A stretch of 64,000 nt of DNA, taken from assembly GCF_008329945.1 (NCBI RefSeq), contig NZ_CP035807.1, positions 1,488,001-1,552,000 on the forward strand, written 5' to 3'. This document shows positions 1 to 64,000 of this stretch, one piece after another. Below the pieces are notes generated by a model, which made no database searches, was not told the origin of the DNA, and was given only the letters and a program-made list of their open reading frames with translations. The DNA comes from Thiospirochaeta perfilievii. Its GTDB lineage: Bacteria; Spirochaetota; Spirochaetia; DSM-2461. A program made the translations under genes and the position numbers. How positions within the stretch are numbered: the first letter of the stretch is position 1; every line of letters starts with the position of its first letter.

Positions 1-477
1 CATAAAAAAATTGCCTTTATAAAGGGTAATATTTTGACTCAAAATGTCACTGAAAGACTTAAGGGGTATAAGGCTGCAATGAGGAAGTTTAACTACCCAA
101 TAAAGGATGAGTGGATATTTGAGGGAGACTATACAATAGCTTCAGGGAGAAGATGTTATAAATATTTGTCTACACTGGAAGATAAACCTACAGCATTAGT
201 TAGCTCTACAGACATAATGGCTTTTGGAGTCTATGAAGAGTTACATGCAACAGGAGAGAGTGTTCCTGATAAGATGTCAATTATTGGTTTCGATGGACAC
301 GAGCTATGTAAATATACAAAACCACCATTAACAACAATTAGACAGCCCCTTGAAGATATGGGGGAAGAGGCTGCTAAAATGCTTATAAACCAAATTGAAG
401 ATAGTAACACAACTAATAAACACCTTATATTCCCAGTTGATTTACAATATGGCGGAAGTGTAAAAAATATTAGTTAA
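1..477 (+). CDS. LacI-family transcriptional regulator, C-terminal part
   Basis: The reading frame is open from base 1, so the N-terminal DNA-binding part lies outside the window. What remains is the periplasmic-binding-protein-like sensor half of a LacI/GalR regulator. Visible landmarks are the ERLKGYKAAM helix, the TALVSSTDIMAFGVYEEL segment, the SIIGFDGHELCKYTKPPLTT segment and the RQPLEDMGEEAAKML helix, which are standard near LacI C-termini. The gene converges on the GH16 gene and overlaps its stop by 8 bp. Being next to the glucan locus, it is a good candidate to recognise the TGTTTRCGYMAACA palindromes found there (inference). Its effector cannot be read from this fragment. Confidence 0.85.
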   Translation, partial: HKKIAFIKGNILTQNVTERLKGYKAAMRKFNYPIKDEWIFEGDYTIASGRRCYKYLSTLEDKPTALVSSTDIMAFGVYEELHATGESVPDKMSIIGFDGHELCKYTKPPLTTIRQPLEDMGEEAAKMLINQIEDSNTTNKHLIFPVDLQYGGSVKNIS

Positions 478-2713
478 CTATTTCTAACTCTATCCAATTA
501 ATATTAATATCTACACCAGAGAGTTTTAAATCAGATATCCCCTTAGGAAGAGTTATCTCTCCCTCTATGGTCTTCCAACTCTGCCAATCCCCTGACCCTT
601 TAAAATCCTGTTTATCAAAACCTAAAACTGTTTCTGCTTTTAAAGGTATATTAGACTTCTCTGAAGCTACTCTATATCTAATTTTATATAGTCCAGCTTT
701 CTCAACATCTAAGCGATATTTTAACCAATCCCCATCTGTCATCCATCCAATATTAAGAGTTCCTTCAGAACAATCTTGGGTTTGAGGGGTATCACTTTTA
801 CTAAAAAAGTCTTCAGCTTCTATTTTACTATATTTAGAAACAACAACTGGTTTTTTAAGTTTAATAAAAGAGACATCATCTAACATAACATTTGCAGATG
901 AATCTCCAAGGGATGGAATAAAGGCGACTCTAACCCTATTATGATCTTCTATTATATTAAACAGTACAGAAAACTCTTTTTTATCCTTTGATAGGTCAAC
1001 AAAATTAGGGCCATAAATTATATCTCCACTATTAGATAGTAGTGCTACAGCTAATTGTCTATTACTTAAACTATAGGATTGGAATTTCATCTCATAGGTC
1101 TCGTTTCCTATAAGGTCTATATTATCTTGATAAAAAATGATTCCATTTGATGTCCCACTAGTGTCAAGAGTTACTATCTTTGCCTCTCTTTGATAAATAT
1201 CAGGGCTTATGTTTATCATAACATCACTACTGCTATCTAGATCTAGCTTCCAGAAAGCCTGCCTGTTATCTCCTCTATCAAAAGTTCCATTATATATTAA
1301 GTTCCCATTAAATAATGGTGTTCTTGATGGTTTTTCTCTCTTTGTAGTTGAAGCCAACTCACCACCAATTTGGGTAAGTTTAACATCGTCAATCCATATA
1401 TCAATATCACTTAACCCCATATTAAACTCATATCTAGCCTTAGGGTCGCTCTTCTCCTTCATTATAAAGTTATAATTGTACTCTCTCATCTCTTCAAAGA
1501 GATCAACATCTATCTCTTTTGAATAGGCAGCCCAACCTCTAGCTTCTAAACCACCAATTTTTAACATTATTTTTCTGGATTTTGCAGCTCTAGCTTTAAA
1601 TGAGATGTTATACTCAATACCCTGTTTTAAATTCATTCCACCCTGGGTTAACTGATTTGCCCATTTCTGCCCACCAGCTGATTTAATCTTTACATGGACT
1701 TCACCATTTTCTACTGCTACAGAGCCAGAACCACTCTCAAAATTACCAAATTCCCAATGATCTAAACCATCATCAAAACCACTATTTAATGTAAAATTTC
1801 CCTCTTTATCAGGGTCTCTTCCTGGTACTTCAGCTTGGGTAGGTCTATCCTTTTTAGGTTTCATTCTAGGGTAAGGTTTAGAGGGTTGATAGACTCTAAT
1901 CCAATCAATCAGCATTTTTTGTGGAAACTTGGTTGTTTCATCAGGACTTCCAGGCCAGTTACCCCCTACTGCAAGATTTAACTGTAGATAAAAATCCCGA
2001 TCAAAGGGTGCAGGGAATGTTAACTCCCCATTTAAAGAGTCTTGGGTACTATACCAATCATTTTGGACCTGAAATAGCTTACCATCAACGTACCATCTTA
2101 TCTCTCCAGGTAACCACTCTAGAGCAAAAATATGATATGAATCACTAAACGAACCCTTTTCTAATGTATAAGAGTCTCCTGTATATTTGTGGGGATTTCC
2201 ATAATGAAGGGTTCCATGGGTCTTATTTGGCTCATGGCCTAAAACCTCCATAATATCGATCTCTCCACAGGCTGGCCAAGGACCATATATGGAGTAGTCT
2301 GTTGGCATCATCCAAAATGCGGGCCAAATCCCCTGTCCTTCTGGAAGTTTAGCCCTAATCTCATATCGGCCATATGTCCAATCCCCCTTATTTTGAGTTG
2401 TTAATTTAGCCGAAGTATAGCTATTACCTTCATAGTCCTCTTTGTGAGCCTCGATAACTAATTTCCCTTTCTCTATTCGGGCATTATCTTCACTATCAGA
2501 GTAGTATTGCAGCTCATTATTTCCATAACCACCACCACCTAGTATAAAGTTCCATTTTGATCCATCAATTGTTTTAGAATTAAACTCATCACTCCAAACT
2601 AGTTGCCAATCAAACTCTGATCTATCAATAACAACACTTTTACTATCTGAAACACAGCCTAAAAAGAGCCCTGTAACACAGATAAATCCAATAAATAAAC
2701 TATACTTCTTCAT
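470..2713 (-). CDS. GH16 endo-beta-1,3-glucanase (laminarinase-like) lipoprotein with three C-terminal carbohydrate-binding modules
   Basis: This 747-residue protein begins with a lipoprotein signal (lipobox LFLGC, Cys20). A GH16 domain spans about 35-278 and contains the catalytic signature GEIDIMEVLG, with E151, D153 and E156 as nucleophile, helper and acid/base by family knowledge. Two beta-sandwich modules resembling CBM4/9 follow (about 300-455 and 470-620). A CBM6-like module (about 629-747) starts at SKIEAEDF and ends with a NWIELEI strand. The architecture predicts an outer-membrane-anchored enzyme that cuts insoluble or long beta-1,3-glucan. It is the last gene of a minus-strand cluster, 12 bp after the phosphorylase. 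Exact specificity (1,3 versus mixed-linkage) cannot be settled from sequence reading. Confidence 0.93.
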   Translation of the reverse strand: MKKYSLFIGFICVTGLFLGCVSDSKSVVIDRSEFDWQLVWSDEFNSKTIDGSKWNFILGGGGYGNNELQYYSDSEDNARIEKGKLVIEAHKEDYEGNSYTSAKLTTQNKGDWTYGRYEIRAKLPEGQGIWPAFWMMPTDYSIYGPWPACGEIDIMEVLGHEPNKTHGTLHYGNPHKYTGDSYTLEKGSFSDSYHIFALEWLPGEIRWYVDGKLFQVQNDWYSTQDSLNGELTFPAPFDRDFYLQLNLAVGGNWPGSPDETTKFPQKMLIDWIRVYQPSKPYPRMKPKKDRPTQAEVPGRDPDKEGNFTLNSGFDDGLDHWEFGNFESGSGSVAVENGEVHVKIKSAGGQKWANQLTQGGMNLKQGIEYNISFKARAAKSRKIMLKIGGLEARGWAAYSKEIDVDLFEEMREYNYNFIMKEKSDPKARYEFNMGLSDIDIWIDDVKLTQIGGELASTTKREKPSRTPLFNGNLIYNGTFDRGDNRQAFWKLDLDSSSDVMINISPDIYQREAKIVTLDTSGTSNGIIFYQDNIDLIGNETYEMKFQSYSLSNRQLAVALLSNSGDIIYGPNFVDLSKDKKEFSVLFNIIEDHNRVRVAFIPSLGDSSANVMLDDVSFIKLKKPVVVSKYSKIEAEDFFSKSDTPQTQDCSEGTLNIGWMTDGDWLKYRLDVEKAGLYKIRYRVASEKSNIPLKAETVLGFDKQDFKGSGDWQSWKTIEGEITLPKGISDLKLSGVDININWIELEIVN

Positions 2714-2725
2714 TAAAAATCCTTT

Positions 2726-5700
2726 CTATTTTTCTAATTCAACTTCTAAATAACTAATAGCCTTATCCTTATTAAAAATCATTAAACTATACTCTTTAGG
2801 CAGTACATTTCCAGGTATATTTTTAGTAGATCCGTCTTTAAAATTAACTGTTATATTAGAACTACTCCCTTTTTTAATAATGTATGGAGTTTGACAATGG
2901 GTTCCTGCAAATGATTTAGCAGGTAATTCGATTACAACTTCACTTCCCGAATTGTTTAATACAGACCAAGTTGTAGCCTTAGTTAAGAATTCTCTATCAT
3001 CTACTAATAGAGAGTTAAAAACCATTTTTCCAGACTCTATAGTAATTCCCATCTCAGCTAATCTAGTAATAACCTCTTCTTTTACCTGACCGGTCATACC
3101 TGGCTGCTTAGCACCCTTAGCATAGGGAGTATGGGAGTATGGGTCAAATGGAAAAGCCCCATAAACATCAGCTGTTTTATTATACCCTATACCGTTTCTA
3201 ATATCGTAATAGTGCTTCTTTAGTGACTCTATAAGCTCTTTAGAAGCCCCTTTCTCCACAGCTGCAAAAAGATTCTCCTGGGCTGCAAGTAGTAACTTAC
3301 TTACCATATGCCAGTATATTGACCCTAATCCTTCATATGCAAAGAAGGTTCCAGACCTTCCAGTAAAGGATTGGTGATCAAAAACAGTATCAAAAATTGA
3401 AACTATCTCATTTTTATCATCTTTAATATTAAGTCTATCCAAACACTCTTTTACTTGTTTAGAGTTATTAAATGAACCGTTAAAATGGTACTGATTGTAA
3501 ATATCCTTTGTAATTAAATCCTTGTTACCCTTGGCAATTAACTCTTTTAAGATAGTATTACCCTCAACAACACTATTTGGAACAATATTCTTTTCGGTAA
3601 AACCTTTAAGCTCCCTATTTGGGTACAACATATAACTATTTTGATCTTCCCTATACATGGAACTATTTCTAAGTGCTTCAAATGTTTTATCAGCTTCCTG
3701 GGGAGTTAACAGACCAGAAGTTAAAATAGCAACCTGCCCTTCTAACATCTCATATAGGTTGTGAATTATCATCTGTTCATCTTTAATTTCTAGAGTATTA
3801 TAGGAGTGGTAAAGATTGTCTTCCCTTCTGTTTTTATATAATGAGTCATCAACACATTTAATAGCGCTTTTTAGGAATTCTAAAATCCCACCTACAGAGA
3901 TTTCACCCTCTTTTACATTTTCCTGATTGTAATATACGGATCTATACTCTTCTGATGCTTCACCTAGCTCTTTAACAATTTTAAACCTCTCACTATTTAA
4001 TAGACTTTTACCTAAGTTGCCCTCGTAACTTTTAAAGATTGATGATAGAGAGTTTAACCACTTTATTGTATCTTCACCCATTTTTATAGAACTATCCGAT
4101 GAATCACTATATAGATCGATCATAAAAGAGATATATCTTCTAATATAGGCTAGGGTTACAACAGAGATCCCCTTTCCAACTAGTGCATTATTAGCGTCAT
4201 TCCACTCAGGTCTTTGGGTATTCATCCAAATACCACCCTCTGGGATAAAGTTTCCTAACTTGGTTAATAGGTGAATCATAAGTTTTTCTGATAGAGATCC
4301 TAATACTATGTTTCCATTTTTATCATGGAGCATTTTACCTTCAGAACCGATCTCTTTAGCAAACGCTTTTACATTTTTATTCTTCTCTTCATTAAAAATA
4401 ATTGTCTCATAAGGATCATTTAAGATCTCTTTATATGTCCTTATTTGGTATGGTACATTTGCGTATGTATAGTTCTTATTATTTAACTCAACTCGAATAC
4501 TTTCAGGGTTGTGTTGTTTATACATTTCAAGAAGTTTTAGAAGGTAGATAATTTGATGATCACTCCAATATCCAATATTTGCCCATGGATTACCAGGTTC
4601 AGGGCACTCCCAATCGATACCATCTTTAGAAACTCGATATGGGTTGTAACCATCCTTAGTTGATGCGTTTAAAAACTTCCCAATAACATGTTTAATATAT
4701 TGAGGATAAGAGAAACATAGAGCCTCCCAGTTCTGGAATATGTCTCTCCAGTTCCCCTGATAATCTAACTTAGCAGAACCATCAGCTTTAGTTGTCTGAA
4801 TAGAAAATCTATTCCAAGGTCTACTTGGGTCTCCATGTCTTCTACTAAATGTTAGTGGAAGGTACTCATACCATAACCTTTCAAGACCACTATCTTTTTG
4901 ATCTAAAATAAATTTTAAAAGATCATTATAGTTCATTTCAGGTTCTAACTGCTCTAGGACAGATCTGTTTTTATTAAATACATTAATATTTGTTTTCTTA
5001 ATAAAATCTTTTAGGTCTTCTGTTCCTATGATATAAGATTTATAGAAAAACCCTCCCCTCATAATGTTAAAAAGAACATTTGCTTGATGGTGAACACTAT
5101 TCATCTCTACTTCAGTTATCTGAAGTCCATCATTCTGGTTAAGAATCTCTTTAAGCTCATTTGTTCCATTCTTTACATCAGCTAAAACTACTTCTTCTCT
5201 ATTTTTTGTATTTAGTATGAAATGTTTAATCTCATTAACCTCTGTAAGGTCCTTATCTACATCGGCTACAAAAATCCACTCTCTCTCTTTTTTTGATCCT
5301 AAAGAGAACTTAGATTGAACAAAATAACAACCCCTTTCACCCTTCTCATCGGTTTCAGTTTTTATAGATTTTCCATGACAGAATTTATCTAGTTGTTTAA
5401 CATCTAAAAGATAGTTCTCTACATCCAGCCCACTCTGCCAAACTGTATTAGCTCTTAAAGCCTCACTAGGTTCTGCAAGATCTGTTAGGGTAGCACTTAG
5501 GGTTATTAGCCCTAAACCACTTTCATCTAGCTGTGTTCTTTTATACCCATTTAATAGACAGCTAAACTCGCTTTGAACCTTTGTTTCTACACCTGAAGGC
5601 ATTAGGTTTTGAAATCCATCTACAATATTTATATTAACATTATTCTCACTTATATTTTTAATTATTGATCTTCTTACTAAACCGTGTTTTTTACTATTCA

Positions 5701-6154
5701 TCCAGTAGTATGAAAAGCTTAGACCTAATGTATTATTTATCTCCTCAAACTTTAGGATATTTCCCATAACATTTTTAGATAAAACACTTTTAATATCATA
5801 AATATCTATACTCTCATTTGTAAATGGTTTCCATAGAAATGTCTTATCCCCTTTAGTAACAAGGATAATGGTTTTTGGACCTGTATTTACTGAATTCTCA
5901 GTAATCCGGTCATCAGTATAATATGGGAATAATGCAGAATCAGAATCGACTCTACCTGCTGTTAACCCTCCAGTACTGGAGATAAACATCCAATGATTAG
6001 AACTACTTGTTATAGTCATAAAAAAGGGAGGCATCTGTGTATAGTTTTCTATCTGATAAAACTTATCGCCATCCATATCTACAAATTTTTCTTTAACTTC
6101 TCCAGAGTTATCAATTAGATATTGATCCCCTAAATACACGTTGTTATCTCTCAT
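2726..6154 (-). CDS. GH149/GH94-like beta-1,3-glucan phosphorylase
   Basis: A large cytoplasmic enzyme of about 1142 residues with no signal peptide. Its length, the motifs GDPSRPWNRFSI and GNWRDIFQNWEAL, and the segment QRPEWNDANNALVG (catalytic Asp candidate D657 when counted from the upstream ATG at 6166) match the phosphorylase clan around GH94, GH149 and GH161. The length of about 1100 residues fits GH149 best. The expected reaction is reversible phosphorolysis of beta-1,3-gluco-oligosaccharides to glucose-1-phosphate. I chose the ATG at 6154 because GGAG sits 6 bases before it, whereas the ATG at 6166 has no ribosome binding site. It lies between GH16 and GH17 genes, which supports a laminarin-oligosaccharide role. 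The family assignment is from memory of motifs and length, not a search. Confidence 0.8.
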   Translation of the reverse strand: MRDNNVYLGDQYLIDNSGEVKEKFVDMDGDKFYQIENYTQMPPFFMTITSSSNHWMFISSTGGLTAGRVDSDSALFPYYTDDRITENSVNTGPKTIILVTKGDKTFLWKPFTNESIDIYDIKSVLSKNVMGNILKFEEINNTLGLSFSYYWMNSKKHGLVRRSIIKNISENNVNINIVDGFQNLMPSGVETKVQSEFSCLLNGYKRTQLDESGLGLITLSATLTDLAEPSEALRANTVWQSGLDVENYLLDVKQLDKFCHGKSIKTETDEKGERGCYFVQSKFSLGSKKEREWIFVADVDKDLTEVNEIKHFILNTKNREEVVLADVKNGTNELKEILNQNDGLQITEVEMNSVHHQANVLFNIMRGGFFYKSYIIGTEDLKDFIKKTNINVFNKNRSVLEQLEPEMNYNDLLKFILDQKDSGLERLWYEYLPLTFSRRHGDPSRPWNRFSIQTTKADGSAKLDYQGNWRDIFQNWEALCFSYPQYIKHVIGKFLNASTKDGYNPYRVSKDGIDWECPEPGNPWANIGYWSDHQIIYLLKLLEMYKQHNPESIRVELNNKNYTYANVPYQIRTYKEILNDPYETIIFNEEKNKNVKAFAKEIGSEGKMLHDKNGNIVLGSLSEKLMIHLLTKLGNFIPEGGIWMNTQRPEWNDANNALVGKGISVVTLAYIRRYISFMIDLYSDSSDSSIKMGEDTIKWLNSLSSIFKSYEGNLGKSLLNSERFKIVKELGEASEEYRSVYYNQENVKEGEISVGGILEFLKSAIKCVDDSLYKNRREDNLYHSYNTLEIKDEQMIIHNLYEMLEGQVAILTSGLLTPQEADKTFEALRNSSMYREDQNSYMLYPNRELKGFTEKNIVPNSVVEGNTILKELIAKGNKDLITKDIYNQYHFNGSFNNSKQVKECLDRLNIKDDKNEIVSIFDTVFDHQSFTGRSGTFFAYEGLGSIYWHMVSKLLLAAQENLFAAVEKGASKELIESLKKHYYDIRNGIGYNKTADVYGAFPFDPYSHTPYAKGAKQPGMTGQVKEEVITRLAEMGITIESGKMVFNSLLVDDREFLTKATTWSVLNNSGSEVVIELPAKSFAGTHCQTPYIIKKGSSSNITVNFKDGSTKNIPGNVLPKEYSLMIFNKDKAISYLEVELEK

Positions 6155-6182
6155 TACAATCTCCATTTAACTTATTTTATCT

Positions 6183-6200
6183 TATGTTTACGCAAACATA
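6183..6200. promoter_or_regulatory. LacI-type palindromic operator upstream of the phosphorylase
   Basis: TATGTTTACGCAAACATA is an 18-bp near-perfect palindrome with a central CG, the classical shape of LacI/GalR-family operators. It lies 29 bp before the chosen phosphorylase start and after the stop of the GH17 gene. Its 14-bp core TGTTTACGCAAACA recurs with small changes at 15792 and 21604. Confidence 0.6.
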
Positions 6201-6229
6201 TTAACTTACAATTTACAATAACGCAAGTT

Positions 6230-7153
6230 TTAAAACAGCTCATTAATAACTAATTTCGGTTTTCTTTCTATGGAATATAATCCCCAGTGCTTCTCTGGCT
6301 CTAGGGGCTCAGAAGAACCCTTCCACTCTTCATCAAAAGCCTCAAATAAAAAAGTTAAGATTTTATTTTGTTTTGACCATGTAACTAGTTCTCTACAATA
6401 TCTAGCCTGTAACTCTTGATTAACATTTTCAGGTTCAATACCTCGCCCATTTGAGTTAGTGGCCCAACCCGCCTCTGTAATTATTACAGGAGTATCTGGA
6501 TATCTATTTGCAACTCCATAATAGTTCTCCTTTGTATAATCCATCGCTTGGTCTATACTCTTATACTCCCAAACTGGATATGTATGTATAGAGATAAAGT
6601 CTAAAACTCTAACTAATGGTTCTAGTTTATCCATCCATGGAACATAGTTCTCACAAAATGTTACAGGTTGTTTTGTCCCTTTTTTTACCATCTTTGCATA
6701 TTCAATTACACTCTCTACAGGTACTAAATGGTCAGACCAATCAACAGTTGCTTCATTCCCCACAGATATGGAAAAAATTATTTCCGGATAGAGATTCCCA
6801 AGTTCGATAGCCCTCTCGATCTCTTTTCTATTTTTTATTTTATTAGACTCAAGTTTTTCCTTGCTATAAATGGCTCCCCATGGACAGTTTGGATTGCTAA
6901 CTTCAGCTGTAATATATGTCCCAAGCATAACTTTAAAATCAAAGCTCTCTTTCTCGATTACTTCTAATACTGTTGAGGCATGGGGTGTGCAGTCGTAAAG
7001 CCTTAAATAACCCCAATTATCTTTTAAAATGAGTAGATCCTCTTTTATCTCATCATAAGATGGGGATAGAGCTCCAGGAGCTTGCCCTTTTCTATAACCT
7101 GAATAACATATTGAATTTTTATATGCTATATTAAATTTACTCTCTAGTGTCAC
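6230..7153 (-). CDS. GH17 family beta-1,3-glucanase or glucanosyltransferase, cytoplasmic
   Basis: This 307-residue protein is a single (beta/alpha)8 GH17 catalytic domain. The acid/base is expected in SVGNEATVDW (E134) and the nucleophile in VIITEAGWAT (E227). SICYSGYRKGQ near the N-terminus and LFEAFDEEWKG near the C-terminus are also typical. There is no signal peptide, so it should act in the cytoplasm on imported oligosaccharides, either hydrolysing them or transferring glucosyl units. It overlaps the upstream GH17 gene by 17 bp, indicating translational coupling, and precedes the phosphorylase. It resembles the lipoprotein GH17 at 8144-9955 more closely (SGYR.GQ and GNE..VDW blocks) than it does its immediate neighbour. 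Confidence 0.88.
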   Translation of the reverse strand: MTLESKFNIAYKNSICYSGYRKGQAPGALSPSYDEIKEDLLILKDNWGYLRLYDCTPHASTVLEVIEKESFDFKVMLGTYITAEVSNPNCPWGAIYSKEKLESNKIKNRKEIERAIELGNLYPEIIFSISVGNEATVDWSDHLVPVESVIEYAKMVKKGTKQPVTFCENYVPWMDKLEPLVRVLDFISIHTYPVWEYKSIDQAMDYTKENYYGVANRYPDTPVIITEAGWATNSNGRGIEPENVNQELQARYCRELVTWSKQNKILTFLFEAFDEEWKGSSEPLEPEKHWGLYSIERKPKLVINELF

Positions 7154-8066
7154 TATTTACCTCACTTATCATACTTTCTAGGGCATATTTATGATTACCG
7201 TTTTTATCCCACAATCCCCAATATGCTCCTACATCTCCCTCATCTTCTACTTTCCAAGCCTCATCAAATGTAGAGAAATAAAAGATTTCGATATTATCTT
7301 CTTTAGCCCAATTATATGTATTTATAAAGTATTTTACAGCATTTTCTCTAGAAGGTACTGCACCCCAGAACTTTGTTCCAATATTTGGCCAACCAGTTTC
7401 GCTTATTATTACTTTTTTACCATTTGCAGCTTTAGTAGCCCTTCTAAACATATCTTTCATATAGAGCAGAGAGTGTTCCAAGGAACAACCTTCCCAAAAA
7501 GGGTAGCAGTTTGCCAATATAACATCGCAAACTTCAGATATTTTAGGTCTATCTCCAAACTCATAATAGGCATCCACATATCCTACAGGTACTCCAGATA
7601 TTTGGCTTTTAACCATATCTATATAGTTTATTAATAACTCTTCGGAAACATCCTCTCTTAACATAACCTCGTTACCTACTGCAACTATATCTGCATATCC
7701 AGCTTTAGCAATATCTACTACAGATCTAATCTCATCTAAATTTTTATCATGATCCTTACCGATCCAAGCTCCGACCAATGTTTTAAGACCAAAATCATGG
7801 GCTATTTTTGCAATTCTCTCATTCCCATCTGTTGTTGAGAATATTCTTATCCACTTTGTATATGGTTTAATTATCTTAATTTTATCTATAATCTGTTTAT
7901 CTGAAATTTTATCACCAGGTTTTTGATGTTCTAAATATGGACTAAAACACATGCCATGAACACCATCTTTTAATATAGACGTGAATTCATCAGTTATCTG
8001 ATTTTCTGTTTTTTCTCTAAAGTCCCGACCTGCGAGGGACATATATTTGTAACCTTTACTCGACAT
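7137..8066 (-). CDS. GH17 family glycosidase/transglycosidase, second cytoplasmic copy
   Basis: A 309-residue GH17-like TIM barrel without a signal peptide. Catalytic candidates are E133 in VAVGNEVMLR and E223 in IISETGWPN. Sequence around the barrel (HGMCFSPYLEHQKPGD, WIRIFSTTDGNE) differs from the other two GH17 proteins, so it is a separate subfamily and not a recent duplicate. The SETGWP form is shared with eukaryote-like GH17 and bacterial glucanosyltransferases. It may trim or rearrange beta-1,3 or beta-1,6 branches before phosphorolysis (inference). The gene is 77 bp downstream of the start of the lipoprotein GH17 gene and overlaps the next GH17 gene. Confidence 0.85.
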   Translation of the reverse strand: MSSKGYKYMSLAGRDFREKTENQITDEFTSILKDGVHGMCFSPYLEHQKPGDKISDKQIIDKIKIIKPYTKWIRIFSTTDGNERIAKIAHDFGLKTLVGAWIGKDHDKNLDEIRSVVDIAKAGYADIVAVGNEVMLREDVSEELLINYIDMVKSQISGVPVGYVDAYYEFGDRPKISEVCDVILANCYPFWEGCSLEHSLLYMKDMFRRATKAANGKKVIISETGWPNIGTKFWGAVPSRENAVKYFINTYNWAKEDNIEIFYFSTFDEAWKVEDEGDVGAYWGLWDKNGNHKYALESMISEVNSDTRE

Positions 8067-8097
8067 TTTTTACCTCTTTCAAACTTATAAAAAAGTA

Positions 8098-8119
8098 AAG
8101 GGATATTCCATCCCCTTAC
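8098..8119 (-). terminator. Possible weak intercistronic hairpin or terminator
   Basis: On the minus strand the stretch reads AAGGGGATGGAATATCCCTT and is followed by TACTTTTTT. It can form a short imperfect stem followed by a U-rich run between the lipoprotein GH17 gene and the cytoplasmic GH17 gene. It may reduce readthrough to the downstream genes. The stem is imperfect. Confidence 0.35.
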
Positions 8120-8143
8120 CTATTAAAAATATCTATAAAATTA

Positions 8144-9955
8144 CTAGTTCTGTGTCCATCTAATTTTATCTACATTAACGACTGCCGTATCAGGGTTACC
8201 ATCCCTGTCTCCTATAACAAAAGGAATATATACTTTCCCTAAGTTAATTGTTCCGCCAGTATTTCCAAAACTGTGTGAACCAATTGCTACAAGATCAGAT
8301 ATAGGAATTGAGACCTCATGCCATTGCCCATCGTTTAAATAACCATAACTGTTGTTAGTTGGGTCTACTGTTTTTATTAGATCCCAACTATCACCATCAG
8401 CACCATAGCCTGTTTGGCAACCTATCTCTATATTTCCACTATAAGTTGTTTTTATACTAAAAGTTAGATGCCCATTTGAAAATGCTGATAGATCCATACC
8501 CTGCTTTTTCATTAAAGCCATCATACCCCATCCCCATGATTCTGGTGTTGGCTGAATTGGGGCAATAAAGTCATTATCACCCCCGGTTTCCTGGCCATCT
8601 CCTGCTAAATAATCATCAAATCCTGCAGTACTATTGTTCTCCCAGGATTCCCATTGTAGGTTGTTTTCTTCTCCAGCTAGCTGGCCATTGTACCCAACAG
8701 ATAGATCCTCTCCCATTACTATAAAAATAGAGTCTGTAACCGTATATATAGGGTCTAGATCAACAGGAATTACATAAACAGCATCGGAATCTGTATATGA
8801 GTTGGCATCTGTTGTAAACTCTAGTGTTGACCATGTAGCATTACTTGAAACAATGTATTTAGCCTCCCTATTTACATTAAAGAAACCCCAATGGTCATCG
8901 GAGGATTTCCATGGCTCATCAAAGGCTTCAAAGAAGAAACAAGTCACCGGACTATCAATATCTGTTTCTAACCATTGATTCATTTTCTCATAATACATAG
9001 CTTGGTTAACCTGGTGGCCAATATTTTCAGCATCTCCACTATCCTGCCAACCTGATTCCCCAATAACTATTGGTTTATCAAATCCAAGGGAGACAATATT
9101 ATTTTTAACCGCATCATAGTTTTTTTCTGCATAATCAATTGCTGCATTCATCATAGCATCTGCTCTTTCAGCTTCTGGAGTATCTTCTAAAACATGATCC
9201 CATAAGCCGTGTTCAGCATCGAATATTGGATATGTATGTATAGCTAAAAAGTCTACTGCCTTAATTACAAGTTCAACATCGGCATATGGTCCTACAGTAT
9301 TTGATTCATCCTTCATAGACCATGGTTCCCAGTTATCATCTACTGTAATGGGTTGAGTAACCTTACTTCGAATATATGTTGCATAACCTGCTACATGGGC
9401 AGCTGGTACTGCGTGACCAAAAGTATTCCAGTCGACCATACACTCATTTCCTACACTAATAGCTAAAACAGTATCTGAGTATTCCCCATTAGCCAATGTT
9501 ACAGCCTTATCTAAGTTCTCTATATTTATTAAATCTTCGGCTTCAGTTGCTCCTGCAATCCAAACACCAAGCATTACTTTCATATCTAAATTGTTTGTTT
9601 TAATTACTTCAAGAACCCTCTCTGCGTGGGTAGAAGTGTCATATAACCTTATTAAAGTTAACCCCATTGATTCTAACATTTGTAAATCTTCTAAAATCTG
9701 GTCAGTTGTAGGATATATCTTAGTATCAGGGGATTGTCCTTCCCTATAACCAGAATAACTAATTGCTTTTCTAGTTGTAAAATCATCTGGTAGAGCTCTT
9801 AATGTTGTAACTGTTTCACTTGGTAGTGCATCTACTATAGAAGTAGTTGGTATTGTTCCATTACCAGGAACATTTTCTCCTAAAAAATCACACCCAGTAA
9901 ATAATAGTGTAAATAAAAATGTGAAACTAATTATTAGTTTTTTATGTAATTTCAT
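8144..9955 (-). CDS. GH17 beta-1,3-glucanase lipoprotein with C-terminal binding domain
   Basis: This 603-residue lipoprotein has a lipobox FTGC with Cys22. The GH17 barrel covers about 60-380, with acid/base candidate E171 in SVGNECMVDW and nucleophile candidate E300 in VIGESGWQDS. A C-terminal domain of about 200 residues contains WESWENN, SWGWGMM and a final VVNVDKIRW strand. It looks like a CBM11- or CBM4-type beta-sandwich. The protein is expected on the cell surface or periplasmic face, acting on glucan before import. It follows the FIVAR-like lipoprotein gene after a strong hairpin, so its expression may be lower than that of the upstream gene. Confidence 0.88.
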   Translation of the reverse strand: MKLHKKLIISFTFLFTLLFTGCDFLGENVPGNGTIPTTSIVDALPSETVTTLRALPDDFTTRKAISYSGYREGQSPDTKIYPTTDQILEDLQMLESMGLTLIRLYDTSTHAERVLEVIKTNNLDMKVMLGVWIAGATEAEDLINIENLDKAVTLANGEYSDTVLAISVGNECMVDWNTFGHAVPAAHVAGYATYIRSKVTQPITVDDNWEPWSMKDESNTVGPYADVELVIKAVDFLAIHTYPIFDAEHGLWDHVLEDTPEAERADAMMNAAIDYAEKNYDAVKNNIVSLGFDKPIVIGESGWQDSGDAENIGHQVNQAMYYEKMNQWLETDIDSPVTCFFFEAFDEPWKSSDDHWGFFNVNREAKYIVSSNATWSTLEFTTDANSYTDSDAVYVIPVDLDPIYTVTDSIFIVMGEDLSVGYNGQLAGEENNLQWESWENNSTAGFDDYLAGDGQETGGDNDFIAPIQPTPESWGWGMMALMKKQGMDLSAFSNGHLTFSIKTTYSGNIEIGCQTGYGADGDSWDLIKTVDPTNNSYGYLNDGQWHEVSIPISDLVAIGSHSFGNTGGTINLGKVYIPFVIGDRDGNPDTAVVNVDKIRWTQN

Positions 9956-9978
9956 CTATGCCTCCTGCAATAGAAAAA

Positions 9979-9998
9979 TCTGGGTCCGAAGACCCAGA
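9979..9998 (-). terminator. Rho-independent terminator or attenuator with UUCG loop
   Basis: On the minus strand TCTGGGTC-TTCG-GACCCAGA is followed directly by TTTTTCT. This is an 8-bp perfect stem with a stable UUCG tetraloop and a U-tract, placed just after the binding-lipoprotein gene and 24 bp before the GH17 lipoprotein start. It probably makes the upstream lipoprotein more abundant than the downstream enzymes. Confidence 0.85.
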
Positions 9999-10031
9999 AA
10001 GGAAAATAAAATATGCTTTGCTTAAAAAGTT

Positions 10032-12011
10032 TTAGTTAACTGAAAATGCAACATCAGTTAAATAGAAAGTACCTGCACCCCAGCAAAAAATACCAAACTG
10101 GTTTGTCGCTGACATATCGCCAAAAACGCTTAGTGGAATTTCTACTTGAGTCCAACCATTACCAAGATCTGTTCCGTAATCAGCAATTACAAAAGTTAAC
10201 TCTGCATTAGTAGCAAGATCCATTTTAACAACAACTTCAGAATAATCAGTTGTTTTCATTTTAAAAGATATAGCAGTTTTATCTGTAAAATCACCTGCTG
10301 TATATCCTACAAATGCAGCAACTGCAACATCACCCCAACCAGTACCAGAAACAACCATTAATGCTGGATTATATACTTGATCTGTGGCATCTGAATGAGT
10401 AGAACCCGAGTTCCATAAATCAGTTGTACCTGCAAAATTTTCTGTTTCTGTTGACGCCCATACATATTGATCAAAGATAAAAGCATTAGGTATTCGACTT
10501 GCAGCATTAAAAGCAGTTGTTGCATCAGCAAGAGTTGTTACAGCAGCTTCTATTTCAGCGTCAGTTGAAGCAGGATTATCCATTACAGCCTGTGCTGCAG
10601 TTATTGCTTCTGCATATGCAGTGTAATCAGATTCTACTTCTGTATTACCTGGCTCTGTACCAAATGGATGAGAAGTAAGTGATACTTCAGCATCAGCAAT
10701 TGGCTGGAATAATTTATGTACTTGTGTTTCTGAATAAGTAATATCATCAATATAATAAGTTTCTTCTTCTGTCATAACACCGTCATGGTTAGGAATTAAA
10801 ACAAGTTTATTTTGGCCTTCATTTAAAGTACCAAAATCAAAACTTAAAGTTTCCCATTCGCTTGAAGTAGTGGTATAAGCAACAACTTCCTGATAACCTG
10901 CAGCTGCACCCTCAATTTTAAATGTAAACTTCTGTCCTACAGCTGGTGAGTATAGTTTTAACTCAAATACTGCAGTAGAACCTACATTAAACGCTCTAGT
11001 ATCTATTATTGCTAAAGCCCATGCTGCCGCATCTACTGGTTTAATTACTTTAAGTACGTTATTTGTATTATCTAATGGATCAACATCAATTGAAGTTATT
11101 GAACCAGAATCTGCAACAACCTCTGGAGCTGGATCTTCATCAAAGTTATATATAGTAGTAAAAACATAAGAAATAGTAGCTTTAAAGTCAGCTATTGCAG
11201 TGTTTAAAGCTACTTTTGCAGCATCTATATCTGCAATAGTTATAGCTGCATCTTTTGAAACAATTACAGCATCTAGAGCTGTTTGGAAAGTTTCTTTTGA
11301 ACCAACACCATACTCACCACTAGCTGTACCCTCTACAGCAGCATCATGTAATGCTTGAGCTAAAGTTAGATCAGCTTCAAAGTTGAATAAATCGATGTCA
11401 AACTGCGTATATCTAGCAGCTTCAAAAACCTCAGTTGCTGTAGCTAGAGCCACTATTGCATCATTTAATTCCTGTAAAGTAGGAGCTGTTGGCCGATCAT
11501 CAGCAAGTAGAGCAACCACAACGCCCCTCGCTATAGAGAAGTTAGCAGAATCGGCTATAGATATGCCACCTACAACAAAAGCTGTCCCAACACTTCCACC
11601 TAAAACATCCGCAGTTGCTAAAGCTGCTGTTAGATCAGCTTTAGCACTTGCCAACTCTGAATCTTCTAAACTCTGCTGAGTAATAATTGCATCATTAAAT
11701 GCTACGGTTGCAGTAGCTAGAGTGGTTACAGCAGCGTTTACATCAGTTTGTGTTACTCCTGAATCTTCATTAACGCCCTCAGCTACAGTTATAGCATCAT
11801 CGTAAGCCGAAGCAGCATCAGCAGGCACATTTCCAACATCAGAACCAACAGTAGTTCCTTCTAATAATGTGTTAGCATTTCCTATAGCTGCTACTAATAT
11901 GCTTTTATCAACAGTTACTCCATCATCAGCTGGGAACAACAGATCACATGAAGTAATTAGTAGTGAAAACAATACTAAAAACACAATAAAAAAGTTCTTT
12001 TTTTTCATCAA
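10032..12011 (-). CDS. Surface lipoprotein with FIVAR-like helical repeats and carbohydrate-binding-like domains
   Basis: This 659-residue protein has a lipoprotein signal (LLITSC). Residues of about 35-280 and again about 440-505 form Ala-rich helical repeats (patterns such as DAITVAEGV, AAVTTLATATVAFNDA) resembling FIVAR or sugar-binding three-helix modules. Two beta-rich segments, about 290-430 and 515-659, end in TYYIDDITYS and AGTFYLTDVAFSV, strands typical of CBM-like jelly rolls. No catalytic motif is seen. Its place between a GH17 lipoprotein and a secreted GH-like protein suggests it captures or displays glucan at the surface (inference). Codon use is richer in GC than the neighbours in the Ala-rich part. 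I do not recognise a named family for the whole protein. Confidence 0.75.
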   Translation of the reverse strand: MMKKKNFFIVFLVLFSLLITSCDLLFPADDGVTVDKSILVAAIGNANTLLEGTTVGSDVGNVPADAASAYDDAITVAEGVNEDSGVTQTDVNAAVTTLATATVAFNDAIITQQSLEDSELASAKADLTAALATADVLGGSVGTAFVVGGISIADSANFSIARGVVVALLADDRPTAPTLQELNDAIVALATATEVFEAARYTQFDIDLFNFEADLTLAQALHDAAVEGTASGEYGVGSKETFQTALDAVIVSKDAAITIADIDAAKVALNTAIADFKATISYVFTTIYNFDEDPAPEVVADSGSITSIDVDPLDNTNNVLKVIKPVDAAAWALAIIDTRAFNVGSTAVFELKLYSPAVGQKFTFKIEGAAAGYQEVVAYTTTSSEWETLSFDFGTLNEGQNKLVLIPNHDGVMTEEETYYIDDITYSETQVHKLFQPIADAEVSLTSHPFGTEPGNTEVESDYTAYAEAITAAQAVMDNPASTDAEIEAAVTTLADATTAFNAASRIPNAFIFDQYVWASTETENFAGTTDLWNSGSTHSDATDQVYNPALMVVSGTGWGDVAVAAFVGYTAGDFTDKTAISFKMKTTDYSEVVVKMDLATNAELTFVIADYGTDLGNGWTQVEIPLSVFGDMSATNQFGIFCWGAGTFYLTDVAFSVN

Positions 12012-12036
12012 AATCTCCTAATTTTTTTATATTATT

Positions 12037-15000
12037 TTAGTAGCTCATGCTACTGTAAATACCTATTTCCATATCATACTCTCGAGTAGCGTCGGCTATA
12101 TCTGAGTATTCACTATATGTTTTTTGCCTAGCAAAAATTCCAATTTTTGATGTTGAAACTGAGAATTTAGGTTTATCAAAAAAGTATGCTAAATCGACTT
12201 TCCACTGTAATGGGTATGTAATATTCCAATCTCTTTGCCACTCATTAGAGTTCTCAAAACCCCAACCATTTAGCAATATATTCCCCTCTAGAGCTAGTTT
12301 GTTATATTTAACTTTTAGATCAGCTCCCATTGAACGAGTTAATCTGTTAGAACCATCATCTAAAGGAACTAAATCAGTACCAAAACTCTGTTGTACACCA
12401 ATGAAGTAGTCAAAACCGATTTTAAACTGGGGTAGAGGATTACTTATTGTTTTTAACTTTACAGACCAAAGGTTTTCACATGCTTCCATTGGAGAGGAAA
12501 ATGCATACTCTGTTGTAGAGTTAGCCTTAAACTTCCCTATATCAGAGACTCCTGTGGACAAGATATATAGAAGGGATATAGATCCAGCGAATTTTGCTTC
12601 TTCTATATCAAATGCATTCCAGTCATGAAACCAAGTTGCTCCTGTTGGGTCAAAGGTAATAACCATTTCACCTTCTAGAGTTTCACGGTTGTGATACACA
12701 TAAAATGGAGCTGTTAATGGGTTTCTATTACCTGAAGTATCTGGGCCAACTAAAGGAGAGATACTTCTTCCCACAATATCAAATGTTAAATCGGAATAAA
12801 CAATCTTCGCTCCGATATTAATTTCCTGCCTATTACCAAGACCACTATCTGCTTTAAATAAACCACCCCTTGCCATCATTGCATTTGTATCAGCAACAAG
12901 ACCTGAATAGACATATCTACCATAAAGCTCTGTATATCTAAAAATCTTTGTAGATAAGTCTACTTTCCCTGATAATGAATCTAACAAAGTTATCTCTTTA
13001 CTGCTTAAACCACCATCAGTAGAATATGTCTCTCCTACTTTGTCAGACCCAGCAAAATAACCACCTGCAATAACATCAACATATGGATACATTTCAAAAT
13101 GACCGGACAAGCTTGCAGATTGAGTGGTGTTCTCCCCAACTTCAATCTCTTTGACATCAAAATCCTGCTGTATTAAAGCTGCAAAACCATACTGAGCTGT
13201 TCCGCTATTCATATCCTTTGTATACTTAGCAATTGCTTGGGGTCTTGCTCCATAATATATTTCAGGACCAGCATATATTTTAAGACCATCTAATGAACCA
13301 TTACCTGTAAACATTAGACCGTAGGGAGCTAACGAACCATTTAAATCCATACCATCCATATCAAATGATTCAGGCATCATATTAAAATAGTCACCTTCAA
13401 GATACCAATCAGCAAGCCCTGTATGAAAATAACCGTTAATGTCAAAAAGTGGATTTGTATACTCAAATGAACCACTATATAGCTGAACAGGTTCTTGATT
13501 TACATTAGGATCAGTAAATAGGGGGTCATATGTAGAACCACGAAACTTAACACTTACATCTCCTGTTAAATTTTCCACAGGCTTAAACCCAAATGTTAAT
13601 GTTAACTCCTCAGACCTTCTCTCTGTTAACTCTGGAAGTTGATATAGAGCTGGATTGCTATCTTTAGCTGCTTGAACTTCAAGGTTGGAAAATGATTCAG
13701 AGAAATTAAGGTCTAACTTAATACCATCAATAGAAACAAAGTCTAATTTCTGTTCATTTTTGGTAACATTTGCTTCACCTAAAGATACAAATTTTATAGG
13801 ATCAATTTTAGCAAAATGCTCTTCTACCTCTTCGGGAGTACTGTCGTACATTGAAAGTGACCATATATCACCTAAGGTATAAAATGCAGCTCTAGGGATT
13901 CTTCTATTAATACCGGCTTTTTTTAATTGGCTCTGGGCAACAATACCAAACCACTCTTCGTTCATATTTGGAGTTCCTGTCTCGGCATCAAATCTATAAC
14001 CACCATTTGTCCAGGAACCAACTGTAGCATGCACATCTAAGTGGCTATCTAAACCATTTTTCCACCACTCATCAATCCATTCAAAGACAAATCCACCTAC
14101 AGCATTTTGATACTTACCCTTACCATAACTTTGAGAATAGATCTCTTTCCACTGATCTCTAATATATTGAGCTTGGTGATATTGGTCTTCTGTATCTGTT
14201 TTTGTATTGTATGCATCAGCCCCAAACTCGGTAAAAACAACAGGAACATTCAATCCTTGAATACTCTTGTAAAATAGGTCAGAGGCTTCACTACCCCTAT
14301 AGGTATTAACACCCATAATTTTCATACTTGGAACTAATGCTTCGATTATATTTAAGTACTGAATATCCCCATTTACTATTCCAGATGGGTGATTATGGTC
14401 AAGTCTTCTAGCAACTTCCAAAACCTCTTCATAAAGGCTATAAAGATATCCCGCTCGAGCCTCCATACGTTGTCCCGTAGGAAGGTTTTCAATATTATCA
14501 CTCTCCCACTCTAGCCCGTAGTTATTTTCGTTACCAAACATAAACATTAAGACCCCGGGAGTATTTCTATAATCTTTAATTACTCTAAATGCCTCTTCTT
14601 TAATGGCTTCTCGAGTATAAAAATCTGAATAATCTGTTCTAGCATGCCACTTTCCATTAACTGTTACCCCATATCTACCAAATGTGTAGTTTACTATTGT
14701 GTAGATACCATGTTGAAAATATAGATACTCTATCCATCTAGCAGGAACTTCACTAAAAACACGAATCGAATTGACACCAATCTGCTTCATTAGCTCCGCA
14801 TCTGTATCTATCATTCTTTTAATAAACTCATCAGACTGGGACCATAAATCATAGGTATATTTCTCTCCTATTGGAGTAAATGCCCATACTACACCCTTGA
14901 CTTCAAATGGCTTTTTATCTACAAACAGCCTAAAACCGTTGTCATCCTGTTTTATCTCTACTTTATTCACCTGTGCAACAGTCTGAAAACCAATTAAGGC

Positions 15001-15039
15001 AAGTAGAAGTAGTAATATTACTCTATTTATTGTTCTCAT
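12037..15039 (-). CDS. Secreted GH2-type TIM-barrel glycosidase fused to an outer-membrane barrel-like C-terminal half
   Basis: This 1000-residue protein starts with a cleavable-type signal peptide ending near TVAQ. Residues of about 28-420 resemble the catalytic TIM barrel of GH2/GH5-like enzymes: FGNENNYG (E171, acid/base candidate) and VVFTEFGADAY (E271, nucleophile candidate). The remaining 580 residues alternate hydrophobic and polar residues in long strands with many aromatics and Asp/Asn turns, and the chain ends in SSMSY, as outer-membrane barrels often end in an aromatic. I infer a catalytic domain held at the outer membrane by its own barrel. The gene sits 2 bp after the CBM9-like gene and 25 bp before the FIVAR-like lipoprotein, so it is part of the glucan operon. 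Substrate cannot be assigned. Confidence 0.7.
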   Translation of the reverse strand: MRTINRVILLLLLALIGFQTVAQVNKVEIKQDDNGFRLFVDKKPFEVKGVVWAFTPIGEKYTYDLWSQSDEFIKRMIDTDAELMKQIGVNSIRVFSEVPARWIEYLYFQHGIYTIVNYTFGRYGVTVNGKWHARTDYSDFYTREAIKEEAFRVIKDYRNTPGVLMFMFGNENNYGLEWESDNIENLPTGQRMEARAGYLYSLYEEVLEVARRLDHNHPSGIVNGDIQYLNIIEALVPSMKIMGVNTYRGSEASDLFYKSIQGLNVPVVFTEFGADAYNTKTDTEDQYHQAQYIRDQWKEIYSQSYGKGKYQNAVGGFVFEWIDEWWKNGLDSHLDVHATVGSWTNGGYRFDAETGTPNMNEEWFGIVAQSQLKKAGINRRIPRAAFYTLGDIWSLSMYDSTPEEVEEHFAKIDPIKFVSLGEANVTKNEQKLDFVSIDGIKLDLNFSESFSNLEVQAAKDSNPALYQLPELTERRSEELTLTFGFKPVENLTGDVSVKFRGSTYDPLFTDPNVNQEPVQLYSGSFEYTNPLFDINGYFHTGLADWYLEGDYFNMMPESFDMDGMDLNGSLAPYGLMFTGNGSLDGLKIYAGPEIYYGARPQAIAKYTKDMNSGTAQYGFAALIQQDFDVKEIEVGENTTQSASLSGHFEMYPYVDVIAGGYFAGSDKVGETYSTDGGLSSKEITLLDSLSGKVDLSTKIFRYTELYGRYVYSGLVADTNAMMARGGLFKADSGLGNRQEINIGAKIVYSDLTFDIVGRSISPLVGPDTSGNRNPLTAPFYVYHNRETLEGEMVITFDPTGATWFHDWNAFDIEEAKFAGSISLLYILSTGVSDIGKFKANSTTEYAFSSPMEACENLWSVKLKTISNPLPQFKIGFDYFIGVQQSFGTDLVPLDDGSNRLTRSMGADLKVKYNKLALEGNILLNGWGFENSNEWQRDWNITYPLQWKVDLAYFFDKPKFSVSTSKIGIFARQKTYSEYSDIADATREYDMEIGIYSSMSY

Positions 15040-15041
15040 CT

Positions 15042-15821
15042 TTACTCCTCACCTTTTTTAACAACTTGACCCTTACCCCATACAGAGGCATCATTCCATG
15101 GGTCATCCTTTTCACTCATCCAGTGAACTAATCTATCCCTCTCTGTGTCATCAGCATCATTTAACTGAAACTCACACTTAATCTTCTGACCAGGCTTTAA
15201 CTCTTTTATCATTAGTATTGAAAGGGGAATTGCAGCTTCTACCTCATATCCATCTTCGTTATAAGAAAAAGCAGCAGAAACTTGGGATGTTTTTGTAACA
15301 TCATTTATTGAAACTTCAAAAGCAAAGGGATCGTCTTTACTTACAGGAACTAATCTTATCTGGTTATCTGTCATCTTATATTTCTTATGGGATGAGGTAT
15401 CTATACCAATAAACATCTCGACAGAGTCTCCCCTCCAGGCCATACTTCCAGAAAGTTTATTCTCATTTACTATGTCATCAGTTACTCTAGAATAGATAAA
15501 AAGTGTAGAACCATCAGTTTTTAAAACAAACCGAGCCTCACCATCTTTTGGATCATGACTAGAACCTAATACAACAACCCTTGTTGTTGGTCCATCAAAA
15601 CCTTCCCACTCCCCAAAAATCCCATCGATAACAGGTATTTCATCAACCCAATAAACAGGAGTCACTTCACCAACTGGCGGTTTTATTCTATTAGCAGAAG
15701 CTTCAGCCATACTCTCATTCCATGGAGATGGTACAGGCTTTTTTTCTGTAGTGGTCAAACTAAACCCGCTAACAACTACAAACAAAAGTATTGTTTGCGC
15801 CAACATAATCTTTTTTAACAT
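15042..15821 (-). CDS. Exported CBM9-like carbohydrate-binding protein
   Basis: The open frame extends to 15980, but the segment MLKKIMLAQTILLFVVVSG is a signal peptide preceded by AAAGGAAGAG, so the ATG at 15821 is the better start (259 residues). The mature protein has the CBM9/DOMON-like opening VYWVDEIPVIDGIFGEWEG, a central RGDSVEMFIGID strand, and a closing WNDASVWGKGQV segment. These are standard for the family-9-like binding fold. It is the first gene of the minus-strand glucan cluster, diverging from the ROK regulator gene. A palindrome matching the one at 6185 lies inside its first codons. It probably binds sugar at the surface or in the periplasm. Confidence 0.8.
   Translation of the reverse strand: MLKKIMLAQTILLFVVVSGFSLTTTEKKPVPSPWNESMAEASANRIKPPVGEVTPVYWVDEIPVIDGIFGEWEGFDGPTTRVVVLGSSHDPKDGEARFVLKTDGSTLFIYSRVTDDIVNENKLSGSMAWRGDSVEMFIGIDTSSHKKYKMTDNQIRLVPVSKDDPFAFEVSINDVTKTSQVSAAFSYNEDGYEVEAAIPLSILMIKELKPGQKIKCEFQLNDADDTERDRLVHWMSEKDDPWNDASVWGKGQVVKKGEE
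15792..15805. promoter_or_regulatory. Putative operator, second copy of the TGTTTRCGYMAACA motif
   Basis: TGTTTGCGCCAACA lies 16-29 bases inside the CBM9-like gene, counted from its ATG. It matches the palindrome at 6185-6198 in 12 of 14 positions. A repressor bound here would block elongation or initiation. It is also coding sequence, so chance is possible. Confidence 0.4.
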
Positions 15822-16019
15822 ATCTCTTCCTTTAAAATTATATATAGGGCCTAAAAAAAATAGACTTAATCCATAGTTAGTTTCTTTCTTACTCAAACAT
15901 ACTAAATCTGAAAATAGATTATCGTCAAGCTTTAAATAGCAAATTAGGGAATAAATAGTTTGCTTAGTATAAAAACACATATTTTACTTATATGGTTTGT
16001 TGCTAAAAGAAACCAACCA

Positions 16020-16048
16020 TTGACTCGTAAAGGTTTATGGAATAGGAT
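16020..16048 (+). promoter_or_regulatory. Sigma-70-type promoter of the ROK regulator gene
   Basis: TTGACT and TAGGAT are separated by exactly 17 bases. The start codon at 16055 begins only 6 bases after the -10 box, so this would give a leaderless or nearly leaderless message unless a different promoter is used. Confidence 0.5.
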
Positions 16049-16054
16049 TTAAAA

Positions 16055-17209
16055 ATGCAAACTCAATACTCATATAATGCTTCTAGGGTGTTACAAACAG
16101 TCTGGCAGCATGATTCAACAAGTAGAACGTTAATCTCTAAAGAGCTAGGTCTAAACAAATCGACTATTACTAAACTATTAACACCAATGATTGAGAACAA
16201 TATAATTGTAGCAGTTGAAAAACAAGCTAGTGGGCAACAGGGCGGCCGAAAAGCCGAAGTTCTATCTATAAACGAAAAGTTTGGAGTTGTTATTGGGATT
16301 GAGATCCATACATCGTTTTCAGCAATCTGCATAACAGACTTAAAGGGGAACATTTTAGTTACTAACAAGTTTCAGAATAATGACTCTCTTGAAAGTTTCC
16401 AAGAACTAATAGAGTTTGTAATAGATTCTTCAGTTTCTATTTGTAAAAGACGTCAATACAATATTATTGGAGCAACTCTAGGTGTTTCAGGTGTGATAAA
16501 TCCCTACGAAGGTATTATTTACAGGTCAAACCCATTGGGCATTGATACGCCTGTAAAAATATACCAAAAACTAGATAAGTACCCATTCCCTATACTTGTA
16601 GAGAATGATGCAAACTGTTGTTGTTATACTCAACAAATACCCTCAGAGAATAACCGAACACGAAATTTTATTTGTATTTTAGGGGAGTTCCGAAAGGCTA
16701 CAAGGCTCTCTAAAAATGAAAGTGGTATTGCTATTGGTATTGGTATAATGATTAAGGAGAGCATTTTACACGGTGAGGACTTTTCTGCAGGAGAGTTTCA
16801 AAGTCTCTATAAAAGCGAGGAGAACCCATCCCAATTTGATTTAAAACCTGAAGAGATTCAAAATATTCAAGATGATGAAGTTTTATTAAAAAAGGTTCTA
16901 AGGGAACTATCTAGAAATATATCACTCCTAGTTAACACACTAAATATCTCCTTAGTATATTTTGAAGGAAATATTACTGATTATCAATTTATGCTTAAAC
17001 CAATTTTAAGGGACGAAATCCAGAGGAACTGGAACTATGATAATCAGGTAGATTGTCAAATACAGTTTTCAGAAAAAAGAGACTTCGCTGTTGCCCATGG
17101 AGCTGCATGCTGCTTCTTGGAAAAGCTCTTCTCACCATCCAAATTTTGGGAAGATAGGAAGGAGTACTACCCTTCAGGAATTGATCTTTTTAATTTTATT
17201 AATAATTAA
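16055..17209 (+). CDS. ROK-family transcriptional regulator (NagC/XylR/Mlc type)
   Basis: This 384-residue protein has an N-terminal winged helix (SRTLISKELGLNKSTITKLL, about 25-45) followed by a ROK domain. The ROK part has the ATP/sugar-fold segments GVVIGIEIHTSF, ATLGVSGVINPYEG and PILVENDANCCC. The usual ROK zinc-binding GH...CxCGxxGC cluster is not evident, so it is a regulator and not a sugar kinase. It is divergent from the CBM9-led glucan cluster and probably controls it or another nearby gene in response to a sugar or phosphosugar. Its 3' end overlaps the convergent gene by 11 bp. Confidence 0.88.
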   Translation: MQTQYSYNASRVLQTVWQHDSTSRTLISKELGLNKSTITKLLTPMIENNIIVAVEKQASGQQGGRKAEVLSINEKFGVVIGIEIHTSFSAICITDLKGNILVTNKFQNNDSLESFQELIEFVIDSSVSICKRRQYNIIGATLGVSGVINPYEGIIYRSNPLGIDTPVKIYQKLDKYPFPILVENDANCCCYTQQIPSENNRTRNFICILGEFRKATRLSKNESGIAIGIGIMIKESILHGEDFSAGEFQSLYKSEENPSQFDLKPEEIQNIQDDEVLLKKVLRELSRNISLLVNTLNISLVYFEGNITDYQFMLKPILRDEIQRNWNYDNQVDCQIQFSEKRDFAVAHGAACCFLEKLFSPSKFWEDRKEYYPSGIDLFNFINN

Positions 17210-18041
17210 CAATGTCTGAAACACCATAATGGTTTCCATTTATACCTATACTTACCCAAAACTGGGGTGAGTAAATGTGTTCCCGGCTAAAATAGTATGG
17301 ATCATTAGATAAATTACGTGCAGGAAAAAAGAAAAGGCCCATATTTATGGTAAAATCCTTTATTAATTTAATAACGCCCTGCCCACCAAAAATGAATCCA
17401 GACCTAATAAAATCAGAGTACTGGTCAACCATGTTAAAATACTGCTTATACCCCCCGGTAATATCAATTTGAAAATATTTAAAATCCAATAGATACTCTA
17501 GGGAGAGACTGCCTGATATAGGCTTTATTCCTGTAGGAACTTCCATATCCCATAGGCCTCTTAAAGTATCGTTTTCAAAGGCCACTGATTCAATATTATA
17601 ATATAAGTTAAAACCAATAGAGCTAGCAGCTTCTTCTTTTACATAACTTTCGTAAAGTGCAGGCAGGCCTCTATAGTCATGAATTTCGTTCTGAATCAAC
17701 TCCCCTCCTAAATTAGCCTTATATATAATAGATATTGAAGGAGAGAATATATAATCATTAACCATAAAATCGTAGGAAACAATTGTATCTACTAAGTCAT
17801 ACCTATAATTAAATTTTCTTGAGGTTACTACTTGATAATACTCTGATATTTGTAATTTATCTTTTTTACTTTTTGCAAATAGAGAGAATGTAAGAAAATC
17901 ATCAGCACCAATATACCTACCATTAACTCCATTCTCCATAGAACCTGTGTAGTTATCATTTAAAAAACCTGAAACAAAAGATGTTTCACCAAAAACGACA
18001 ACCACAAGGCTTAATAATAGAGTCAATAAAATTTTATTCAT
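17199..18041 (-). CDS. Exported protein of unknown function, possible outer-membrane beta-barrel
   Basis: A 280-residue protein with a signal peptide (MNKILLTLLLSLVVVVFGETS). The remainder is rich in aromatic and alternating residues, for example FQIDITGGYKQYF and FTINMGLFFFPARN, with no recognizable enzymatic motif. It fits a small outer-membrane barrel. I do not recognise the family. It is 9 bp downstream of the MCP gene on the same strand, so the two are probably cotranscribed, and it converges on the ROK gene. Confidence 0.6.
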   Translation of the reverse strand: MNKILLTLLLSLVVVVFGETSFVSGFLNDNYTGSMENGVNGRYIGADDFLTFSLFAKSKKDKLQISEYYQVVTSRKFNYRYDLVDTIVSYDFMVNDYIFSPSISIIYKANLGGELIQNEIHDYRGLPALYESYVKEEAASSIGFNLYYNIESVAFENDTLRGLWDMEVPTGIKPISGSLSLEYLLDFKYFQIDITGGYKQYFNMVDQYSDFIRSGFIFGGQGVIKLIKDFTINMGLFFFPARNLSNDPYYFSREHIYSPQFWVSIGINGNHYGVSDIVNY

Positions 18042-18050
18042 AAAGCTATA

Positions 18051-19661
18051 CTACAGCTTCTGAAATCCCTTTTCAAGCTTATGAAAGTTATTCATGTTAA
18101 CTTCGCCAATATCTTTTAACTCAATAGAGTCATTTACTATTGAAGAACTTAGCTCCTTAAGGTGGGAGACACTAATATCTGCCTCTTTTGACGACTCATA
18201 TATACCTTGAATAATTGAAACAATAGAGTCAATTGCTCTATCCATAATTGTTAAGGCATCAGTAACATCTTTATTTCCTTCCTGTACATTATTAACTGTA
18301 GAAAAAATCCTATTTGTCTCGGTAGACATTGTTCCCATACCAGAAATAATCTCTCTAAAAGACTCATAAACAGTATCAATCTGCTGGGTTATAATATTAA
18401 ATACCTTATGCAACTCTACCGCTGTATCATTAGAAACTTTAAACTGGGCAGTATTCTCTGTCATACTCTCTTTAATTATTTTAGAGTTTCGACTTGTCTC
18501 TTCTGCTAACTTTCTTATTTCATCGGCTACAACAGCAAAGCCCTTACCTGCTTCACCAGCATGGGCTGCTTCAATGGCAGCATTCATAGCAAGAAGATTT
18601 GTTCGACTAGATATGCCTTGAATAACATTTACAACGGATAAAATTTCTTCGGTGGATTGGGATAGAGCTTTTAATGAATTAAGGGTCTCCTCTAGTTTCT
18701 TAGTACCCATACTAGAAGACTCTGAAAGTTTATTTAATATTTCACCCTTCCTTTGAGCATCTGATGTCATATATTCAATTTGGGTAGTTATCTCTTTTGT
18801 TGCACTATACGAAGCCTTAATTGCAGCAGTTTGAGCATTGATCTTCTCCTCTACAACTCTTTTTGTCCTATCTAGCTCTTCATTTGAGTTTCGTCCAATC
18901 TCCGTATGCTTCATTAGAGTAGAAACTGTCTCCTCAAGGGAAGAGATATCTGTAGCAATATCATTACTATTAGTAGATGCTTTTTTAGCAGCCTCTAATA
19001 AAACCTCTCCCATATTAAAAGCAGACTTTGTAGAGTCAAAAAGGTCGGTAATTGATAATAAACTCTTATCACTCTTCTCCTTTTGACTATTTATTAAATC
19101 CATGTTTTTTTGTTGCATTCTAAATATCAAGTAGGCAAAGTTAGCTCCTAAAGCTAAAAATACAAATGAAATTAGAAACGCCCCTATCTGTAGACCTTCA
19201 CCACTAGCCTTTAACATAGGAATAGATAAAATATAAAAGAGTAATTGGCCTAATAAAGCACTTATTATCATACCTTTAAACTGAACCTTACTATAACATA
19301 AAAATGGGGCCATTACTAAGACAACAGTTATATAAGTTGAGTACATATATATGTCATTGAACTCTTTTTTATCTTGCAAGGCATATAAACCCCAAGCACA
19401 GGCTGTAAAAAAAACTACACTTATCTTACTTGTTAAATAATACCTTTTTCTTACAACTAAAATTGAATTTACCGCTAATACAGCTGCAACAAAAAGCTCT
19501 ACTCCACCAACAATAAAGTCAACTTGAATAAACCTAATTAGTGCAAATAACACAAAACCTACAGACAAGGAAAAATTGATAATAAAAAGAGTTTGTGCCT
19601 TCTGTTGCGTAACAATACCCTTATCCTTATATACTTCTTTAATTCTATTTAGTGATTTCAT
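18051..19661 (-). CDS. Methyl-accepting chemotaxis protein with multi-helix membrane sensor
   Basis: This 536-residue protein has about six predicted transmembrane helices in residues 25-190 and no large periplasmic loop. The cytoplasmic signalling domain follows, with the conserved hairpin tip [19 protein letters not shown] and the adjoining [19 protein letters not shown]. Lack of a periplasmic ligand domain suggests that it senses membrane state, light, energy or a small membrane-permeable ligand, or works with a partner (inference). It diverges from the histidine kinase gene 123 bp away. Confidence 0.92.
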
Positions 19662-19784
19662 TAAAACTCCTATACTAAATTAAATAATAGATTGTACTTA
19701 GATAAAGGTCAAATATTCTCTTAGAATTCTTTTTTGATTGATTTAAACAGAGTGTAGATTTAATATATTCCTTATGAGGCTAAT

Positions 19785-21389
19785 TTGGACGACTATATAA
19801 ACACCCTTTCAGATATATTTTTTTTGAATAAAAAACCTTCAATTATCATGGATATAGAGGGAAATAACTGCATATTCAATAAAGAGGCCAACAAGGTTTT
19901 CAACCTGGATCTACTTGATGATATAAGGGAGTTATTCCCAGATATTTACTTAGATAAGGATATGGAGAGTCAAAATTGTATAAAAAAAAACACAAAAATC
20001 TCCTACCCCATTAATTTAACTCTATTCAAGAATACAAACCACTGGTTAATAGAGATAAAGGATAGTTTAGAGTGTCAATGGGATGAATTTGTAAAGTGTC
20101 AACGCCTACTACATGTGCTATTTTTAGATTTAATATCAATAAATAGTGAAAAAGATCTATATAAAACATTAATAATTAAGGCCCGTAAGATTTTAAATAT
20201 TGATAGAATTGGAATATTATTATTCGATTCACAAAACGGTAAAATTAAGGGAACTTGGGGAACGAATAGATGGGGAGAGGTTGTTGACCAAAGTAGCTAC
20301 GAGGGGTATTTGGCAGAGAAGGACTCATATAAAGAGAGTTTAGATTTTAAAAATTATGCAGTATATAATCATGATACCTATCTTTACGATGATGGAGAAA
20401 TTATTGGAAGGGGCTGGAATACTAAATCGATTTTTTACGCTGGACAAAAGCCCGTTGGATGGATAAGTTGCGACAACTCAATCTCCAAGAAACCACTTCC
20501 TATATGGAAAAAGGAAATTCTTGGAGAGTTAGCAAGAATGACAGGAGAGTTTCTCTTTAACCTTAGATTAGAAAATCATCTTAAAAGTGAAGTAGAAAAA
20601 AAGACGGTAAAGCTAAATAAAACTATTCAGGAGTTAAAAGAGACGCAGGATAATTTAATTGAAGCTGAAAAATTAGCATCTATAGGAAGTTTAATTTCCG
20701 GTGTAGCCCATGAAATTAACACTCCAATAGGTGTTGCACTTACAGGAGTGTCCCACATTGAGGAAACCACCAAAGATTTAATGGAAAAAATAGATGGAGG
20801 TAGACTAAAAAAGAAGGATTTAGACATCTTTGTTAATGATAGTTTATATAGTAGTACTCTTTGTGTAAGCTCATTAAAAAGAGCAGGAGAATTAGTTAAC
20901 ATATTTAAGCAACTCTCAGTTGACCAAGAATCAACTAATAATGAGGAGCTAAATTTATCAGAGTTAGTAGAAAATGTTTTACTATCAATAAAATACTCAA
21001 CAAAACTAAATGGTATTAAAGTTGAAACAGATATAGATAAAAACATTAATTTCATAGGGAATCCTAAAAGTTTCTATCAAATCCTAACAAATTTAATAAA
21101 CAACTCCATAGTTCATGGATTTATTAATATACCTAAACCACTAATTAAAATATCAGGAAGGATTATAAGCGGAAAAATCGATGTAAACTATTCGGACAAC
21201 GGAGTTGGAATACCTAAAAAGCTTCACAAAAAAGTTTTTGAACCCTTCTATACAACAAAAAGAAATCAAGGAAATACAGGTTTAGGGCTAAACATTATAT
21301 ACAACAGTGTTTTAAAACAAGGTGGAAAGATATCAATAAAAGATCACAAAGATAAAGGTACACAATTTAACATACAATTCAATATATAA
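19785..21389 (+). CDS. GAF-domain sensor histidine kinase
   Basis: This 534-residue protein starts at TTG with GAGG 5 bases upstream. A PAS-like region (about 10-95) is followed by a GAF-like domain (about 110-260), then a coiled coil (265-300). The kinase core has an H-box LISGVAHEINTPIG (H309). ATPase boxes are N (NLINNSIVHGF), G1 (DNGVGIP), F (FEPFYTTK) and G2 (GNTGLGLNIIYN). There are no transmembrane helices, so it is a soluble kinase. No response regulator gene is adjacent. It stands between the MCP and the second GH16 gene. Confidence 0.9.
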   Translation: MDDYINTLSDIFFLNKKPSIIMDIEGNNCIFNKEANKVFNLDLLDDIRELFPDIYLDKDMESQNCIKKNTKISYPINLTLFKNTNHWLIEIKDSLECQWDEFVKCQRLLHVLFLDLISINSEKDLYKTLIIKARKILNIDRIGILLFDSQNGKIKGTWGTNRWGEVVDQSSYEGYLAEKDSYKESLDFKNYAVYNHDTYLYDDGEIIGRGWNTKSIFYAGQKPVGWISCDNSISKKPLPIWKKEILGELARMTGEFLFNLRLENHLKSEVEKKTVKLNKTIQELKETQDNLIEAEKLASIGSLISGVAHEINTPIGVALTGVSHIEETTKDLMEKIDGGRLKKKDLDIFVNDSLYSSTLCVSSLKRAGELVNIFKQLSVDQESTNNEELNLSELVENVLLSIKYSTKLNGIKVETDIDKNINFIGNPKSFYQILTNLINNSIVHGFINIPKPLIKISGRIISGKIDVNYSDNGVGIPKKLHKKVFEPFYTTKRNQGNTGLGLNIIYNSVLKQGGKISIKDHKDKGTQFNIQFNI

Positions 21390-21518
21390 TACAACCATAC
21401 AATTAGTTTCCCATAGAAAATAACCATAAAAACATATATTCATTTTAGAAGAATTATTAACAATTACACTTTACAATGGCTGTTTTTTAGTTTGTTTACG
21501 TATTCACCAAACTATTTC

Positions 21519-21547
21519 TTGACGGATTAGAAATTCTATATAAGAAT
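21519..21547 (+). promoter_or_regulatory. Probable promoter of the second GH16 gene
   Basis: TTGACG is followed at 17 bases by AAGAAT, with an alternative TATAAG closer in. Immediately upstream, TTTGTTTACG at 21491 resembles half of the operator core seen at 6185. The box spacing is uncertain. Confidence 0.4.
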
Positions 21548-21578
21548 AGGTCTTACAACTTCCAAGGAGGAATGACCT

Positions 21579-22538
21579 TTGTTAATTTTTACAAAAGAAG
21601 GGATGTTTGCGTCAACATTAATACTTTTATCTTCTATTTTTTTTATAAGTTGCGATTACGGAAACCTAATAAGTAATACAAATGAAGAAATTGTTTTAGA
21701 AGAACCAAACCTAACCATTAATAATTTCTATATTGATCCTAATAAATGGGAGCTACAGTGGTCAGATGAGTTTGATGATAATAATTTTGATACTAACATT
21801 TGGCATAGACAAATATGGCTAAATCCACCTAACAATGAGTGGGAACAGTACACTGGTGACCCAAATACAGCTTATGAGCAGGATGGATGTATGATTCTTA
21901 AGGCAGAAAAAAAAACAGGTCTCCCAAATTCACCTGGAAACTATACATCTGCAAGGGTTATATCAAATCCTGGTGGTCAAAATGGTAACTCAGGGTCTGA
22001 TGGTAAAGTTTTTAAATATGGAAAGATCGCTGCAAAAATTCAACTCCCCTATGGTAAGGGTATCTGGCCTGCATTTTGGATGCTCGGAGATAACATAAAC
22101 GAAACAGGAGGCACTACTCCATGGCCTAGTTGTGGTGAGATAGACATTCTAGAAACAGGATTTGCAGGGAATAAGGATGGTTATTGGGGAAATGCTACTT
22201 TAGGAGGTGCGCTCCACTATGATACCTCTGTGGATAATAAAGCAACTTCATGGGCTTATGATACAGATCATATATCATTAAATAGTGGTAAATTTGCAGA
22301 TGATTTCCACATTTTTGAAATAGAGTGGAACGCAACCGAGATAATTTGGAAGGTTGATGGAACTCAGTACTTTAGAAAAGATATATCAGACCCTATTTTT
22401 AATGAATTTAGGAATAATTTTTATGTAATATTTAATATTGCAATAGGGGGTAATTTAACGGATTCACCTGACGATTCAACTGTGTTCCCCCAATATATGA
22501 AAATAGACTGGATAAGACACTACACAAAAATAGAGTAA
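21579..22538 (+). CDS. GH16 beta-glucanase (laminarinase-like) lipoprotein
   Basis: This 319-residue protein starts at TTG, which has GGAGG 8 bases upstream; the ATG at 21572 is too close to it. The signal ends in a lipobox FISC. The rest is one GH16 domain: LQWSDEFDDNNFD, YGKGIWPAFWMLGDN, the catalytic GEIDILETGF (two Glu and one Asp), and a closing KIDWIRHY strand. Unlike the first GH16 protein it has no extra binding modules, so it may act on shorter or soluble glucan. It is followed 23 bp later by a binding lipoprotein. The operator-like palindrome at 21604 lies inside its signal-peptide codons. Confidence 0.9.
   Translation: MLIFTKEGMFASTLILLSSIFFISCDYGNLISNTNEEIVLEEPNLTINNFYIDPNKWELQWSDEFDDNNFDTNIWHRQIWLNPPNNEWEQYTGDPNTAYEQDGCMILKAEKKTGLPNSPGNYTSARVISNPGGQNGNSGSDGKVFKYGKIAAKIQLPYGKGIWPAFWMLGDNINETGGTTPWPSCGEIDILETGFAGNKDGYWGNATLGGALHYDTSVDNKATSWAYDTDHISLNSGKFADDFHIFEIEWNATEIIWKVDGTQYFRKDISDPIFNEFRNNFYVIFNIAIGGNLTDSPDDSTVFPQYMKIDWIRHYTKIE
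21604..21617. promoter_or_regulatory. Putative operator, third copy of the TGTTTRCGYMAACA motif
   Basis: TGTTTGCGTCAACA begins 25 bases inside the GH16 gene. It matches the palindrome at 6185-6198 in 11 of 14 positions and the one at 15792 in 13 of 14. Its position just inside a gene start parallels the CBM9-like gene. Confidence 0.4.
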
Positions 22539-22561
22539 AATTGACAATTTAGGAGTTTAAA

Positions 22562-23860
22562 ATGCAAAAAGAGAACAGCAACAATAGGTTTACATTTTTA
22601 AGACTATTAGGAGTAAGTTTATTAACAACAATGATATTAATATCAAACTCATGTGATCAATTGGATAAGTATTTCAATGAGAATACAGACAATCCAATAA
22701 TTGATGAACCAAACGGAGAAGATTCAAACACTGATTATTCAGAGTTATTTAGTAAAATATTTAACCCTAATATGAGTATTGATTTCACAATTCCAGCCAA
22801 AAATATAGAACCAAAGGATGTTCTAGCCATTGGATGGGAGGAGACATTTTATATAGGGGTAATTGACTTTGGTTCTGAAGGCTTTGCCTTTGAAGCAAAA
22901 GCTGGAAATATTAATGATTGGGGAGATTACATGGGTGGATTTGCCCTCGGGATGAGACCTCAAGACTATTACAACTGGAATCCTACTAACTTTTTTGATT
23001 TATCTGGTGTTGATCATATATCTTTTAAAATTAAATCGGATAGCGTTAAGGCATCTGAACTGTTGTTTATGTTGCAAGCAGGTGGAGATATTGAAGGAAG
23101 TACTATAGATAATTATATGACAAATGGTACAAATATGGCAGCAGGATGGGTTGATGTAACAATAGACCTAACTTTAGCACCATTTTCCAACGCTCCATTA
23201 GATAAAACAGCCACAATATTTGCTATGAAAGGTATTAATACTATTTTAAAGAATGAAACAATACACTTTAAGGATATAAAATATTTAGACTCTTCAAATA
23301 ACATAGTTAATATTCTCCCAACTGGAGGATGGAATAGAAACGCCCTAGCAGAAAATCCAACAATAGAAGCTACAAACCCAATACCACCGTCTACGACCTA
23401 CTACAAGATATTTAGTGATGCCTCTACTTTATCCAGTGGAAATAGTGTTAACAATGTATCTATGTATGGAACCTGGTGGTGGGGTGCAGCTCGATATAGT
23501 CAAGAGTATGTATTAGGAAACATGGTATCTAAAACAGGATTTTCAGGAACACCACAAGAGTCTTATGCTATTACTTTTGCAACAACTAATGTTTCAAGCA
23601 CAACCAATAAAATTATTTCAATAGATGTTTATCCTACAAGTAGTATTGAATCATTTACATTTAGAGTTATGGATGCAAACGAAACAATGAAAGATTTTAC
23701 ATTTGACACTACATCAAGCTTAACTCCAAACATGTGGAACACAGTTGTGTTAGATATTTCATCAGGGATTGATACTACATCATTAAATAGTATTGGGTTG
23801 GTAATCCATAGTGGGATTCAAGGTGGTGCAATATTTATTGACAACATCTTTATTTATTAA
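22562..23860 (+). CDS. Surface lipoprotein with two carbohydrate-binding-like domains
   Basis: This 432-residue protein carries a lipoprotein signal (LISNSC). Two beta-sandwich segments follow, about 75-260 and 270-432. The first has FDLSGVDHISFKIKSD and TIHFKDIKYL, and the second ends GGAIFIDNIFIY. They resemble the jelly-roll parts of the FIVAR-like lipoprotein at 10032-12011. There is no catalytic motif. It is cotranscribed with the second GH16 gene and probably binds the same glucan. I cannot name a specific CBM family. Confidence 0.75.
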   Translation: MQKENSNNRFTFLRLLGVSLLTTMILISNSCDQLDKYFNENTDNPIIDEPNGEDSNTDYSELFSKIFNPNMSIDFTIPAKNIEPKDVLAIGWEETFYIGVIDFGSEGFAFEAKAGNINDWGDYMGGFALGMRPQDYYNWNPTNFFDLSGVDHISFKIKSDSVKASELLFMLQAGGDIEGSTIDNYMTNGTNMAAGWVDVTIDLTLAPFSNAPLDKTATIFAMKGINTILKNETIHFKDIKYLDSSNNIVNILPTGGWNRNALAENPTIEATNPIPPSTTYYKIFSDASTLSSGNSVNNVSMYGTWWWGAARYSQEYVLGNMVSKTGFSGTPQESYAITFATTNVSSTTNKIISIDVYPTSSIESFTFRVMDANETMKDFTFDTTSSLTPNMWNTVVLDISSGIDTTSLNSIGLVIHSGIQGGAIFIDNIFIY

Positions 23861-23993
23861 AATTTTAAACTTATGTTATAAATAAATGGTTCACCCCTTT
23901 ATTATATGACACTAATTTACGATAAGTATAAGAGGTCTAACTAATAATTAAAAAATAATTAGACCTTAATACTTTTAATAACTAGGAGCATAA

Positions 23994-25055
23994 GTGGATA
24001 GAAAAGAGGAGTCATACTCTATAAGAGAGCAAATATTTTTAATGTTTATGCCCTTTTGTACACTTATTTCCATAATAAGTTTACTAACAAATAAAAATGA
24101 TATAAGAAGTAATGTCCTATTTATTATAGCAATAGCGTATTTTACCACACTAACCTATTTAAGTTACAAAAAAGTTTCTATACCAATTATTCATAGGTTA
24201 GGAATATATGTCTTAATCTTCTTAATACTACCTGTTTTATGGCTTAGAGAGGTAGAGTATTTTCCACTAAACATAACATATACAATACTAATATTTATGT
24301 TATTAAACTATTTAACAGTTGGAAAGGAGAGGATTACACTAAACATATTAGGAATAACTCTATTAGAGTCCCTATTGCTAATTTTCCATGATAAAATTCA
24401 AACAACAACTCCATGGATAATCTTATTTCCCCTAGTTTTCCTCTTTCTAGCTCTGCTACTTATAACTATAGAGAGGGCCTATGAGATAGAGAAATTAAAT
24501 ACCCAAGAGAGGGAAGATAAGCTAACAAAGTTAACGAGAATAGACCATTTAACCGGACTATATAATAGAAACTATATGGAACAAAAGTTAAAATCTGTAC
24601 ACAATATATGGAAACGTGGTGTTCAGACCTACTCCCTTATAATGTTAGATATAGACTACTTTAAGGATTATAATGACTATTATGGCCATATAAAAGGAGA
24701 TAACTGCTTAAAAATAATTAGTAGTATTTTGCAGGAACAAATAACAAGAGATACAGACTACGCATTTAGATATGGTGGTGAAGAATTTCTTATTATTTTA
24801 GGTTTCACAGATGTATATGGGGCAGAGTTTGTAGCAAATAAAATAAAAGCTGCAATTGACGTAGCTAAAATTGAGCATAACTCATCTAAAATAAGTAATT
24901 ATATTACTATAAGTATGGGTATTTCAACGATAAATGAGACGTATAACTCTTTTTCAGACCTTCTTCTTATGACAGATAAAGCCCTTTACCAAGCAAAAAA
25001 TAGTGGGCGAAATAGAGTAATACATTATAAAGAGGATTCCCTTGTCACAACCTAA
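23994..25055 (+). CDS. Membrane-bound diguanylate cyclase
   Basis: This 353-residue protein starts at GTG with AGGAG 5 bases upstream. Five or six transmembrane helices occupy residues 10-160, followed by a short coiled coil and a GGDEF domain. The active site is GGEEF (261-265), preceded by DHLTGLYNR and MLDIDYFKDYND. The GGEEF form is normally active in making cyclic di-GMP. No inhibitory RxxD site is obvious just upstream of the motif. It probably links an unknown membrane signal to motility or attachment near the glucan locus. Confidence 0.9.
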   Translation: MDRKEESYSIREQIFLMFMPFCTLISIISLLTNKNDIRSNVLFIIAIAYFTTLTYLSYKKVSIPIIHRLGIYVLIFLILPVLWLREVEYFPLNITYTILIFMLLNYLTVGKERITLNILGITLLESLLLIFHDKIQTTTPWIILFPLVFLFLALLLITIERAYEIEKLNTQEREDKLTKLTRIDHLTGLYNRNYMEQKLKSVHNIWKRGVQTYSLIMLDIDYFKDYNDYYGHIKGDNCLKIISSILQEQITRDTDYAFRYGGEEFLIILGFTDVYGAEFVANKIKAAIDVAKIEHNSSKISNYITISMGISTINETYNSFSDLLLMTDKALYQAKNSGRNRVIHYKEDSLVTT

Positions 25056-25125
25056 GAAGAATATATCATTCTAGTTTATGAAATTTCATTTTCAATAACT
25101 AATTAAATACTGTAGAATAAGAATT

Positions 25126-25983
25126 ATGGAAAATATTATATTAAAAAATAGTGTTATGGAGTTAAGTTTACTAAAACCAGGCACAACATATAAAAAAGCA
25201 AGGTTTGATTGGACCGGAATTATAGAGCAGGTAACAATTGGAGATACAACTTTTTTAGGAAAAGAGTCTAATGGGATCGAACATGGGACAGAAGGCCTGG
25301 GTTTAATTAGTGAGTTTGGGATATCAACTCCCCTATCATACTGGAGGACTCTACCAGGGAAAGAGTTTATGAAAATAGGTGTTGGAGCATTAACAAGAAA
25401 CTCCTTAAAGCCGTATAATTTTTTTAAAGATTATGATATTAGGCCATTTGAGACAAAAATAAAGAGCTACCAAGATAGAGTTACATTTTCACAAACAGAC
25501 TGTAGTGTAGGCTCTTATAGTTACAATTATATAAAAACCATAGTTATAGAAGATAATGTATTAACAATTTTTTATAGTTTAGAAAACAATGGACATTCCA
25601 CAATTAAAACAGAAGAGTATAACCATAACTTCTTAAAATTACAGGATAGAAAGATATCATTAGATACAGAGATAAATATAAACAATAAAATATACCCTAA
25701 AAAACTTATAGGCCCCCTATCCCTTCAGGGGAATAAAAAGATAAATATTAACGAGAATAATGACCTAATATATCTAAAGAGTAAACTTAAAAACAGACCG
25801 GATAATTTTGTTTGGAACGTAACAAATGGAGATAAATCCATTCTCTGTAATGAGAACTTTCCAGCATCTAAGTTTGCTTTATGGGGTAAAAGCCACGTAG
25901 TATCCCCGGAGGTATTCCACTCCTTCTCTATAGAGCCAGGTAAGACCCTAGAGTGGAGTAGAAAATATACATTTAATAACTAA
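25126..25983 (+). CDS. Galactose-mutarotase-like (aldose epimerase fold) protein
   Basis: This 285-residue protein looks like the beta-sandwich mutarotase superfamily: GTEGLGLISEFGI, the VLTIFYSLENNG strand and a TEEYNHNFLKL segment holding a possible catalytic His. It has no signal peptide. Family members interconvert sugar anomers or bind sugars, and an anomer-interconverting role would suit a phosphorolysis pathway (inference). The gene stands alone, 70 bp after the diguanylate cyclase, and its stop is immediately followed by an insertion-sequence-like end. Confidence 0.65.
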   Translation: MENIILKNSVMELSLLKPGTTYKKARFDWTGIIEQVTIGDTTFLGKESNGIEHGTEGLGLISEFGISTPLSYWRTLPGKEFMKIGVGALTRNSLKPYNFFKDYDIRPFETKIKSYQDRVTFSQTDCSVGSYSYNYIKTIVIEDNVLTIFYSLENNGHSTIKTEEYNHNFLKLQDRKISLDTEININNKIYPKKLIGPLSLQGNKKININENNDLIYLKSKLKNRPDNFVWNVTNGDKSILCNENFPASKFALWGKSHVVSPEVFHSFSIEPGKTLEWSRKYTFNN

Positions 25984-26262
25984 AGGGACTGTTGCAAAAG
26001 TAGATTGTAGTGCTAGATAAAATGAGAATATTTAAAATAGTTTTCTACTTTAAATCCTAAGCGGTATTTCTTAGAGTATGATAAAATGGGATTCCAACTT
26101 CATTTCTTGCCAGTCTATAACCTAGATATATAATATTCATAGACATTAACTTCCTCTCTGTAAGTATACCTGTTTATATTATGCGGTATATCCTCCCACT
26201 CCTTTTTCACTTTTTTCTAGAATAGATTGAGGTAGTTCAAAATCTTCAAAAATAAATCGAAT
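25984..26262 (-). other. Possible decayed insertion-sequence remnant
   Basis: No intact gene lies here. On the minus strand, broken short frames can be read, for example KKEWEDIPHNINRYTYREEV followed by stops, running toward the sequence ACTTTTGCAACAGTCCC at 25984-26000. A terminal sequence of this kind (GGGnCTGTTGCAAAAGT) is typical of insertion-sequence ends. An inverted near-copy lies at 32313-32330. The reading as a transposase tail is inference; I could not name a family. Confidence 0.35.
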
Positions 26263-26272
26263 TTACCTTTTA

Positions 26273-28035
26273 TTAATAAATTGATAATCTGACAAATGAA
26301 TCACCAGAAATATCCTGTAGTAGAAGAAAGCCACTATTTTCTACCCTCCATGGTTTAAAAGAGAACGGTAGTATTTCTATATTATCAGATGATAGATTAT
26401 TTTTATTAACCCCAGCAACATTGATACTAATGGTTTCGCTAATATTATAACTACCCATCCATGGATCTAAATTAAGTGGCTCGCTAGTAGATGGATCATA
26501 GATCCCGTTAAATGGATCGTTCTTTACTAAGTCACTTACCCACTGCTCAAATAGTACATTTGAATCTATACCATATGTAGCTCCTATAGACTCCCATGAA
26601 TTCCGTTGATTTACTACTAGATCTACTAAAAAAGCAATACCTCCATTATCAACAATCTCATTAGAATCATTAAAAAATAAACCTCCCTTCTCCCAAAACA
26701 ACCAACTCAAAAAACCAGAAACTGCTCCTCTTTTACCTGCTGAATCTGACTGACCTAAATGATTACTATGAACCAAAGAGATTGCTGCAGGGTCAGATAA
26801 ATATTTTGCATAGAAACCAATATTTCCACCACTAACACCCAATCCACATAGTGATTCTGTTAAATGTGCTAAACCTTCATCTAAGAATAGCTCCATAACT
26901 GGAGGATTCAAATTACCTCGTAGGTACTGAGAATATGTCTTTTTCTCAAAATTAATTAAATGACAAAATTCATGAACAAAGGTAGCTAAGAGGGAATTTA
27001 TCGAAAATGAAAAGTTATCATTTTCCGGGACACCTAAATACAGAACTTCCCCTTCATTAGAATATGGGTTATATGAGTTAGATGATATATTTTTATCTCT
27101 TAAATATAGATCATTTGGGTTAAAAAAACCAATTGCAATGTTACTCTCGTTAAGATTCTTAGAGAATAAGATATTAATTTTATCATCTGAATCGACATCT
27201 AATACATTTCCCCAAATAGTAAGAACCTTTTTATAATATATAGAACTAACTTGTTCAATTAATCCGGTAATAACATCAGAGGACATATCGTTCTCATTAT
27301 CCCACCAACACAATATATTAGAATCGTTATATAGCAATGAAAATTCTTTATTGTATGCGACTCCATTGTTAGAACCACTAATATCTGCTACAAAGAAATC
27401 TTTTTGTCACCTATTAAATATGTTTTGTTATTTATACTTCTACTTAAATTAGAATTTCTTTTATTAATAATCTTTGCACTTCTGTTAAATGTAAGATTTA
27501 CATCTTTTATAAATGTATTTCCAATACTTCTAATATCTCTAAAACTTCTATTATTTGTAGATTTATTATTCAACGAAAGAGACAGATCAAAATTCATAAT
27601 TTCTGGACCTAAAGATATAAAATATCCTAACTCCATACTACCCAAAGGAATATCCATCTTTTTATTGGTAATAATGTATGTATTAGCTAATGATCCATCT
27701 TCTATATTCAACTTTATACGGTCTAAAACAAGAGTCCCCATTCTAATTTCAACATCAGATAAAACTTCTGAAGCTTCAACAATAAAAGCTTTTTCTGTAG
27801 ATAAAATTTCACCATTTTTATCATACCAAGAGATATTACTTGAATTGGATGAAGCTTTAAAGCTAATAAATTGGCCATTATTATAACTAGCTTCATTAGA
27901 TGGAAATATGATCTCTCCTATAGGTTCTACTGTTGCACCCTTATCTAAATTACATGATAGAATAGAAAGTAACAATATAACAATATACTCAAGTTTAATT
28001 AACCTCAAAGTAAAACCTACTACTATATAATTCAT
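26273..28035 (-). pseudogene. Zinc metallopeptidase lipoprotein (M30-like), split by a frameshift
   Basis: Two open pieces form one gene. The first (28035 to about 27400) encodes a lipoprotein signal (LLLSILSC) and an Ig-like region ending YLIGDKK. The second (27337 to 26273) contains the zinc motif HEFCH in LLATFVHEFCHLINF and a DLVKNDPFNGIYDP region. Adding one A to the A5 run (T5 on the plus strand, 27401-27405) joins them as IGDKKDFFVADISGSNN, which reads like the usual upstream part of such peptidases. The product would be about 585 residues and exported. It is the last gene of the lipoprotein operon. It could be a true pseudogene or a sequencing indel. Confidence 0.75.
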
Positions 28036-28672
28036 TTACAGCATAGTAATCAAAACTCTGAAAAAGAGGATCTCCATATATATATTGAGCTAATAACTGT
28101 ATAGAATAGTTCCCTTTTACATCAAGAACAGAATTGTCTAAGAGTACAGAGTTCTCTATGGTAGATACTTCATACACAGTACCATCTGGTTTTGTTACTT
28201 TTACTTGATAAAGAGAGATATTATTCAGAATATCCCAGGTAATAGACAATTTTCCATTCAAAGAAATATCCTGGCCATAGAGAGCATCATGTCCTGAATC
28301 ATCCTGGATTAAAATAAAATCTAAGTCTTCTCCAAGATTTACAAAATCTATTTCTCTTGTTAAATCCTTATAAGCTCTACTTTCTACAGCTATACTATAG
28401 GTACCTGTAATAGGGCTACCTAAAAATGCAGTATAACACCCAATATCATAATCAAAATCCAATAGGTTCATCTGATTATATGGGGTTAATATGTACACTA
28501 AAGCACCATTTATAGCCTGCCCATTAACCCCTTCTAAATATACTTTTGCTTTAATTTCAGATGTAGTAGATACTTCTAAAACTGATCGAATCTTTAATGT
28601 TGGTTCATCGATTTTATCATCTAAATCGCAGCTAAGTAATATGACAAGAAATAGAGTTAAAAGCTTTTTCAT
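27995..28672 (-). CDS. Lipoprotein of unknown function, Ig/fibronectin-like
   Basis: A 225-residue protein with a short lipoprotein signal (VILLSC). The rest is beta-rich with a fibronectin-III-like pattern (LSITWDILNNISLYQVKVT). There are no catalytic residues. Its 5' end overlaps the PQQ-propeller gene by 4 bp and its 3' end overlaps the peptidase gene, so translation is coupled. I do not recognise a family. Confidence 0.65.
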   Translation of the reverse strand: MKKLLTLFLVILLSCDLDDKIDEPTLKIRSVLEVSTTSEIKAKVYLEGVNGQAINGALVYILTPYNQMNLLDFDYDIGCYTAFLGSPITGTYSIAVESRAYKDLTREIDFVNLGEDLDFILIQDDSGHDALYGQDISLNGKLSITWDILNNISLYQVKVTKPDGTVYEVSTIENSVLLDNSVLDVKGNYSIQLLAQYIYGDPLFQSFDYYAVNELYSSRFYFEVN

Positions 28673-29958
28673 TTAATCCTCTTAACGGTCTCTTCTAGAT
28701 CAATACAAAATATTTTGCTTTCTCCATCTAATATCATATACTTATCTTGATATATGAAGTTGTGATTAAACTGGTTAGATCCTCCATATACATCAGAACT
28801 TTTGGCAACTAAAGTACCATCTTTAGCATCAAAAATATAAAAGTTCTTTTGGCTACCAACAAATAGATAGCCACCATATACTACTGGTCTAGCACCAAGA
28901 GTGAAATCTATAGACAAATCCCCCCATACTTGCTCTCCTGTATCCATGTTGACACATTGAACATTATCTCTCTGTATCGCAGAATACGAAAATGAACCAT
29001 TAGTTGAGTAAAATAGGTTGTCTACAACAAAACCACCTGAATCATCCCCAGAACCAGGGCTAACCTCATATAATAATTCTCCTGTTGATTTATCTATTAA
29101 TCCAAACCCCCTTATATCACTTAAAAATAGATTATCACCACGGTTATAGAAGTTATACTGTGCACCACCACCAAATAACTTGTCGACCTCAGTTTCCCAT
29201 AAAATATCACCTTTTATTAGATCCAAAGCGTAGTATTTGGGTCTCCATTCATTATTAAAATCAGAAGCATTACTTCCAAAATAGGCTGTATCATCTTCTA
29301 TATATATAGAACCTTCTATCGACTCTTTATAACTCAAGTCGTTTTCATGTAGTACTGTTATTGTCCCTATATTTTCATTACTACTATTGAGTTTTACATC
29401 ATCTACAATATCAATAGAGACTAATCCTAATGGAATACCATCTGAGGTTTCACAATATCGCGTACCCCAATAAAGTGTAGTTCCTACTGAAAATATATAA
29501 TAACCAGAATGCATAAACTGATTCTTCTCGTTATCTGGGTATCTGTTTACACCATCTAATGTTAAAAATATCCTCTTTTCTACTTCTCCTGTTGTTGGAT
29601 TTAAGAGTAAAAGCTCTGGTAATGAACCATCAATAGCAATAATATGTCCCCCAACATAGAGTGGGCTATTATACATATCTATATTATCAGTTTTATCCCA
29701 AAGAAGTTCCCCGCTCTCCATAGAAAAAGCTATAAGGCCTTCCCTTGGGTTTCTCCTATACCCTATATTGTCAACCACCAAGATTTTATTTGAACTGGTA
29801 GTTCGTACATCCAATGTCCATTTTAATGGTATAGAGATATTCTTAATTTCTTCATCTTTTTTAAATATTTTATCTAATATGAGAGAACAAGAGCTTAATA
29901 ATATTAGTAGTAATACAGGTAGAATAACTCTACCTGACATTTTAATAGTTTTAATCAT
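28669..29958 (-). CDS. PQQ-like beta-propeller lipoprotein
   Basis: A 429-residue lipoprotein (LLSSC). Repeated blade motifs are visible: GLIAFSMESGELLWDKTD, YYALDLIKGDILWETEV, GLIDKSTGELLYEV, VNMDTGEQVWGD and IFDAKDGTLVAKS. These are the hallmark of PQQ-type or BamB-like propellers of seven to eight blades. No cofactor-binding residues are recognisable, so a scaffold or binding role is more likely than a dehydrogenase. It overlaps both neighbours by 4 bp within a tightly coupled operon of exported proteins. Confidence 0.82.
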   Translation of the reverse strand: MIKTIKMSGRVILPVLLLILLSSCSLILDKIFKKDEEIKNISIPLKWTLDVRTTSSNKILVVDNIGYRRNPREGLIAFSMESGELLWDKTDNIDMYNSPLYVGGHIIAIDGSLPELLLLNPTTGEVEKRIFLTLDGVNRYPDNEKNQFMHSGYYIFSVGTTLYWGTRYCETSDGIPLGLVSIDIVDDVKLNSSNENIGTITVLHENDLSYKESIEGSIYIEDDTAYFGSNASDFNNEWRPKYYALDLIKGDILWETEVDKLFGGGAQYNFYNRGDNLFLSDIRGFGLIDKSTGELLYEVSPGSGDDSGGFVVDNLFYSTNGSFSYSAIQRDNVQCVNMDTGEQVWGDLSIDFTLGARPVVYGGYLFVGSQKNFYIFDAKDGTLVAKSSDVYGGSNQFNHNFIYQDKYMILDGESKIFCIDLEETVKRIK

Positions 29959-31229
29959 TTCACAACAGTTCCACTAGTTTTATATATATTTTGATAAGAC
30001 AGCCACTTTTCAATCTGTGAACCTTTATCAAAGGCTCCTTTCGAAAGACTGTAGTTATCTCCAATACCCCAAATCTCATCATCAGACATCTCTTGTAAAT
30101 GGTTTACATTCTTTCTAACATAAAACTCTCCATTTTTCCCAATAGGGGTTCCCCCTAATCCAGTTAATGAACGTTTCTGATCAGACTCTAAAATAAAAGA
30201 GTCATTTGCTGTTGAACCGAATATATCACCTAAAATCTTCTCAGGATTTGCTACTAATCTTTTAGCTGTTCTACAAGCTTTTGCATTTCTAAAATAATTC
30301 CTACTGGTATTTGTCCAAAATATAGGTTTTGTTAGAACACCATAAGCTGTATGAAAAACATTACCTACATCAAAAGCTATACTTAACCCCGAAGAGACTT
30401 TTCTAGCTGTTTGTTGTCCCTTACTATCTAAGAACTCAATAGGATCGTTTTGAGTCCCAACAATAAACCCAATAGGAATACTACTATCGATTCTATTTTG
30501 AGGTACTACATAATTTTTTGTTACATATTTATACCCATAGGTCCAACTAAATGACACTTTTGGTACTCGAAACCATCCAACTTTTACATACTTTACTTTT
30601 CTAACAAGCTTTTTTTTATATTTAACTAGCTTTTTAAAACTTTTTTGAGCGAGTTTAGGGTTAACATAATTTTTAAAATAGTCAGAATTAGGGTTTAAAT
30701 CTTTTATCCCTTCTTTATTAAAAATTTCACCCGTTTTTATATTATTTAACAAAGGGTCTTCAAAACCAAAAGCATCCATTATACCAAAGGCATTATTAGA
30801 GTTTAATCTTACAGGAGGTATAGAATATGGTCCTAATAATAATGCACTTAAACCACCAGATAAGTCCCCTACTACTTTATCAATTCTGCTCATTAGAACA
30901 TTCTCTCCTACAACTAATGGAGAATACCCTTTAACCGGAGAACCTATAGTTATTAGAGCTTTTACATTTTTTTGGGCTTTATAAGCATACCCTAGTGCTC
31001 TCACTCCCCCTTGGCTGTGGGCTATAACAACTGTGTCTTTATTTAAATATTTATTATGAACATATTCAACTTGGCTTTCTATGGATGTCTCATCAGTTCT
31101 AGGTATTTCTCCTGTTACAGTATCAGGTTCACCTAGCTTACTCATAATCCCTTGGAAAAATATTATCTCTTCTGAAAATAACTGCGAAGATAAAACAATT
31201 ATACTAATTATAAAAATTATTTTTTTCAT
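29955..31229 (-). CDS. Exported alpha/beta-hydrolase (lipase/esterase-like)
   Basis: About 424 residues. I chose the ATG at 31229 (KKIIFIISIIVLSS signal peptide) because GGTGAT lies just upstream and it avoids overlap with the previous gene. The nucleophile elbow is VIAHSQGGVRALG with Ser in SQGG, preceded by the usual strand and followed by ALITIGSPVKGYSP, a standard pattern in lipases and PGAP1-like esterases. A basic Lys/Tyr-rich stretch (about 215-250) is unusual. It probably hydrolyses an ester or lipid in the periplasm or outside the cell. Confidence 0.75.
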   Translation of the reverse strand: MKKIIFIISIIVLSSQLFSEEIIFFQGIMSKLGEPDTVTGEIPRTDETSIESQVEYVHNKYLNKDTVVIAHSQGGVRALGYAYKAQKNVKALITIGSPVKGYSPLVVGENVLMSRIDKVVGDLSGGLSALLLGPYSIPPVRLNSNNAFGIMDAFGFEDPLLNNIKTGEIFNKEGIKDLNPNSDYFKNYVNPKLAQKSFKKLVKYKKKLVRKVKYVKVGWFRVPKVSFSWTYGYKYVTKNYVVPQNRIDSSIPIGFIVGTQNDPIEFLDSKGQQTARKVSSGLSIAFDVGNVFHTAYGVLTKPIFWTNTSRNYFRNAKACRTAKRLVANPEKILGDIFGSTANDSFILESDQKRSLTGLGGTPIGKNGEFYVRKNVNHLQEMSDDEIWGIGDNYSLSKGAFDKGSQIEKWLSYQNIYKTSGTVVK

Positions 31230-31237
31230 ATTATCAC

Positions 31238-32203
31238 CTACCACTCTATTCTTAATAAGGATTCATCAACTGAGTTGATATCGATTTCGCTATATAATTG
31301 AATTTCTGTTTCTATATAATCTAGATCTGATGGATCTCCAATAACTGGAATGACTTCATATGCTAATCCACCTTCATTTTCTAAATCATCAATCTCTTCA
31401 AGGGACATTTCCTCAATATTTTCTTCAGATTCTATAATTGGTAAACCATAGTCTGATGCGTCGATACTTTTATTTAGGTCATATTTTGATTCAGTTATTT
31501 CTCCAATTTTTAACATTTCACCATCTACTTCCTGGTATACATATTCTGTCGTGGTAGTTAAATTTGTTCCATCTTCTAAAATTTCCTCTGATTCTGATCC
31601 AATCAATAGTTCATCAATTAAATCAAAAGTAAGCTTTAGATTATTTGATGGTATATTTACTAGCAGAGTATTGCTCTCTTCATCTACAGTTATATCTTTT
31701 GTTAAGTCATATAATTGAGTCTTAAAGTTTATAAAATTGGGTATTCTAGCCTGAATGAACATTTTATTCATACTGTCAAAAACCTCAAAACCCATTTCAG
31801 GTTCTAATAAATTTAATTCATACCTTTGTTCTAATTTATTGCTAGTTGACTGGAAAATAAATAGATCTCTTTCATTTGTAATACAACTTCGAGCAATACC
31901 ATCTGAGAACATATCTGTGGGGTAATCTATTCGAGAATGAATAATTCCATCGATCTCTTTAACTGATAAACGGTACCTTTGTTCCTCTGTGATTCCACCA
32001 ATTTCCCTGTTATTTCCTGAATAGACAGTGACATCAGCTGAAAAGCTTTTAATATCCTCTATAGATCCAGATTTAACTGCAATAGAGACAGGGTCTAATT
32101 GTTGGCCAATTGATGATTCTAAATTAGACAGACTAGTTTCTTGTTGACAAGACATTATTATAACAACACTTAACAACACATAACAACACATAACTTTTTT
32201 CAT
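31238..32203 (-). CDS. Lipoprotein of unknown function, LolA/LppX-like fold possible
   Basis: A 321-residue lipoprotein (VVIIMSC). The mature part opens SIEDIKSFSADVTVYSG and continues with RYRLSVKEIDGIIHSRIDY. Such strand patterns resemble LolA/LppX-like lipid-binding half-barrels. The last third is very acidic (EENIEEMSLEEIDDLENEGG). It is the first gene of the lipoprotein operon and has a strong promoter upstream. Function unknown. Confidence 0.6.
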   Translation of the reverse strand: MKKVMCCYVLLSVVIIMSCQQETSLSNLESSIGQQLDPVSIAVKSGSIEDIKSFSADVTVYSGNNREIGGITEEQRYRLSVKEIDGIIHSRIDYPTDMFSDGIARSCITNERDLFIFQSTSNKLEQRYELNLLEPEMGFEVFDSMNKMFIQARIPNFINFKTQLYDLTKDITVDEESNTLLVNIPSNNLKLTFDLIDELLIGSESEEILEDGTNLTTTTEYVYQEVDGEMLKIGEITESKYDLNKSIDASDYGLPIIESEENIEEMSLEEIDDLENEGGLAYEVIPVIGDPSDLDYIETEIQLYSEIDINSVDESLLRIEW

Positions 32204-32229
32204 AATATTTCCTTTTTGTAATTTAGATA

Positions 32230-32258
32230 ATATTAGATAATGTTTTATTTGTTTGCAA
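32230..32258 (-). promoter_or_regulatory. Sigma-70 promoter of the exported-lipoprotein operon
   Basis: On the minus strand TTGCAA and TAATAT are separated by exactly 17 bases, about 30 bp before the start codon of the first lipoprotein gene, with AAAGGA as ribosome binding site. Confidence 0.7.
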
Positions 32259-32293
32259 GCATTTTTTTATGACAGTGTTAAAAGTTTAAAAAT

Positions 32294-32328
32294 GGCTGTT
32301 GAAAGTCTAATCGACTTTTGCAACAGCC
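32294..32328 (-). terminator. Strong hairpin terminator with insertion-sequence-like arms
   Basis: On the minus strand GGCTGTTGCAAAAGTC, loop GATTA, GACTTTCAACAGCC is followed by ATTTTTAAA. It starts 5 bp after the stop codon of the outer-membrane protein gene, as a rho-independent terminator should. Its arm GGGGCTGTTGCAAAAGTCGATT is almost identical to the sequence after the stop at 25983 on the opposite strand. Confidence 0.8.
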
Positions 32329-32333
32329 CCTTT

Positions 32334-33767
32334 TTAGAATATAAAATCCAAGCCAATAGTAAGGGTATCATTATTGTCATACTGGCCAAATGTAGTTGTA
32401 GCCCCACCCTCTAATAGTAGGTACTGAGCATAGATTTTACTATTGTCATTTATACTATAAGTAGCCTTTGGTTTTGCCATAAAATCCCTATCAACAATAC
32501 TGTATGAACCTGTAATTTCTAGAGAGAGCTTTTCATTTAGATATGAATCTGAAACTCTACCCATAATTGATAAAGTCCAATACTCATCCGAAGTACTATA
32601 TTGTGGATCTAGTACTCCAATATTAGAACTACTTAAAATAACATCTCCCACACCTTGAAGAAGTATGTTCATATTGTTTATTGGAAGGTTTATATCAAAT
32701 CCTAGAATATACTTTACAGAGTTGTTATTTACTGCAGGGTCACTTCCATCTAAGTCATTTGTTAGATTATATGCTAATTCTCCCTTTGTATTAAAAGAGC
32801 CTATTTGAGCTGCTATATCAAACCCTATTGTTTGAACCCTATTATAAATAAGATTAAGCCTTAAATTTTCAAGAACATCTGCTGGGTCTAAGGTAGGTTG
32901 CTTTAAGAACCCGTAGTAGTAGGTAAAACCTAAATCCATGTAGTTTAGACTTGTTGTAAATCTTGCTGCAACTTGGCTATCAATAAAATACTCTGCTTCA
33001 TCAAAGTTAATAGTAGAAACTATCGTAGATGCAGCATTTTTAGACTGTTGATCTGCACTAGATTCAATAATACTTTGTGGAGTGTTATTTGGTAAAGATG
33101 CTGTAACTTGTTCTAAAATACTTGGATAAGCCATAAGATAAATAGTCTCTTCCATATTTTTTATATATGCTGGGGTCCAAGTTCCACTTAAAGGAATATT
33201 ATCCCCTTGAAAGCTAGGAAGATAGGACACTTCTAAAAGAGAATTAACTCCTATTGGAACATTTACCTTTACCATCTGTTGGGAGATTTTACTATCTAAA
33301 TAACTTGTCCCAAAGGGATCGGAGTAGTCTAAGGGATTTAAAAGGTCTACAGCGTGTATCCCATCAGCGTTACCCCAAATTGGTTTTAATAATCCTACCT
33401 CTAGATCAAACATAGAGTTATAATATCGAATATAGAGGGTATCTATAAATGTAAAAGCTCTATAGGGACTATTTTGTAGGGGGAAATCACAAAAGTCATT
33501 AAAATTTTCTAGCTTAACATCAAAGTTACCAATTATATCAAAGGATGAACTCTCCCCTGTTATATCTATATCCAGGTATGCAGCACCCCTCCACTCACCA
33601 TCTATATATTGAGTATTAAAACCAGCTAAACCACCAGAGTTCACCATAATAAGTGAAGTCTCTTCCTCATCCATATTAAAATCATCTTCAAAAAAGAATG
33701 AGTCCTCCTGGGCAATAAGTATAAAAGAGATACTAAATAACAGAATTAAAAAATTAACTTTTTTCAT
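32334..33767 (-). CDS. Outer-membrane beta-barrel protein of the exporter operon (DUF1302/porin-like)
   Basis: A 477-residue protein with a signal peptide ending near ILIAQ. The mature chain has long alternating strands, many Tyr, Asn and Asp turns, and ends in TLTIGLDFIF with a terminal Phe as expected for BAM-inserted barrels. An NSPYRAFTFIDTLYIRYYN segment is typical of DUF1302-like proteins that accompany MMPL exporters. It is 1 bp after the LolA-like gene and closes the operon. It probably gives the RND exporter an outer-membrane receiving or passage partner (inference). Confidence 0.78.
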   Translation of the reverse strand: MKKVNFLILLFSISFILIAQEDSFFFEDDFNMDEEETSLIMVNSGGLAGFNTQYIDGEWRGAAYLDIDITGESSSFDIIGNFDVKLENFNDFCDFPLQNSPYRAFTFIDTLYIRYYNSMFDLEVGLLKPIWGNADGIHAVDLLNPLDYSDPFGTSYLDSKISQQMVKVNVPIGVNSLLEVSYLPSFQGDNIPLSGTWTPAYIKNMEETIYLMAYPSILEQVTASLPNNTPQSIIESSADQQSKNAASTIVSTINFDEAEYFIDSQVAARFTTSLNYMDLGFTYYYGFLKQPTLDPADVLENLRLNLIYNRVQTIGFDIAAQIGSFNTKGELAYNLTNDLDGSDPAVNNNSVKYILGFDINLPINNMNILLQGVGDVILSSSNIGVLDPQYSTSDEYWTLSIMGRVSDSYLNEKLSLEITGSYSIVDRDFMAKPKATYSINDNSKIYAQYLLLEGGATTTFGQYDNNDTLTIGLDFIF

Positions 33768-33768
33768 A

Positions 33769-34539
33769 CTATTTAACCCTTCCAGTTGTTAAAAACCTCT
33801 TTTCAAATAGAGCGGGATTTATTCTTTTATTAACTTCTACCTTCTTATTAATAATTACAGAGGATCTATCATTTAATAAGTTCGCCATTTTTGTACTACC
33901 AGGAATCCAAAACCCATCAATCTTCTCTAAATCTCTAATGGTAAGAACCTTATTTAACTCACCATCTTTATTATAGAGTTCAACCTTAATAGGTATTAAA
34001 ATATCACTATCCTTTATAATCCACTGAACCCGTCTACCATACTGACTATCTGATAAATCCTTTGGAATAGACTCTACAACATAACATTCATAACCATCTA
34101 AACTCTCTTCTTTTAATAGTTTATGGTTATCGTCATCTATATCTCCTCCTGACATATCATCATAAGTAAATTCCGTACCCATAAATGCTGAATCCCCATC
34201 GGAAGCTGCAATTCTACGAACCTTTCCTAAAGCTGGCATAAAGATCCACTTATCATCCCCACTCTCATTCTCTTTTATTAAGAACCGAGTATCTTTAACA
34301 GAAGCTGGAGCCCGGAAAACCATTATCTGATTCGAAAGTTCATTTGAGTCTGAGTTTCCCCACATCTCAACTACTCTACTCTTTTCACTTCCATTTGCTT
34401 CTGTAATAATAAGCTCTACTAACATGTGGGTTGAGTCTGGACTCTTCTTCGTCTCCATCATCTCCATTACATCTAATCCTGTAACGGAATAAATTAAGCT
34501 AGTTGATAATAATAATCCTATTACTAATAATTTTTTCAT
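33769..34539 (-). CDS. LolA-like outer-membrane lipoprotein-sorting protein
   Basis: A 256-residue protein with a signal peptide. The segment DKWIFMPALGKVRRIAASDGDSAFMGTEFTYDD is highly typical of the Pfam outer-membrane lipoprotein-sorting family found with MMPL exporters, as is YGRRVQWIIKDSDILIPIKVE. It probably binds a lipid in the periplasm and passes it between the exporter and the outer membrane. The gene lies 8 bp after the exporter gene. Confidence 0.9.
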   Translation of the reverse strand: MKKLLVIGLLLSTSLIYSVTGLDVMEMMETKKSPDSTHMLVELIITEANGSEKSRVVEMWGNSDSNELSNQIMVFRAPASVKDTRFLIKENESGDDKWIFMPALGKVRRIAASDGDSAFMGTEFTYDDMSGGDIDDDNHKLLKEESLDGYECYVVESIPKDLSDSQYGRRVQWIIKDSDILIPIKVELYNKDGELNKVLTIRDLEKIDGFWIPGSTKMANLLNDRSSVIINKKVEVNKRINPALFEKRFLTTGRVK

Positions 34540-34547
34540 AATCTCTC

Positions 34548-37214
34548 CTATTTTCTAATAAATTTTGGTTTAAAAATATTTAATAATCCAGGCATTATGG
34601 TCATAGAAGCTATAGATGCAATTAACATTGTTATTGCAATAAGCAGACCTAAATACATTAGTGGATAAAAGTTTGACTTTAATAATACAGAGAATCCTGC
34701 AGCAACAGAGACGGCATTAAAAATAATAGCCTTACCAGAAGACATTAAGGACTCTCTTGTTACCTCATTAACATCATCTAACTTCTGGGAATATTTATGA
34801 TATGAGGCTAGAAAATGAATGGTATAATCGATTCCTATACCTATAGCTATACTTCCAACCATTGCTGTACTCATATCCAGTTTAATTCCTAAAAAGCCCA
34901 TTAAACCGTAGTTAAATAGAACTGTAAAACCTAGAGGGACCATCCCAAACAGTCCAGCAAAGAGGGATTTATATGCTATGGAGAGAATAATAAAAACCAT
35001 CAATAAAGATATTAAAACACTATTCATAGCTGATGTCGTAATTAATCTTGTAATACTATCCTCTGCTAAGGCTGTTCCGGCTAGTGATACATTGTATCCT
35101 TTAGGGAAGTACTCTTCTATATAGTTATTAATTACTGGAATTAACTCCCTTGTGAACATATTCCCATCATTATTCATCATAACTGTCATCTTAATATTCT
35201 CTGGAGAGAGAGGGTCATCATTTTTACCTACAAAACCTTCAAGTTTTCCAGTCATGGCATAATATTGGCTTAGTAGATTGGATAAGTCTAACATTTCATC
35301 ATGACCATATTTAGCAGGATCAGTTGGTATTTCAAAGAAGTCATAACCTTTATAATTTGTCTCTCTCTTTAGTAGATCAAGAAGTTCTACTGCTGAAATA
35401 TTAGGGTTATCAGCCCTTGCATATGCACTAGTTAAAAGATTCATTAAACCTGTAGTATCTATATCTTTATTTCTATTATTGTTAACTGGAACTACTAGTT
35501 CTGCAGAACTATCGTCTTCATAAAAACTATCGTCTTCATAAAAACTATCGTCTTCATAAAAACTATCATCTTCATAGAAACTATCATCTTCATAGAAACT
35601 ATCATCTTCATAGAAACTATCATCTTCATAGAAACTATCATCACTATTTACTACTGAATCAATATCTCCTAGACCATCATCTCCATCAACATGCATTACC
35701 TGGTTCATTCGTTTAACAGTATCTGTAAATGATAAAACCTTAGGGATCTCTTTGTAATTTGTTATTAAATAGTCACTTAAATCATCCATAGCCTTTAATA
35801 GAAGTGGATCTACCCCAGCACCTTCCCCATTTATTACTATGTCAAATGAGTTAGTTCCAGTAAACTTATCCCTTAAAAACCTATCTGAAACCCTAATATG
35901 AGTTGTCTCCTTAAAATACTCAATAACAGCATTATCAATAATTAAACTTTTGGTTCCTATACCTGAAAGAACTAAAACTATTAAAGAGAAAAAGAGTATA
36001 AGGTACTTTCTTCTACCTAAGGAGTCATAATATAGACTTAGGCCCCTTTCCAATAACCCCCTCTTAGAGTAATTTTTTATACTCTTTTTTTTAGAGGCAC
36101 TTTTATAATTAAAAACTAGTAGGGCAGGAATTAGAGTTAAAGCTACAATAACTGCAAAAACAATACCTATAGATGTAAATATACCAAAGTTACGCATTGG
36201 ACTAATAAGACTAAAACCAAGGGATGCAAAACCAGCAACAGTTGTTAAACCAGCTAAAAATATCGGTTTTTTAACATACATAAGGGAGTTTAATATAATT
36301 TCATTATGTTTTTCCCTGGATAGTTCTCCATTATATGCCTTTACATCATCGTAGTAGTGACTAATAACATGTATTCCATAGGCACTTCCCACAGCCATCA
36401 TTAACACTGGGATAATTATACCTAAAATAGATAGGGGAACATGCAATAGTCCCATTAAACCTATTGTCCATATAGTACTAATTAATACTGTTATCATTGG
36501 AAGTAAAATCCCACTTAATCTTCTAAAGGATAGAAATAAGGCAAAAAGAAGAACTAAAATAACAATAGGAATAAGTAGGGTTAAATCTCCCATCATATTC
36601 TCAGTTAACAAAACAGTCATAGATGGAAGTCCTGCTATATAGAAGTTTATACCATTATTATCAATACTTTCTGTTAACTTTTTTAAACCAAAATAGATAT
36701 CCCTCTCACCATCCGGACCTAAATCCGGTTTTAGTGTAACCATAATTTGGGAAGCACTATAATCACCTGAAATAAATACATCTTGGTAAATATCCCAGGA
36801 TAATATCCTATCCTTAAGTGTTTGAACATCCTCACGAGTTCCAGTAAAATCATCCACAAGGGAGGTAACAATTAGAGAACCATCAACACCATCTATATAG
36901 TCGCTATTAGTTAATGATTGAACCCGATCCACTCCTTCAAGCTTCTCAAACTCTTTAGTTAACTTATCTATAACTCTTAACGATTCAACACTAAATATTG
37001 AACCATTCTCCATCTCCATACCCACAGACATCATTAATACTGGGCCAAATATGTCCTTAGCTCTATCTATTGCTACCCTCTGAGGATTTTCTACAGGTAA
37101 AAAATTGAAAGTATTATTATCAATTTCAACTTTCTTTAGGTTGTAGCCAAAAAACAATGTAATAAGTGTTATTATACCTACTATAGTTTTAGGATACTTA
37201 AACAATCTTTTCAT
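34548..37214 (-). CDS. RND-superfamily (MMPL-type) lipid/hydrophobe exporter
   Basis: An 888-residue membrane protein with the RND layout: one TM, periplasmic loop (30-205), five or six TMs (205-380), a TM near 405, second periplasmic loop (430-710), and a final five or six TMs. TM4-like motifs are LMMAVGSAYGIHVISHYYDD and, in the second half, IGIGIDYTIHFLASYHK. The second loop holds seven perfect hexapeptide repeats DDSFYE (about 525-566), an acidic insert not usual for the family. It follows the TetR gene with its own operator. LolA-like and barrel partners follow, which suggests lipid traffic to the outer membrane. Confidence 0.92.
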   Translation of the reverse strand: MKRLFKYPKTIVGIITLITLFFGYNLKKVEIDNNTFNFLPVENPQRVAIDRAKDIFGPVLMMSVGMEMENGSIFSVESLRVIDKLTKEFEKLEGVDRVQSLTNSDYIDGVDGSLIVTSLVDDFTGTREDVQTLKDRILSWDIYQDVFISGDYSASQIMVTLKPDLGPDGERDIYFGLKKLTESIDNNGINFYIAGLPSMTVLLTENMMGDLTLLIPIVILVLLFALFLSFRRLSGILLPMITVLISTIWTIGLMGLLHVPLSILGIIIPVLMMAVGSAYGIHVISHYYDDVKAYNGELSREKHNEIILNSLMYVKKPIFLAGLTTVAGFASLGFSLISPMRNFGIFTSIGIVFAVIVALTLIPALLVFNYKSASKKKSIKNYSKRGLLERGLSLYYDSLGRRKYLILFFSLIVLVLSGIGTKSLIIDNAVIEYFKETTHIRVSDRFLRDKFTGTNSFDIVINGEGAGVDPLLLKAMDDLSDYLITNYKEIPKVLSFTDTVKRMNQVMHVDGDDGLGDIDSVVNSDDSFYEDDSFYEDDSFYEDDSFYEDDSFYEDDSFYEDDSFYEDDSSAELVVPVNNNRNKDIDTTGLMNLLTSAYARADNPNISAVELLDLLKRETNYKGYDFFEIPTDPAKYGHDEMLDLSNLLSQYYAMTGKLEGFVGKNDDPLSPENIKMTVMMNNDGNMFTRELIPVINNYIEEYFPKGYNVSLAGTALAEDSITRLITTSAMNSVLISLLMVFIILSIAYKSLFAGLFGMVPLGFTVLFNYGLMGFLGIKLDMSTAMVGSIAIGIGIDYTIHFLASYHKYSQKLDDVNEVTRESLMSSGKAIIFNAVSVAAGFSVLLKSNFYPLMYLGLLIAITMLIASIASMTIMPGLLNIFKPKFIRK
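35515..35640 (-). repeat. Seven tandem 18-bp coding repeats (DDSFYE)
   Basis: Seven back-to-back 18-bp units fill 126 bp. Plus-strand units at 35515-35568 have TCTTCATAAAAACTATC, while the four at 35569-35640 have TCTTCATAGAAACTATC, so synonymous variants lie in blocks. Because 18 is a multiple of 3, copy number can change without a frameshift. Confidence 0.97.
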
Positions 37215-37230
37215 AATTATTATCCTTTAA

Positions 37231-37251
37231 TTTACACTAATACAGTGTAAA
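37231..37251. promoter_or_regulatory. Palindromic TetR-type operator before the exporter operon
   Basis: TTTACACT-AATAC-AGTGTAAA has perfect 8-bp arms and is followed by a further half-site TAGTGTAAC. It lies 17 bp before the exporter start codon, in the gap after the TetR gene, as expected for local repression by that TetR protein. Confidence 0.7.
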
Positions 37252-37321
37252 TAGTGTAACTATTAATAAATATTATCCCCTCAACCAACCTATAGTCAAT
37301 ATTTAAAATGTTAAGAAATTA

Positions 37322-37918
37322 TTAATTTGATTTTAAGTACTCTTCCATCGCTTCTGGAGTTAATATTCCATCGAGGATTATATCAATTGAGTATTTTAAA
37401 AGTTCTATCTTAGAAAACCCAACAATCTCTGGTCTCTCCCATGTGGCTAAACCTCTAATACTGTTTAAAAAAACGTAAGGAATCATCCCCACATGTATAC
37501 TCTGTTTTATAATTCCACTTTTCTGGGCAGCTGTTGCCAAATCTTCAATAACTTGCTGAATTTGCCCATTTAAAAAGAGACATTTAGGAGAAAATATTAT
37601 CCTAGCTGCGTTAGGGTCAACCTTTGTAGGATTCTCAAAGTTAGTATAGTGTTTATATAGATGCCTTATAGCAAGGTGTATCTTCTCTATAATTGTTTTA
37701 TTCCTACTGGTAAAAATATTGGATATATCTGTTAAAATCCCCTCCATACTAGAGTATATTATCTCTTCCATAAGGTTCTCTTTTGAACCAAAATTATTAT
37801 AAATTGTCTTTTTTGAGATCCCAATTTGGTCTGCTAACTCATCCATTGATATTTTACTAAGTCCAAACTTAAAAAAAATCTGGGAAGATCTCTCTAATAT
37901 TGCATCTTTTTTAGCCAT
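37322..37918 (-). CDS. TetR-family transcriptional regulator
   Basis: A 198-residue protein with the N-terminal TetR helix-turn-helix (ILERSSQIFFKFGLSKISMDELADQIGISKKTIYNNFGSKE segments at about 7-48) and a variable all-helical ligand domain. It directly precedes the RND exporter gene by 107 bp on the same strand. A perfect palindrome lies between them, so it is very likely the local repressor, induced by a hydrophobic substrate of the pump. Confidence 0.92.
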   Translation of the reverse strand: MAKKDAILERSSQIFFKFGLSKISMDELADQIGISKKTIYNNFGSKENLMEEIIYSSMEGILTDISNIFTSRNKTIIEKIHLAIRHLYKHYTNFENPTKVDPNAARIIFSPKCLFLNGQIQQVIEDLATAAQKSGIIKQSIHVGMIPYVFLNSIRGLATWERPEIVGFSKIELLKYSIDIILDGILTPEAMEEYLKSN

Positions 37919-37942
37919 ATAAGTATACTATACTATTTATCT

Positions 37943-38395
37943 CTAATTTTGAAGATAAAGTAGAATGTCCCCATCTCTTTTAGAAAATTTAAATCCACAC
38001 TTCTCATAGGCTTTAATTGCAGCAATGTTTTTTCTATGTACTTCAATTTTTAGTTTGTCATTCCGTTTAAAGTGCTGTTTAAAAAATTCTATTCCATCAA
38101 GGATATACTCTTGAGCTAAACCTCTACCTATAAACTTCGGATTTATTCCTAAACCCAGGAAAATTCCATCATCTTCAAAGTAATACTCCATTAGACCAAA
38201 AAGTTCACTATCCCTATTATATGCAACAAATCCAAAACAACCTCTTGGACCTTTAAGAGGGTTATCTCCCCTATCCTTACTCTCATGGTATCGATCCATA
38301 TATAGGGCTGTTTCAAAGCCAGAGTATCTCCAAGACTCTATCTCTAGGACATTGGCATAGTTAATTCTCTCAAACCTGTAGATCAAAGTTTCCAA
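37943..38395 (-). CDS. GNAT-family N-acetyltransferase
   Basis: A 150-residue single GNAT domain. The acetyl-CoA-binding motif A appears as GLGINPKFIGRGLAQEYILDG, and the C-terminal VHRKNIAAIKAYEKCGFKFSKR is the usual motif B. The substrate is unknown. Its start overlaps the AlkD-like gene by 26 bp, so the two are translationally coupled. Confidence 0.88.
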   Translation of the reverse strand: METLIYRFERINYANVLEIESWRYSGFETALYMDRYHESKDRGDNPLKGPRGCFGFVAYNRDSELFGLMEYYFEDDGIFLGLGINPKFIGRGLAQEYILDGIEFFKQHFKRNDKLKIEVHRKNIAAIKAYEKCGFKFSKRDGDILLYLQN

Positions 38396-39446
38396 TCAAT
38401 ATCTCCTCTCCGTTTATTTTAATATACAGGGTATGCTCTCCACTATAATATTTTCGGGTACTAATAGGTCTATTTGGGTGATTTCTACTTATTTTAGCAG
38501 TTTTTAGGCCTAGTAGTTCCATATTTTTTAATTTAAAAACTTTAGGACTCTTTTTACCATTTGCTTTTTTATGATAGATAACATAATCCACAACTAGTTT
38601 CTGATTTTTATCCGTTTCAGATTTTAGATCAAAACTAAAAGAGAGGGACTCTCCAAGTTTTAATCTCTTAGTAAAGCTAACACTATCTAAAGTGTATTTA
38701 GGATTTATTGTGTAACCTAAAAGCTCTAGGGTTCCTTGATCCCCCTGTTTTATAAGGGTTCTTAATGAGTGCCTAATTATCCAATCTAACTCTTTAGAAG
38801 AGTTCTCCTCCTTCCAACTTTTAAGTGTTGCTACAACTAAGCCTGGATGATCCTTTGCTATATCATTTAGATTGTTAGCCACAGACCTCCTTACGTATAA
38901 CTCCTTATCATCCTTTAAAATTGTTAAATACTTAATTATTGGTGTTGGATCTTTTACAAAATCCTGAAGCCTAATACCCCAGGGCAGTCTAGGTCTTAGT
39001 CCCTCGGAAACTAATCTTCTAACATCTACATTATCACTTAAAACCCACTTATCAAGGAATTTAAAACACCTTTCGGGATCCTCTATTAAAAACCCTCTAA
39101 TTGCAAACTCCGATGTAAAAATTTTTGTTAACTCCTTTAAAGAGACCATAAATAGATCAAAATATTCTAAACCATAACAACTTATATAGTTGGATATTGA
39201 TAAAATGATAAAACCTCTACCATCTGAAATTGATTGCTTAAGTATCTCCAAGCTTTTAGGAAAATCCTCTGGCAACCTGGGTTTTAACTCCCTTGTTACA
39301 AGTTCCAACCTCTCAAAAAGTCCGGTATCCCCATTTAAATCCCTCAATATGGATCTTTCAAAAGCTATATTATCAAAATCTTTATATACTTTCTTAATAT
39401 TTAAACTAAATTCACTAATAGATGTTTTGTTAATGCTATTTCTCAT
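38370..39446 (-). CDS. DNA alkylation repair enzyme, AlkD/HEAT-repeat type
   Basis: A 358-residue all-helical protein with HEAT-like repeats and motifs typical of the family: WVLSDNVDVRRLVSEGLRPRLPW, PIIKYLTILKDDKELYVRRSVANNLNDIAKDHP, and WIIRHSLRTLIKQG. AlkD-type proteins excise bulky or cationic alkylated bases by gripping DNA with HEAT repeats. The last ~110 residues form a beta-rich extension (TKRLKLGESLSFSFDLKSE) found in the longer subgroup. It diverges from the selU gene, 48 bp away. Confidence 0.87.
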   Translation of the reverse strand: MRNSINKTSISEFSLNIKKVYKDFDNIAFERSILRDLNGDTGLFERLELVTRELKPRLPEDFPKSLEILKQSISDGRGFIILSISNYISCYGLEYFDLFMVSLKELTKIFTSEFAIRGFLIEDPERCFKFLDKWVLSDNVDVRRLVSEGLRPRLPWGIRLQDFVKDPTPIIKYLTILKDDKELYVRRSVANNLNDIAKDHPGLVVATLKSWKEENSSKELDWIIRHSLRTLIKQGDQGTLELLGYTINPKYTLDSVSFTKRLKLGESLSFSFDLKSETDKNQKLVVDYVIYHKKANGKKSPKVFKLKNMELLGLKTAKISRNHPNRPISTRKYYSGEHTLYIKINGEEILIGNFDLQV

Positions 39447-39494
39447 ATACCTTATAATACAACAATTATGTTATGATTACAAAATGGTGATAAA

Positions 39495-40517
39495 ATGAGT
39501 AAGTTAATATCAATAGAAGAGTTCTTATACACAAATAAAGATATACCAATAATAGATGTAAGATCTCCTTTGGAGTATGAAAAAGGACACATTCCAGGTG
39601 CAATAAATATACCACTTTTTAACAATGAAGAGAGGGCAAAGGTTGGAACATGTTATAAGCAAGAGGGACATGACCTAGCGGTTGAACTTGGATTAGAGAT
39701 AGTAGGTCCAAAATTAGCAAGCTTTACTAGAGAAGCAAAAAAAATTAGTCCAAGCCTAGAGATTAAGGTCTATTGTGCTAGGGGAGGAATGAGAAGTTCC
39801 AGCTTTGTTTGGCTTCTTGAAACATCAGGTTTTAAAAAGGTTTTAAGACTCGAGAAGGGTTATAAAGCTTTTAGAAACCATGTATTAGATTTTTTTGATA
39901 AGGATTATAATCTCTTAGTACTATCTGGTATGACTGGTAGTGGTAAAACAGACATTTTATTAGAGATGGAAAAGCTTGGACTTCAAGTTGTAGATCTTGA
40001 GGGCTTTGCAGACCATAGAGGTTCAGCTTTTGGTGGTATTGGGAAAAACCCAGAGACTTCCACAGAGAAGTATGAAAACAGTATATTTAATAAGATGAAG
40101 GATTTTGATCTTTCGAAACCGATATGGGTAGAGGATGAGAGTCGTAATGTAGGAAAGGTTCTAGTTCCTCCTGCCATTTTTAAAAAGATGGAAACATCCC
40201 ATAGAGTTGTAATAGAAGTACCTAGGGATATAAGAGCAGAGCGACTAGCTAAGGATTATACAGCCTATGGGAATGAGACAATTTTAGACTCGTTAAAAAT
40301 TATACAAAAGAGATTGTCTGAAAGATACCCTAAAATTGTAGAGTATGTAAAAGATGGATTATATAAAGAGGCTGCAATACTTATTTTACCCTATTATGAT
40401 AAGTCCTATACCAAGGGTATAGATAGAAGGGATAAGGAGCTATGTACTATTTTAAAGCTAAATAAAGATGACCCAAAAGAGAGTGCAATTAAAATTAAGG
40501 AGATAACCAATGGATGA
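39495..40517 (+). CDS. mnmH: tRNA 2-selenouridine synthase
   Basis: This 340-residue protein (SelU/YbbB) has an N-terminal rhodanese domain with the active-site loop VYCARGGMRSSS (Cys94) and a P-loop GMTGSGKT (145-152) in the C-terminal domain. It replaces sulfur by selenium at the wobble 2-thiouridine of Lys, Glu and Gln tRNAs, going through a geranylated intermediate and using selenophosphate. The stop overlaps selD by 8 bp, so both enzymes of the pathway are cotranslated. Confidence 0.95.
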   Translation: MSKLISIEEFLYTNKDIPIIDVRSPLEYEKGHIPGAINIPLFNNEERAKVGTCYKQEGHDLAVELGLEIVGPKLASFTREAKKISPSLEIKVYCARGGMRSSSFVWLLETSGFKKVLRLEKGYKAFRNHVLDFFDKDYNLLVLSGMTGSGKTDILLEMEKLGLQVVDLEGFADHRGSAFGGIGKNPETSTEKYENSIFNKMKDFDLSKPIWVEDESRNVGKVLVPPAIFKKMETSHRVVIEVPRDIRAERLAKDYTAYGNETILDSLKIIQKRLSERYPKIVEYVKDGLYKEAAILILPYYDKSYTKGIDRRDKELCTILKLNKDDPKESAIKIKEITNG

Positions 40518-41544
40518 TATAAAATTAACAACACTGACTAAATTTTCAGGATGTGGAGCAAAGCTTGGACCAGGACTACTAGATAAGGCTCTTTGTGGAT
40601 TAACACAACCAATATTTCCAAACCTAATGGTAGATTTTACAACAAGTGATGATGCCGGAGTTTACAAGATTAATGATGAACAAGCCCTTGTAAATACCCT
40701 AGACTTCTTCCCACCAATAGTTGATGACCCCTACGCTTTTGGTCAAATTGCCACTGCAAATGCCCTGTCTGATGTTTATGCAATGGGAGCAACTCCAATT
40801 ACAGCTATGAGTATTGTAGGTTTTCCTCTAGATAAGGCTGACATCTCGGTTCTAAGAAAGATTACTGAAGGGTGTCTAGATAAGCTAAAAGAGGCTAATG
40901 TTCCCTTAGTTGGAGGTCACAGTATACAGGATTCTGAACTAAAATTTGGTGTATCAGTTTCAGGACTAGTACACCCTGATAAGGTCTTGGTAAACAATAA
41001 ACCAGAGTTAGGAGAAGTTGTAATATTAACTAAACCTATAGGAACAGGGACAATAAATACGGCTTTAAAAAAAGGATGGGCAAGTCAAGAGTCTATAAAC
41101 GCCTCAATGGAGTCTATGGTAAAACTAAATAAGTACGCTTCTGAGATTATACAAAGCTACCCTGTAAAATGTTGTACCGATGTAACGGGATTTGGTCTAG
41201 TAGGCCACTCATGTGAGATGATCCTAGACTCAGAGGTTGGACTTACAATAGATTTTAAATCATTAAAACTACTTCCTGGAGTTAATGACTCTATAGAAAA
41301 GGGTGCGATCCCTGGTGGTACTAGAAAAAACCTAGAATTTAGAGGATCTTTTGTAGAGAATTTAGAGACTCTTTCAGATAATATAAAATACACATTATTC
41401 GACCCACAAACTTCAGGTGGACTACTCTTTACAATTAAACCGGAGTTTGTAGATCAAATCCTAGAAGAGATGGAATCAAATAATATTGACGCTTTTATTG
41501 TAGGTGAAGTTACAGATAATAAAGAGACTATTATAATTAAATAA
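40510..41544 (+). CDS. selD: Selenide, water dikinase (selenophosphate synthetase)
   Basis: A 344-residue SelD with the N-terminal KFSGCGAKLGPG loop, where Cys15 and Lys18 are the catalytic pair; the Cys form and not a selenocysteine form is encoded. LVGGHSIQDSELKFGVSVSG and TDVTGFGLVGHSCEM are classical AIRS/SelD motifs. It makes selenophosphate from selenide and ATP for the adjacent tRNA 2-selenouridine synthase. No selA, selB or selC is visible in the window, so selenium use here is linked by context only to tRNA modification. Confidence 0.96.
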   Translation: MDDIKLTTLTKFSGCGAKLGPGLLDKALCGLTQPIFPNLMVDFTTSDDAGVYKINDEQALVNTLDFFPPIVDDPYAFGQIATANALSDVYAMGATPITAMSIVGFPLDKADISVLRKITEGCLDKLKEANVPLVGGHSIQDSELKFGVSVSGLVHPDKVLVNNKPELGEVVILTKPIGTGTINTALKKGWASQESINASMESMVKLNKYASEIIQSYPVKCCTDVTGFGLVGHSCEMILDSEVGLTIDFKSLKLLPGVNDSIEKGAIPGGTRKNLEFRGSFVENLETLSDNIKYTLFDPQTSGGLLFTIKPEFVDQILEEMESNNIDAFIVGEVTDNKETIIIK

Positions 41545-41561
41545 TAGCCTCTTATTATTAA

Positions 41562-42254
41562 TTAACTATAATTTTGGGCCTGGTAAAGTTTACCTGAGCC
41601 CTCTACTTTATTTAAAAGAACAGGAACTAGAGCCCCTGGAAGAACTGAGTCAGGGCTATTAGGAGCACTCTCTCCTCCAAGGTCAGTTCTTAACCAACCT
41701 GGATCCATTAAGTTTAGTAAAACATTTGTCCCCTTAAGTGTTGGGACCATATCCCTTACATACCTATCAATTGCAGCTTTTGAACAACTGTATGCCATTA
41801 ATTGAGGTTCGTTCTCTATTCCAGAGGTTACATTAACAATCCTTCCCCAATCTCTCTGTAACATTCCTGGTATAAATGCATCACACAACTTAGCAGGAAC
41901 AATACTATTAACTAAAAAGCTACTTAAATAATCCTCAAAGGTAGGTTCAAATGTTTCCCTATATGGAGTCATTATTGCTGCGTTATTATATAAAATATCT
42001 AAATTGTCATTTGTTAAATTTCCTACCTCTTTAATTAATAGTTCAACCTGCTCTATTGAGTCTAATTCCGCAGCAATAGAGTAAGCTTTTACACCCTTTA
42101 AAGTTAGTTCATCAAGAATATGCTTAGTTCCTTCGAGTTTTCTTGAGTGTAGAATCACACGACAACCTTTATCTCCTAGTGCCCTTGCAACCCTTAAACC
42201 AATACCTCTACTTGCACCTGTAACTAATGCCCATTTATCTTTTATATCTTCCAC
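41562..42254 (-). CDS. Short-chain dehydrogenase/reductase
   Basis: A 230-residue SDR with the Rossmann motif TGASRGIGLRVARALG, the NNAAIM segment, catalytic Ser in NVTSGIE and YxxxK in YSCSKAAIDRY. It reduces an aldehyde, ketone or alcohol with NAD(P)H; the substrate is not deducible. It lies 9 bp downstream of the Fe-alcohol dehydrogenase gene and shares its MerR-type promoter. Confidence 0.93.
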   Translation of the reverse strand: MEDIKDKWALVTGASRGIGLRVARALGDKGCRVILHSRKLEGTKHILDELTLKGVKAYSIAAELDSIEQVELLIKEVGNLTNDNLDILYNNAAIMTPYRETFEPTFEDYLSSFLVNSIVPAKLCDAFIPGMLQRDWGRIVNVTSGIENEPQLMAYSCSKAAIDRYVRDMVPTLKGTNVLLNLMDPGWLRTDLGGESAPNSPDSVLPGALVPVLLNKVEGSGKLYQAQNYS

Positions 42255-42263
42255 ATCTTTCCC

Positions 42264-43433
42264 CTATAATGCTAACTTGTAAATTTCCTTAATATCATCT
42301 TTATTTAAAACTTTAAACGCCCCTAAAGTTCTACTACTATCAAAAGATGCCTTTTTAGCAAGCTCATCTACCCTACTACTATCAAAATCAATTTCTGACA
42401 GTCTTATTGGTAGTTTTAAATCCTTATAAAAAGACTCTAGTGTTGAAATTCCCCTTAATACAGTATTTTCAGGATTTTCAAAATCCTGTTCTATATTAAA
42501 AACCCGGGTAAAAAACTGAATAAATTTATCCATATTCTCTTTATATACATACTTAATCCATGCTGGGAAAATAATACTTAAACCCGCACCATGGGCTACA
42601 TCTGTAACAGCACTAACCTCATGTTCCATCTCATGGGATGCCCAATCACCACCTCGTCCTGGGTCAAGGGAGTCATTGTGTGCCACTGTGCCACAATACA
42701 TAATCTCTGCCCTAGCATTATAATCCATAGGATTTTTTAGTATGTTATAAGCTTGGTTTATTATTGTCTTCATTGTCGCTTCGCATAACCTATCAGTTAA
42801 ATCAACATTTTTAGTTGGAACAAAGTATCTCTCCATAACATGGGCAAACATATCCGATATACCGCAGGCTGTTTGATAGTCTGGTAGAGTAAAGGTTAAT
42901 TCTGGGTTTAAAATAGAAAAAACAGGTCTCATACATAATGCACCAAAACCTCTTTTTAGCTCTTTATCTACATTTGTTATAACACTTCCAGGACTAGTCT
43001 CACTACCAGCTGCAGGTATTGTTAAAACAACACCTAGAGGCAGCATTTTATCTACGCTAACCTTATAGTCATAAATATCCCATACATCTCCATCATAAAA
43101 GTATCCAATTCCAATCGCCTTAGCCGAATCAATAACACTTCCTCCACCCACAGCTAAAATAAAACCTATATCCTCTTTACGGCATAACTCTATACCCTCT
43201 CTAACTAGATCAACTCTTGGGTTTGGTAGTACTCCTCCTAGTTCAAATATCTCAATATTTTCCTCTTTTAATGATTTTACAACTCTATCGTATAGACCGG
43301 TTTTTTTTATACTACCACCACCATAATGGAGTAGAACTTTGTTAGAGTATTTTAAAGTCTCTGAACCAACACTCTTTTCACTATCCTTGCCAAAGATAAC
43401 TCTAGTTTTATTTTCAAATACAAAATTATTCAT
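42264..43433 (-). CDS. Iron-containing (group III) alcohol dehydrogenase
   Basis: A 389-residue enzyme with the NAD(P)-binding GGGSVIDSAKAIGIG and metal-binding His segments HVMERY and DVAHGAGLSIIFPAW. The sequence resembles BdhA/YqhD-like NAD(P)H-dependent aldehyde reductases. It is first in a two-gene operon with the SDR and is transcribed from a promoter with MerR spacing, so it probably detoxifies aldehydes. Confidence 0.93.
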   Translation of the reverse strand: MNNFVFENKTRVIFGKDSEKSVGSETLKYSNKVLLHYGGGSIKKTGLYDRVVKSLKEENIEIFELGGVLPNPRVDLVREGIELCRKEDIGFILAVGGGSVIDSAKAIGIGYFYDGDVWDIYDYKVSVDKMLPLGVVLTIPAAGSETSPGSVITNVDKELKRGFGALCMRPVFSILNPELTFTLPDYQTACGISDMFAHVMERYFVPTKNVDLTDRLCEATMKTIINQAYNILKNPMDYNARAEIMYCGTVAHNDSLDPGRGGDWASHEMEHEVSAVTDVAHGAGLSIIFPAWIKYVYKENMDKFIQFFTRVFNIEQDFENPENTVLRGISTLESFYKDLKLPIRLSEIDFDSSRVDELAKKASFDSSRTLGAFKVLNKDDIKEIYKLAL

Positions 43434-43455
43434 CTTTTCTCCTTTTATTTAATAC

Positions 43456-43486
43456 ATGCTAACACCTGGAGTTTGCTCTAGGTCAA
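43456..43486 (-). promoter_or_regulatory. MerR-type promoter with 19-bp spacer and dyad operator
   Basis: On the minus strand TTGACC and TAGCAT are separated by 19 bases, the overlong spacing typical of MerR-activated promoters. The spacer carries the dyad ACCTGGAG-TTTG-CTCTAGGT (43464-43483). It drives the alcohol dehydrogenase and SDR genes, and the MerR gene lies divergently 45 bp away. Confidence 0.88.
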
Positions 43487-43530
43487 GCTTATTACTTGAA
43501 AATATGTTATATAATATTTATTATTCATTT

Positions 43531-43899
43531 ATGACCCATTATTCAATGAAAGAAATAATTAAAGAGACTGGTCTTACTAGTGATACCCTACGGTACTATG
43601 AAAAAGATGGCTTATTATCAGACATTCTTAGGCTACCAAATGGCCACAGAAGATATTCTAACCACGATCTAGAGTGGCTTAAGTTTATTTTATGTCTAAG
43701 ATCTACAGGGATGCCTCTAAAAAACATTAAAAAGTATAAAGAGCTTATGAATCTTGGGGATAAAACAACTTCCCAAAGAAAGGAAATTCTTACAAATCAA
43801 AAATTGAGTATTTTAAATGAGATGGAAGTATTAAAAGAAGCACTAGAAAGAATAGATTGGAAAATCGAGTACTATGAGAGTGTTGAAGCCAACTTATAA
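43531..43899 (+). CDS. MerR-family transcriptional regulator (AdhR-like)
   Basis: About 122 residues. An upstream ATG at 43456 lies inside the promoter, so I start at 43531 where the protein reads THYSMKEIIKETGLTSDTLRYYEKDGLL, the normal MerR N-terminus. A long C-terminal dimerisation helix follows. The regulator class AdhR/YhdM acts on aldehyde stress and activates adjacent dehydrogenases, which fits the divergent Fe-ADH and SDR genes. No clear ribosome binding site precedes the start. Confidence 0.88.
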   Translation: MTHYSMKEIIKETGLTSDTLRYYEKDGLLSDILRLPNGHRRYSNHDLEWLKFILCLRSTGMPLKNIKKYKELMNLGDKTTSQRKEILTNQKLSILNEMEVLKEALERIDWKIEYYESVEANL

Positions 43900-44011
43900 A
43901 TTTATATCTTAGAATCTAAGAGTATAATTCGTGAACACCTTGGATAAAGTTGCCATTAAAGTAGTATTTTTTAACATCCCCTAGATAGACCAGGGGATAA
44001 TTGTTAAACCT

Positions 44012-45373
44012 CTAATTTTTAAAACTATGTACTGGAGCAGGAATTCTTCCGCCTCTATTTACAAAGTTAACAGATGAATACTTATTAACACCCATTATTG
44101 GAGATCCTCCAAGAAGTCCACCAAACTCTGCCCACTCTCCAACTTTTTTCCCTGGAACAGGAATAACCCTAACAGCAGTTGTTTTATTATTTGCCATACC
44201 AATGGCAGCCTCATCTGCGATCATCCCAGATAAAGTTTCAGCTGGTGTATCTCCAGGAACCGGAACCATATCTAAACCTACAGAGCACACAGAAGTCATC
44301 GCTTCCATTTTCTCTATGGATATCGCACCTTTATTTAAAGCTTCAACCATCCCTTCATCTTCAGTTAGAGGAATAAAAGCACCTGATAGACCTCCAACGT
44401 GGGTAGAAGCCATAATTCCACCTTTTTTAACAGCGTCATTTAACATACAAAGGGCTGCCGTTGTACCGTGGGTCCCAGCTTGCTCTAATCCCATCTCTTG
44501 GAAAATTCTGGCAATACTATCCCCTACAGCTGGAGTTGGAGCTAAGGATAGATCTAATATTCCAAAGGGAACGTTTAATCTCTCGGAAGCTACAGTAGCA
44601 ACCATGTGTCCTAATCGTGTTATTTTAAAAGCTGTCTTTTTTATTTTATCAGCCATTACATCAAAAGTATCATCTAAGGATCCCTCTAAAGCACACTTAA
44701 CAACACCAGGACCACTAACACCAACACTAATTACAGCATCACCCTCATTAACACCATGGAATGCTCCAGCCATAAACGGATTGTCCCCTGGGGCATTACA
44801 AAATACAACTAATTTTGCACAACCAATACCATCTGCATCCTTAGTTAACTCCGCAGTCTTCTTAATAACATGTCCCATATCCTTAACAGCATCCATATTA
44901 ATACCGTATTTTGTAGATCCAAGGTTTATTGAACCACAAACCCTATCAGTAGATGCAAGAGCCTCAGGAATAGAGTCTATTAAGATTCTATCCCCCTTAG
45001 TAAAACCTTTATCCACAAGGGCGGAAAATCCACCAATAAAATCGACACCGGTATCTTTGGCAGCCTTATCCAAGGTTTTTGCAAACTCAACATAATCTTT
45101 ATCATCTGTAGCTCCAGCTATTAGTGCTATTGGAGTTACAGAAATTCTTTTGTTAATTATAGGAACACCGTATTCAGCTTCTATCTGTTCTGCAACTTCA
45201 ACAAGCCTTCCCGCCTTATCCATAATTTTATTATATATTCTCTCTCTGGCTATTTTTCCATCATGACTTACACAGTCTAATAGAGAAATTCCCATTGTTA
45301 TTGTTCTAATATCTAAATGCTGATCTTTAAACATATTTACTGTTTCAGCAACTTCATGGGGTGTAAATAACAT
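44012..45373 (-). CDS. UPF0210 (PFL-fold, DUF711) family protein
   Basis: A 453-residue member of the UPF0210 family, with the N-terminal [28 protein letters not shown] and the internal [20 protein letters not shown] segments. The family adopts a pyruvate-formate-lyase-like fold, but its reaction is not established. It directly follows an ACT-domain gene, an association that is conserved across many bacteria and suggests amino-acid-responsive control. Long antisense frames over this gene are coding shadows. Confidence 0.92.
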
Positions 45374-45381
45374 ATCGTCTC

Positions 45382-45651
45382 CTAAATTCTGTGCATAGCT
45401 TGAAAAACTTGCTCATGTTGCATAGTTATACTTACACCAAGTTCTTCCCCAAATTGGTTTAAAATCTCTCTTAACTCTTTAATCTCTTTTGTAGATTTTG
45501 TAATATCCACAACCATTATCATAGTAAAAAAGCCTTTCATGATAGTTTGGCTGATATCTAAGATATTTATCTCATTCTCTGCCATTACATTACTGACCGT
45601 TGAAATAATTCCAACCCTATCTTCTCCGACTACAGTCACAACTGAATTCAT
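45382..45651 (-). CDS. ACT-domain protein (UPF0237)
   Basis: An 89-residue single ACT domain: [22 protein letters not shown], then [10 protein letters not shown] and [12 protein letters not shown] domains bind amino acids or other small ligands and dimerise. It lies 8 bp before the UPF0210 gene and is probably its regulatory partner. Confidence 0.92.
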
Positions 45652-45796
45652 ATTCTTCCTCCAAGACTAATTAACTAATTATTCTATTTAATAGGATAAT
45701 ATATTATAGTTTCAAAAGATTCAATTTCTTCTATTCCACTAATTAAGTAAGAATGATATTCTTAGATCCTAAACTCAATCAAACAAGGATAATTTC

Positions 45797-46156
45797 ATGG
45801 CCAAAAAAGAGAAACCATTGTCAGCTAAAAAGCAGTTAATGATGAATGAACTGCAAAAAGTTCAGGAACAGATGATAAAACAGTTAATAAAAAGACTTTC
45901 TGGGAAGGATAAAAAAATATTAGCTGATTTCCTACAATCTGGGAAAACTCCTGGTTCTAAAGAGTATAATGCTCTTCCTAAAATTGTTCAGGGTGTAGTT
46001 TTAAAGATGAACCTTAAAAACCTTGAAATCATGAGAAAACATACAAAGAATCCTTTTACAATTATAAGACTTAAGTTTTCGGCATGGACATTTAAAAAAT
46101 TAGGAACTATTGATCCTAAGGATGCTAAAAAGAAGAAGAAAAAAAAGAAGAAATAG
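45797..46156 (+). CDS. Small basic protein of unknown function
   Basis: A 119-residue, strongly basic protein preceded by AAGGATAATTTC. It is mostly helical and ends in a run of about ten lysines (DAKKKKKKKKK), so it may bind nucleic acid or the membrane (inference). Its 3' end overlaps the convergent gene by 32 bp, and that poly-Lys tail is encoded exactly in the overlap. I do not recognise a family. Confidence 0.6.
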   Translation: MAKKEKPLSAKKQLMMNELQKVQEQMIKQLIKRLSGKDKKILADFLQSGKTPGSKEYNALPKIVQGVVLKMNLKNLEIMRKHTKNPFTIIRLKFSAWTFKKLGTIDPKDAKKKKKKKKK

Positions 46157-46757
46157 AGTTAAGGTCAACTAATTTTGATCCATTATCTATTGTTTCAAAA
46201 ACCCGGTCTGATATCTGTATATTATCAAAATCCGGGTTTTTTAGTTTATAAAGAACTAAATATGGAAGAGATCTATAAACTAGGGATCTTTTTTTAGGTC
46301 TTGTGACCACTAAGACATAAACTTCTTCAGTTTTAAAGTAGTCTACTAGAAGATCTCTTTTAATCTTTAACCTATCTTCAAGATTTCTAAAATACTTTCT
46401 TAACTCGCTTACGGATGATTCTACAAAAACAATTTTATTTTTATATATAAAAAGCCCATCATACTCAGCTTTTTTTACTCCCTGTTCAATATATACAATC
46501 TGTCCATTTTTATCATAACAGAGTTGATTAGAACCCTTTAGCTCCTCACTTTTATCTTTTACTACAAAGGAAGTAACATCATCACACTGAAGTGCCCAGG
46601 ATTTTAAATACTCATATACCCAAACTTCGTACTTCTCTCCAAAAAGATTATCCCCCCTATGGGAAAAAACATGGGAACTGAATTTAGATAGGATTAAATC
46701 TAACTCCTGTTTATCTGGGTTGAACTTCTTAATTGAATTATTTAAATCCTTATACAT
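46125..46757 (-). CDS. Protein of unknown function, possibly nuclease-like
   Basis: A 210-residue soluble protein. The pattern GLFIYKNKIVFVESSVSELRKYF, with an earlier EYDG, loosely recalls the E...VE core of restriction-nuclease-like folds, but I cannot identify the family. It overlaps the DUF368 gene start by 1 bp and is probably cotranscribed with it. Confidence 0.55.
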   Translation of the reverse strand: MYKDLNNSIKKFNPDKQELDLILSKFSSHVFSHRGDNLFGEKYEVWVYEYLKSWALQCDDVTSFVVKDKSEELKGSNQLCYDKNGQIVYIEQGVKKAEYDGLFIYKNKIVFVESSVSELRKYFRNLEDRLKIKRDLLVDYFKTEEVYVLVVTRPKKRSLVYRSLPYLVLYKLKNPDFDNIQISDRVFETIDNGSKLVDLNSISSFFSSSF

Positions 46758-47614
46758 TAGCTCTTTTTTATTCTACTAGTCAGATATGCTAAAAAGAAAC
46801 CAGAGATAAGAGCTATAGTCACACCCAGTAGGGCAATAAAACTTGTATCAAAACCATCCTTTGTTTTACTAACAATTTGTATTAAAGATGCGGCAATTAG
46901 ACCTAAAATAAAGTATAGAGTTCCACTTTTAAACTTTTTAAAACAGACTTCTACAATTTTTGCAAATAGAACAATACCACTTGCTGCTCCTAGACTAAAA
47001 ACAAGTATAGGGAGAATATAAGTTTTAATACTACCTAAATATGTGGTAACGACAGTTTCATACTCCCCAAGGGAGACTAAAAGTGCTGACCCTGAAAATC
47101 CAGGAACGATCATAGAACCACCAGAGAAAAGTCCACAAATATAAAGCCATATAAGTCTCAATGGAGAGTTATGGTCCTCTACGGAGCTGCTACTTTCTTG
47201 ATTAAATATAATTGTAAGTAGAATAAGAGCAATACCTACAAAAAGTAGTAATATACGAATAATATTTGGTTTCATATCTGAATGGGATTTTATTATAAAT
47301 GGTATAGACCCACCTATTAAGCCAATAAAAAAAGCATACGTTATCTCCCTAGAGACCTGGCTATACTCTAATAAATAGCTTAAAAGCCTAGAAAAAAGGA
47401 GTATTCCAAGAACAGCACCAACAAAGACTTTTAAGATAAAAAAGAAGTACTCTTTTCTCTTCTTTGGCTCAGTAAAAAAATTACCAACTGCCTCTGTTAG
47501 CTTATCGTAAATACCAAATATAAATGCAAAGGTTCCACCGGAAACACCAGGTATGACATTGGCAATCCCAATTGTCATACCCTTTAATATTAAAAATATA
47601 TTTTTCATAAGCAA
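46757..47614 (-). CDS. DUF368 family membrane protein (undecaprenyl phosphate translocase-type)
   Basis: A 285-residue protein with about eight transmembrane helices and two repeated signature loops, VIPGVSGGTFAFIFGIYDKL and MIVPGFSGSALLVSLGEYE, which define DUF368. Members of this family (PopT type) have been shown to recycle undecaprenyl phosphate across the membrane for cell-envelope synthesis. It is followed by the unknown 210-residue protein gene. Confidence 0.9.
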   Translation of the reverse strand: MLMKNIFLILKGMTIGIANVIPGVSGGTFAFIFGIYDKLTEAVGNFFTEPKKRKEYFFFILKVFVGAVLGILLFSRLLSYLLEYSQVSREITYAFFIGLIGGSIPFIIKSHSDMKPNIIRILLLFVGIALILLTIIFNQESSSSVEDHNSPLRLIWLYICGLFSGGSMIVPGFSGSALLVSLGEYETVVTTYLGSIKTYILPILVFSLGAASGIVLFAKIVEVCFKKFKSGTLYFILGLIAASLIQIVSKTKDGFDTSFIALLGVTIALISGFFLAYLTSRIKKS

Positions 47615-47651
47615 ATGATAGGTAAAGAAGAAGTAGTAGTCAATAGAAATA

Positions 47652-48071
47652 CTAATTAGTAAAACTATTTAATTTTTTACCATAAATTTTCCCAAAAATT
47701 ACTGTGACAAAAACTACTCCTAAAACCAAAAAGTAGAGGTCTACATCTAAAACAAAGGAAATTATAGCTACAGCAATTATTAACATTGACTGGATTCTAA
47801 ATGAAAGGGCTCCAGCTCTTTCATAATTTCTAATGATTCTTTCATCACTTCTGCTAATATCGTAATCTTCTTTGTACTCTCTATTTTTATATACTACTAT
47901 CAAAAAAATTAAAAAAGGAAGTATCACCACTAAACATCCAACTCCCATCCCCCTAATATATTCCGATTTAAAACCAGTAATTTGATTAAAAAACAGTACT
48001 AGTACTAGTACTACTAAAACATTTACAATACCTATTAATGTTACTCTTTTCTTCAAACTCATTTTATTCAT
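47652..48071 (-). CDS. Small membrane protein paired with an XRE regulator
   Basis: About 139 residues with four predicted helices. I chose the ATG at 48071 because GGAGGAGAATTAAG precedes it and the longer frame would overlap the regulator. The middle loop SRSDERIIRNYERAGALSFRIQS is typical of DUF2178-like membrane proteins that follow small HTH genes. It probably forms a regulator/membrane-protein pair. Function unknown. Confidence 0.75.
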   Translation of the reverse strand: MNKMSLKKRVTLIGIVNVLVVLVLVLFFNQITGFKSEYIRGMGVGCLVVILPFLIFLIVVYKNREYKEDYDISRSDERIIRNYERAGALSFRIQSMLIIAVAIISFVLDVDLYFLVLGVVFVTVIFGKIYGKKLNSFTN

Positions 48072-48072
48072 C

Positions 48073-48270
48073 TTAATTCTCCTCCCAAAATAGTTCATCT
48101 AGGCTTTTTCCCAAAGCCTTACAAATACTTATACATAGTGATATTGTAGGGTTGTAATTACCCGCCTCAATAAGCCCTATGGTTTGTCTAGTAACAGAAC
48201 AAATCCGTCCCAATTCCTGCTGAGTTAAACCTTTTTCCATACGTGTAAGTTTAATTTTATTTAAATTCAA
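48073..48270 (-). CDS. Small XRE-family HTH regulator
   Basis: About 65 residues. I start at the TTG at 48270, which has AAGGAGG properly spaced upstream; the ATG at 48294 does not. The helix-turn-helix is LTQQELGRICSVTRQTIGLIEAGNYNPTISLCISICKAL. It is coupled to the membrane-protein gene. A 30-bp palindrome just upstream is its likely autoregulatory operator. Confidence 0.9.
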   Translation of the reverse strand: MNLNKIKLTRMEKGLTQQELGRICSVTRQTIGLIEAGNYNPTISLCISICKALGKSLDELFWEEN

Positions 48271-48297
48271 TAGTCCCTCCTTACGTAATTTCAATAT

Positions 48298-48327
48298 ACA
48301 TAATGTAATATTTATATTACATTATGT
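48298..48327. promoter_or_regulatory. Large palindromic operator upstream of the XRE gene
   Basis: ACATAATGTAATA and TATTACATTATGT form perfect 13-bp arms around TTTA. A further half-site ATTACATTGT lies about 15 bp away. The spacing to the XRE gene start fits autoregulation. Confidence 0.7.
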
Positions 48328-48398
48328 CAAATATATATTACATTGTAAAGAGAAAAAAATAAAGCTTACATAATTATGTATTATAATTACTTTGCATA

Positions 48399-48427
48399 TT
48401 GACAATTAATCCGTTTAGATACTTAAT
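48399..48427 (+). promoter_or_regulatory. Probable promoter upstream of rpsU
   Basis: TTGACA is followed at 17 bases by CTTAAT, a weak -10 box. The roughly 150 bp between it and rpsU contain a short hairpin TAAGGGTAACCCTTA at 48521-48535, a possible leader element. Nothing else is evident in 48328-48574. Confidence 0.45.
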
Positions 48428-48574
48428 TTATCTATCTAATTTGCAGACAAAGGACCCTACTTGCTAACAATGTCTGCTTATATCTTAATATAGTATAAGG
48501 TGTAGGTAGAGTAAGTTACTTAAGGGTAACCCTTAGTTATCTCTCAACCTTCAAACCTTATAATTAGGGAAAAT

Positions 48575-48787
48575 ATGGTACAATTACAGTTAAACTCAGA
48601 TGAGAGCATTGAAAAGGCTATAAGCCAATTCAAAAAAATGGTTGCGAAAGAAGGTATTATCCTTGAAACAAAAAAAAGACAATACTTTGTTAAACCTTCA
48701 GCGTTAAAGCATGAAAGAAACAAATCTTTGCAAAGAAAAAAGCTTATTAAACTAAAAAAAGCTGTAAACAACAGAGATTCTAAGTAA
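48575..48787 (+). CDS. rpsU: 30S ribosomal protein bS21
   Basis: A 70-residue basic protein of normal bS21 length. SDESIEKAISQFKKMVAKEGIILETKKRQYFVKPSALKHERNKSLQRKK segments match the family closely. bS21 sits on the 30S platform near the anti-Shine-Dalgarno and helps initiation. It has AGGG upstream and its own terminator. Confidence 0.96.
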   Translation: MVQLQLNSDESIEKAISQFKKMVAKEGIILETKKRQYFVKPSALKHERNKSLQRKKLIKLKKAVNNRDSK

Positions 48788-48793
48788 TCTGTC

Positions 48794-48820
48794 AATAGTC
48801 CTCTAATTTAGAGGGCTATT
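48794..48820. terminator. Terminator between rpsU and the convergent solute-binding gene
   Basis: AATAGTCCTCT-AATTT-AGAGGGCTATT forms an 11-bp stem with one mismatch, followed by ATTT. It begins 6 bp after rpsU, and its sense is suitable for both converging genes. Confidence 0.75.
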
Positions 48821-48822
48821 AT

Positions 48823-49572
48823 TTACTTTATAGGCTCAATTCCATACCTTCTAAAAATCTCCAGGTATAGTCCACTTTTTTTAATATTAGATAGACCAAC
48901 GTTAAAATCATCTCTAATTTTTTTAGTCCTAAATCCAAAACGATAGACTGTTGGTTTAAAAATTCTATGTATAACTACTTCCTTATCTTTTAAACTCCCT
49001 AATCGATCTTCAGCAATTACTTTAAAATACTTAAATATGTTTTCATCTATAATTATTAAATCCGCACCACGGTTAGTATACAATCTGTAAATTTGATTTA
49101 TTTGATTAGCTGTTTCACTATATTTAGAACTGTTTTTTGTTACAATTTCCAATCCTTCTCCAATAATTTCAGGAGCTCTCTGAAAGGCTATTATATACTT
49201 ATCTTTTATAAAACTTATGGGAAAAGTCTCTGGATAGTTACTCTCTTTTAAACTAACTAAGACATTATTAAATGTAATAACAACATCACTTAGGTATATA
49301 TCTTCTACAAGGTTCTCTCTAACATTTATCATTCCATCTATGGAACCCTCGGCTAAGGCTTTAAACTCCCTTAATAGGGGCAAATATTGGAGTTCTACAG
49401 TTATCCCAACAGACTTGAAAGATTCTACTAACAGGTCAACTTCGACTCCCCTATCCTCGTCTTTAATAACATAGGGTGGAATTGAGTAGTCAACACCCAT
49501 TACAACATTGTAGGAGTAGGAAATAATAGGGGATATTGTTAGAAGTAGAATAGTCATAATACTCTTTACCAT
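48823..49572 (-). CDS. Periplasmic amino-acid-type solute-binding protein (SBP_bac_3)
   Basis: A 249-residue protein with a signal peptide and the family-3 binding-protein fold: YSIPPYVIKDEDRGVEVDLLVES at the N-terminus and GFRTKKIRDDFNVGLSNIKKSGLYLEIFRRYG at the C-terminus. No permease or ATPase gene is nearby, so it may be an orphan sensor or binding protein and not a transporter part. Confidence 0.82.
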   Translation of the reverse strand: MVKSIMTILLLTISPIISYSYNVVMGVDYSIPPYVIKDEDRGVEVDLLVESFKSVGITVELQYLPLLREFKALAEGSIDGMINVRENLVEDIYLSDVVITFNNVLVSLKESNYPETFPISFIKDKYIIAFQRAPEIIGEGLEIVTKNSSKYSETANQINQIYRLYTNRGADLIIIDENIFKYFKVIAEDRLGSLKDKEVVIHRIFKPTVYRFGFRTKKIRDDFNVGLSNIKKSGLYLEIFRRYGIEPIK

Positions 49573-49673
49573 AACAATATAATTATAAGTCTTCCTTCTA
49601 ATATTTACAATTAATATATAATAACTGTTTAAAGAGAGGGAAAGATGATCTATATTTTACCTAGGAGATGTTT

Positions 49674-50591
49674 ATGAATATTATTAATGTTAAAAACAGT
49701 ACACTTAAGGTTCCTGAAATAGCACTTGGTTGCATGAGAATATCGGATATGACCCAGAATGATTTAAATAAGCTTATTACAACATCATTAGATAACGGTA
49801 TTAACTTCTTTGATCATGCAGATATCTATGGTGGTGGAAAATCTGAGGAAATATTTGGAAAAACTATAAAGGAATTAAAGGTAAAAAGAGAAGATATTAT
49901 GATACAGTCTAAGGCGGGGATAAGGGATGGTTTTTTTGACTTTTCAAAAGAGCATATTATTAACTCTGTGGACAAAATACTAAAACGTTTAAATACGGAT
50001 TATCTAGACTGCTTTCTTTTACATAGACCAGATACATTAATGGAACCAGCCGAGGTTGCAGATGCATTTGACTCCTTAGAAAAGAGCGGCAAAGTAAAGT
50101 ACTTTGGTGTAAGTAACCAAAACCCTATGCAGATTGAACTTTTAAAACGCTATGTTAATCAAGACCTACTATTTAATCAGCTACAACTGAGTTTAAAAAG
50201 AACAGGAATGATTGATGCAGGTTTAAATGTAAATATGAAGGTTGATTCATCTGTAAACCATGATGGTTATGTTTTAGACTACTGTAGACTAAATAATATC
50301 ACAATACAGGCGTGGTCTCCATTCCAGTATGGCTTTTTTGAAGGTGTTTTCCTAAATAACCAGAAGTTCCCAGAACTTAACAGTGTTATTGATAGATTAG
50401 CAGAAAAATACTCAGTTACAAACTCAGCTATAGCTGTATCATGGATACTTCGACATCCAGCAAGAATACAAACTATAATAGGAACTACTAACCCTAAAAG
50501 AGTTGAAGATATGAGTAAGGCTGCTGATTTTACCCTAACAAGGGAGGAGTGGTACGAATTATACAGATCGGCAGGAAATGTACTTCCTTAA
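49674..50591 (+). CDS. Aldo/keto reductase (YdhF-like)
   Basis: About 305 residues. I start at the ATG at 49674, 6 bases after GGAG, and not at 49668. The catalytic tetrad is visible as Asp and Tyr in FFDHADIYGGG, Lys in IQSKAGIRDG and His in CFLLHRPDTL. The C-terminal AIAVSWILRHPARIQTIIGTTNP binds NADPH. The substrate is unknown. The gene is monocistronic and ends at a strong terminator. Confidence 0.93.
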   Translation: MNIINVKNSTLKVPEIALGCMRISDMTQNDLNKLITTSLDNGINFFDHADIYGGGKSEEIFGKTIKELKVKREDIMIQSKAGIRDGFFDFSKEHIINSVDKILKRLNTDYLDCFLLHRPDTLMEPAEVADAFDSLEKSGKVKYFGVSNQNPMQIELLKRYVNQDLLFNQLQLSLKRTGMIDAGLNVNMKVDSSVNHDGYVLDYCRLNNITIQAWSPFQYGFFEGVFLNNQKFPELNSVIDRLAEKYSVTNSAIAVSWILRHPARIQTIIGTTNPKRVEDMSKAADFTLTREEWYELYRSAGNVLP

Positions 50592-50597
50592 GAAAAA

Positions 50598-50632
50598 CCT
50601 ATACGTTCTACAATTTGTGTAGAACGTATAGG
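50598..50632. terminator. Bidirectional terminator between the reductase and GH31 genes
   Basis: CCTATACGTTCTAC-AATTTGT-GTAGAACGTATAGG is a perfect 14-bp stem with a 7-base loop. It has AAAAA on the left and a T-run (GGAGGTTTTTT) on the right, so it can serve both converging genes. Confidence 0.92.
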
Positions 50633-50643
50633 AAGGAGGTTTT

Positions 50644-52785
50644 TTATATTGTTTTAATGCCAGACAGAACTCTGCCTTTATTAGTTACAATATTATAATT
50701 TATCTTCTTTATCTTTGATAAACCATTTGTTTTAGTCTCAATATTAAAAAGTTCATCATCCCTTTTTGAGATAGTAATAATTAGTTCACTAAAAATCCCT
50801 GCTTTATACTGGTTTGTTTCACCATCATCATCATATAATTTATAGGTTGCACAGTTATCCACAAAGGCAATTAGTGTTATTTCATCACTGTTAATAGCCG
50901 CTACATTCTCTCCATGCTCTCCAAGAATTAAGATCCGATCTCTTTTAATAAAAAGTGGAATCTCATCAATATCTACATCGATATAGTTAAATCCACTAGG
51001 AGCAATTTTTAATCCTTCTATGTTATTATATTTATTTACCTTCCATAAAAGCATATCTTCAGGTAACCACACGTTTCTGCCAAATGTATTAGCCTTATAT
51101 ATTGGGGCTACCATAAGAGAGTCCCCTACTAGGAGCTGATCTTCAACCCTTCTAGAAATCTCATCTCGATACTCAAAGGAGAGGGGTTTAATATACATAT
51201 CTCCAGTTTTGGAAGACTTCATAAATTCTGAATATATATAAGGTATTAACGCATACCTAAAGTTTAGTGTATTCCTTAGAATATCTGTAGTTTCAGAATC
51301 AAAAGAGAATGGCTCTTGAAGCCTTGTTCCTAGTGCAGCATGATTCCTTAATAGTGGAGTAAATATTCCAAACTGGGTCCATCTTGTAACTAATTCAGAG
51401 TTTGAATTACATCCAAATCCTCCAACATCTGCACCAGAGTATAAAAAACCAACCATATTAAGGGATGGCATCATCTTAATGCTTAGCTCTAAATGCTCCC
51501 ACCAGGACTTATTATCTCCAGTCCAAATTCCACCATATCGATGCATACCTACATAGGATGCTCTAGAGAAGAGTAAAAATCTTTTATCTGGGTAGTTAGA
51601 ACTAAAACTATCACTTGCAGCCCTGGTCATATTATATCCATACAGATTGTGTACATCGTAGTGATTCACCATCTCTCCATCAACGTTATGATAGAAACTC
51701 TTATAATCATCCATACTATTAGATATAGATAACATGGTACTCTTTAGATCAAAAAATGAGTAAATATCCAGGTTCTGTCCCTTAATATCCTCAATTTTAT
51801 CAAAGGCTTTTTGTAGACCATCTTCTGAATAAAAGATAGCGGGTTCATTCATATCATTCCAGAAACCTTCGATCCCCTGTTCAATTAAACCACTATACTT
51901 ATCACCAAACCACTCTCTTGTATCTGGGTTTAAGAAGTCAGGGAAGTGAACCTTTCCCGGCCACACTGCACCAACAAAGGGTTTTCCATTCTTATCTACA
52001 CAGTAGTAGTTATTCTCTAAACCCTCTTCACAAATATCATAACCATCTTCTTTTTTACAACCTGCGTCTATAATTGGAACTAATCTAAATCCTTTATTCT
52101 TCATCTCTTTTACAAAATTAGGAAAGTTAGGGAATTTTGTTTTATCAATGGTAAAATTCTTATAATCCTCCATATAGTCAATATCCATATATATTGCATC
52201 ACATGGGATTTTATTCCTCCTAAAGTTATCTGCTACCTCAGTTATCGATTTGTCATTAGGGTAACTCCACCTACTCTGCTGAAAACCAAAAGCCCATTTA
52301 GGAGGGACGTAAGATTGACCTATAGCGTTTCGAAATTTCTGTACTATATGTAAAAGATTATCACCTTCTATTATATAGATGTCTATATTACTTTTCTCAC
52401 TGGTTATAGAAAGGATATCCTTATGTGTATAACCTATATCAAAGGCGATCTTTCCTGGATAATCGAAAAACAGACCGATCTGTTTATCCCCATCAATAAG
52501 AATAAAGTTATGGGCAGCATATAAGGAACTTTTATCAGGTGTATGGTCAAAATCATCGGAACAGAAAGATTCGTATAAAGAACCTCTTTTATTTATTCCA
52601 CCAACATTCTCACCTAAGCCATAAACTATATCCCTCTTTCCCATTTGAAAGGTTAATTTAAACTCTTCATCCTTAATCTCTAACTTTAAAAGTGGATAGA
52701 GAGAAAGATCCTTAATATCAATTATATCACTGGTATCAATAATAGCCCCTGTATTAAAGGGACTACCTATACTTAATTTCTTCAA
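50644..52785 (-). CDS. GH31 alpha-glucosidase (cytoplasmic)
   Basis: A 713-residue enzyme with the GH31 order: N-terminal beta-sandwich, (beta/alpha)8 barrel and C-terminal sheets. The nucleophile is Asp311 in GFWNDMNEPAIF and the acid/base candidate is Asp424 in HRYGGIWTGDNKSWWE. IYMDIDYMEDYKNF and GADVGGFGCNSNSELVTRW are further subsite motifs. There is no signal peptide. It is the last gene of an operon with CUT1 permeases and a binding protein, so it probably hydrolyses imported alpha-glucosides or isomalto-oligosaccharides. Confidence 0.94.
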   Translation of the reverse strand: MKKLSIGSPFNTGAIIDTSDIIDIKDLSLYPLLKLEIKDEEFKLTFQMGKRDIVYGLGENVGGINKRGSLYESFCSDDFDHTPDKSSLYAAHNFILIDGDKQIGLFFDYPGKIAFDIGYTHKDILSITSEKSNIDIYIIEGDNLLHIVQKFRNAIGQSYVPPKWAFGFQQSRWSYPNDKSITEVADNFRRNKIPCDAIYMDIDYMEDYKNFTIDKTKFPNFPNFVKEMKNKGFRLVPIIDAGCKKEDGYDICEEGLENNYYCVDKNGKPFVGAVWPGKVHFPDFLNPDTREWFGDKYSGLIEQGIEGFWNDMNEPAIFYSEDGLQKAFDKIEDIKGQNLDIYSFFDLKSTMLSISNSMDDYKSFYHNVDGEMVNHYDVHNLYGYNMTRAASDSFSSNYPDKRFLLFSRASYVGMHRYGGIWTGDNKSWWEHLELSIKMMPSLNMVGFLYSGADVGGFGCNSNSELVTRWTQFGIFTPLLRNHAALGTRLQEPFSFDSETTDILRNTLNFRYALIPYIYSEFMKSSKTGDMYIKPLSFEYRDEISRRVEDQLLVGDSLMVAPIYKANTFGRNVWLPEDMLLWKVNKYNNIEGLKIAPSGFNYIDVDIDEIPLFIKRDRILILGEHGENVAAINSDEITLIAFVDNCATYKLYDDDGETNQYKAGIFSELIITISKRDDELFNIETKTNGLSKIKKINYNIVTNKGRVLSGIKTI

Positions 52786-52802
52786 TTATAACTCCTAAAA
52801 AT

Positions 52803-53627
52803 CTACTTTATAGAACCTGCCATAACACCTTTTACAATCTGCTTTTGAGCAAAGAAGTAGAAGATAATTACAGGTAACATTGTAATTAATAATCCAGCTA
52901 AAGCGAAATGCCACTGCTTGGAGTATTGACCAAAGAAGAAGAACATCTTTAATGGAATTGTTGCCCACTCCGGCTTATTAATTGTTAGTTGTGGTAGTAA
53001 GAAGTCGTTCCAGATCCACATTACATTTAAAATTGTAACTGTAACTGTTATTGGTTTAAGTAGTGGAAATACAACTATTGAGTATATCTGAAACTGATTA
53101 CACCCATCTATAACTGCAGCCTCTTCTAACTCTAAAGGTACACTTTTAATAAAACCGTGGTATAGGATAATAGATAGACTGGAACCAAAACCAACATACA
53201 TAAATATTAAACCTGGAGGATTTAAGAAGTTTAATTTACCCATTAAGCTTACAAGAGGTAACATTACAGATTGGAATGGTATTAACATTGCTGCAGCAAA
53301 TAACATAAAAATAAAGTTACTATACCAGGTCTTAGTTCTAACTAGAACCCAAGCCGCCATTGATGAAAATAGAACAATAAACACTGTACTCACTATTGTT
53401 ATTGTAAGGGAGTTCTTAATTGCCATTAAAAAATCAAGTCTCTCAAAGGCTATAGGATAGTTACTAAGAACAAAGTACTCTCCAAAGGGTAGTGCATTTG
53501 TATTTATGAATATACCCTTCATAGTTTTAAAAGAGTTTACAACAACTAAATAAAAGGGAGATAAAAACAGTAGGGCTAAAAGTACTCCTACAATACTTAA
53601 TATTATCTTATTTTTTTTAGACTCCAT
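52803..53627 (-). CDS. Sugar ABC transporter permease, MalG type
   Basis: A 274-residue membrane protein with six TM helices. The EAA loop reads EEAAVIDGCNQFQIYSIVVFPLLKP. The chain ends with the MalG-like AQKQIVKGVMAGSIK. It overlaps the MalF-type gene by 1 bp. No ATPase gene is in the operon; a shared MsiK/UgpC-like ATPase encoded elsewhere is expected for CUT1 systems. Confidence 0.95.
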   Translation of the reverse strand: MESKKNKIILSIVGVLLALLFLSPFYLVVVNSFKTMKGIFINTNALPFGEYFVLSNYPIAFERLDFLMAIKNSLTITIVSTVFIVLFSSMAAWVLVRTKTWYSNFIFMLFAAAMLIPFQSVMLPLVSLMGKLNFLNPPGLIFMYVGFGSSLSIILYHGFIKSVPLELEEAAVIDGCNQFQIYSIVVFPLLKPITVTVTILNVMWIWNDFLLPQLTINKPEWATIPLKMFFFFGQYSKQWHFALAGLLITMLPVIIFYFFAQKQIVKGVMAGSIK

Positions 53628-54532
53628 TAAAATTCCACCTCTTTTTTCTTACTTATAGACATTTGAGTTAAAGTTATAGCAGAAACAGCAATTAAGAATA
53701 TAACAGCCTTCGCCTGTCCCTGTCCAAAGTCCTGCATTACAAAAGCAGTTCTATATATATTTAATGCCAACATCTGAGTAGATAGATATGGCCCACCATT
53801 TGTTAAGGCTAAGTTTTGGTCAAAAAGTTTAAATGCGTTAGAAAGTGTTAAAAAAAGACCAACTGTTGATGCTTGTGCAACTAAAGGCACAATAATGTTT
53901 TTCAATTTAAGAATAAAATTTGCCCCATCTAAATCCGCTGCTTCAAATAAAGAAGATGGAATATTCTGTATTGCGGCAATATAAATAATCATCATATAAC
54001 CTGACATCTGCCAAGATAGAACAATTACAAGACCCCAGAAACCTGTTCCAGTTGTGGATAACCACCCTTTTAAAAATTCAATACCATAGGTGTCACCAAT
54101 ATGGTTAAATACCTTTGTAAAAATAAACTGCCATAAGAAACCTAAGATTAACCCACCAATAAGGTTAGGTATAAAAAATACGCTTCTTAAAATATTACTA
54201 CCCTTTAAACCTCTAGTTACTAAAAGAGCTAGGCCAAAACCAATAGCGTTAATTAAAATAACAGATACAATAGCAAACTCAGCTGTAAATAAAAATACGT
54301 TTATAAAACGAGGCATTTGAAATTCTACTGTTAAGAATTTTGTAGTAACCATATCATCTGTAAAGGCTTTAACATAGTTTGTAAGGCCTACAAAGTTTGG
54401 ATTAGCATCTATTCCATTCCAATCCGTAAATGACATTAGAATTCCACTAAAAGTTGGAATTATAACCACTAATAAAAATGCAATTAAGCAAGGTGCAACA
54501 AATAGCCCAAAGGACAATTTTGAAGTTTTCAT
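53627..54532 (-). CDS. Sugar ABC transporter permease, MalF type
   Basis: A 301-residue protein with six TM helices and the EAA loop FEAADLDGANFILKLKNIIVPL. LTNGGPYLSTQMLALNIYRTAF is typical of CUT1 MalF-like permeases. It pairs with the MalG-type gene downstream and follows the binding-protein gene after a hairpin. Confidence 0.95.
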   Translation of the reverse strand: MKTSKLSFGLFVAPCLIAFLLVVIIPTFSGILMSFTDWNGIDANPNFVGLTNYVKAFTDDMVTTKFLTVEFQMPRFINVFLFTAEFAIVSVILINAIGFGLALLVTRGLKGSNILRSVFFIPNLIGGLILGFLWQFIFTKVFNHIGDTYGIEFLKGWLSTTGTGFWGLVIVLSWQMSGYMMIIYIAAIQNIPSSLFEAADLDGANFILKLKNIIVPLVAQASTVGLFLTLSNAFKLFDQNLALTNGGPYLSTQMLALNIYRTAFVMQDFGQGQAKAVIFLIAVSAITLTQMSISKKKEVEF

Positions 54533-54565
54533 TTATACCTCTATATAGTTAATCCGTAAAAAATC

Positions 54566-54589
54566 AGATGGGCAAACGCTTGCCCATCT
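54566..54589 (-). terminator. Intercistronic hairpin between binding-protein and permease genes
   Basis: On the minus strand AGATGGGCAA-GCGT-TTGCCCATCT has a perfect 10-bp stem followed by GATTTTTTA. It probably attenuates transcription or protects the upstream message, giving more binding protein than permease. Confidence 0.88.
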
Positions 54590-54600
54590 AATGAAAAATA

Positions 54601-55905
54601 TTATCTCGCGTTAGCCCACTCAGCTTTTGCTTGAGAAACGGCTTCGTCCCATGTTAACTCTCCAGCATAATAAGCTTGAATCTTAACACCTAGAACATCC
54701 ATACCCCAACCAGAAGGATAACCCATAAATACCCAAGGAATAGTTTTTCCAGCAGAGATAAACTCTGTAATACTTCTACCTAATGGATCTGCTACAGGAT
54801 AGTTCTCATAACCAGACTTCATAGGAGGTATAAAGAAGAACTTATTAACAACAATATCTTTTCCTTCCTCTGATGTATATAACCAGTTTAAGAACTCTTT
54901 TGATGCAGATTTTTCAGCATCTGTAGTCTCACTGTTTACAGACCAGTACATTGGAACACCTACAGCAATTGAATCTTCTTTAGCACCAACCATTGGCATT
55001 GGTAAGAATCCTAAACTATCAGCTACAGCTGGATCAACAGCTTTAACACCACCATAAATCCAGTTACCTTGCTGAATGATAGCTACTCTTTCAATTCCTA
55101 AACCTGTATCTACCTGAGTTGAATAATCAACAGCGTTTAATAGACCAGTATTCTCAGAACTAGAACTAAATTTTCCTTGAAGATCGATTATTTTTTTAAG
55201 ACCATCAGCGTATTTAAAATCGATAGTTTTAGCTTCAGAAGCTGTTAATCCACTACCTAACTCTTGAGCTAAGGCAATATTTGAAGTATGTAAACCTGTA
55301 ACCCAAGTCTCTTTTGCAGCGTATTCAAAAACAGCTTCTAGAAGAGGGAACTCATCGGCTAAATCACCATTTTTAATTTTTAAGTCTAAAGCTACTGCAG
55401 CAGCTTCTAAAGATTTAAAATCAACAATTTTACTTGCATCAATACCAGCAGCTTTGAAAATTCTTTTATTGTAAGCTAAACCATAACCCTCAACAGCAAA
55501 TGGTAGACCTAAAAGTTGTCCATCCATAGTTACGTTTTCAGTTCCTACAACATTGTTAGCCCATGGTTGGTCAGAAAGATCTTCTAACATTGAGTTCCAG
55601 TCTTTTGCATCCTGTGGTCCACCAATATTATATATATCAGGCATATTTCCAGATGCATTTTTAGCTCTTAATGCAGCACCATAATCGTCACCACCACCAA
55701 CTGTTTCAATAACAATTTTAACACCAGGGTTTTTTGACTCATAAAGTCTAGCAGCTTTTTGTAACTCATCTGCAATCTCTACTTTAAATTGAAAAATGTT
55801 AACTTCTACAGCTTTGTTAGATTCTGTAGCTTCTGTGTTTGAGTTAGCAAATACACCGTGTGCAAGCGCTAACATGAAAATCAATAATGTTGATAATCTT
55901 TTCAT
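54601..55905 (-). CDS. Sugar-binding protein of ABC transporter (CUT1)
   Basis: About 434 residues starting at the ATG at 55905, since GGAGAGACAA precedes it; the ATG at 55938 is less likely. A signal peptide (LALAHGVFA) is followed by a family-1 binding-protein fold: YESKNPGVKIVIETVGGG, LPFAVEGYGLAYNKRIF and ASKEFLNWLYTSEEGKDI. Pairing with GH31 suggests alpha-glucosides as ligand. Confidence 0.94.
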   Translation of the reverse strand: MKRLSTLLIFMLALAHGVFANSNTEATESNKAVEVNIFQFKVEIADELQKAARLYESKNPGVKIVIETVGGGDDYGAALRAKNASGNMPDIYNIGGPQDAKDWNSMLEDLSDQPWANNVVGTENVTMDGQLLGLPFAVEGYGLAYNKRIFKAAGIDASKIVDFKSLEAAAVALDLKIKNGDLADEFPLLEAVFEYAAKETWVTGLHTSNIALAQELGSGLTASEAKTIDFKYADGLKKIIDLQGKFSSSSENTGLLNAVDYSTQVDTGLGIERVAIIQQGNWIYGGVKAVDPAVADSLGFLPMPMVGAKEDSIAVGVPMYWSVNSETTDAEKSASKEFLNWLYTSEEGKDIVVNKFFFIPPMKSGYENYPVADPLGRSITEFISAGKTIPWVFMGYPSGWGMDVLGVKIQAYYAGELTWDEAVSQAKAEWANAR

Positions 55906-55933
55906 TTGTCTCTCCATTTTTTGTATATATAAA

Positions 55934-55949
55934 TACACTATACAGTGTA
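55934..55949. promoter_or_regulatory. Palindrome in the promoter region of the binding-protein gene
   Basis: TACACTAT-ACAGTGTA is palindromic with one mismatch pair and lies 29 bp upstream of the chosen start. It may be an operator or part of a promoter. It resembles the palindrome before the exporter operon at 37231. Confidence 0.45.
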
Positions 55950-55956
55950 ATTTATT

Positions 55957-56975
55957 CTAATTTACTCTTTTGCAAGACTCTCTTTCTATAAACCTAGTCT
56001 CTAGAACTATGTGTCTAGTTTTAGAATTCCTCTCAATAATACCTAATAAAATATCACAGCTACTTCTTACAAAATCAGCATTTGGCTGCTTTACTGTTGT
56101 TAAGGAAGGGTTAAAATATTTACCATAATCTAAACCATCATAACCAACAATTGAAATATCACCAGGGACATCTAACCCTTTAGTTAGAACAGCCTTAGCT
56201 GCTCCTATTGCCATCATATCATTTACAGCAAAAACAGCTGTAATCCCTAGATTCCTATCTAATAACTCATTCATAGAGTCAAAGCCTGACTTTATTGAAT
56301 AATCACCACTTACTAAGAACTCTTCACTGAAATCTAAGCCGTTTCCCATTAAAACATCTTTAAAAGCAGCAAATCTTTGGGGGAAACACATAACCCCATT
56401 CTTTCAGCAATAATTATACCTATCTTTGTATGCCCTAAACCAATTAGATAGTTAGTAACTTCTTTAACCCCATCTTCTTCATTTATACTCACGCTGGAAA
56501 AGAGGTCTCTATTAACCCCCTCTTCTATAATAGTAGAAGTAAATACAACAGGGGCCTCTAAACCCTCAAAATATCCCTCTTTATCCTTTGAAACAGCACC
56601 ACCTAAATATATTAAGCCAAGTAGTTTCTTTTCAATAATAAATTGAGCTGCACTCTCTAGAGCATCCCTTTCCGCATGGTGGAAGTGAATCATAACAGAG
56701 TATCCCTTACTTGAAATCTCACTCTCTAAGGACTCTACAATATCCCCAAAAAATGGATTATACTCCCCTAATACAAAAATACCTATTGCATTAGAGTTAT
56801 TTCTTTTAAGGTTTCGAGCACTATTATTAGGAACATAATTAAGTCTTTTAATAACCTCTAATACATGTTCTTTAGTCTCTTTTTTTACATCGGAGTGATT
56901 ATTTAAAACCCTTGAGACTGTGCTAACGGCAACACCTGCTTCCTTAGCTACATCCTTAATATTTACAGTTTTAAT
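55957..56975 (-). pseudogene. LacI-family regulator of the alpha-glucoside operon, split by a frameshift
   Basis: The first piece (56975 to 56349) has the LacI DNA-binding domain VNIKDVAKEAGVAVSTVSRVLNNH and half of the sensor. The second (56391 to 55957) continues with FAAFKDVLMGNGLDF, VNDMMAIGAAKAV and SIVGYDGLDYGKYFNPSLTT. One additional G in the G4 run (C4 on the plus strand, 56394-56397) would join them in frame as GIIIAERMGVMCFPQRF. I place the start near 56975 because AAGGAG precedes an ATT codon there and the upstream frame translates operator repeats. It is upstream of and cotranscribed with the operon it would control. Pseudogene or sequencing indel. Confidence 0.8.
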
Positions 56976-57015
56976 AACAGACTCCTTAGTATAAATTACA
57001 AAAAAAACCAATTTT

Positions 57016-57051
57016 GGTACCGTTCTCGGTATCGTTTCCGGTAACGGTACC
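57016..57051. promoter_or_regulatory. Clustered operator repeats upstream of the LacI gene
   Basis: Three 12-bp units in a row begin GGTA: GGTACCGTTCTC, GGTATCGTTTCC and GGTAACGGTACC. The outer pair form a perfect inverted repeat, GGTACCGTT and AACGGTACC. This is GC-rich against the AT-rich background and looks like a LacI-type operator with tandem sites. A related TATCGGTAAC lies near 57193, before the AraC-type gene. The rest of 57052-57274 is AT-rich with no gene. Confidence 0.6.
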
Positions 57052-57274
57052 ATTCCAAGATACCATAGAATTTCATATTGTCAATTTATAATTATCAAAT
57101 TTTATGAAATTTCTTATTTTTCTAAAATTCATAAATATATTTAATCTATGTTTTCAAAAAAAATGATATATAATATGTTATGATACAACTTTTATCGGTA
57201 ACTTAATTCTTCTGAAATATAGCATAAAGTTCCACTTTCACATTTTACATATAATTTTTATTGGGGAGTAAATT

Positions 57275-59329
57275 TTGAGACTAGCAAACTACACAAAAAT
57301 ATTTAAAAAAAACGGTTTAATGATTGTAGCCGGAATATTTACAATACTAAGTATAAGTTTCTTCCTATTTATACCTTTTACAAATACAACAAGCCGAATT
57401 ATAAATGGAAGGACCTTTGACAGTCTAGAAACTTCATCAAAAATGTTCTCCCATATCCATCTTTGGAGCATGCCTAAATTTATCAGCTTAGAGAAAAATA
57501 AGCCTATTTTAGAATTTATATATAGCAAAGAACCTTCAAATATAGTTGCTCTTAGAGCCTTAGAAGAGATCGACAAAATTATTTTAGAAAATGATTTTTT
57601 ACACTCTGTTTACATTTATAGCGAAACAAATGGAATTATATCAACTCTTTCAGGTTGGGAGAGAGGCGAGTTATCAGACAATACTATTGATAAACTTGTA
57701 AATAATAATATAGATGAAGCAACACACGTATTTAGACCTAGGCAAGTTAATTTTTTTAATAATAAAGAAAATACAAATATTTACTCCATGATACTAGGGA
57801 AAAGAGTAGATAATAATAAAACTACTTCTTGTATAATTATAAATCTATCAGTTAGTAAAATATCTGAAATAATTGCACCAATGGATATGAATATAACCTC
57901 TGATTTAGTTATTATAGACAGAAACAACAAAATCCTATTACATCCTGATAAAACTATGTTTGGTAACTCTTTAGATTCAACTAGCGATTTTTATAATATT
58001 AGTCAAATGAAGGCGGAAGAGGGCTCAATAGAAACTATTATCAATGGTGGGAAAAGTGTAGTTTGGTGGCTAGATCACAATGAATTACCCTGGAGGTTCA
58101 TATTATACTCCCCTAAAAATGATTTATATCATGAAATAATTCAATTAAGAAAAATTCTAATTCTTTTATCATTAGGAGGAAGTATAGTCTTTATAATTCT
58201 TTTTATACTTGCATATAATAAAATTACTTTTACTAGAAATATCGAAGAGTCTATAAAAAGAGTTATAGATTACTACCCTGACCACGATTTAGAAGATGAT
58301 TTTTTAGTAATGTCAGCTTTAGATAAAAAAAACAGTAAGTGGACAATTGCCCTAATAGGTTTAGAAAAGAATACTTCAAAAGACATATCCTTTGATTCTG
58401 GACTAAATACAATCTATTTTATTAGATGTAATACTAATAAATTTTGTTTAATATCCCTTCTATCTACTAAAAAAATGGTAGAATATCTACAAGAGAAACA
58501 ATCAAGTGAATCTATTAAAAACAATGGGTTATCCTTTTCATTCTGTATATCATCATTTACTACAAATACAGACTCATTCATGTCTCAGTATACACTTTTA
58601 AACTCAAGTTTCTCTAGAAAGTTTAAATTTGAAAGGAATTCCCAGATACCACTATTAGATCAAAATGAGAAGTTAAGTAGTAGTTTTGAAATAAATGAAA
58701 ATGAAATTAATCATCTGGACTCTGCAATACGTTTAGAAAACGCAAAAGAAGCCTGGAAAATTATAACAGAATTATTAGATCTTTGTGATAAAGATGGCTC
58801 AGAAGAAGCATTTCATTATGTAATAAATATTATTAGATACAGATTATTTCAAAACTCCATACTCAATCCAGAGACAATTGTAATTGAAGGAATAAATAAT
58901 TTAAATGATGCTATCACAGATATTGAAACAATACCTGAGGCTAGGGAGTTATTTGAGAAATATTGCAATAGATTACAATCCATTAAAACCGGACGTACAG
59001 ATTTAAAAAAAGTGGAAATACATAAAAAGGTTAAGGAGTTTGTAGAAGATAACTTATGTAACTTGAATTTAGGTCCAGACCTAATATCAGAAGAGGTAGG
59101 AAGATCATCAGGTTATGTTAGAGATACATTTAGAAGTATAGAAGGAGATTCACTTTCTAATTATATAGGAAGTAAAAGAATTGAATTTGCGAAGGATTTA
59201 TTATTAAAAACTAATAAACCTATTAAAGATATAGCAGAAGCATCTGGTTTTATGAACTACTCATATTTTTTTACATATTTCAAAAAAATTACAGGAAAGA
59301 CTCCTGGAGATTTTAGAATATCACAGTAA
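57275..59329 (+). CDS. Membrane-bound AraC-family regulator with extracytoplasmic sensor domain
   Basis: This 684-residue protein starts at TTG with GGGGAG upstream. A TM helix (about 15-36) is followed by an extracytoplasmic Cache-like region (40-290), a second TM (about 288-310) and a cytoplasmic part. The last 100 residues carry two AraC helix-turn-helix motifs: LGPDLISEEVGRSSGYVRDTFRS and IKDIAEASGFMNYSYFFTYFKKITGKTPGDFR. This layout occurs in sugar-sensing regulators next to CUT1 operons. It probably senses an extracellular glycan or binding protein and activates the adjacent galactoside operon. Confidence 0.88.
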   Translation: MRLANYTKIFKKNGLMIVAGIFTILSISFFLFIPFTNTTSRIINGRTFDSLETSSKMFSHIHLWSMPKFISLEKNKPILEFIYSKEPSNIVALRALEEIDKIILENDFLHSVYIYSETNGIISTLSGWERGELSDNTIDKLVNNNIDEATHVFRPRQVNFFNNKENTNIYSMILGKRVDNNKTTSCIIINLSVSKISEIIAPMDMNITSDLVIIDRNNKILLHPDKTMFGNSLDSTSDFYNISQMKAEEGSIETIINGGKSVVWWLDHNELPWRFILYSPKNDLYHEIIQLRKILILLSLGGSIVFIILFILAYNKITFTRNIEESIKRVIDYYPDHDLEDDFLVMSALDKKNSKWTIALIGLEKNTSKDISFDSGLNTIYFIRCNTNKFCLISLLSTKKMVEYLQEKQSSESIKNNGLSFSFCISSFTTNTDSFMSQYTLLNSSFSRKFKFERNSQIPLLDQNEKLSSSFEINENEINHLDSAIRLENAKEAWKIITELLDLCDKDGSEEAFHYVINIIRYRLFQNSILNPETIVIEGINNLNDAITDIETIPEARELFEKYCNRLQSIKTGRTDLKKVEIHKKVKEFVEDNLCNLNLGPDLISEEVGRSSGYVRDTFRSIEGDSLSNYIGSKRIEFAKDLLLKTNKPIKDIAEASGFMNYSYFFTYFKKITGKTPGDFRISQ

Positions 59330-59413
59330 TCTTCAATTTTTAAATAAATAATTAAATTTCAAAGTATAAATTCTCTATAATCAAAGTTTTATTTATTTTT
59401 CAAAGTACCTCGA

Positions 59414-59452
59414 TTACCAAACCCATGTTGTAATTTAACCATGATTTGGTAA
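59414..59452. promoter_or_regulatory. Inverted repeat upstream of the galactoside ABC operon
   Basis: TTACCAAA (59414-59421) and TTTGGTAA (59445-59452) are perfect inverted arms separated by 23 bases, each with an inner CATG. The site lies 33-71 bp before the binding-protein start and is a candidate regulator site, most simply for the AraC-type protein next door. Confidence 0.5.
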
Positions 59453-59484
59453 AAAAGATTTACCTTAAAAAACGGAGGAACAAA

Positions 59485-60768
59485 ATGGAAAAGACAAAAA
59501 GAGTTTCAACTTTACTCCTAATGGCATTATTTGCCTTTAGTTCTGTATTCGCTAACGGTCAAAAAGAGTCTTTAGATAATAAGCCACTAATTATCTATTT
59601 ATGGGATGACCCAGTATTAGTATCAATTGTAGAAGCCTACGAGAAAGCACATCCTGAAATTGTACTAGATAAACAGTTAATACCTGCTTCTGAGTATAGA
59701 TCAAAACTAGCTATTTTATTAGCTGCTAATGCAGATATGGATGTCTGGTTTGGAATGGTTGCAAACGACACATTAACTCAAAATGAAAATGGATTTATTG
59801 AGCCATTAAATGAGTGGTTTGAAAAAACTGGTGCAGATATGAAAGCTGTAGATGCATATGATCAAGTAGCAATTCAAGATGGTAAAATAATAGGTGTTCC
59901 GTGGAGAGGAGGTGCATATTATACATATTACAACAAGAAATTATTTAAGGAAAAGGGTGTAAAAGATCCTACATATTATATTGAAAGAGATGAATGGACT
60001 TGGGATAAATTTGCAGAAGTATCAAAAGAAGTTGCATCTGGTGATGGTAATGTTTTTGGTGGACTGGTTCATACATGGACACCACAACAATACCATACTA
60101 GCGTTCAGGCAGGAAAAAATATTGTAACAAGGGACGGTAAGATTGATATAGGGCCAGAAACTTTTACTTTTTTAAAGCTTAGAAAACAGATGGAAGCTGA
60201 AAAATCAATGGACTCACTTATTGATATGAAAGTTAGTAGATTGCATTACAGTCAAGCGTTTTTCAAAGGAAATCTTGGAATGGTTATTATGGGAGAGTGG
60301 TTCCCGGGAATGCTAAAAGATGGTTATGACAAAGGTAGCTTTATAGACTTTGGTTGGGATGATTGGGGTATCGCAAGGGTTCCAAATAACTACTCTGACT
60401 ACCGAACATGGGGTGTTCCAACAATGGTTAATGTTGCCTCTAGAAGTAATAACAAAGAGAACGCATTTAAATTTGTTAGTTGGTTAGGAAGTGAGGAAGG
60501 ACAAGATGTTGTTGCTAAAGCTGGAGCAATGCCTGCAGTAGCTACTGAAGTTGCAAAAGAAGAGTTTTCAACCAATATCCCAGATGAAGAGTCTTTAATA
60601 TATTTCTTTGAAGATAAAACAGCTATGCCAGGACCAATTACAAAATATTCATTTGAAGAGTCACTAGGTGTCGTTGCAGAGGAGTATCTATTAGGAGAAT
60701 TAACTGATGATCAGCTTATTCCTAGATTAACAGAGTTACTGGAACAATCTATAAAAGAATCAAACTAA
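59485..60768 (+). CDS. Sugar-binding protein of ABC transporter (CUT1)
   Basis: About 427 residues from the ATG at 59485, chosen because GGAGG lies 6 bases upstream; the frame is open further back. A signal peptide ends near SVFANG. Typical segments are VSIVEAYEKAHPEIVLDKQLIPA, GVPWRGGAYYTYYNKKLF and NAFKFVSWLGSEEGQDVV. As first gene of the operon that ends in GH112, its ligand is probably a galactose-containing disaccharide or oligosaccharide. Confidence 0.93.
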   Translation: MEKTKRVSTLLLMALFAFSSVFANGQKESLDNKPLIIYLWDDPVLVSIVEAYEKAHPEIVLDKQLIPASEYRSKLAILLAANADMDVWFGMVANDTLTQNENGFIEPLNEWFEKTGADMKAVDAYDQVAIQDGKIIGVPWRGGAYYTYYNKKLFKEKGVKDPTYYIERDEWTWDKFAEVSKEVASGDGNVFGGLVHTWTPQQYHTSVQAGKNIVTRDGKIDIGPETFTFLKLRKQMEAEKSMDSLIDMKVSRLHYSQAFFKGNLGMVIMGEWFPGMLKDGYDKGSFIDFGWDDWGIARVPNNYSDYRTWGVPTMVNVASRSNNKENAFKFVSWLGSEEGQDVVAKAGAMPAVATEVAKEEFSTNIPDEESLIYFFEDKTAMPGPITKYSFEESLGVVAEEYLLGELTDDQLIPRLTELLEQSIKESN

Positions 60769-60776
60769 TATTTTTT

Positions 60777-60795
60777 AGCCTGGCTTAGCCAGGCT
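60777..60795 (+). other. GC-rich intercistronic hairpin after the binding-protein gene
   Basis: AGCCTGGC-TTA-GCCAGGCT is a perfect 8-bp stem 9 bases after the stop. No T-run follows (ATAAGGAG, the next ribosome binding site), so it more likely stabilises the upstream message than terminates transcription. Its position matches the hairpin in the GH31 operon. Confidence 0.8.
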
Positions 60796-60812
60796 ATAAG
60801 GAGAATCTGTAC

Positions 60813-61705
60813 ATGAATAAGATAGAAAAAACGCCTTTGACTACAGTTCTATTTTTTTACTACCTAGCTTTTTGGGTTTTATGTTATTTATAATAATCCC
60901 AATAATAATGACGTTTGGCCTTTCCTTAACCAATTACACAGGTGGTCCGAATTTTAGCTTTACAGGGTTAAAAAACTACATAATAGCTTTTACAAGTCCA
61001 ATATTTACACGTAGCTTATGGATAACATTAAAATATGTCATCTTTGCCGTTGGGTTTCAAATATTATTTGCATTGTTGTTTGCGATTATTTTAAATGAGA
61101 AACTTTTACTTAACAGTTTTTTTAGAGGTGTAATATTTCTTCCTAATATTATTGCTTCTGTAGCTATTGGTTTATCATTCATGGTTATATTAGAGCCAAA
61201 TAATGGAATGTTAAATCAACTTCTAAACTTTTTTGGACTACCTTCTTCTAGATGGTTAGCAGATCCAAAATCTGCACTTGGAACAATAATAGCGGTCTCT
61301 GTTTGGCAGAATTTCGGTTATTATATGATCATTTTATTAGGGGGATTACAACAGATAAACCCATGCTTGTATGAGGCGGCTGAAATAGATGGCGCTGGAG
61401 CTTTAAGAAAACTAATATCTATAACAATTCCTGGACTTAGTCCTGTTCTATTTTTTTCATTCACTATGTCAATAATTGGTGGATTTAAGGTCTTTGACTT
61501 AATCTATGTAATGACTGGAGGATCAGAAGGTGGAGGGCCTGCTGGGTCAACTAAAGTTGTAGTATTAGAAATTTACCAGAACGCATTCCAGAGATTTAGA
61601 TTTGGATATGCCTCAGCTCAATCTGTTATTTTACTAATAATTATCTTAGGTATTACTTTGTGGCAATATAGACAACAAAAAAAGTGGGTAACATATGATG
61701 CTTAG
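60813..61705 (+). pseudogene. Sugar ABC transporter permease, MalF type, frameshifted at its start
   Basis: The ATG at 60813 has AAGGAG at good spacing but its frame ends after 26 codons. The main permease frame starts without any ribosome binding site. Adding one T to the T7 run (60852-60858) gives a continuous protein that reads TTVLFFLLPSFLGFMLF, a normal first helix. The rest has six TM helices and the EAA loop YEAAEIDGAGALRKLISITIPG. Without the correction only a TTG at 60872 could start it. A sequencing indel is likely; otherwise the gene is damaged. Confidence 0.85.
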
Positions 61706-62537
61706 AAAAATGAAGTTAAAAGATAAGAATACATTAAGAAAATCACTGTCTTATTTATTATTACTAGTAGTTACAGTTATTATTTTAGCCCCAATTATAA
61801 TCGCTTTTTCTAATGCGTTTAAATTTGAAGCTGACATATATGCTGTACCATTCAATTTAATTCCAACAAATCCTACACTTGAAAACTTTCATGCGTTGTT
61901 AGATAAGTTCCCAATATATATCTTCAATTCATTTAAAGTTACTGGAATTATTGTTTTTCTCCAGATTATTACAGCAACAACAGCTGGTTATTGTTTTTCT
62001 AAATTAAAATGGAGAGGAAGAGATTTTGTCTTTATCCTATATATTGCCTCAATAATGATTCCAGGACAGGCTGTAATTATACCACAATTTTTAATAGTAC
62101 AGAATTTAGGGCTTTATAATAGTCATACAGGGCTTATTTTAGTATCAGCATTTACAGCATTTGGAACATTTCTTGTTAAACAATTTTTTGTAACAATACC
62201 TGAAAGTTTAGTTGAATCAGCTAGAATTGATGGAGCTAGTGAGTTCCTAATTTTTAGAAAAATTATGTTGCCTTTATCAAAAACAGTAATTGCAACATTA
62301 ATTATTTTTTCATTTAGGTTCTTTTGGAACGATTTCTTCGGTCCACTAATCTACCTATCATCACCTTCATTGAAAACTCTTCCTTTAGGAATGGCTGACT
62401 TTGCCAATGAGTATTATACCTACGTTGGTCCACAGATGGCTGCTGCAGTTATTTCAATAATACCAGTTTTAATAGTTTTTCTAGCTGCACAGAAGCATTT
62501 TGTTCAAGGAACAATGTCAGCAGGAATTAAGGGGTAA
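61695..62537 (+). CDS. Sugar ABC transporter permease, MalG type
   Basis: A 280-residue protein with six TM helices. The EAA loop is VESARIDGASEFLIFRKIMLPL, and the C-terminus AQKHFVQGTMSAGIKG is MalG-like. It overlaps the MalF-type gene by 11 bp and is followed 2 bp later by the GH112 gene. No ATPase gene is present. Confidence 0.95.
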   Translation: MMLRKMKLKDKNTLRKSLSYLLLLVVTVIILAPIIIAFSNAFKFEADIYAVPFNLIPTNPTLENFHALLDKFPIYIFNSFKVTGIIVFLQIITATTAGYCFSKLKWRGRDFVFILYIASIMIPGQAVIIPQFLIVQNLGLYNSHTGLILVSAFTAFGTFLVKQFFVTIPESLVESARIDGASEFLIFRKIMLPLSKTVIATLIIFSFRFFWNDFFGPLIYLSSPSLKTLPLGMADFANEYYTYVGPQMAAAVISIIPVLIVFLAAQKHFVQGTMSAGIKG

Positions 62538-62539
62538 AA

Positions 62540-64000
62540 ATGTTTAATAATGATAAAAAAGGCTATATGACACTCCCTGTAGAGTCAGGACACGAAGAGC
62601 TTGTTTTAGATCTGTATAAGAAGTGGAATGCAGATGCACTAAGGGATTCCGATGGGACAACAATGTCCAGAGAGCTAGAAAATCTAGGTAGTGAAGTCTA
62701 TTCTACTATCTGTGTTGTGAGAGCACAGCAAGATTTTGCTGATGCGCACCCTGAGTACCTTCACCGAAAGTATCTAATGTCTCACCCTAAAACAGCAACG
62801 GAGAAGAAGTTAACAATTAATCTTTTAGATGGCTACAGTAAAGATAAATACGAAGTTGATACAAATAGTGATCCAAAATTATGGTTCGAAGTAAGAAATA
62901 GAACAAATTCTTCGATTGTTAATATCGCAAATTGGGAAATTGATACTGAAAAAGGAGTCGCAATAATTAATAATGCAATTCCCTACAATGAGTATACCGT
63001 TTCATTTTTAGCTAGACAAGTTTGGGACTCAGTTTCAATGTATAATCACTTAACTAATGGATGGACTGGGCGTAAAATCAAAAGCCTTGACCCATACCAC
63101 AAAGAGTGTAGGGAGTACTTAGTCTCTTGGTTTAAAAAATGGATTATAGAACATCCCAAAACAACTGTTGTACGTTTTACAACATTTGCATTTAATTTTG
63201 TAATCGATTCAGGAGAAAACAACCAAGATATATATCGAGATTGGCTAGGGTATGGGGAAACAGTTAGTCCAGAAGCACTAATAGATTTTGAGAAAAAGTA
63301 TGGATACAAAATGACCCCAGAGGATTTTGTAGATAATGGATATTACAATGCTACATATAAAAATCCAAGTAAAAAATACTTAGACTGGATGGATTTTATA
63401 AGGGATTTTGTAGTTGGATTTAGTAGTGAATTGGTAGAGATAGCCCATAAAGCAGGTAAAAGAGCAGCGATGTTCCAAGGTGATCACTGGATTGGAACAG
63501 AACCTTTTAGTAAAAAGTATGAACAAATTGGTATTGATATAAACATTGGGGCTGTGGAGGATGGTGTAGCACTAAGAAGATTGTCTGACTCCCCAGGAGA
63601 AATGATAAGAGAAGCACGTTTTTATCCATATTTTTTCCCCGATGTTTTTAAAGAAGGAAATAATCCAGAGGGAGGATCAATGGATAACTGGGTCAAAATA
63701 AGAAGAGCACTTCTTAGATCAAATATCCATAGAATTGGTTATGGAGGATACCTCTCCCTTGCTAATAAATTCCCCAACTTTATTGAACATGTTTCAGATT
63801 TAAGTAGTCAGTTCAATTTATATTTAGAAAATACAAAAGGAACAAAGTCTAAAACAGTTGGACGAAAAGTTGCAATTCTTAATTCCTGGGGAAGTTTAAG
63901 GTCATGGCTTCAAAATGCAGTAAAGGATCAACGTTTTCATATACCTTCTAGACCAGACATTATGGAGTTTGTAGGAAGTAATCCAATGGAGTGTCTATCT
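62540..64000 (+). CDS. GH112 galactosyl phosphorylase (lacto-N-biose/galacto-N-biose or galactosyl-rhamnose type), partial
   Basis: The gene starts at ATG with AAGGGG upstream and is still open at the window end, giving 487 residues of an expected ~720. It has the GH112 landmarks MTLPVESGHEEL, VRFTTFAFNFVIDSGENN, AMFQGDHWIGTEPFSKKY, VGAVEDG-like INIGAVEDGVALRRL and IRRALLRSNIHRIGYGGYLSL. The enzyme splits Gal-beta-1,3-HexNAc or Gal-beta-1,4-Rha with phosphate to galactose-1-phosphate. It is cytoplasmic and is fed by the transporter encoded upstream. Which of the two specificities applies cannot be decided here. Confidence 0.9.
   Translation, partial: MFNNDKKGYMTLPVESGHEELVLDLYKKWNADALRDSDGTTMSRELENLGSEVYSTICVVRAQQDFADAHPEYLHRKYLMSHPKTATEKKLTINLLDGYSKDKYEVDTNSDPKLWFEVRNRTNSSIVNIANWEIDTEKGVAIINNAIPYNEYTVSFLARQVWDSVSMYNHLTNGWTGRKIKSLDPYHKECREYLVSWFKKWIIEHPKTTVVRFTTFAFNFVIDSGENNQDIYRDWLGYGETVSPEALIDFEKKYGYKMTPEDFVDNGYYNATYKNPSKKYLDWMDFIRDFVVGFSSELVEIAHKAGKRAAMFQGDHWIGTEPFSKKYEQIGIDINIGAVEDGVALRRLSDSPGEMIREARFYPYFFPDVFKEGNNPEGGSMDNWVKIRRALLRSNIHRIGYGGYLSLANKFPNFIEHVSDLSSQFNLYLENTKGTKSKTVGRKVAILNSWGSLRSWLQNAVKDQRFHIPSRPDIMEFVGSNPMECLS

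Follow-up and report, generated by a model that had tools for sequence, protein, structure and literature searches.

The window, that is, the whole stretch of 64,000 nucleotides of Thiospirochaeta perfilievii analysed here (contig NZ_CP035807.1, positions 1,488,001 to 1,552,000), carries on its minus strand an operon, from 470 to 15980, that is rich in beta-1,3-glucan genes. A CBM9-like gene comes first in this operon, followed by a fusion gene that is the subject of this report, a CBM11-like lipoprotein, a GH17 lipoprotein, two GH17 genes without signal, GH149 and a GH16 lipoprotein. The neighbours of the fusion gene, listed in the direction of transcription of the operon with the divergent regulator at the head, are as follows:

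16055..17209, plus: divergent ROK-family regulator (domain scan), likely a local repressor; a ROK gene also lies near the relatives at loci L121, L125 and L126
15042..15824, minus: CBM9-like secreted protein (Pfam CBM9_1, E 1e-23), directly upstream of the fusion (2-base gap), its true start being probably 15824; found in the same place in most spirochaete loci
10032..12011, minus: FIVAR/CBM11-like lipoprotein, non-catalytic, directly downstream of the fusion (25-base gap; domain scan, signal reading)
8144..9955, minus: GH17 lipoprotein with a CBM30-like C-terminus (domain scan, lipobox signal)
7137..8066, minus: GH17 without signal peptide (domain scan)
6230..7153, minus: GH17 without signal peptide (domain scan)
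2726..6166, minus: GH149 beta-1,3-glucan phosphorylase, cytoplasmic (NCBIfam NF058639, 1522 bits for a cutoff of 1150)
470..2713, minus: GH16 lipoprotein with CBM4/9 and CBM6 (domain scan, lipobox signal)

The two signal-less GH17 genes beside GH149 overlap (6230-8066, minus); an intracellular GH17 is unusual, and these enzymes may process imported oligosaccharides. Elsewhere in the window, two sugar ABC transporter sets lie with a GH31 gene and an AraC-type regulator (50644-62537), a candidate inner-membrane route, and the minus-strand region 32334-37214 codes for a large membrane protein (MMPL/RND-like by reading), a protein resembling those of outer-membrane lipoprotein sorting and a 477-aa protein that may itself be in the outer membrane.

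The fusion gene is a single unbroken ORF with an ATG start, and its parts are the following:

12037..15039, minus: whole fusion gene, 1000 aa, with signal peptide, glycosidase domain and outer-membrane beta-barrel (ORF, full-length relatives, AF2)
14971..15039, minus: Sec-type signal peptide without lipobox, about residues 1-23 (MRTINRVILLLLLALIGFQTVAQ; sequence reading, with helix 3-19 in the AF2 model)
13810..14961, minus: clan GH-A-like (beta/alpha)8 glycosidase domain, about residues 27-410 (Pfam, GH158 profile, fold match)
14524..14535, minus: GNEN motif, residues 169-172, with predicted acid/base E171, invariant and aligned with the GNE of GH158 structures
14215..14232, minus: TEFGAD motif, residues 270-275, with predicted nucleophile E271, invariant and aligned with the TE[WF]G of GH158 structures
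12043..13737, minus: predicted outer-membrane beta-barrel of about 24 strands, residues 435-999 (AF2, PDB matches, alternation test, loop asymmetry)
12592..12651, minus: long near-side (periplasmic) turn of the barrel, residues 797-816, DPTGATWFHDW... (loop analysis)

The earlier note on this DNA had proposed a glycosidase-like catalytic barrel joined to a C-terminal outer-membrane beta-barrel, and both the AF2 models and the fold matches agree with it. It had also placed the gene next to lipoprotein glucanases, which is right for the GH17 (8144-9955) and GH16 (470-2713) proteins, both with a lipobox, whereas the immediate downstream neighbour is a lipoprotein without catalytic domain. The chain does end in an aromatic residue, as noted then (SSMSY, in IYSSMSY); what stands at this place in relatives is a last strand such as YLNIGL, YVDLTY or YLIYRF. 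By reading, the protein thus appears to combine a Sec signal with a C-terminal beta-signal strand, the pair that marks outer-membrane barrel proteins. A chance or assembly join is excluded, because the same two-part ORF recurs in dozens of genomes, with 31-50% identity over about 970 residues.

The GNEN and TEFGAD motifs read as catalytic in the earlier note are present, and their glutamates E171 and E271 are invariant in an alignment of 14 relatives. Pfam recognises a single family in the N-terminal domain, Glyco_hydro_2_C (PF02836), as a weak match (E 2.4e-5, 3 bits over cutoff). The family profile finds GH158 endo-beta-1,3-glucanases (E 3e-9, covering only positions 132-319), and the best fold matches are to GH157 (Z 27.6), GH158 (Z 27.2) and GH2 glucuronidases (Z about 27). 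As modelled, the catalytic domain is a clan-A glycosidase, a TIM barrel with the conserved Glu pair that this clan carries on strands 4 and 7, equally near by fold to GH157, GH158 and GH2. It is not a GH2 enzyme in the full sense: the catalytic domain begins at about residue 27, no N-terminal sandwich domains of the GH2 kind precede the TIM barrel, and PF02836 is all that Pfam finds. The GH158 and GH157 endo-beta-1,3-glucanases (BuGH158 6PAL, GH158(Pro) 9ORO, LaGH157 9G4N) are alike in fold (Z 27-28, 290-318 residues aligned), in the clan-A catalytic glutamates and in their beta-1,3-glucan loci, but they share only about 16-22% identity with the fusion and have no outer-membrane barrel. Hydrolysis would be the activity of this domain, and locus context and nearest folds point to beta-1,3-glucan as its predicted substrate.

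No Pfam or NCBIfam family matches the C-terminal half, and its profile run against PDB sequences gives chance matches only. Modelled alone, residues 430-1000 fold in AF2 (pLDDT 72, pTM 0.70) into long strands joined by tight turns, as they do in the full-chain model, and we count 24 strands on the AF2 model. With this model as query, nearly all of the top 50 Foldseek matches are outer-membrane barrels (BtuB, OprD-type, FimD). The VIA matches that span the whole barrel model are mostly 24-strand ushers, PapC/FimD (Z 13-15, about 355-378 residues, rmsd 4.3-6.4), while AlgE, OprD and MOMP match its residues 1-437 only (AlgE at Z 16-17). Hydropathy alternation within strands, the strands themselves being picked from the AF2 model, is 2.71 against 1.43 +/- 0.21 in within-strand shuffles (0 of 2000 as high), and 2.38 against 1.20 +/- 0.17 when computed on the family profile. 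These results support the prediction that residues 435-999, approximately, form an outer-membrane beta-barrel of about 24 strands, probably a closed one. Stacked beta-sandwich modules, the outcome that would have spoken against the earlier note, appear in neither AF2 model nor in any top structural match. The PapC/FimD barrels share the 24-stranded geometry (full-span match, rmsd 4.3-5.2 for most), but neither the usher plug, the N- and C-domains nor pilus genes are seen here, and the likeness is structural only. Nor is the fusion a SusC-type TonB-dependent transporter, as no TonB Plug domain matches it at E 0.1. DUF5916, which also carries a barrel, together with CBM9, aligns with the fusion barrel at an hhalign probability of 0.2%, a weak test since the DUF5916 alignment held two sequences; no DUF5916 was found in the genome itself, by a search in which the control was silent too.

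The connections between strands are strongly asymmetric: loops after odd strands, on the far side, have a mean of 19 residues, and turns after even strands, on the near side, a median of 2 (Mann-Whitney p 1.4e-4). Both ends of the barrel sit on the short-turn side. The short turns of outer-membrane barrels are, as a rule, periplasmic, and both ends, hence the enzyme, should therefore be periplasmic; from the loop asymmetry, we infer that the glycosidase lies beneath the barrel and not at the cell surface. Invariant motifs are found in the barrel loops and in one turn. Segment 797-816 stands out as the one long turn on the near side and as the connection with the highest conservation in the barrel; it could possibly act as a docking or plug element. 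Conservation is no higher in strand residues that face the lumen than in those that face the lipid (JS 0.480 vs 0.471, p 0.30), which gives no help to a specific channel.

The architecture was described as unusual in the earlier note, a qualifier that should be dropped. Relatives that match over the full length, at 31-50% identity, are present in Treponema, Gracilinema and further spirochaetes, in a Chromatiales MAG and in Winogradskyella, and the fusion is also present in the gut bacterium Bacteroides finegoldii and in Persicobacter. Across 395 genomes of the window's class, all 22 barrel matches fall in ORFs of 987-1077 aa. The barrel is found in 54 of 249 Flavobacteriaceae genomes (about a fifth), mostly in ORFs of 1033-1096 aa, with the glycosidase domain present in all 12 of the barrel loci read there, and in 4 of 321 genomes of the class of the Chromatiales MAG (Gammaproteobacteria); a search without positive control in the class of a Verrucomicrobiota locus (L019) gave none in 188 genomes. 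Judged from these sequences, the fusion is widespread and old, shared by spirochaetes and by marine and gut bacteria. The 40 fused rows of the glycosidase-domain tree all belong to one clade of 43 (SH-aLRT 98) that has three unfused rows inside; the simplest reading, within the limits set by a quick method and long branches, is a single origin of the fusion with later loss of the barrel in some. One Flavobacteriaceae locus (L119) holds stand-alone and fused glycosidase copies together, beside GH149 and SusC/SusD. Five Omnitrophota loci (L022, L025, L030, L031, L037) code for a stand-alone copy and, adjoining it, for a larger protein whose C-terminal part is of the same GH family; the larger protein of L022 has TPR repeats, and genes near it resemble a sugar ABC transporter.

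The two parts also exist apart. Elusimicrobia and further classes of the window's phylum have barrel-only relatives of about 600-720 aa. In seven loci (L029, L038, L039, L095, L096, L132 and L133) these lie near a related glycosidase gene; the overlap between the two genes is a few bases in L095 and about 30 (as ORFs) in L039. In these split forms, barrel and enzyme are separate proteins, each with its own signal peptide; given that their genes are neighbours, the two parts seem to work together even when separate.

Wherever it is found, the fusion is almost always beside beta-1,3-glucan genes (GH16, GH17, GH149, CBM lipoproteins). The gene order CBM9, fusion, GH16 is repeated in many Treponema loci, and the order fusion, CBM-like lipoprotein, GH16 in 12 of 12 Flavobacteriaceae loci, in B. 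finegoldii and in Persicobacter; a homologue of the CBM-like lipoprotein follows the fusion in two spirochaete loci (L123 and L128) too. GH149 lies within the 20 kb read in 11 of the 12 Flavobacteriaceae loci. The B. finegoldii locus (L141, NZ_OY725931.1) is on a "Plasmid 29" with valyl-tRNA ligase and rpsA, probably a chromosomal piece mislabelled as a plasmid. Six of the 12 loci read in Flavobacteriaceae, and L017 as well, have SusC/SusD along with the fusion; the pair was not seen in the bases read, roughly 8-13 kb flanks and less for some loci, of the six other Flavobacteriaceae loci, B. finegoldii, Persicobacter or any spirochaete locus. The genome studied here has a single TonB-dependent receptor (Plug search; 622 aa), 0.9 Mb away. 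With no SusC/SusD seen nearby and the sole TonB-dependent receptor far off, it is evidently the fusion that supplies this locus with its outer-membrane barrel.

We, thus, favour, at about an even chance, the reading that the fusion couples an enzyme to an outer-membrane channel through which beta-1,3-glucan (laminarin-type) oligosaccharides enter, working alongside surface lipoprotein glucanases. It is based on the barrel fold, the sidedness, the invariant catalytic pair, the nearest folds including the beta-1,3-glucanases GH157/GH158, the locus and the split versions. Computation shows the fusion itself, the fold classes, the catalytic pair, the synteny and the single clade; periplasmic placement, substrate, hydrolysis and conduction of sugar by the barrel are inferred. 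The exported protein would use the Sec route and insert its C-terminal barrel in the outer membrane; both ends of the barrel would be periplasmic, leaving the glycosidase to hang under its mouth on that side. Surface lipoproteins (CBM proteins, GH16/GH17 endo-glucanases) would bind and cut the polymer, glucan chains would pass inward through the barrel, and the tethered glycosidase would cut or re-cut them on arrival, the rest being left to an ABC transporter and, in the cytoplasm, to the GH149 phosphorylase. Several points stand against this channel: SusC/SusD could do the uptake in half of the Flavobacteriaceae loci, the lumen residues show no extra conservation, the barrel model is of moderate quality (pLDDT 72) and the relative placing of the two domains is uncertain (full-chain pTM 0.50).

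The first two of these points also favour a barrel that is no more than an anchor, keeping the glucanase in the periplasm against the inner side of the outer membrane and leaving transport to another porin or to SusC, a reading that is rather unlikely in our view. A 24-strand barrel is a costly anchor when neighbouring proteins use lipoprotein signals, its loops and one turn bear invariant motifs, and SusC/SusD were not seen in the bases read of the spirochaete loci. The earlier note had spoken of a glycosidase with its own membrane anchor, and the barrel stands; in such a locus, "anchor" probably says too little for 24 strands joined by short turns on the near side and long loops on the far side. 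The substrate could also be another one, for example a mixed-linkage or branched beta-glucan or a beta-1,6 side chain, with architecture and role unchanged. The catalytic domain is as near by fold to GH2 glycosidases (Z about 27) and its CAZy family is not assignable here, but GH149 is by its NCBIfam name a beta-1,3-glucan phosphorylase family and GH157/GH158 are beta-1,3-glucanases, which makes a different substrate unlikely.

In classical type V autotransporters, the passenger precedes a barrel of about 12 strands and 250-300 residues at the C-terminus. The fusion has the same order, and the lipoprotein glucanases encoded beside it may be displayed on the cell surface; one could then imagine that the barrel exports its own glycosidase to the cell surface. 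The barrel is about twice that of this class, with some 24 strands over 565 residues, and the split relatives make barrel and enzyme separately, each with its signal peptide, so that we hold such self-export to be quite improbable. Even less probable is the export of a glucan made by the cell itself, with the barrel as secretion pore and the glycosidase trimming the product, as in AlgE/AlgL or BcsC/BcsZ: AlgE is among the best fold matches, but it is tied with the unrelated porins MOMP and OprD, the scan of the locus genes recognised neither a synthase nor a glycosyltransferase, and GH149, GH16 and GH17 degrade glucans. The enzyme-coupled channel could, more broadly, belong to a TonB-independent, SusCD-free glycan import machine common to Spirochaetota, Bacteroidota and Gammaproteobacteria, in which a surface CBM lipoprotein and a surface endo-glucanase would feed a channel whose periplasmic glycosidase pulls uptake forward by shortening or removing chains; we put this forward tentatively, as a somewhat doubtful generalisation.

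Few marine sugars are as abundant as laminarin. The enzyme-barrel fusion, conserved in laminarin loci and annotated simply as GH2, would give it a second way across the outer membrane. The fusion also offers a testable answer to how spirochaetes, with no SusC seen in these loci, take up long glucans. The copy of B. finegoldii, WP_022275059.1, is the same protein (33.6% identity over 96% of its length, two genes from GH16); its RefSeq name, "glycoside hydrolase family 2 TIM barrel-domain containing protein", is silent on the outer-membrane barrel and on a beta-1,3-glucan role. A "GH2" beside GH16 and GH149 in Muricauda laminarin loci (PMC13188888) and a highly expressed unclassified "GH0" adjoining GH149 in laminarin loci of bloom MAGs (PMC10108472) may be fused or unfused members of the same enzyme family. 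Laminarin uptake by Bacteroidota is described mainly via SusC/SusD (PMC6246565). Such Sus-like systems share with the fusion loci the surface lipoprotein binding proteins, an endo-glucanase and an outer-membrane barrel, but the fusion has no recognised TonB plug, its enzyme is within the barrel protein and no SusD homologue was seen in the spirochaete loci. An incomplete search over open-licence papers found none on a glycosidase fused to a porin or outer-membrane barrel. The closest precedent in print comes from the laminarin loci of Formosa, where a GH17 enzyme is fused to an MFS transporter (GH17-MFS), a fusion which that paper calls undescribed in other bacteria (PMC6246565). There too a glucanase is joined to a transporter, but the carrier is a helical one of the inner membrane and the enzyme belongs to another GH family.

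Follow-up and report, generated by a model that had tools for sequence, protein, structure and literature searches.

The window, a 64,000-nucleotide stretch of the Thiospirochaeta perfilievii genome (contig NZ_CP035807.1), contains a minus-strand operon in which a TetR-family regulator (37322-37918; PF00440, 5.7e-12) is followed by an MMPL/RND inner-membrane transporter of 888 aa (34548-37214; PF03176, 1.3e-51), a LolA_like periplasmic carrier of 256 aa (33769-34539; PF17131, 8.5e-59) and a predicted outer-membrane beta-barrel partner of 477 aa (32334-33767), a homologue of which is modelled as a porin-type barrel. Transporter and carrier pass the gathering scores of their families (176 bits versus 20.5 and 198.7 bits versus 30, respectively). 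The best-scoring subfamily for the transporter is HAE3 (TIGR00921; 4e-69), but its 233.5 bits fall under the curated cut-off of 351.9, and the transporter is not filed as a member of that family. The window barrel matches no Pfam family at 0.001; its operon position agrees with that of a DUF1302 partner. At its predicted mature N-terminus, following the putative signal-peptide cleavage site, the barrel carries an acidic-aromatic tail (QEDSFFFEDDFNMDEEE; 33660-33710, minus strand) that reads QEDSFFFEDDF. Beyond the barrel gene, the genes of a predicted lipoprotein and of an alpha/beta-hydrolase-like protein (29955-32203, minus strand) may join the operon, and a 10-bp tandem repeat of 3.5 copies (32160-32194) lies close to the start of the former gene.

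Within the transporter gene, TRF detected a period-18 tandem array (35507-35642; 7.6 copies, 98% matches) with a score of 230, far above chance. Read unit by unit on the minus strand, the array comprises seven perfect 18-bp units (35517-35642), each encoding DDSFYE (aa 525-566), that run from unit 1 at 35625-35642 to unit 7 at 35517-35534 and are accompanied by a degenerate eighth unit encoding DDSSAE (35499-35516). A sequence-only reading of this stretch had reported seven perfect DDSFYE units inside an exporter periplasmic loop, and both TRF and the unit-by-unit reading confirm them; it had placed them at 35515-35640, and the exact units lie 2 bp off those positions. The blocked grouping of synonymous versions that it described also holds, but we find three unit types rather than two, ordered as four copies of GATGATAGTTTCTATGAA, one of GATGATAGTTTTTATGAA and two of GACGATAGTTTTTATGAA. 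With these three blocked synonymous types, the window array is clearly slippage-born. In a scan of the whole 3.7-Mb genome with a DDSFYE-coding pattern that took serine as AGY only, all seven exact matches fell inside the array, and two one-mismatch matches were found elsewhere (L051 and L052; wider stretches L082 and L083). The complete variable loop harboring the array belongs to the second periplasmic domain of the RND protein and spans aa 508-582 (35469-35693, minus strand). The topology of RND transporters is known and, given the position of the loop between hydrophobic segments, the array-bearing loop is periplasmic.

Homologous systems were sought in a collection with one genome per species. 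At E 1e-80, 104 of 394 genomes of the host class gave a match; at E 1e-100, so did 21 of 59 from the class of Halanaerobium polyolivorans; in the class of a Psychrilyobacter MAG, 5 of 98 did. The host-class neighbourhoods comprised 129 RND ORFs, 103 of them with both a LolA-like gene and a barrel downstream, and the Halanaerobium-class set comprised 22 RND ORFs; a barrel was found downstream of 108 RND ORFs, and a LolA-like gene was there too in 103 of these 108. Two loci, one too near a contig end (L235) and one truncated (L247), were not used.

The closest homologue, from the same genus and about 70% identical, harbors four DDSFYS units in a different codon set. Because the codon sets differ, the window and same-genus arrays must have expanded or been homogenised separately, in support of the in-frame, slippage-type expansion put forward in the sequence-only reading. 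Among named relatives, a Spirochaetales MAG contig (L032) is the nearest. Homologues about 35-46% identical present a loop at the equivalent site with different arrays of one motif class, including SFFDD, DDWGD, PSFGDD, TSSFGEE and PPLGFE, and a few lack the loop. The arrays vary widely in length and sequence. The same repeat number and sequence, whose fixation in distant homologues would have refuted the sequence-only reading, occurs in none of the homologues listed. The L188 RND protein (G059) carries no array at the usual site and presents a GAFDESDFFTDSDFEAG segment about 70 residues closer to the N-terminus of that periplasmic domain; its partner barrel keeps the tail.

The mature N-terminus of the barrel displays a motif of the same class as the loop of the transporter it is paired with, also in the Halanaerobium and Psychrilyobacter relatives. 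Loop and tail read, respectively, DDSFYE and QEDSFFFEDDF in the window, LPPLGFEADLPPLGFE and QQPPPLGFD in L185, four PSFGDD units and LPSFDTPSDNSIPGFGDE in L150, DDWGDSGDDWGDS and QDDWGSDDW in L143, SFGFDF and STFGFD in L166, and DSFYQS and GSFYSS in L259. Under a composition rule, 123 RND/barrel pairs were classified as having both array and tail (108), array only (8), tail only (1) or neither (6), a co-presence with a Fisher p of 5e-6, uncorrected for phylogeny. The rule misfiles L185 (PPLGFE/PPLGFD) as having neither and L059 as having the tail only. By eye, the eight array-only pairs present a weaker or single aromatic motif in the tail, below threshold, and for one of them (L110) a late cut of the tail adds to this. 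Within the Halanaerobium group, all 14 FY/FF loops are paired with FY/FF tails and the five FG loops are not, so that 19 of 19 pairs agree, although these pairs come from related genomes and may represent a single change.

Exceptions were also observed. L161 and L163 combine a short loop, devoid of a repeated aromatic array, with a barrel beginning with a single SFFNT motif; loop and tail differ in L056/L057 (EEWSES versus GSFFEKED), and the L141 tail reads QFDELEQ. The L159 RND protein likewise has a short loop of this kind, and its barrel lies outside the L159 stretch. Loop and tail are jointly absent in four gammaproteobacterial loci, where the RND proteins of about 800 aa are loop-less judged by length, and in L079 and L172, where the absence of the loop was determined by length or alignment.

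By a simple rule, the tail is present in 27 of the 28 partner barrels whose signal peptide could be called, versus 8 of 83 other secreted proteins, and those eight look different by eye. No repeated tail was found among the 26 Omp85/OEP N-termini listed from eight genomes, several of which have unclear starts. A general outer-membrane sorting signal was rejected on these two counts. Several spirochaete BamA-like N-termini (L192-L199) are acidic and then read W or WY (e.g. QEDDDWY). Whole-genome scans for DDWGD returned nine sites in three genomes, all nine within the operon, and none in two other genomes. Similarly, the three PPLGF[DE] sites in one genome all lie within the operon; among other genomes this pattern occurs twice in one, outside the operon, and is absent from two more.

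Statistical support for the matching of loops to their own tails was assessed at several levels. Shuffling partners among 106 pairs yielded a z of 11.6, with 0 of 5000 shuffles reaching own-pair similarity, while a control segment gave a z of 0.7 and the LolA N-terminus one of 3.6; this set excluded L054 and L139, whose loop is identical to that of another row, and RND proteins without a barrel of at least 100 aa. For 123 pairs the z was 13.4 (0/10000; barrel control segment, -0.7), after exclusion of L125, L170, L191, L278 and L279 as miscalled, truncated or duplicate and with the displaced L188 array entered as the L188 loop, and an aromatic-centred score on 117 pairs gave a z of 15.3. Shuffle tests leave phylogeny in, and the value for the LolA N-terminus shows that phylogeny alone yields some signal.

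In phylogenetic contrasts, which take phylogeny out, on 100 pairs (excluding L170, L038, L172, L125, L079 and L188), five of ten motif features reached p < 0.05; on 117 pairs, five of ten reached p < 0.01, including W share (r = 0.55) and F-aromatic (r = 0.47), against none of ten for the control. Independent sister pairs moved up in 30 cases and down in 15, with 8 ties (sign p 0.018, Wilcoxon 0.007). In a larger sister-pair set, which left out five array-less pairs, p ranged over five clustering levels from 0.03 to 0.14 (sign) and from 0.012 to 0.089 (Wilcoxon; medians of 50 draws), and with the aromatic-centred score from 0.05 to 0.56 and from 0.012 to 0.15, respectively. Within-genome paralogue swaps (n = 12) gave 9 up, 2 down and 1 tie by one score, and 5 up, 6 down and 1 tie by a second. 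That loop and tail share a motif class is thus beyond doubt, and their step-by-step co-variation is supported, but not uniformly, the contrasts being positive and the sister-pair and paralogue-swap tests weaker or mixed. Matched residues share codons in 236 of 421 cases versus 214 expected (94 pairs). This agreement, barely above expectation, indicates that the match is kept at the peptide level and does not reflect a recent DNA copy. As read from the sequences compared, array, tail and common motif class are established along with their co-presence and co-absence, and co-variation less uniformly so.

The genome containing the window encodes five LolA_like genes, and the presence of array or insert is concordant with that of the tail in all five systems, with one ABC pair each way. 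Two RND systems, those of the window and L053, present both array and tail. In L081, the match to a distant 759-aa RND protein skips query residues 505-698, and the barrel has no tail. The L299 system (L299 4288-10090) consists of an ABC ATPase, two FtsX-type permeases, a LolA_like protein and a tailed barrel. Its first permease carries an acidic-aromatic insert (ELLSDDFDFDTMFSDEVAVSTNDDSF) that aligns with the tail of its own barrel (DFFSDDVDFEDMNFDDMFGEEGDDTF) over 26 residues. The ungapped score of 52 for this alignment is reached by 0 of 123 other tails against the insert and by 1 of 118 loops against the tail; the aromatic-centred score puts 9 of 121 tails and 0 of 118 loops level with or above the native pair. 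A second ABC-LolA_like-barrel cluster (L300 461-9023), with two permease pairs, has neither insert nor tail. What the RND and ABC types share is the LolA-like protein and the barrel.

Two AlphaFold2 models were made of read-through fusions of neighbouring L133 genes. The LolA+barrel model has a mean pLDDT of 80.9 and a pTM of 0.76, with residues 259-301 (linker, signal peptide and tail) below 50, and the RND+LolA model a pLDDT of 76.7 and a pTM of 0.65, with loop residues 513-576 below 50. These values suggest that loop and tail are disordered in L133. Neither fusion model gave a placement of the motif, its modelled position being meaningless at such pLDDT. Among Foldseek's best 1000 chains, the best-ranked match of the LolA part is P. 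gingivalis LolA3 (9tp6; Z 31.5, rmsd 1.7 over 233 residues, 38% identity), and DUF1329 4z48 is also matched (Z 30.0). The barrel part matches MOMP/OprD/AlgE-type barrels (Z about 20-23), and the RND part AcrB, NPC and Patched folds (Z 41.4-43.9 among the rows listed, rmsd mostly 5-6). Columns co-varying with motif type were not in excess in LolA (2049 tests, 0.10% at p < 0.001), nor in the barrel (0.12%) or the RND core (0.13%) at the same threshold. Mature LolA-like proteins have, on average, an acidic net charge (-4.6, sd 8.8), and the mean net charge over 112 pairs is -16.6 for the loop and -6.2 for the tail.

The recurrence of a shared acidic-aromatic motif on the outer-membrane partner points to docking. 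On somewhat better than even grounds, we favour a reading in which the DDSFYE array arose by recent expansion and serves, in the RND/MMPL periplasmic loop, as a multivalent and probably disordered segment for docking, and the mature N-terminus of the barrel displays a motif of the same kind, both being ligands for one periplasmic partner, most likely the LolA-like carrier encoded between them. This carrier would visit the exporter to load hydrophobic cargo and then the barrel to unload it, and additional loop copies may raise local concentration or avidity. The LolA-like shuttle is favoured as the soluble part of both RND and ABC systems and because published co-folding joins a DUF1329 relative to both sides. 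It is disfavoured by the lack of excess co-varying LolA columns and by the acidic charge of the LolA-like proteins, and the models do not place the motif on a receptor. We infer that the motif binds a protein, the LolA-like one, and that the cargo is hydrophobic and moves outwards. A wider proposal, which we rate slightly short of an even chance, is that of a trans-envelope docking code: transporters of two unrelated superfamilies, RND and LolC/MacB-type ABC, and their barrels would carry the same fast-evolving acidic-aromatic peptide, co-evolving as a system-specific password read by a LolA-fold shuttle or by direct sticking.

The main rival to docking on the LolA-like protein is that loop array and barrel tail stick directly, as like-with-like aromatic stickers, tethering exporter to barrel across the periplasm with no third protein. 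FG-repeats and aromatic segments of low complexity have been suggested to stick in this way. Self-associating peptides are typically multivalent low-complexity F/W/Y-G segments, which speaks for it here, as do the co-variation of loop and tail and the lack of excess co-variation in LolA columns. Nevertheless, both segments are strongly acidic and should therefore repel each other unless bridged by cations, and the regular presence of the LolA-like gene beside the barrel argues against a two-part tether, which we consider improbable. Somewhat less probable still is that both segments bind something that is no part of the operon, be it peptidoglycan, an assembly factor or cations, and just share its specificity. 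That neither LolA nor the barrel nor the RND core shows an excess of co-varying columns fits this explanation, but the motif varies by system rather than by genome, with three systems carrying both segments and two carrying neither in the window's genome, in four genomes the motifs scanned for occur nowhere but in the operon, and most other secreted proteins examined do not bear the motif.

Neutral slippage of low-complexity sequence in a tolerant loop, with the likeness of the tail arising from genome composition, shared ancestry or gene conversion, would account for the slippage-born window array and for the weak sister-pair tests. We deem it unlikely, since the codons of matched residues differ almost as frequently as expected (gene conversion as the source of the match was rejected on this codon use), the contrasts survive phylogeny where those of the control segment do not, and the motif is exclusive to the operon, with array and tail absent together. 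The least probable alternative is the acidic aromatic stalk of the sequence-only reading, binding metal or modulating substrate access to the exporter. High acid content and a location within the periplasmic domain are in its favour, but it does not predict the same motif on an outer-membrane partner and on an unrelated ABC permease, and motif forms with few acids exist, such as PPLGFE. This claim found no support and, because the outer-membrane partner bears the same motif, was rejected as the main reading.

If docking on the LolA-like carrier is true, a shared, co-varying peptide would be a simple answer to how LolA-fold shuttles find both transporter and outer-membrane acceptor, partners would be predictable from sequence, the tandem repeat would constitute a tunable avidity module, and RND and ABC lipid exporters would come under one docking rule. 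The operon type itself is already known (PMC6394551, PMC10434189), and our searches of open-access papers found no description of a matched loop/tail motif. AmeABCD of Castellaniella defragrans, tied to monoterpene efflux and with AmeC as its fourth component, likewise joins an RND protein to a periplasmic DUF1329 protein of the LolA superfamily and a DUF1302 protein predicted to lie in the outer membrane, but no matched motif is described in the available portion of that report (PMC6394551). In P. putida, PP_0765/PP_0766/PP_2018/PP_2019 comprise a DUF1302 barrel, a DUF1329 protein, a periplasmic protein and an efflux transporter, and published AlphaFold co-folding predicts contacts of the DUF1329 protein on both sides, with the barrel as well as the PP_2018/PP_2019 pair; the text available describes no disordered array or tail (PMC10866462).

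The iron-regulated TetR-ABC-MMPL-'lipoprotein-sorting protein' operons of Porphyromonas and Prevotella also bring together TetR, an MMPL transporter and a LolA-like gene, and differ in their extra ABC ATPases (PMC10434189). In LolCDE-LolA-LolB and Borrelia BBJ23-29, an inner-membrane transporter passes hydrophobic cargo to a LolA-fold shuttle, a layout like that of the L299 ABC system, but the parts of the source at hand describe no matched tail/loop motif (PMC13078400). Finally, P. gingivalis LolA3 (9tp6), for which weak LolB binding is reported and a separate function proposed, presents a positive potential around its opening, in contrast to the acidic-on-average LolA-like proteins analysed here, and its weak LolB binding makes it an example of a shuttle whose choice of partner needs explaining (PMC13103446).
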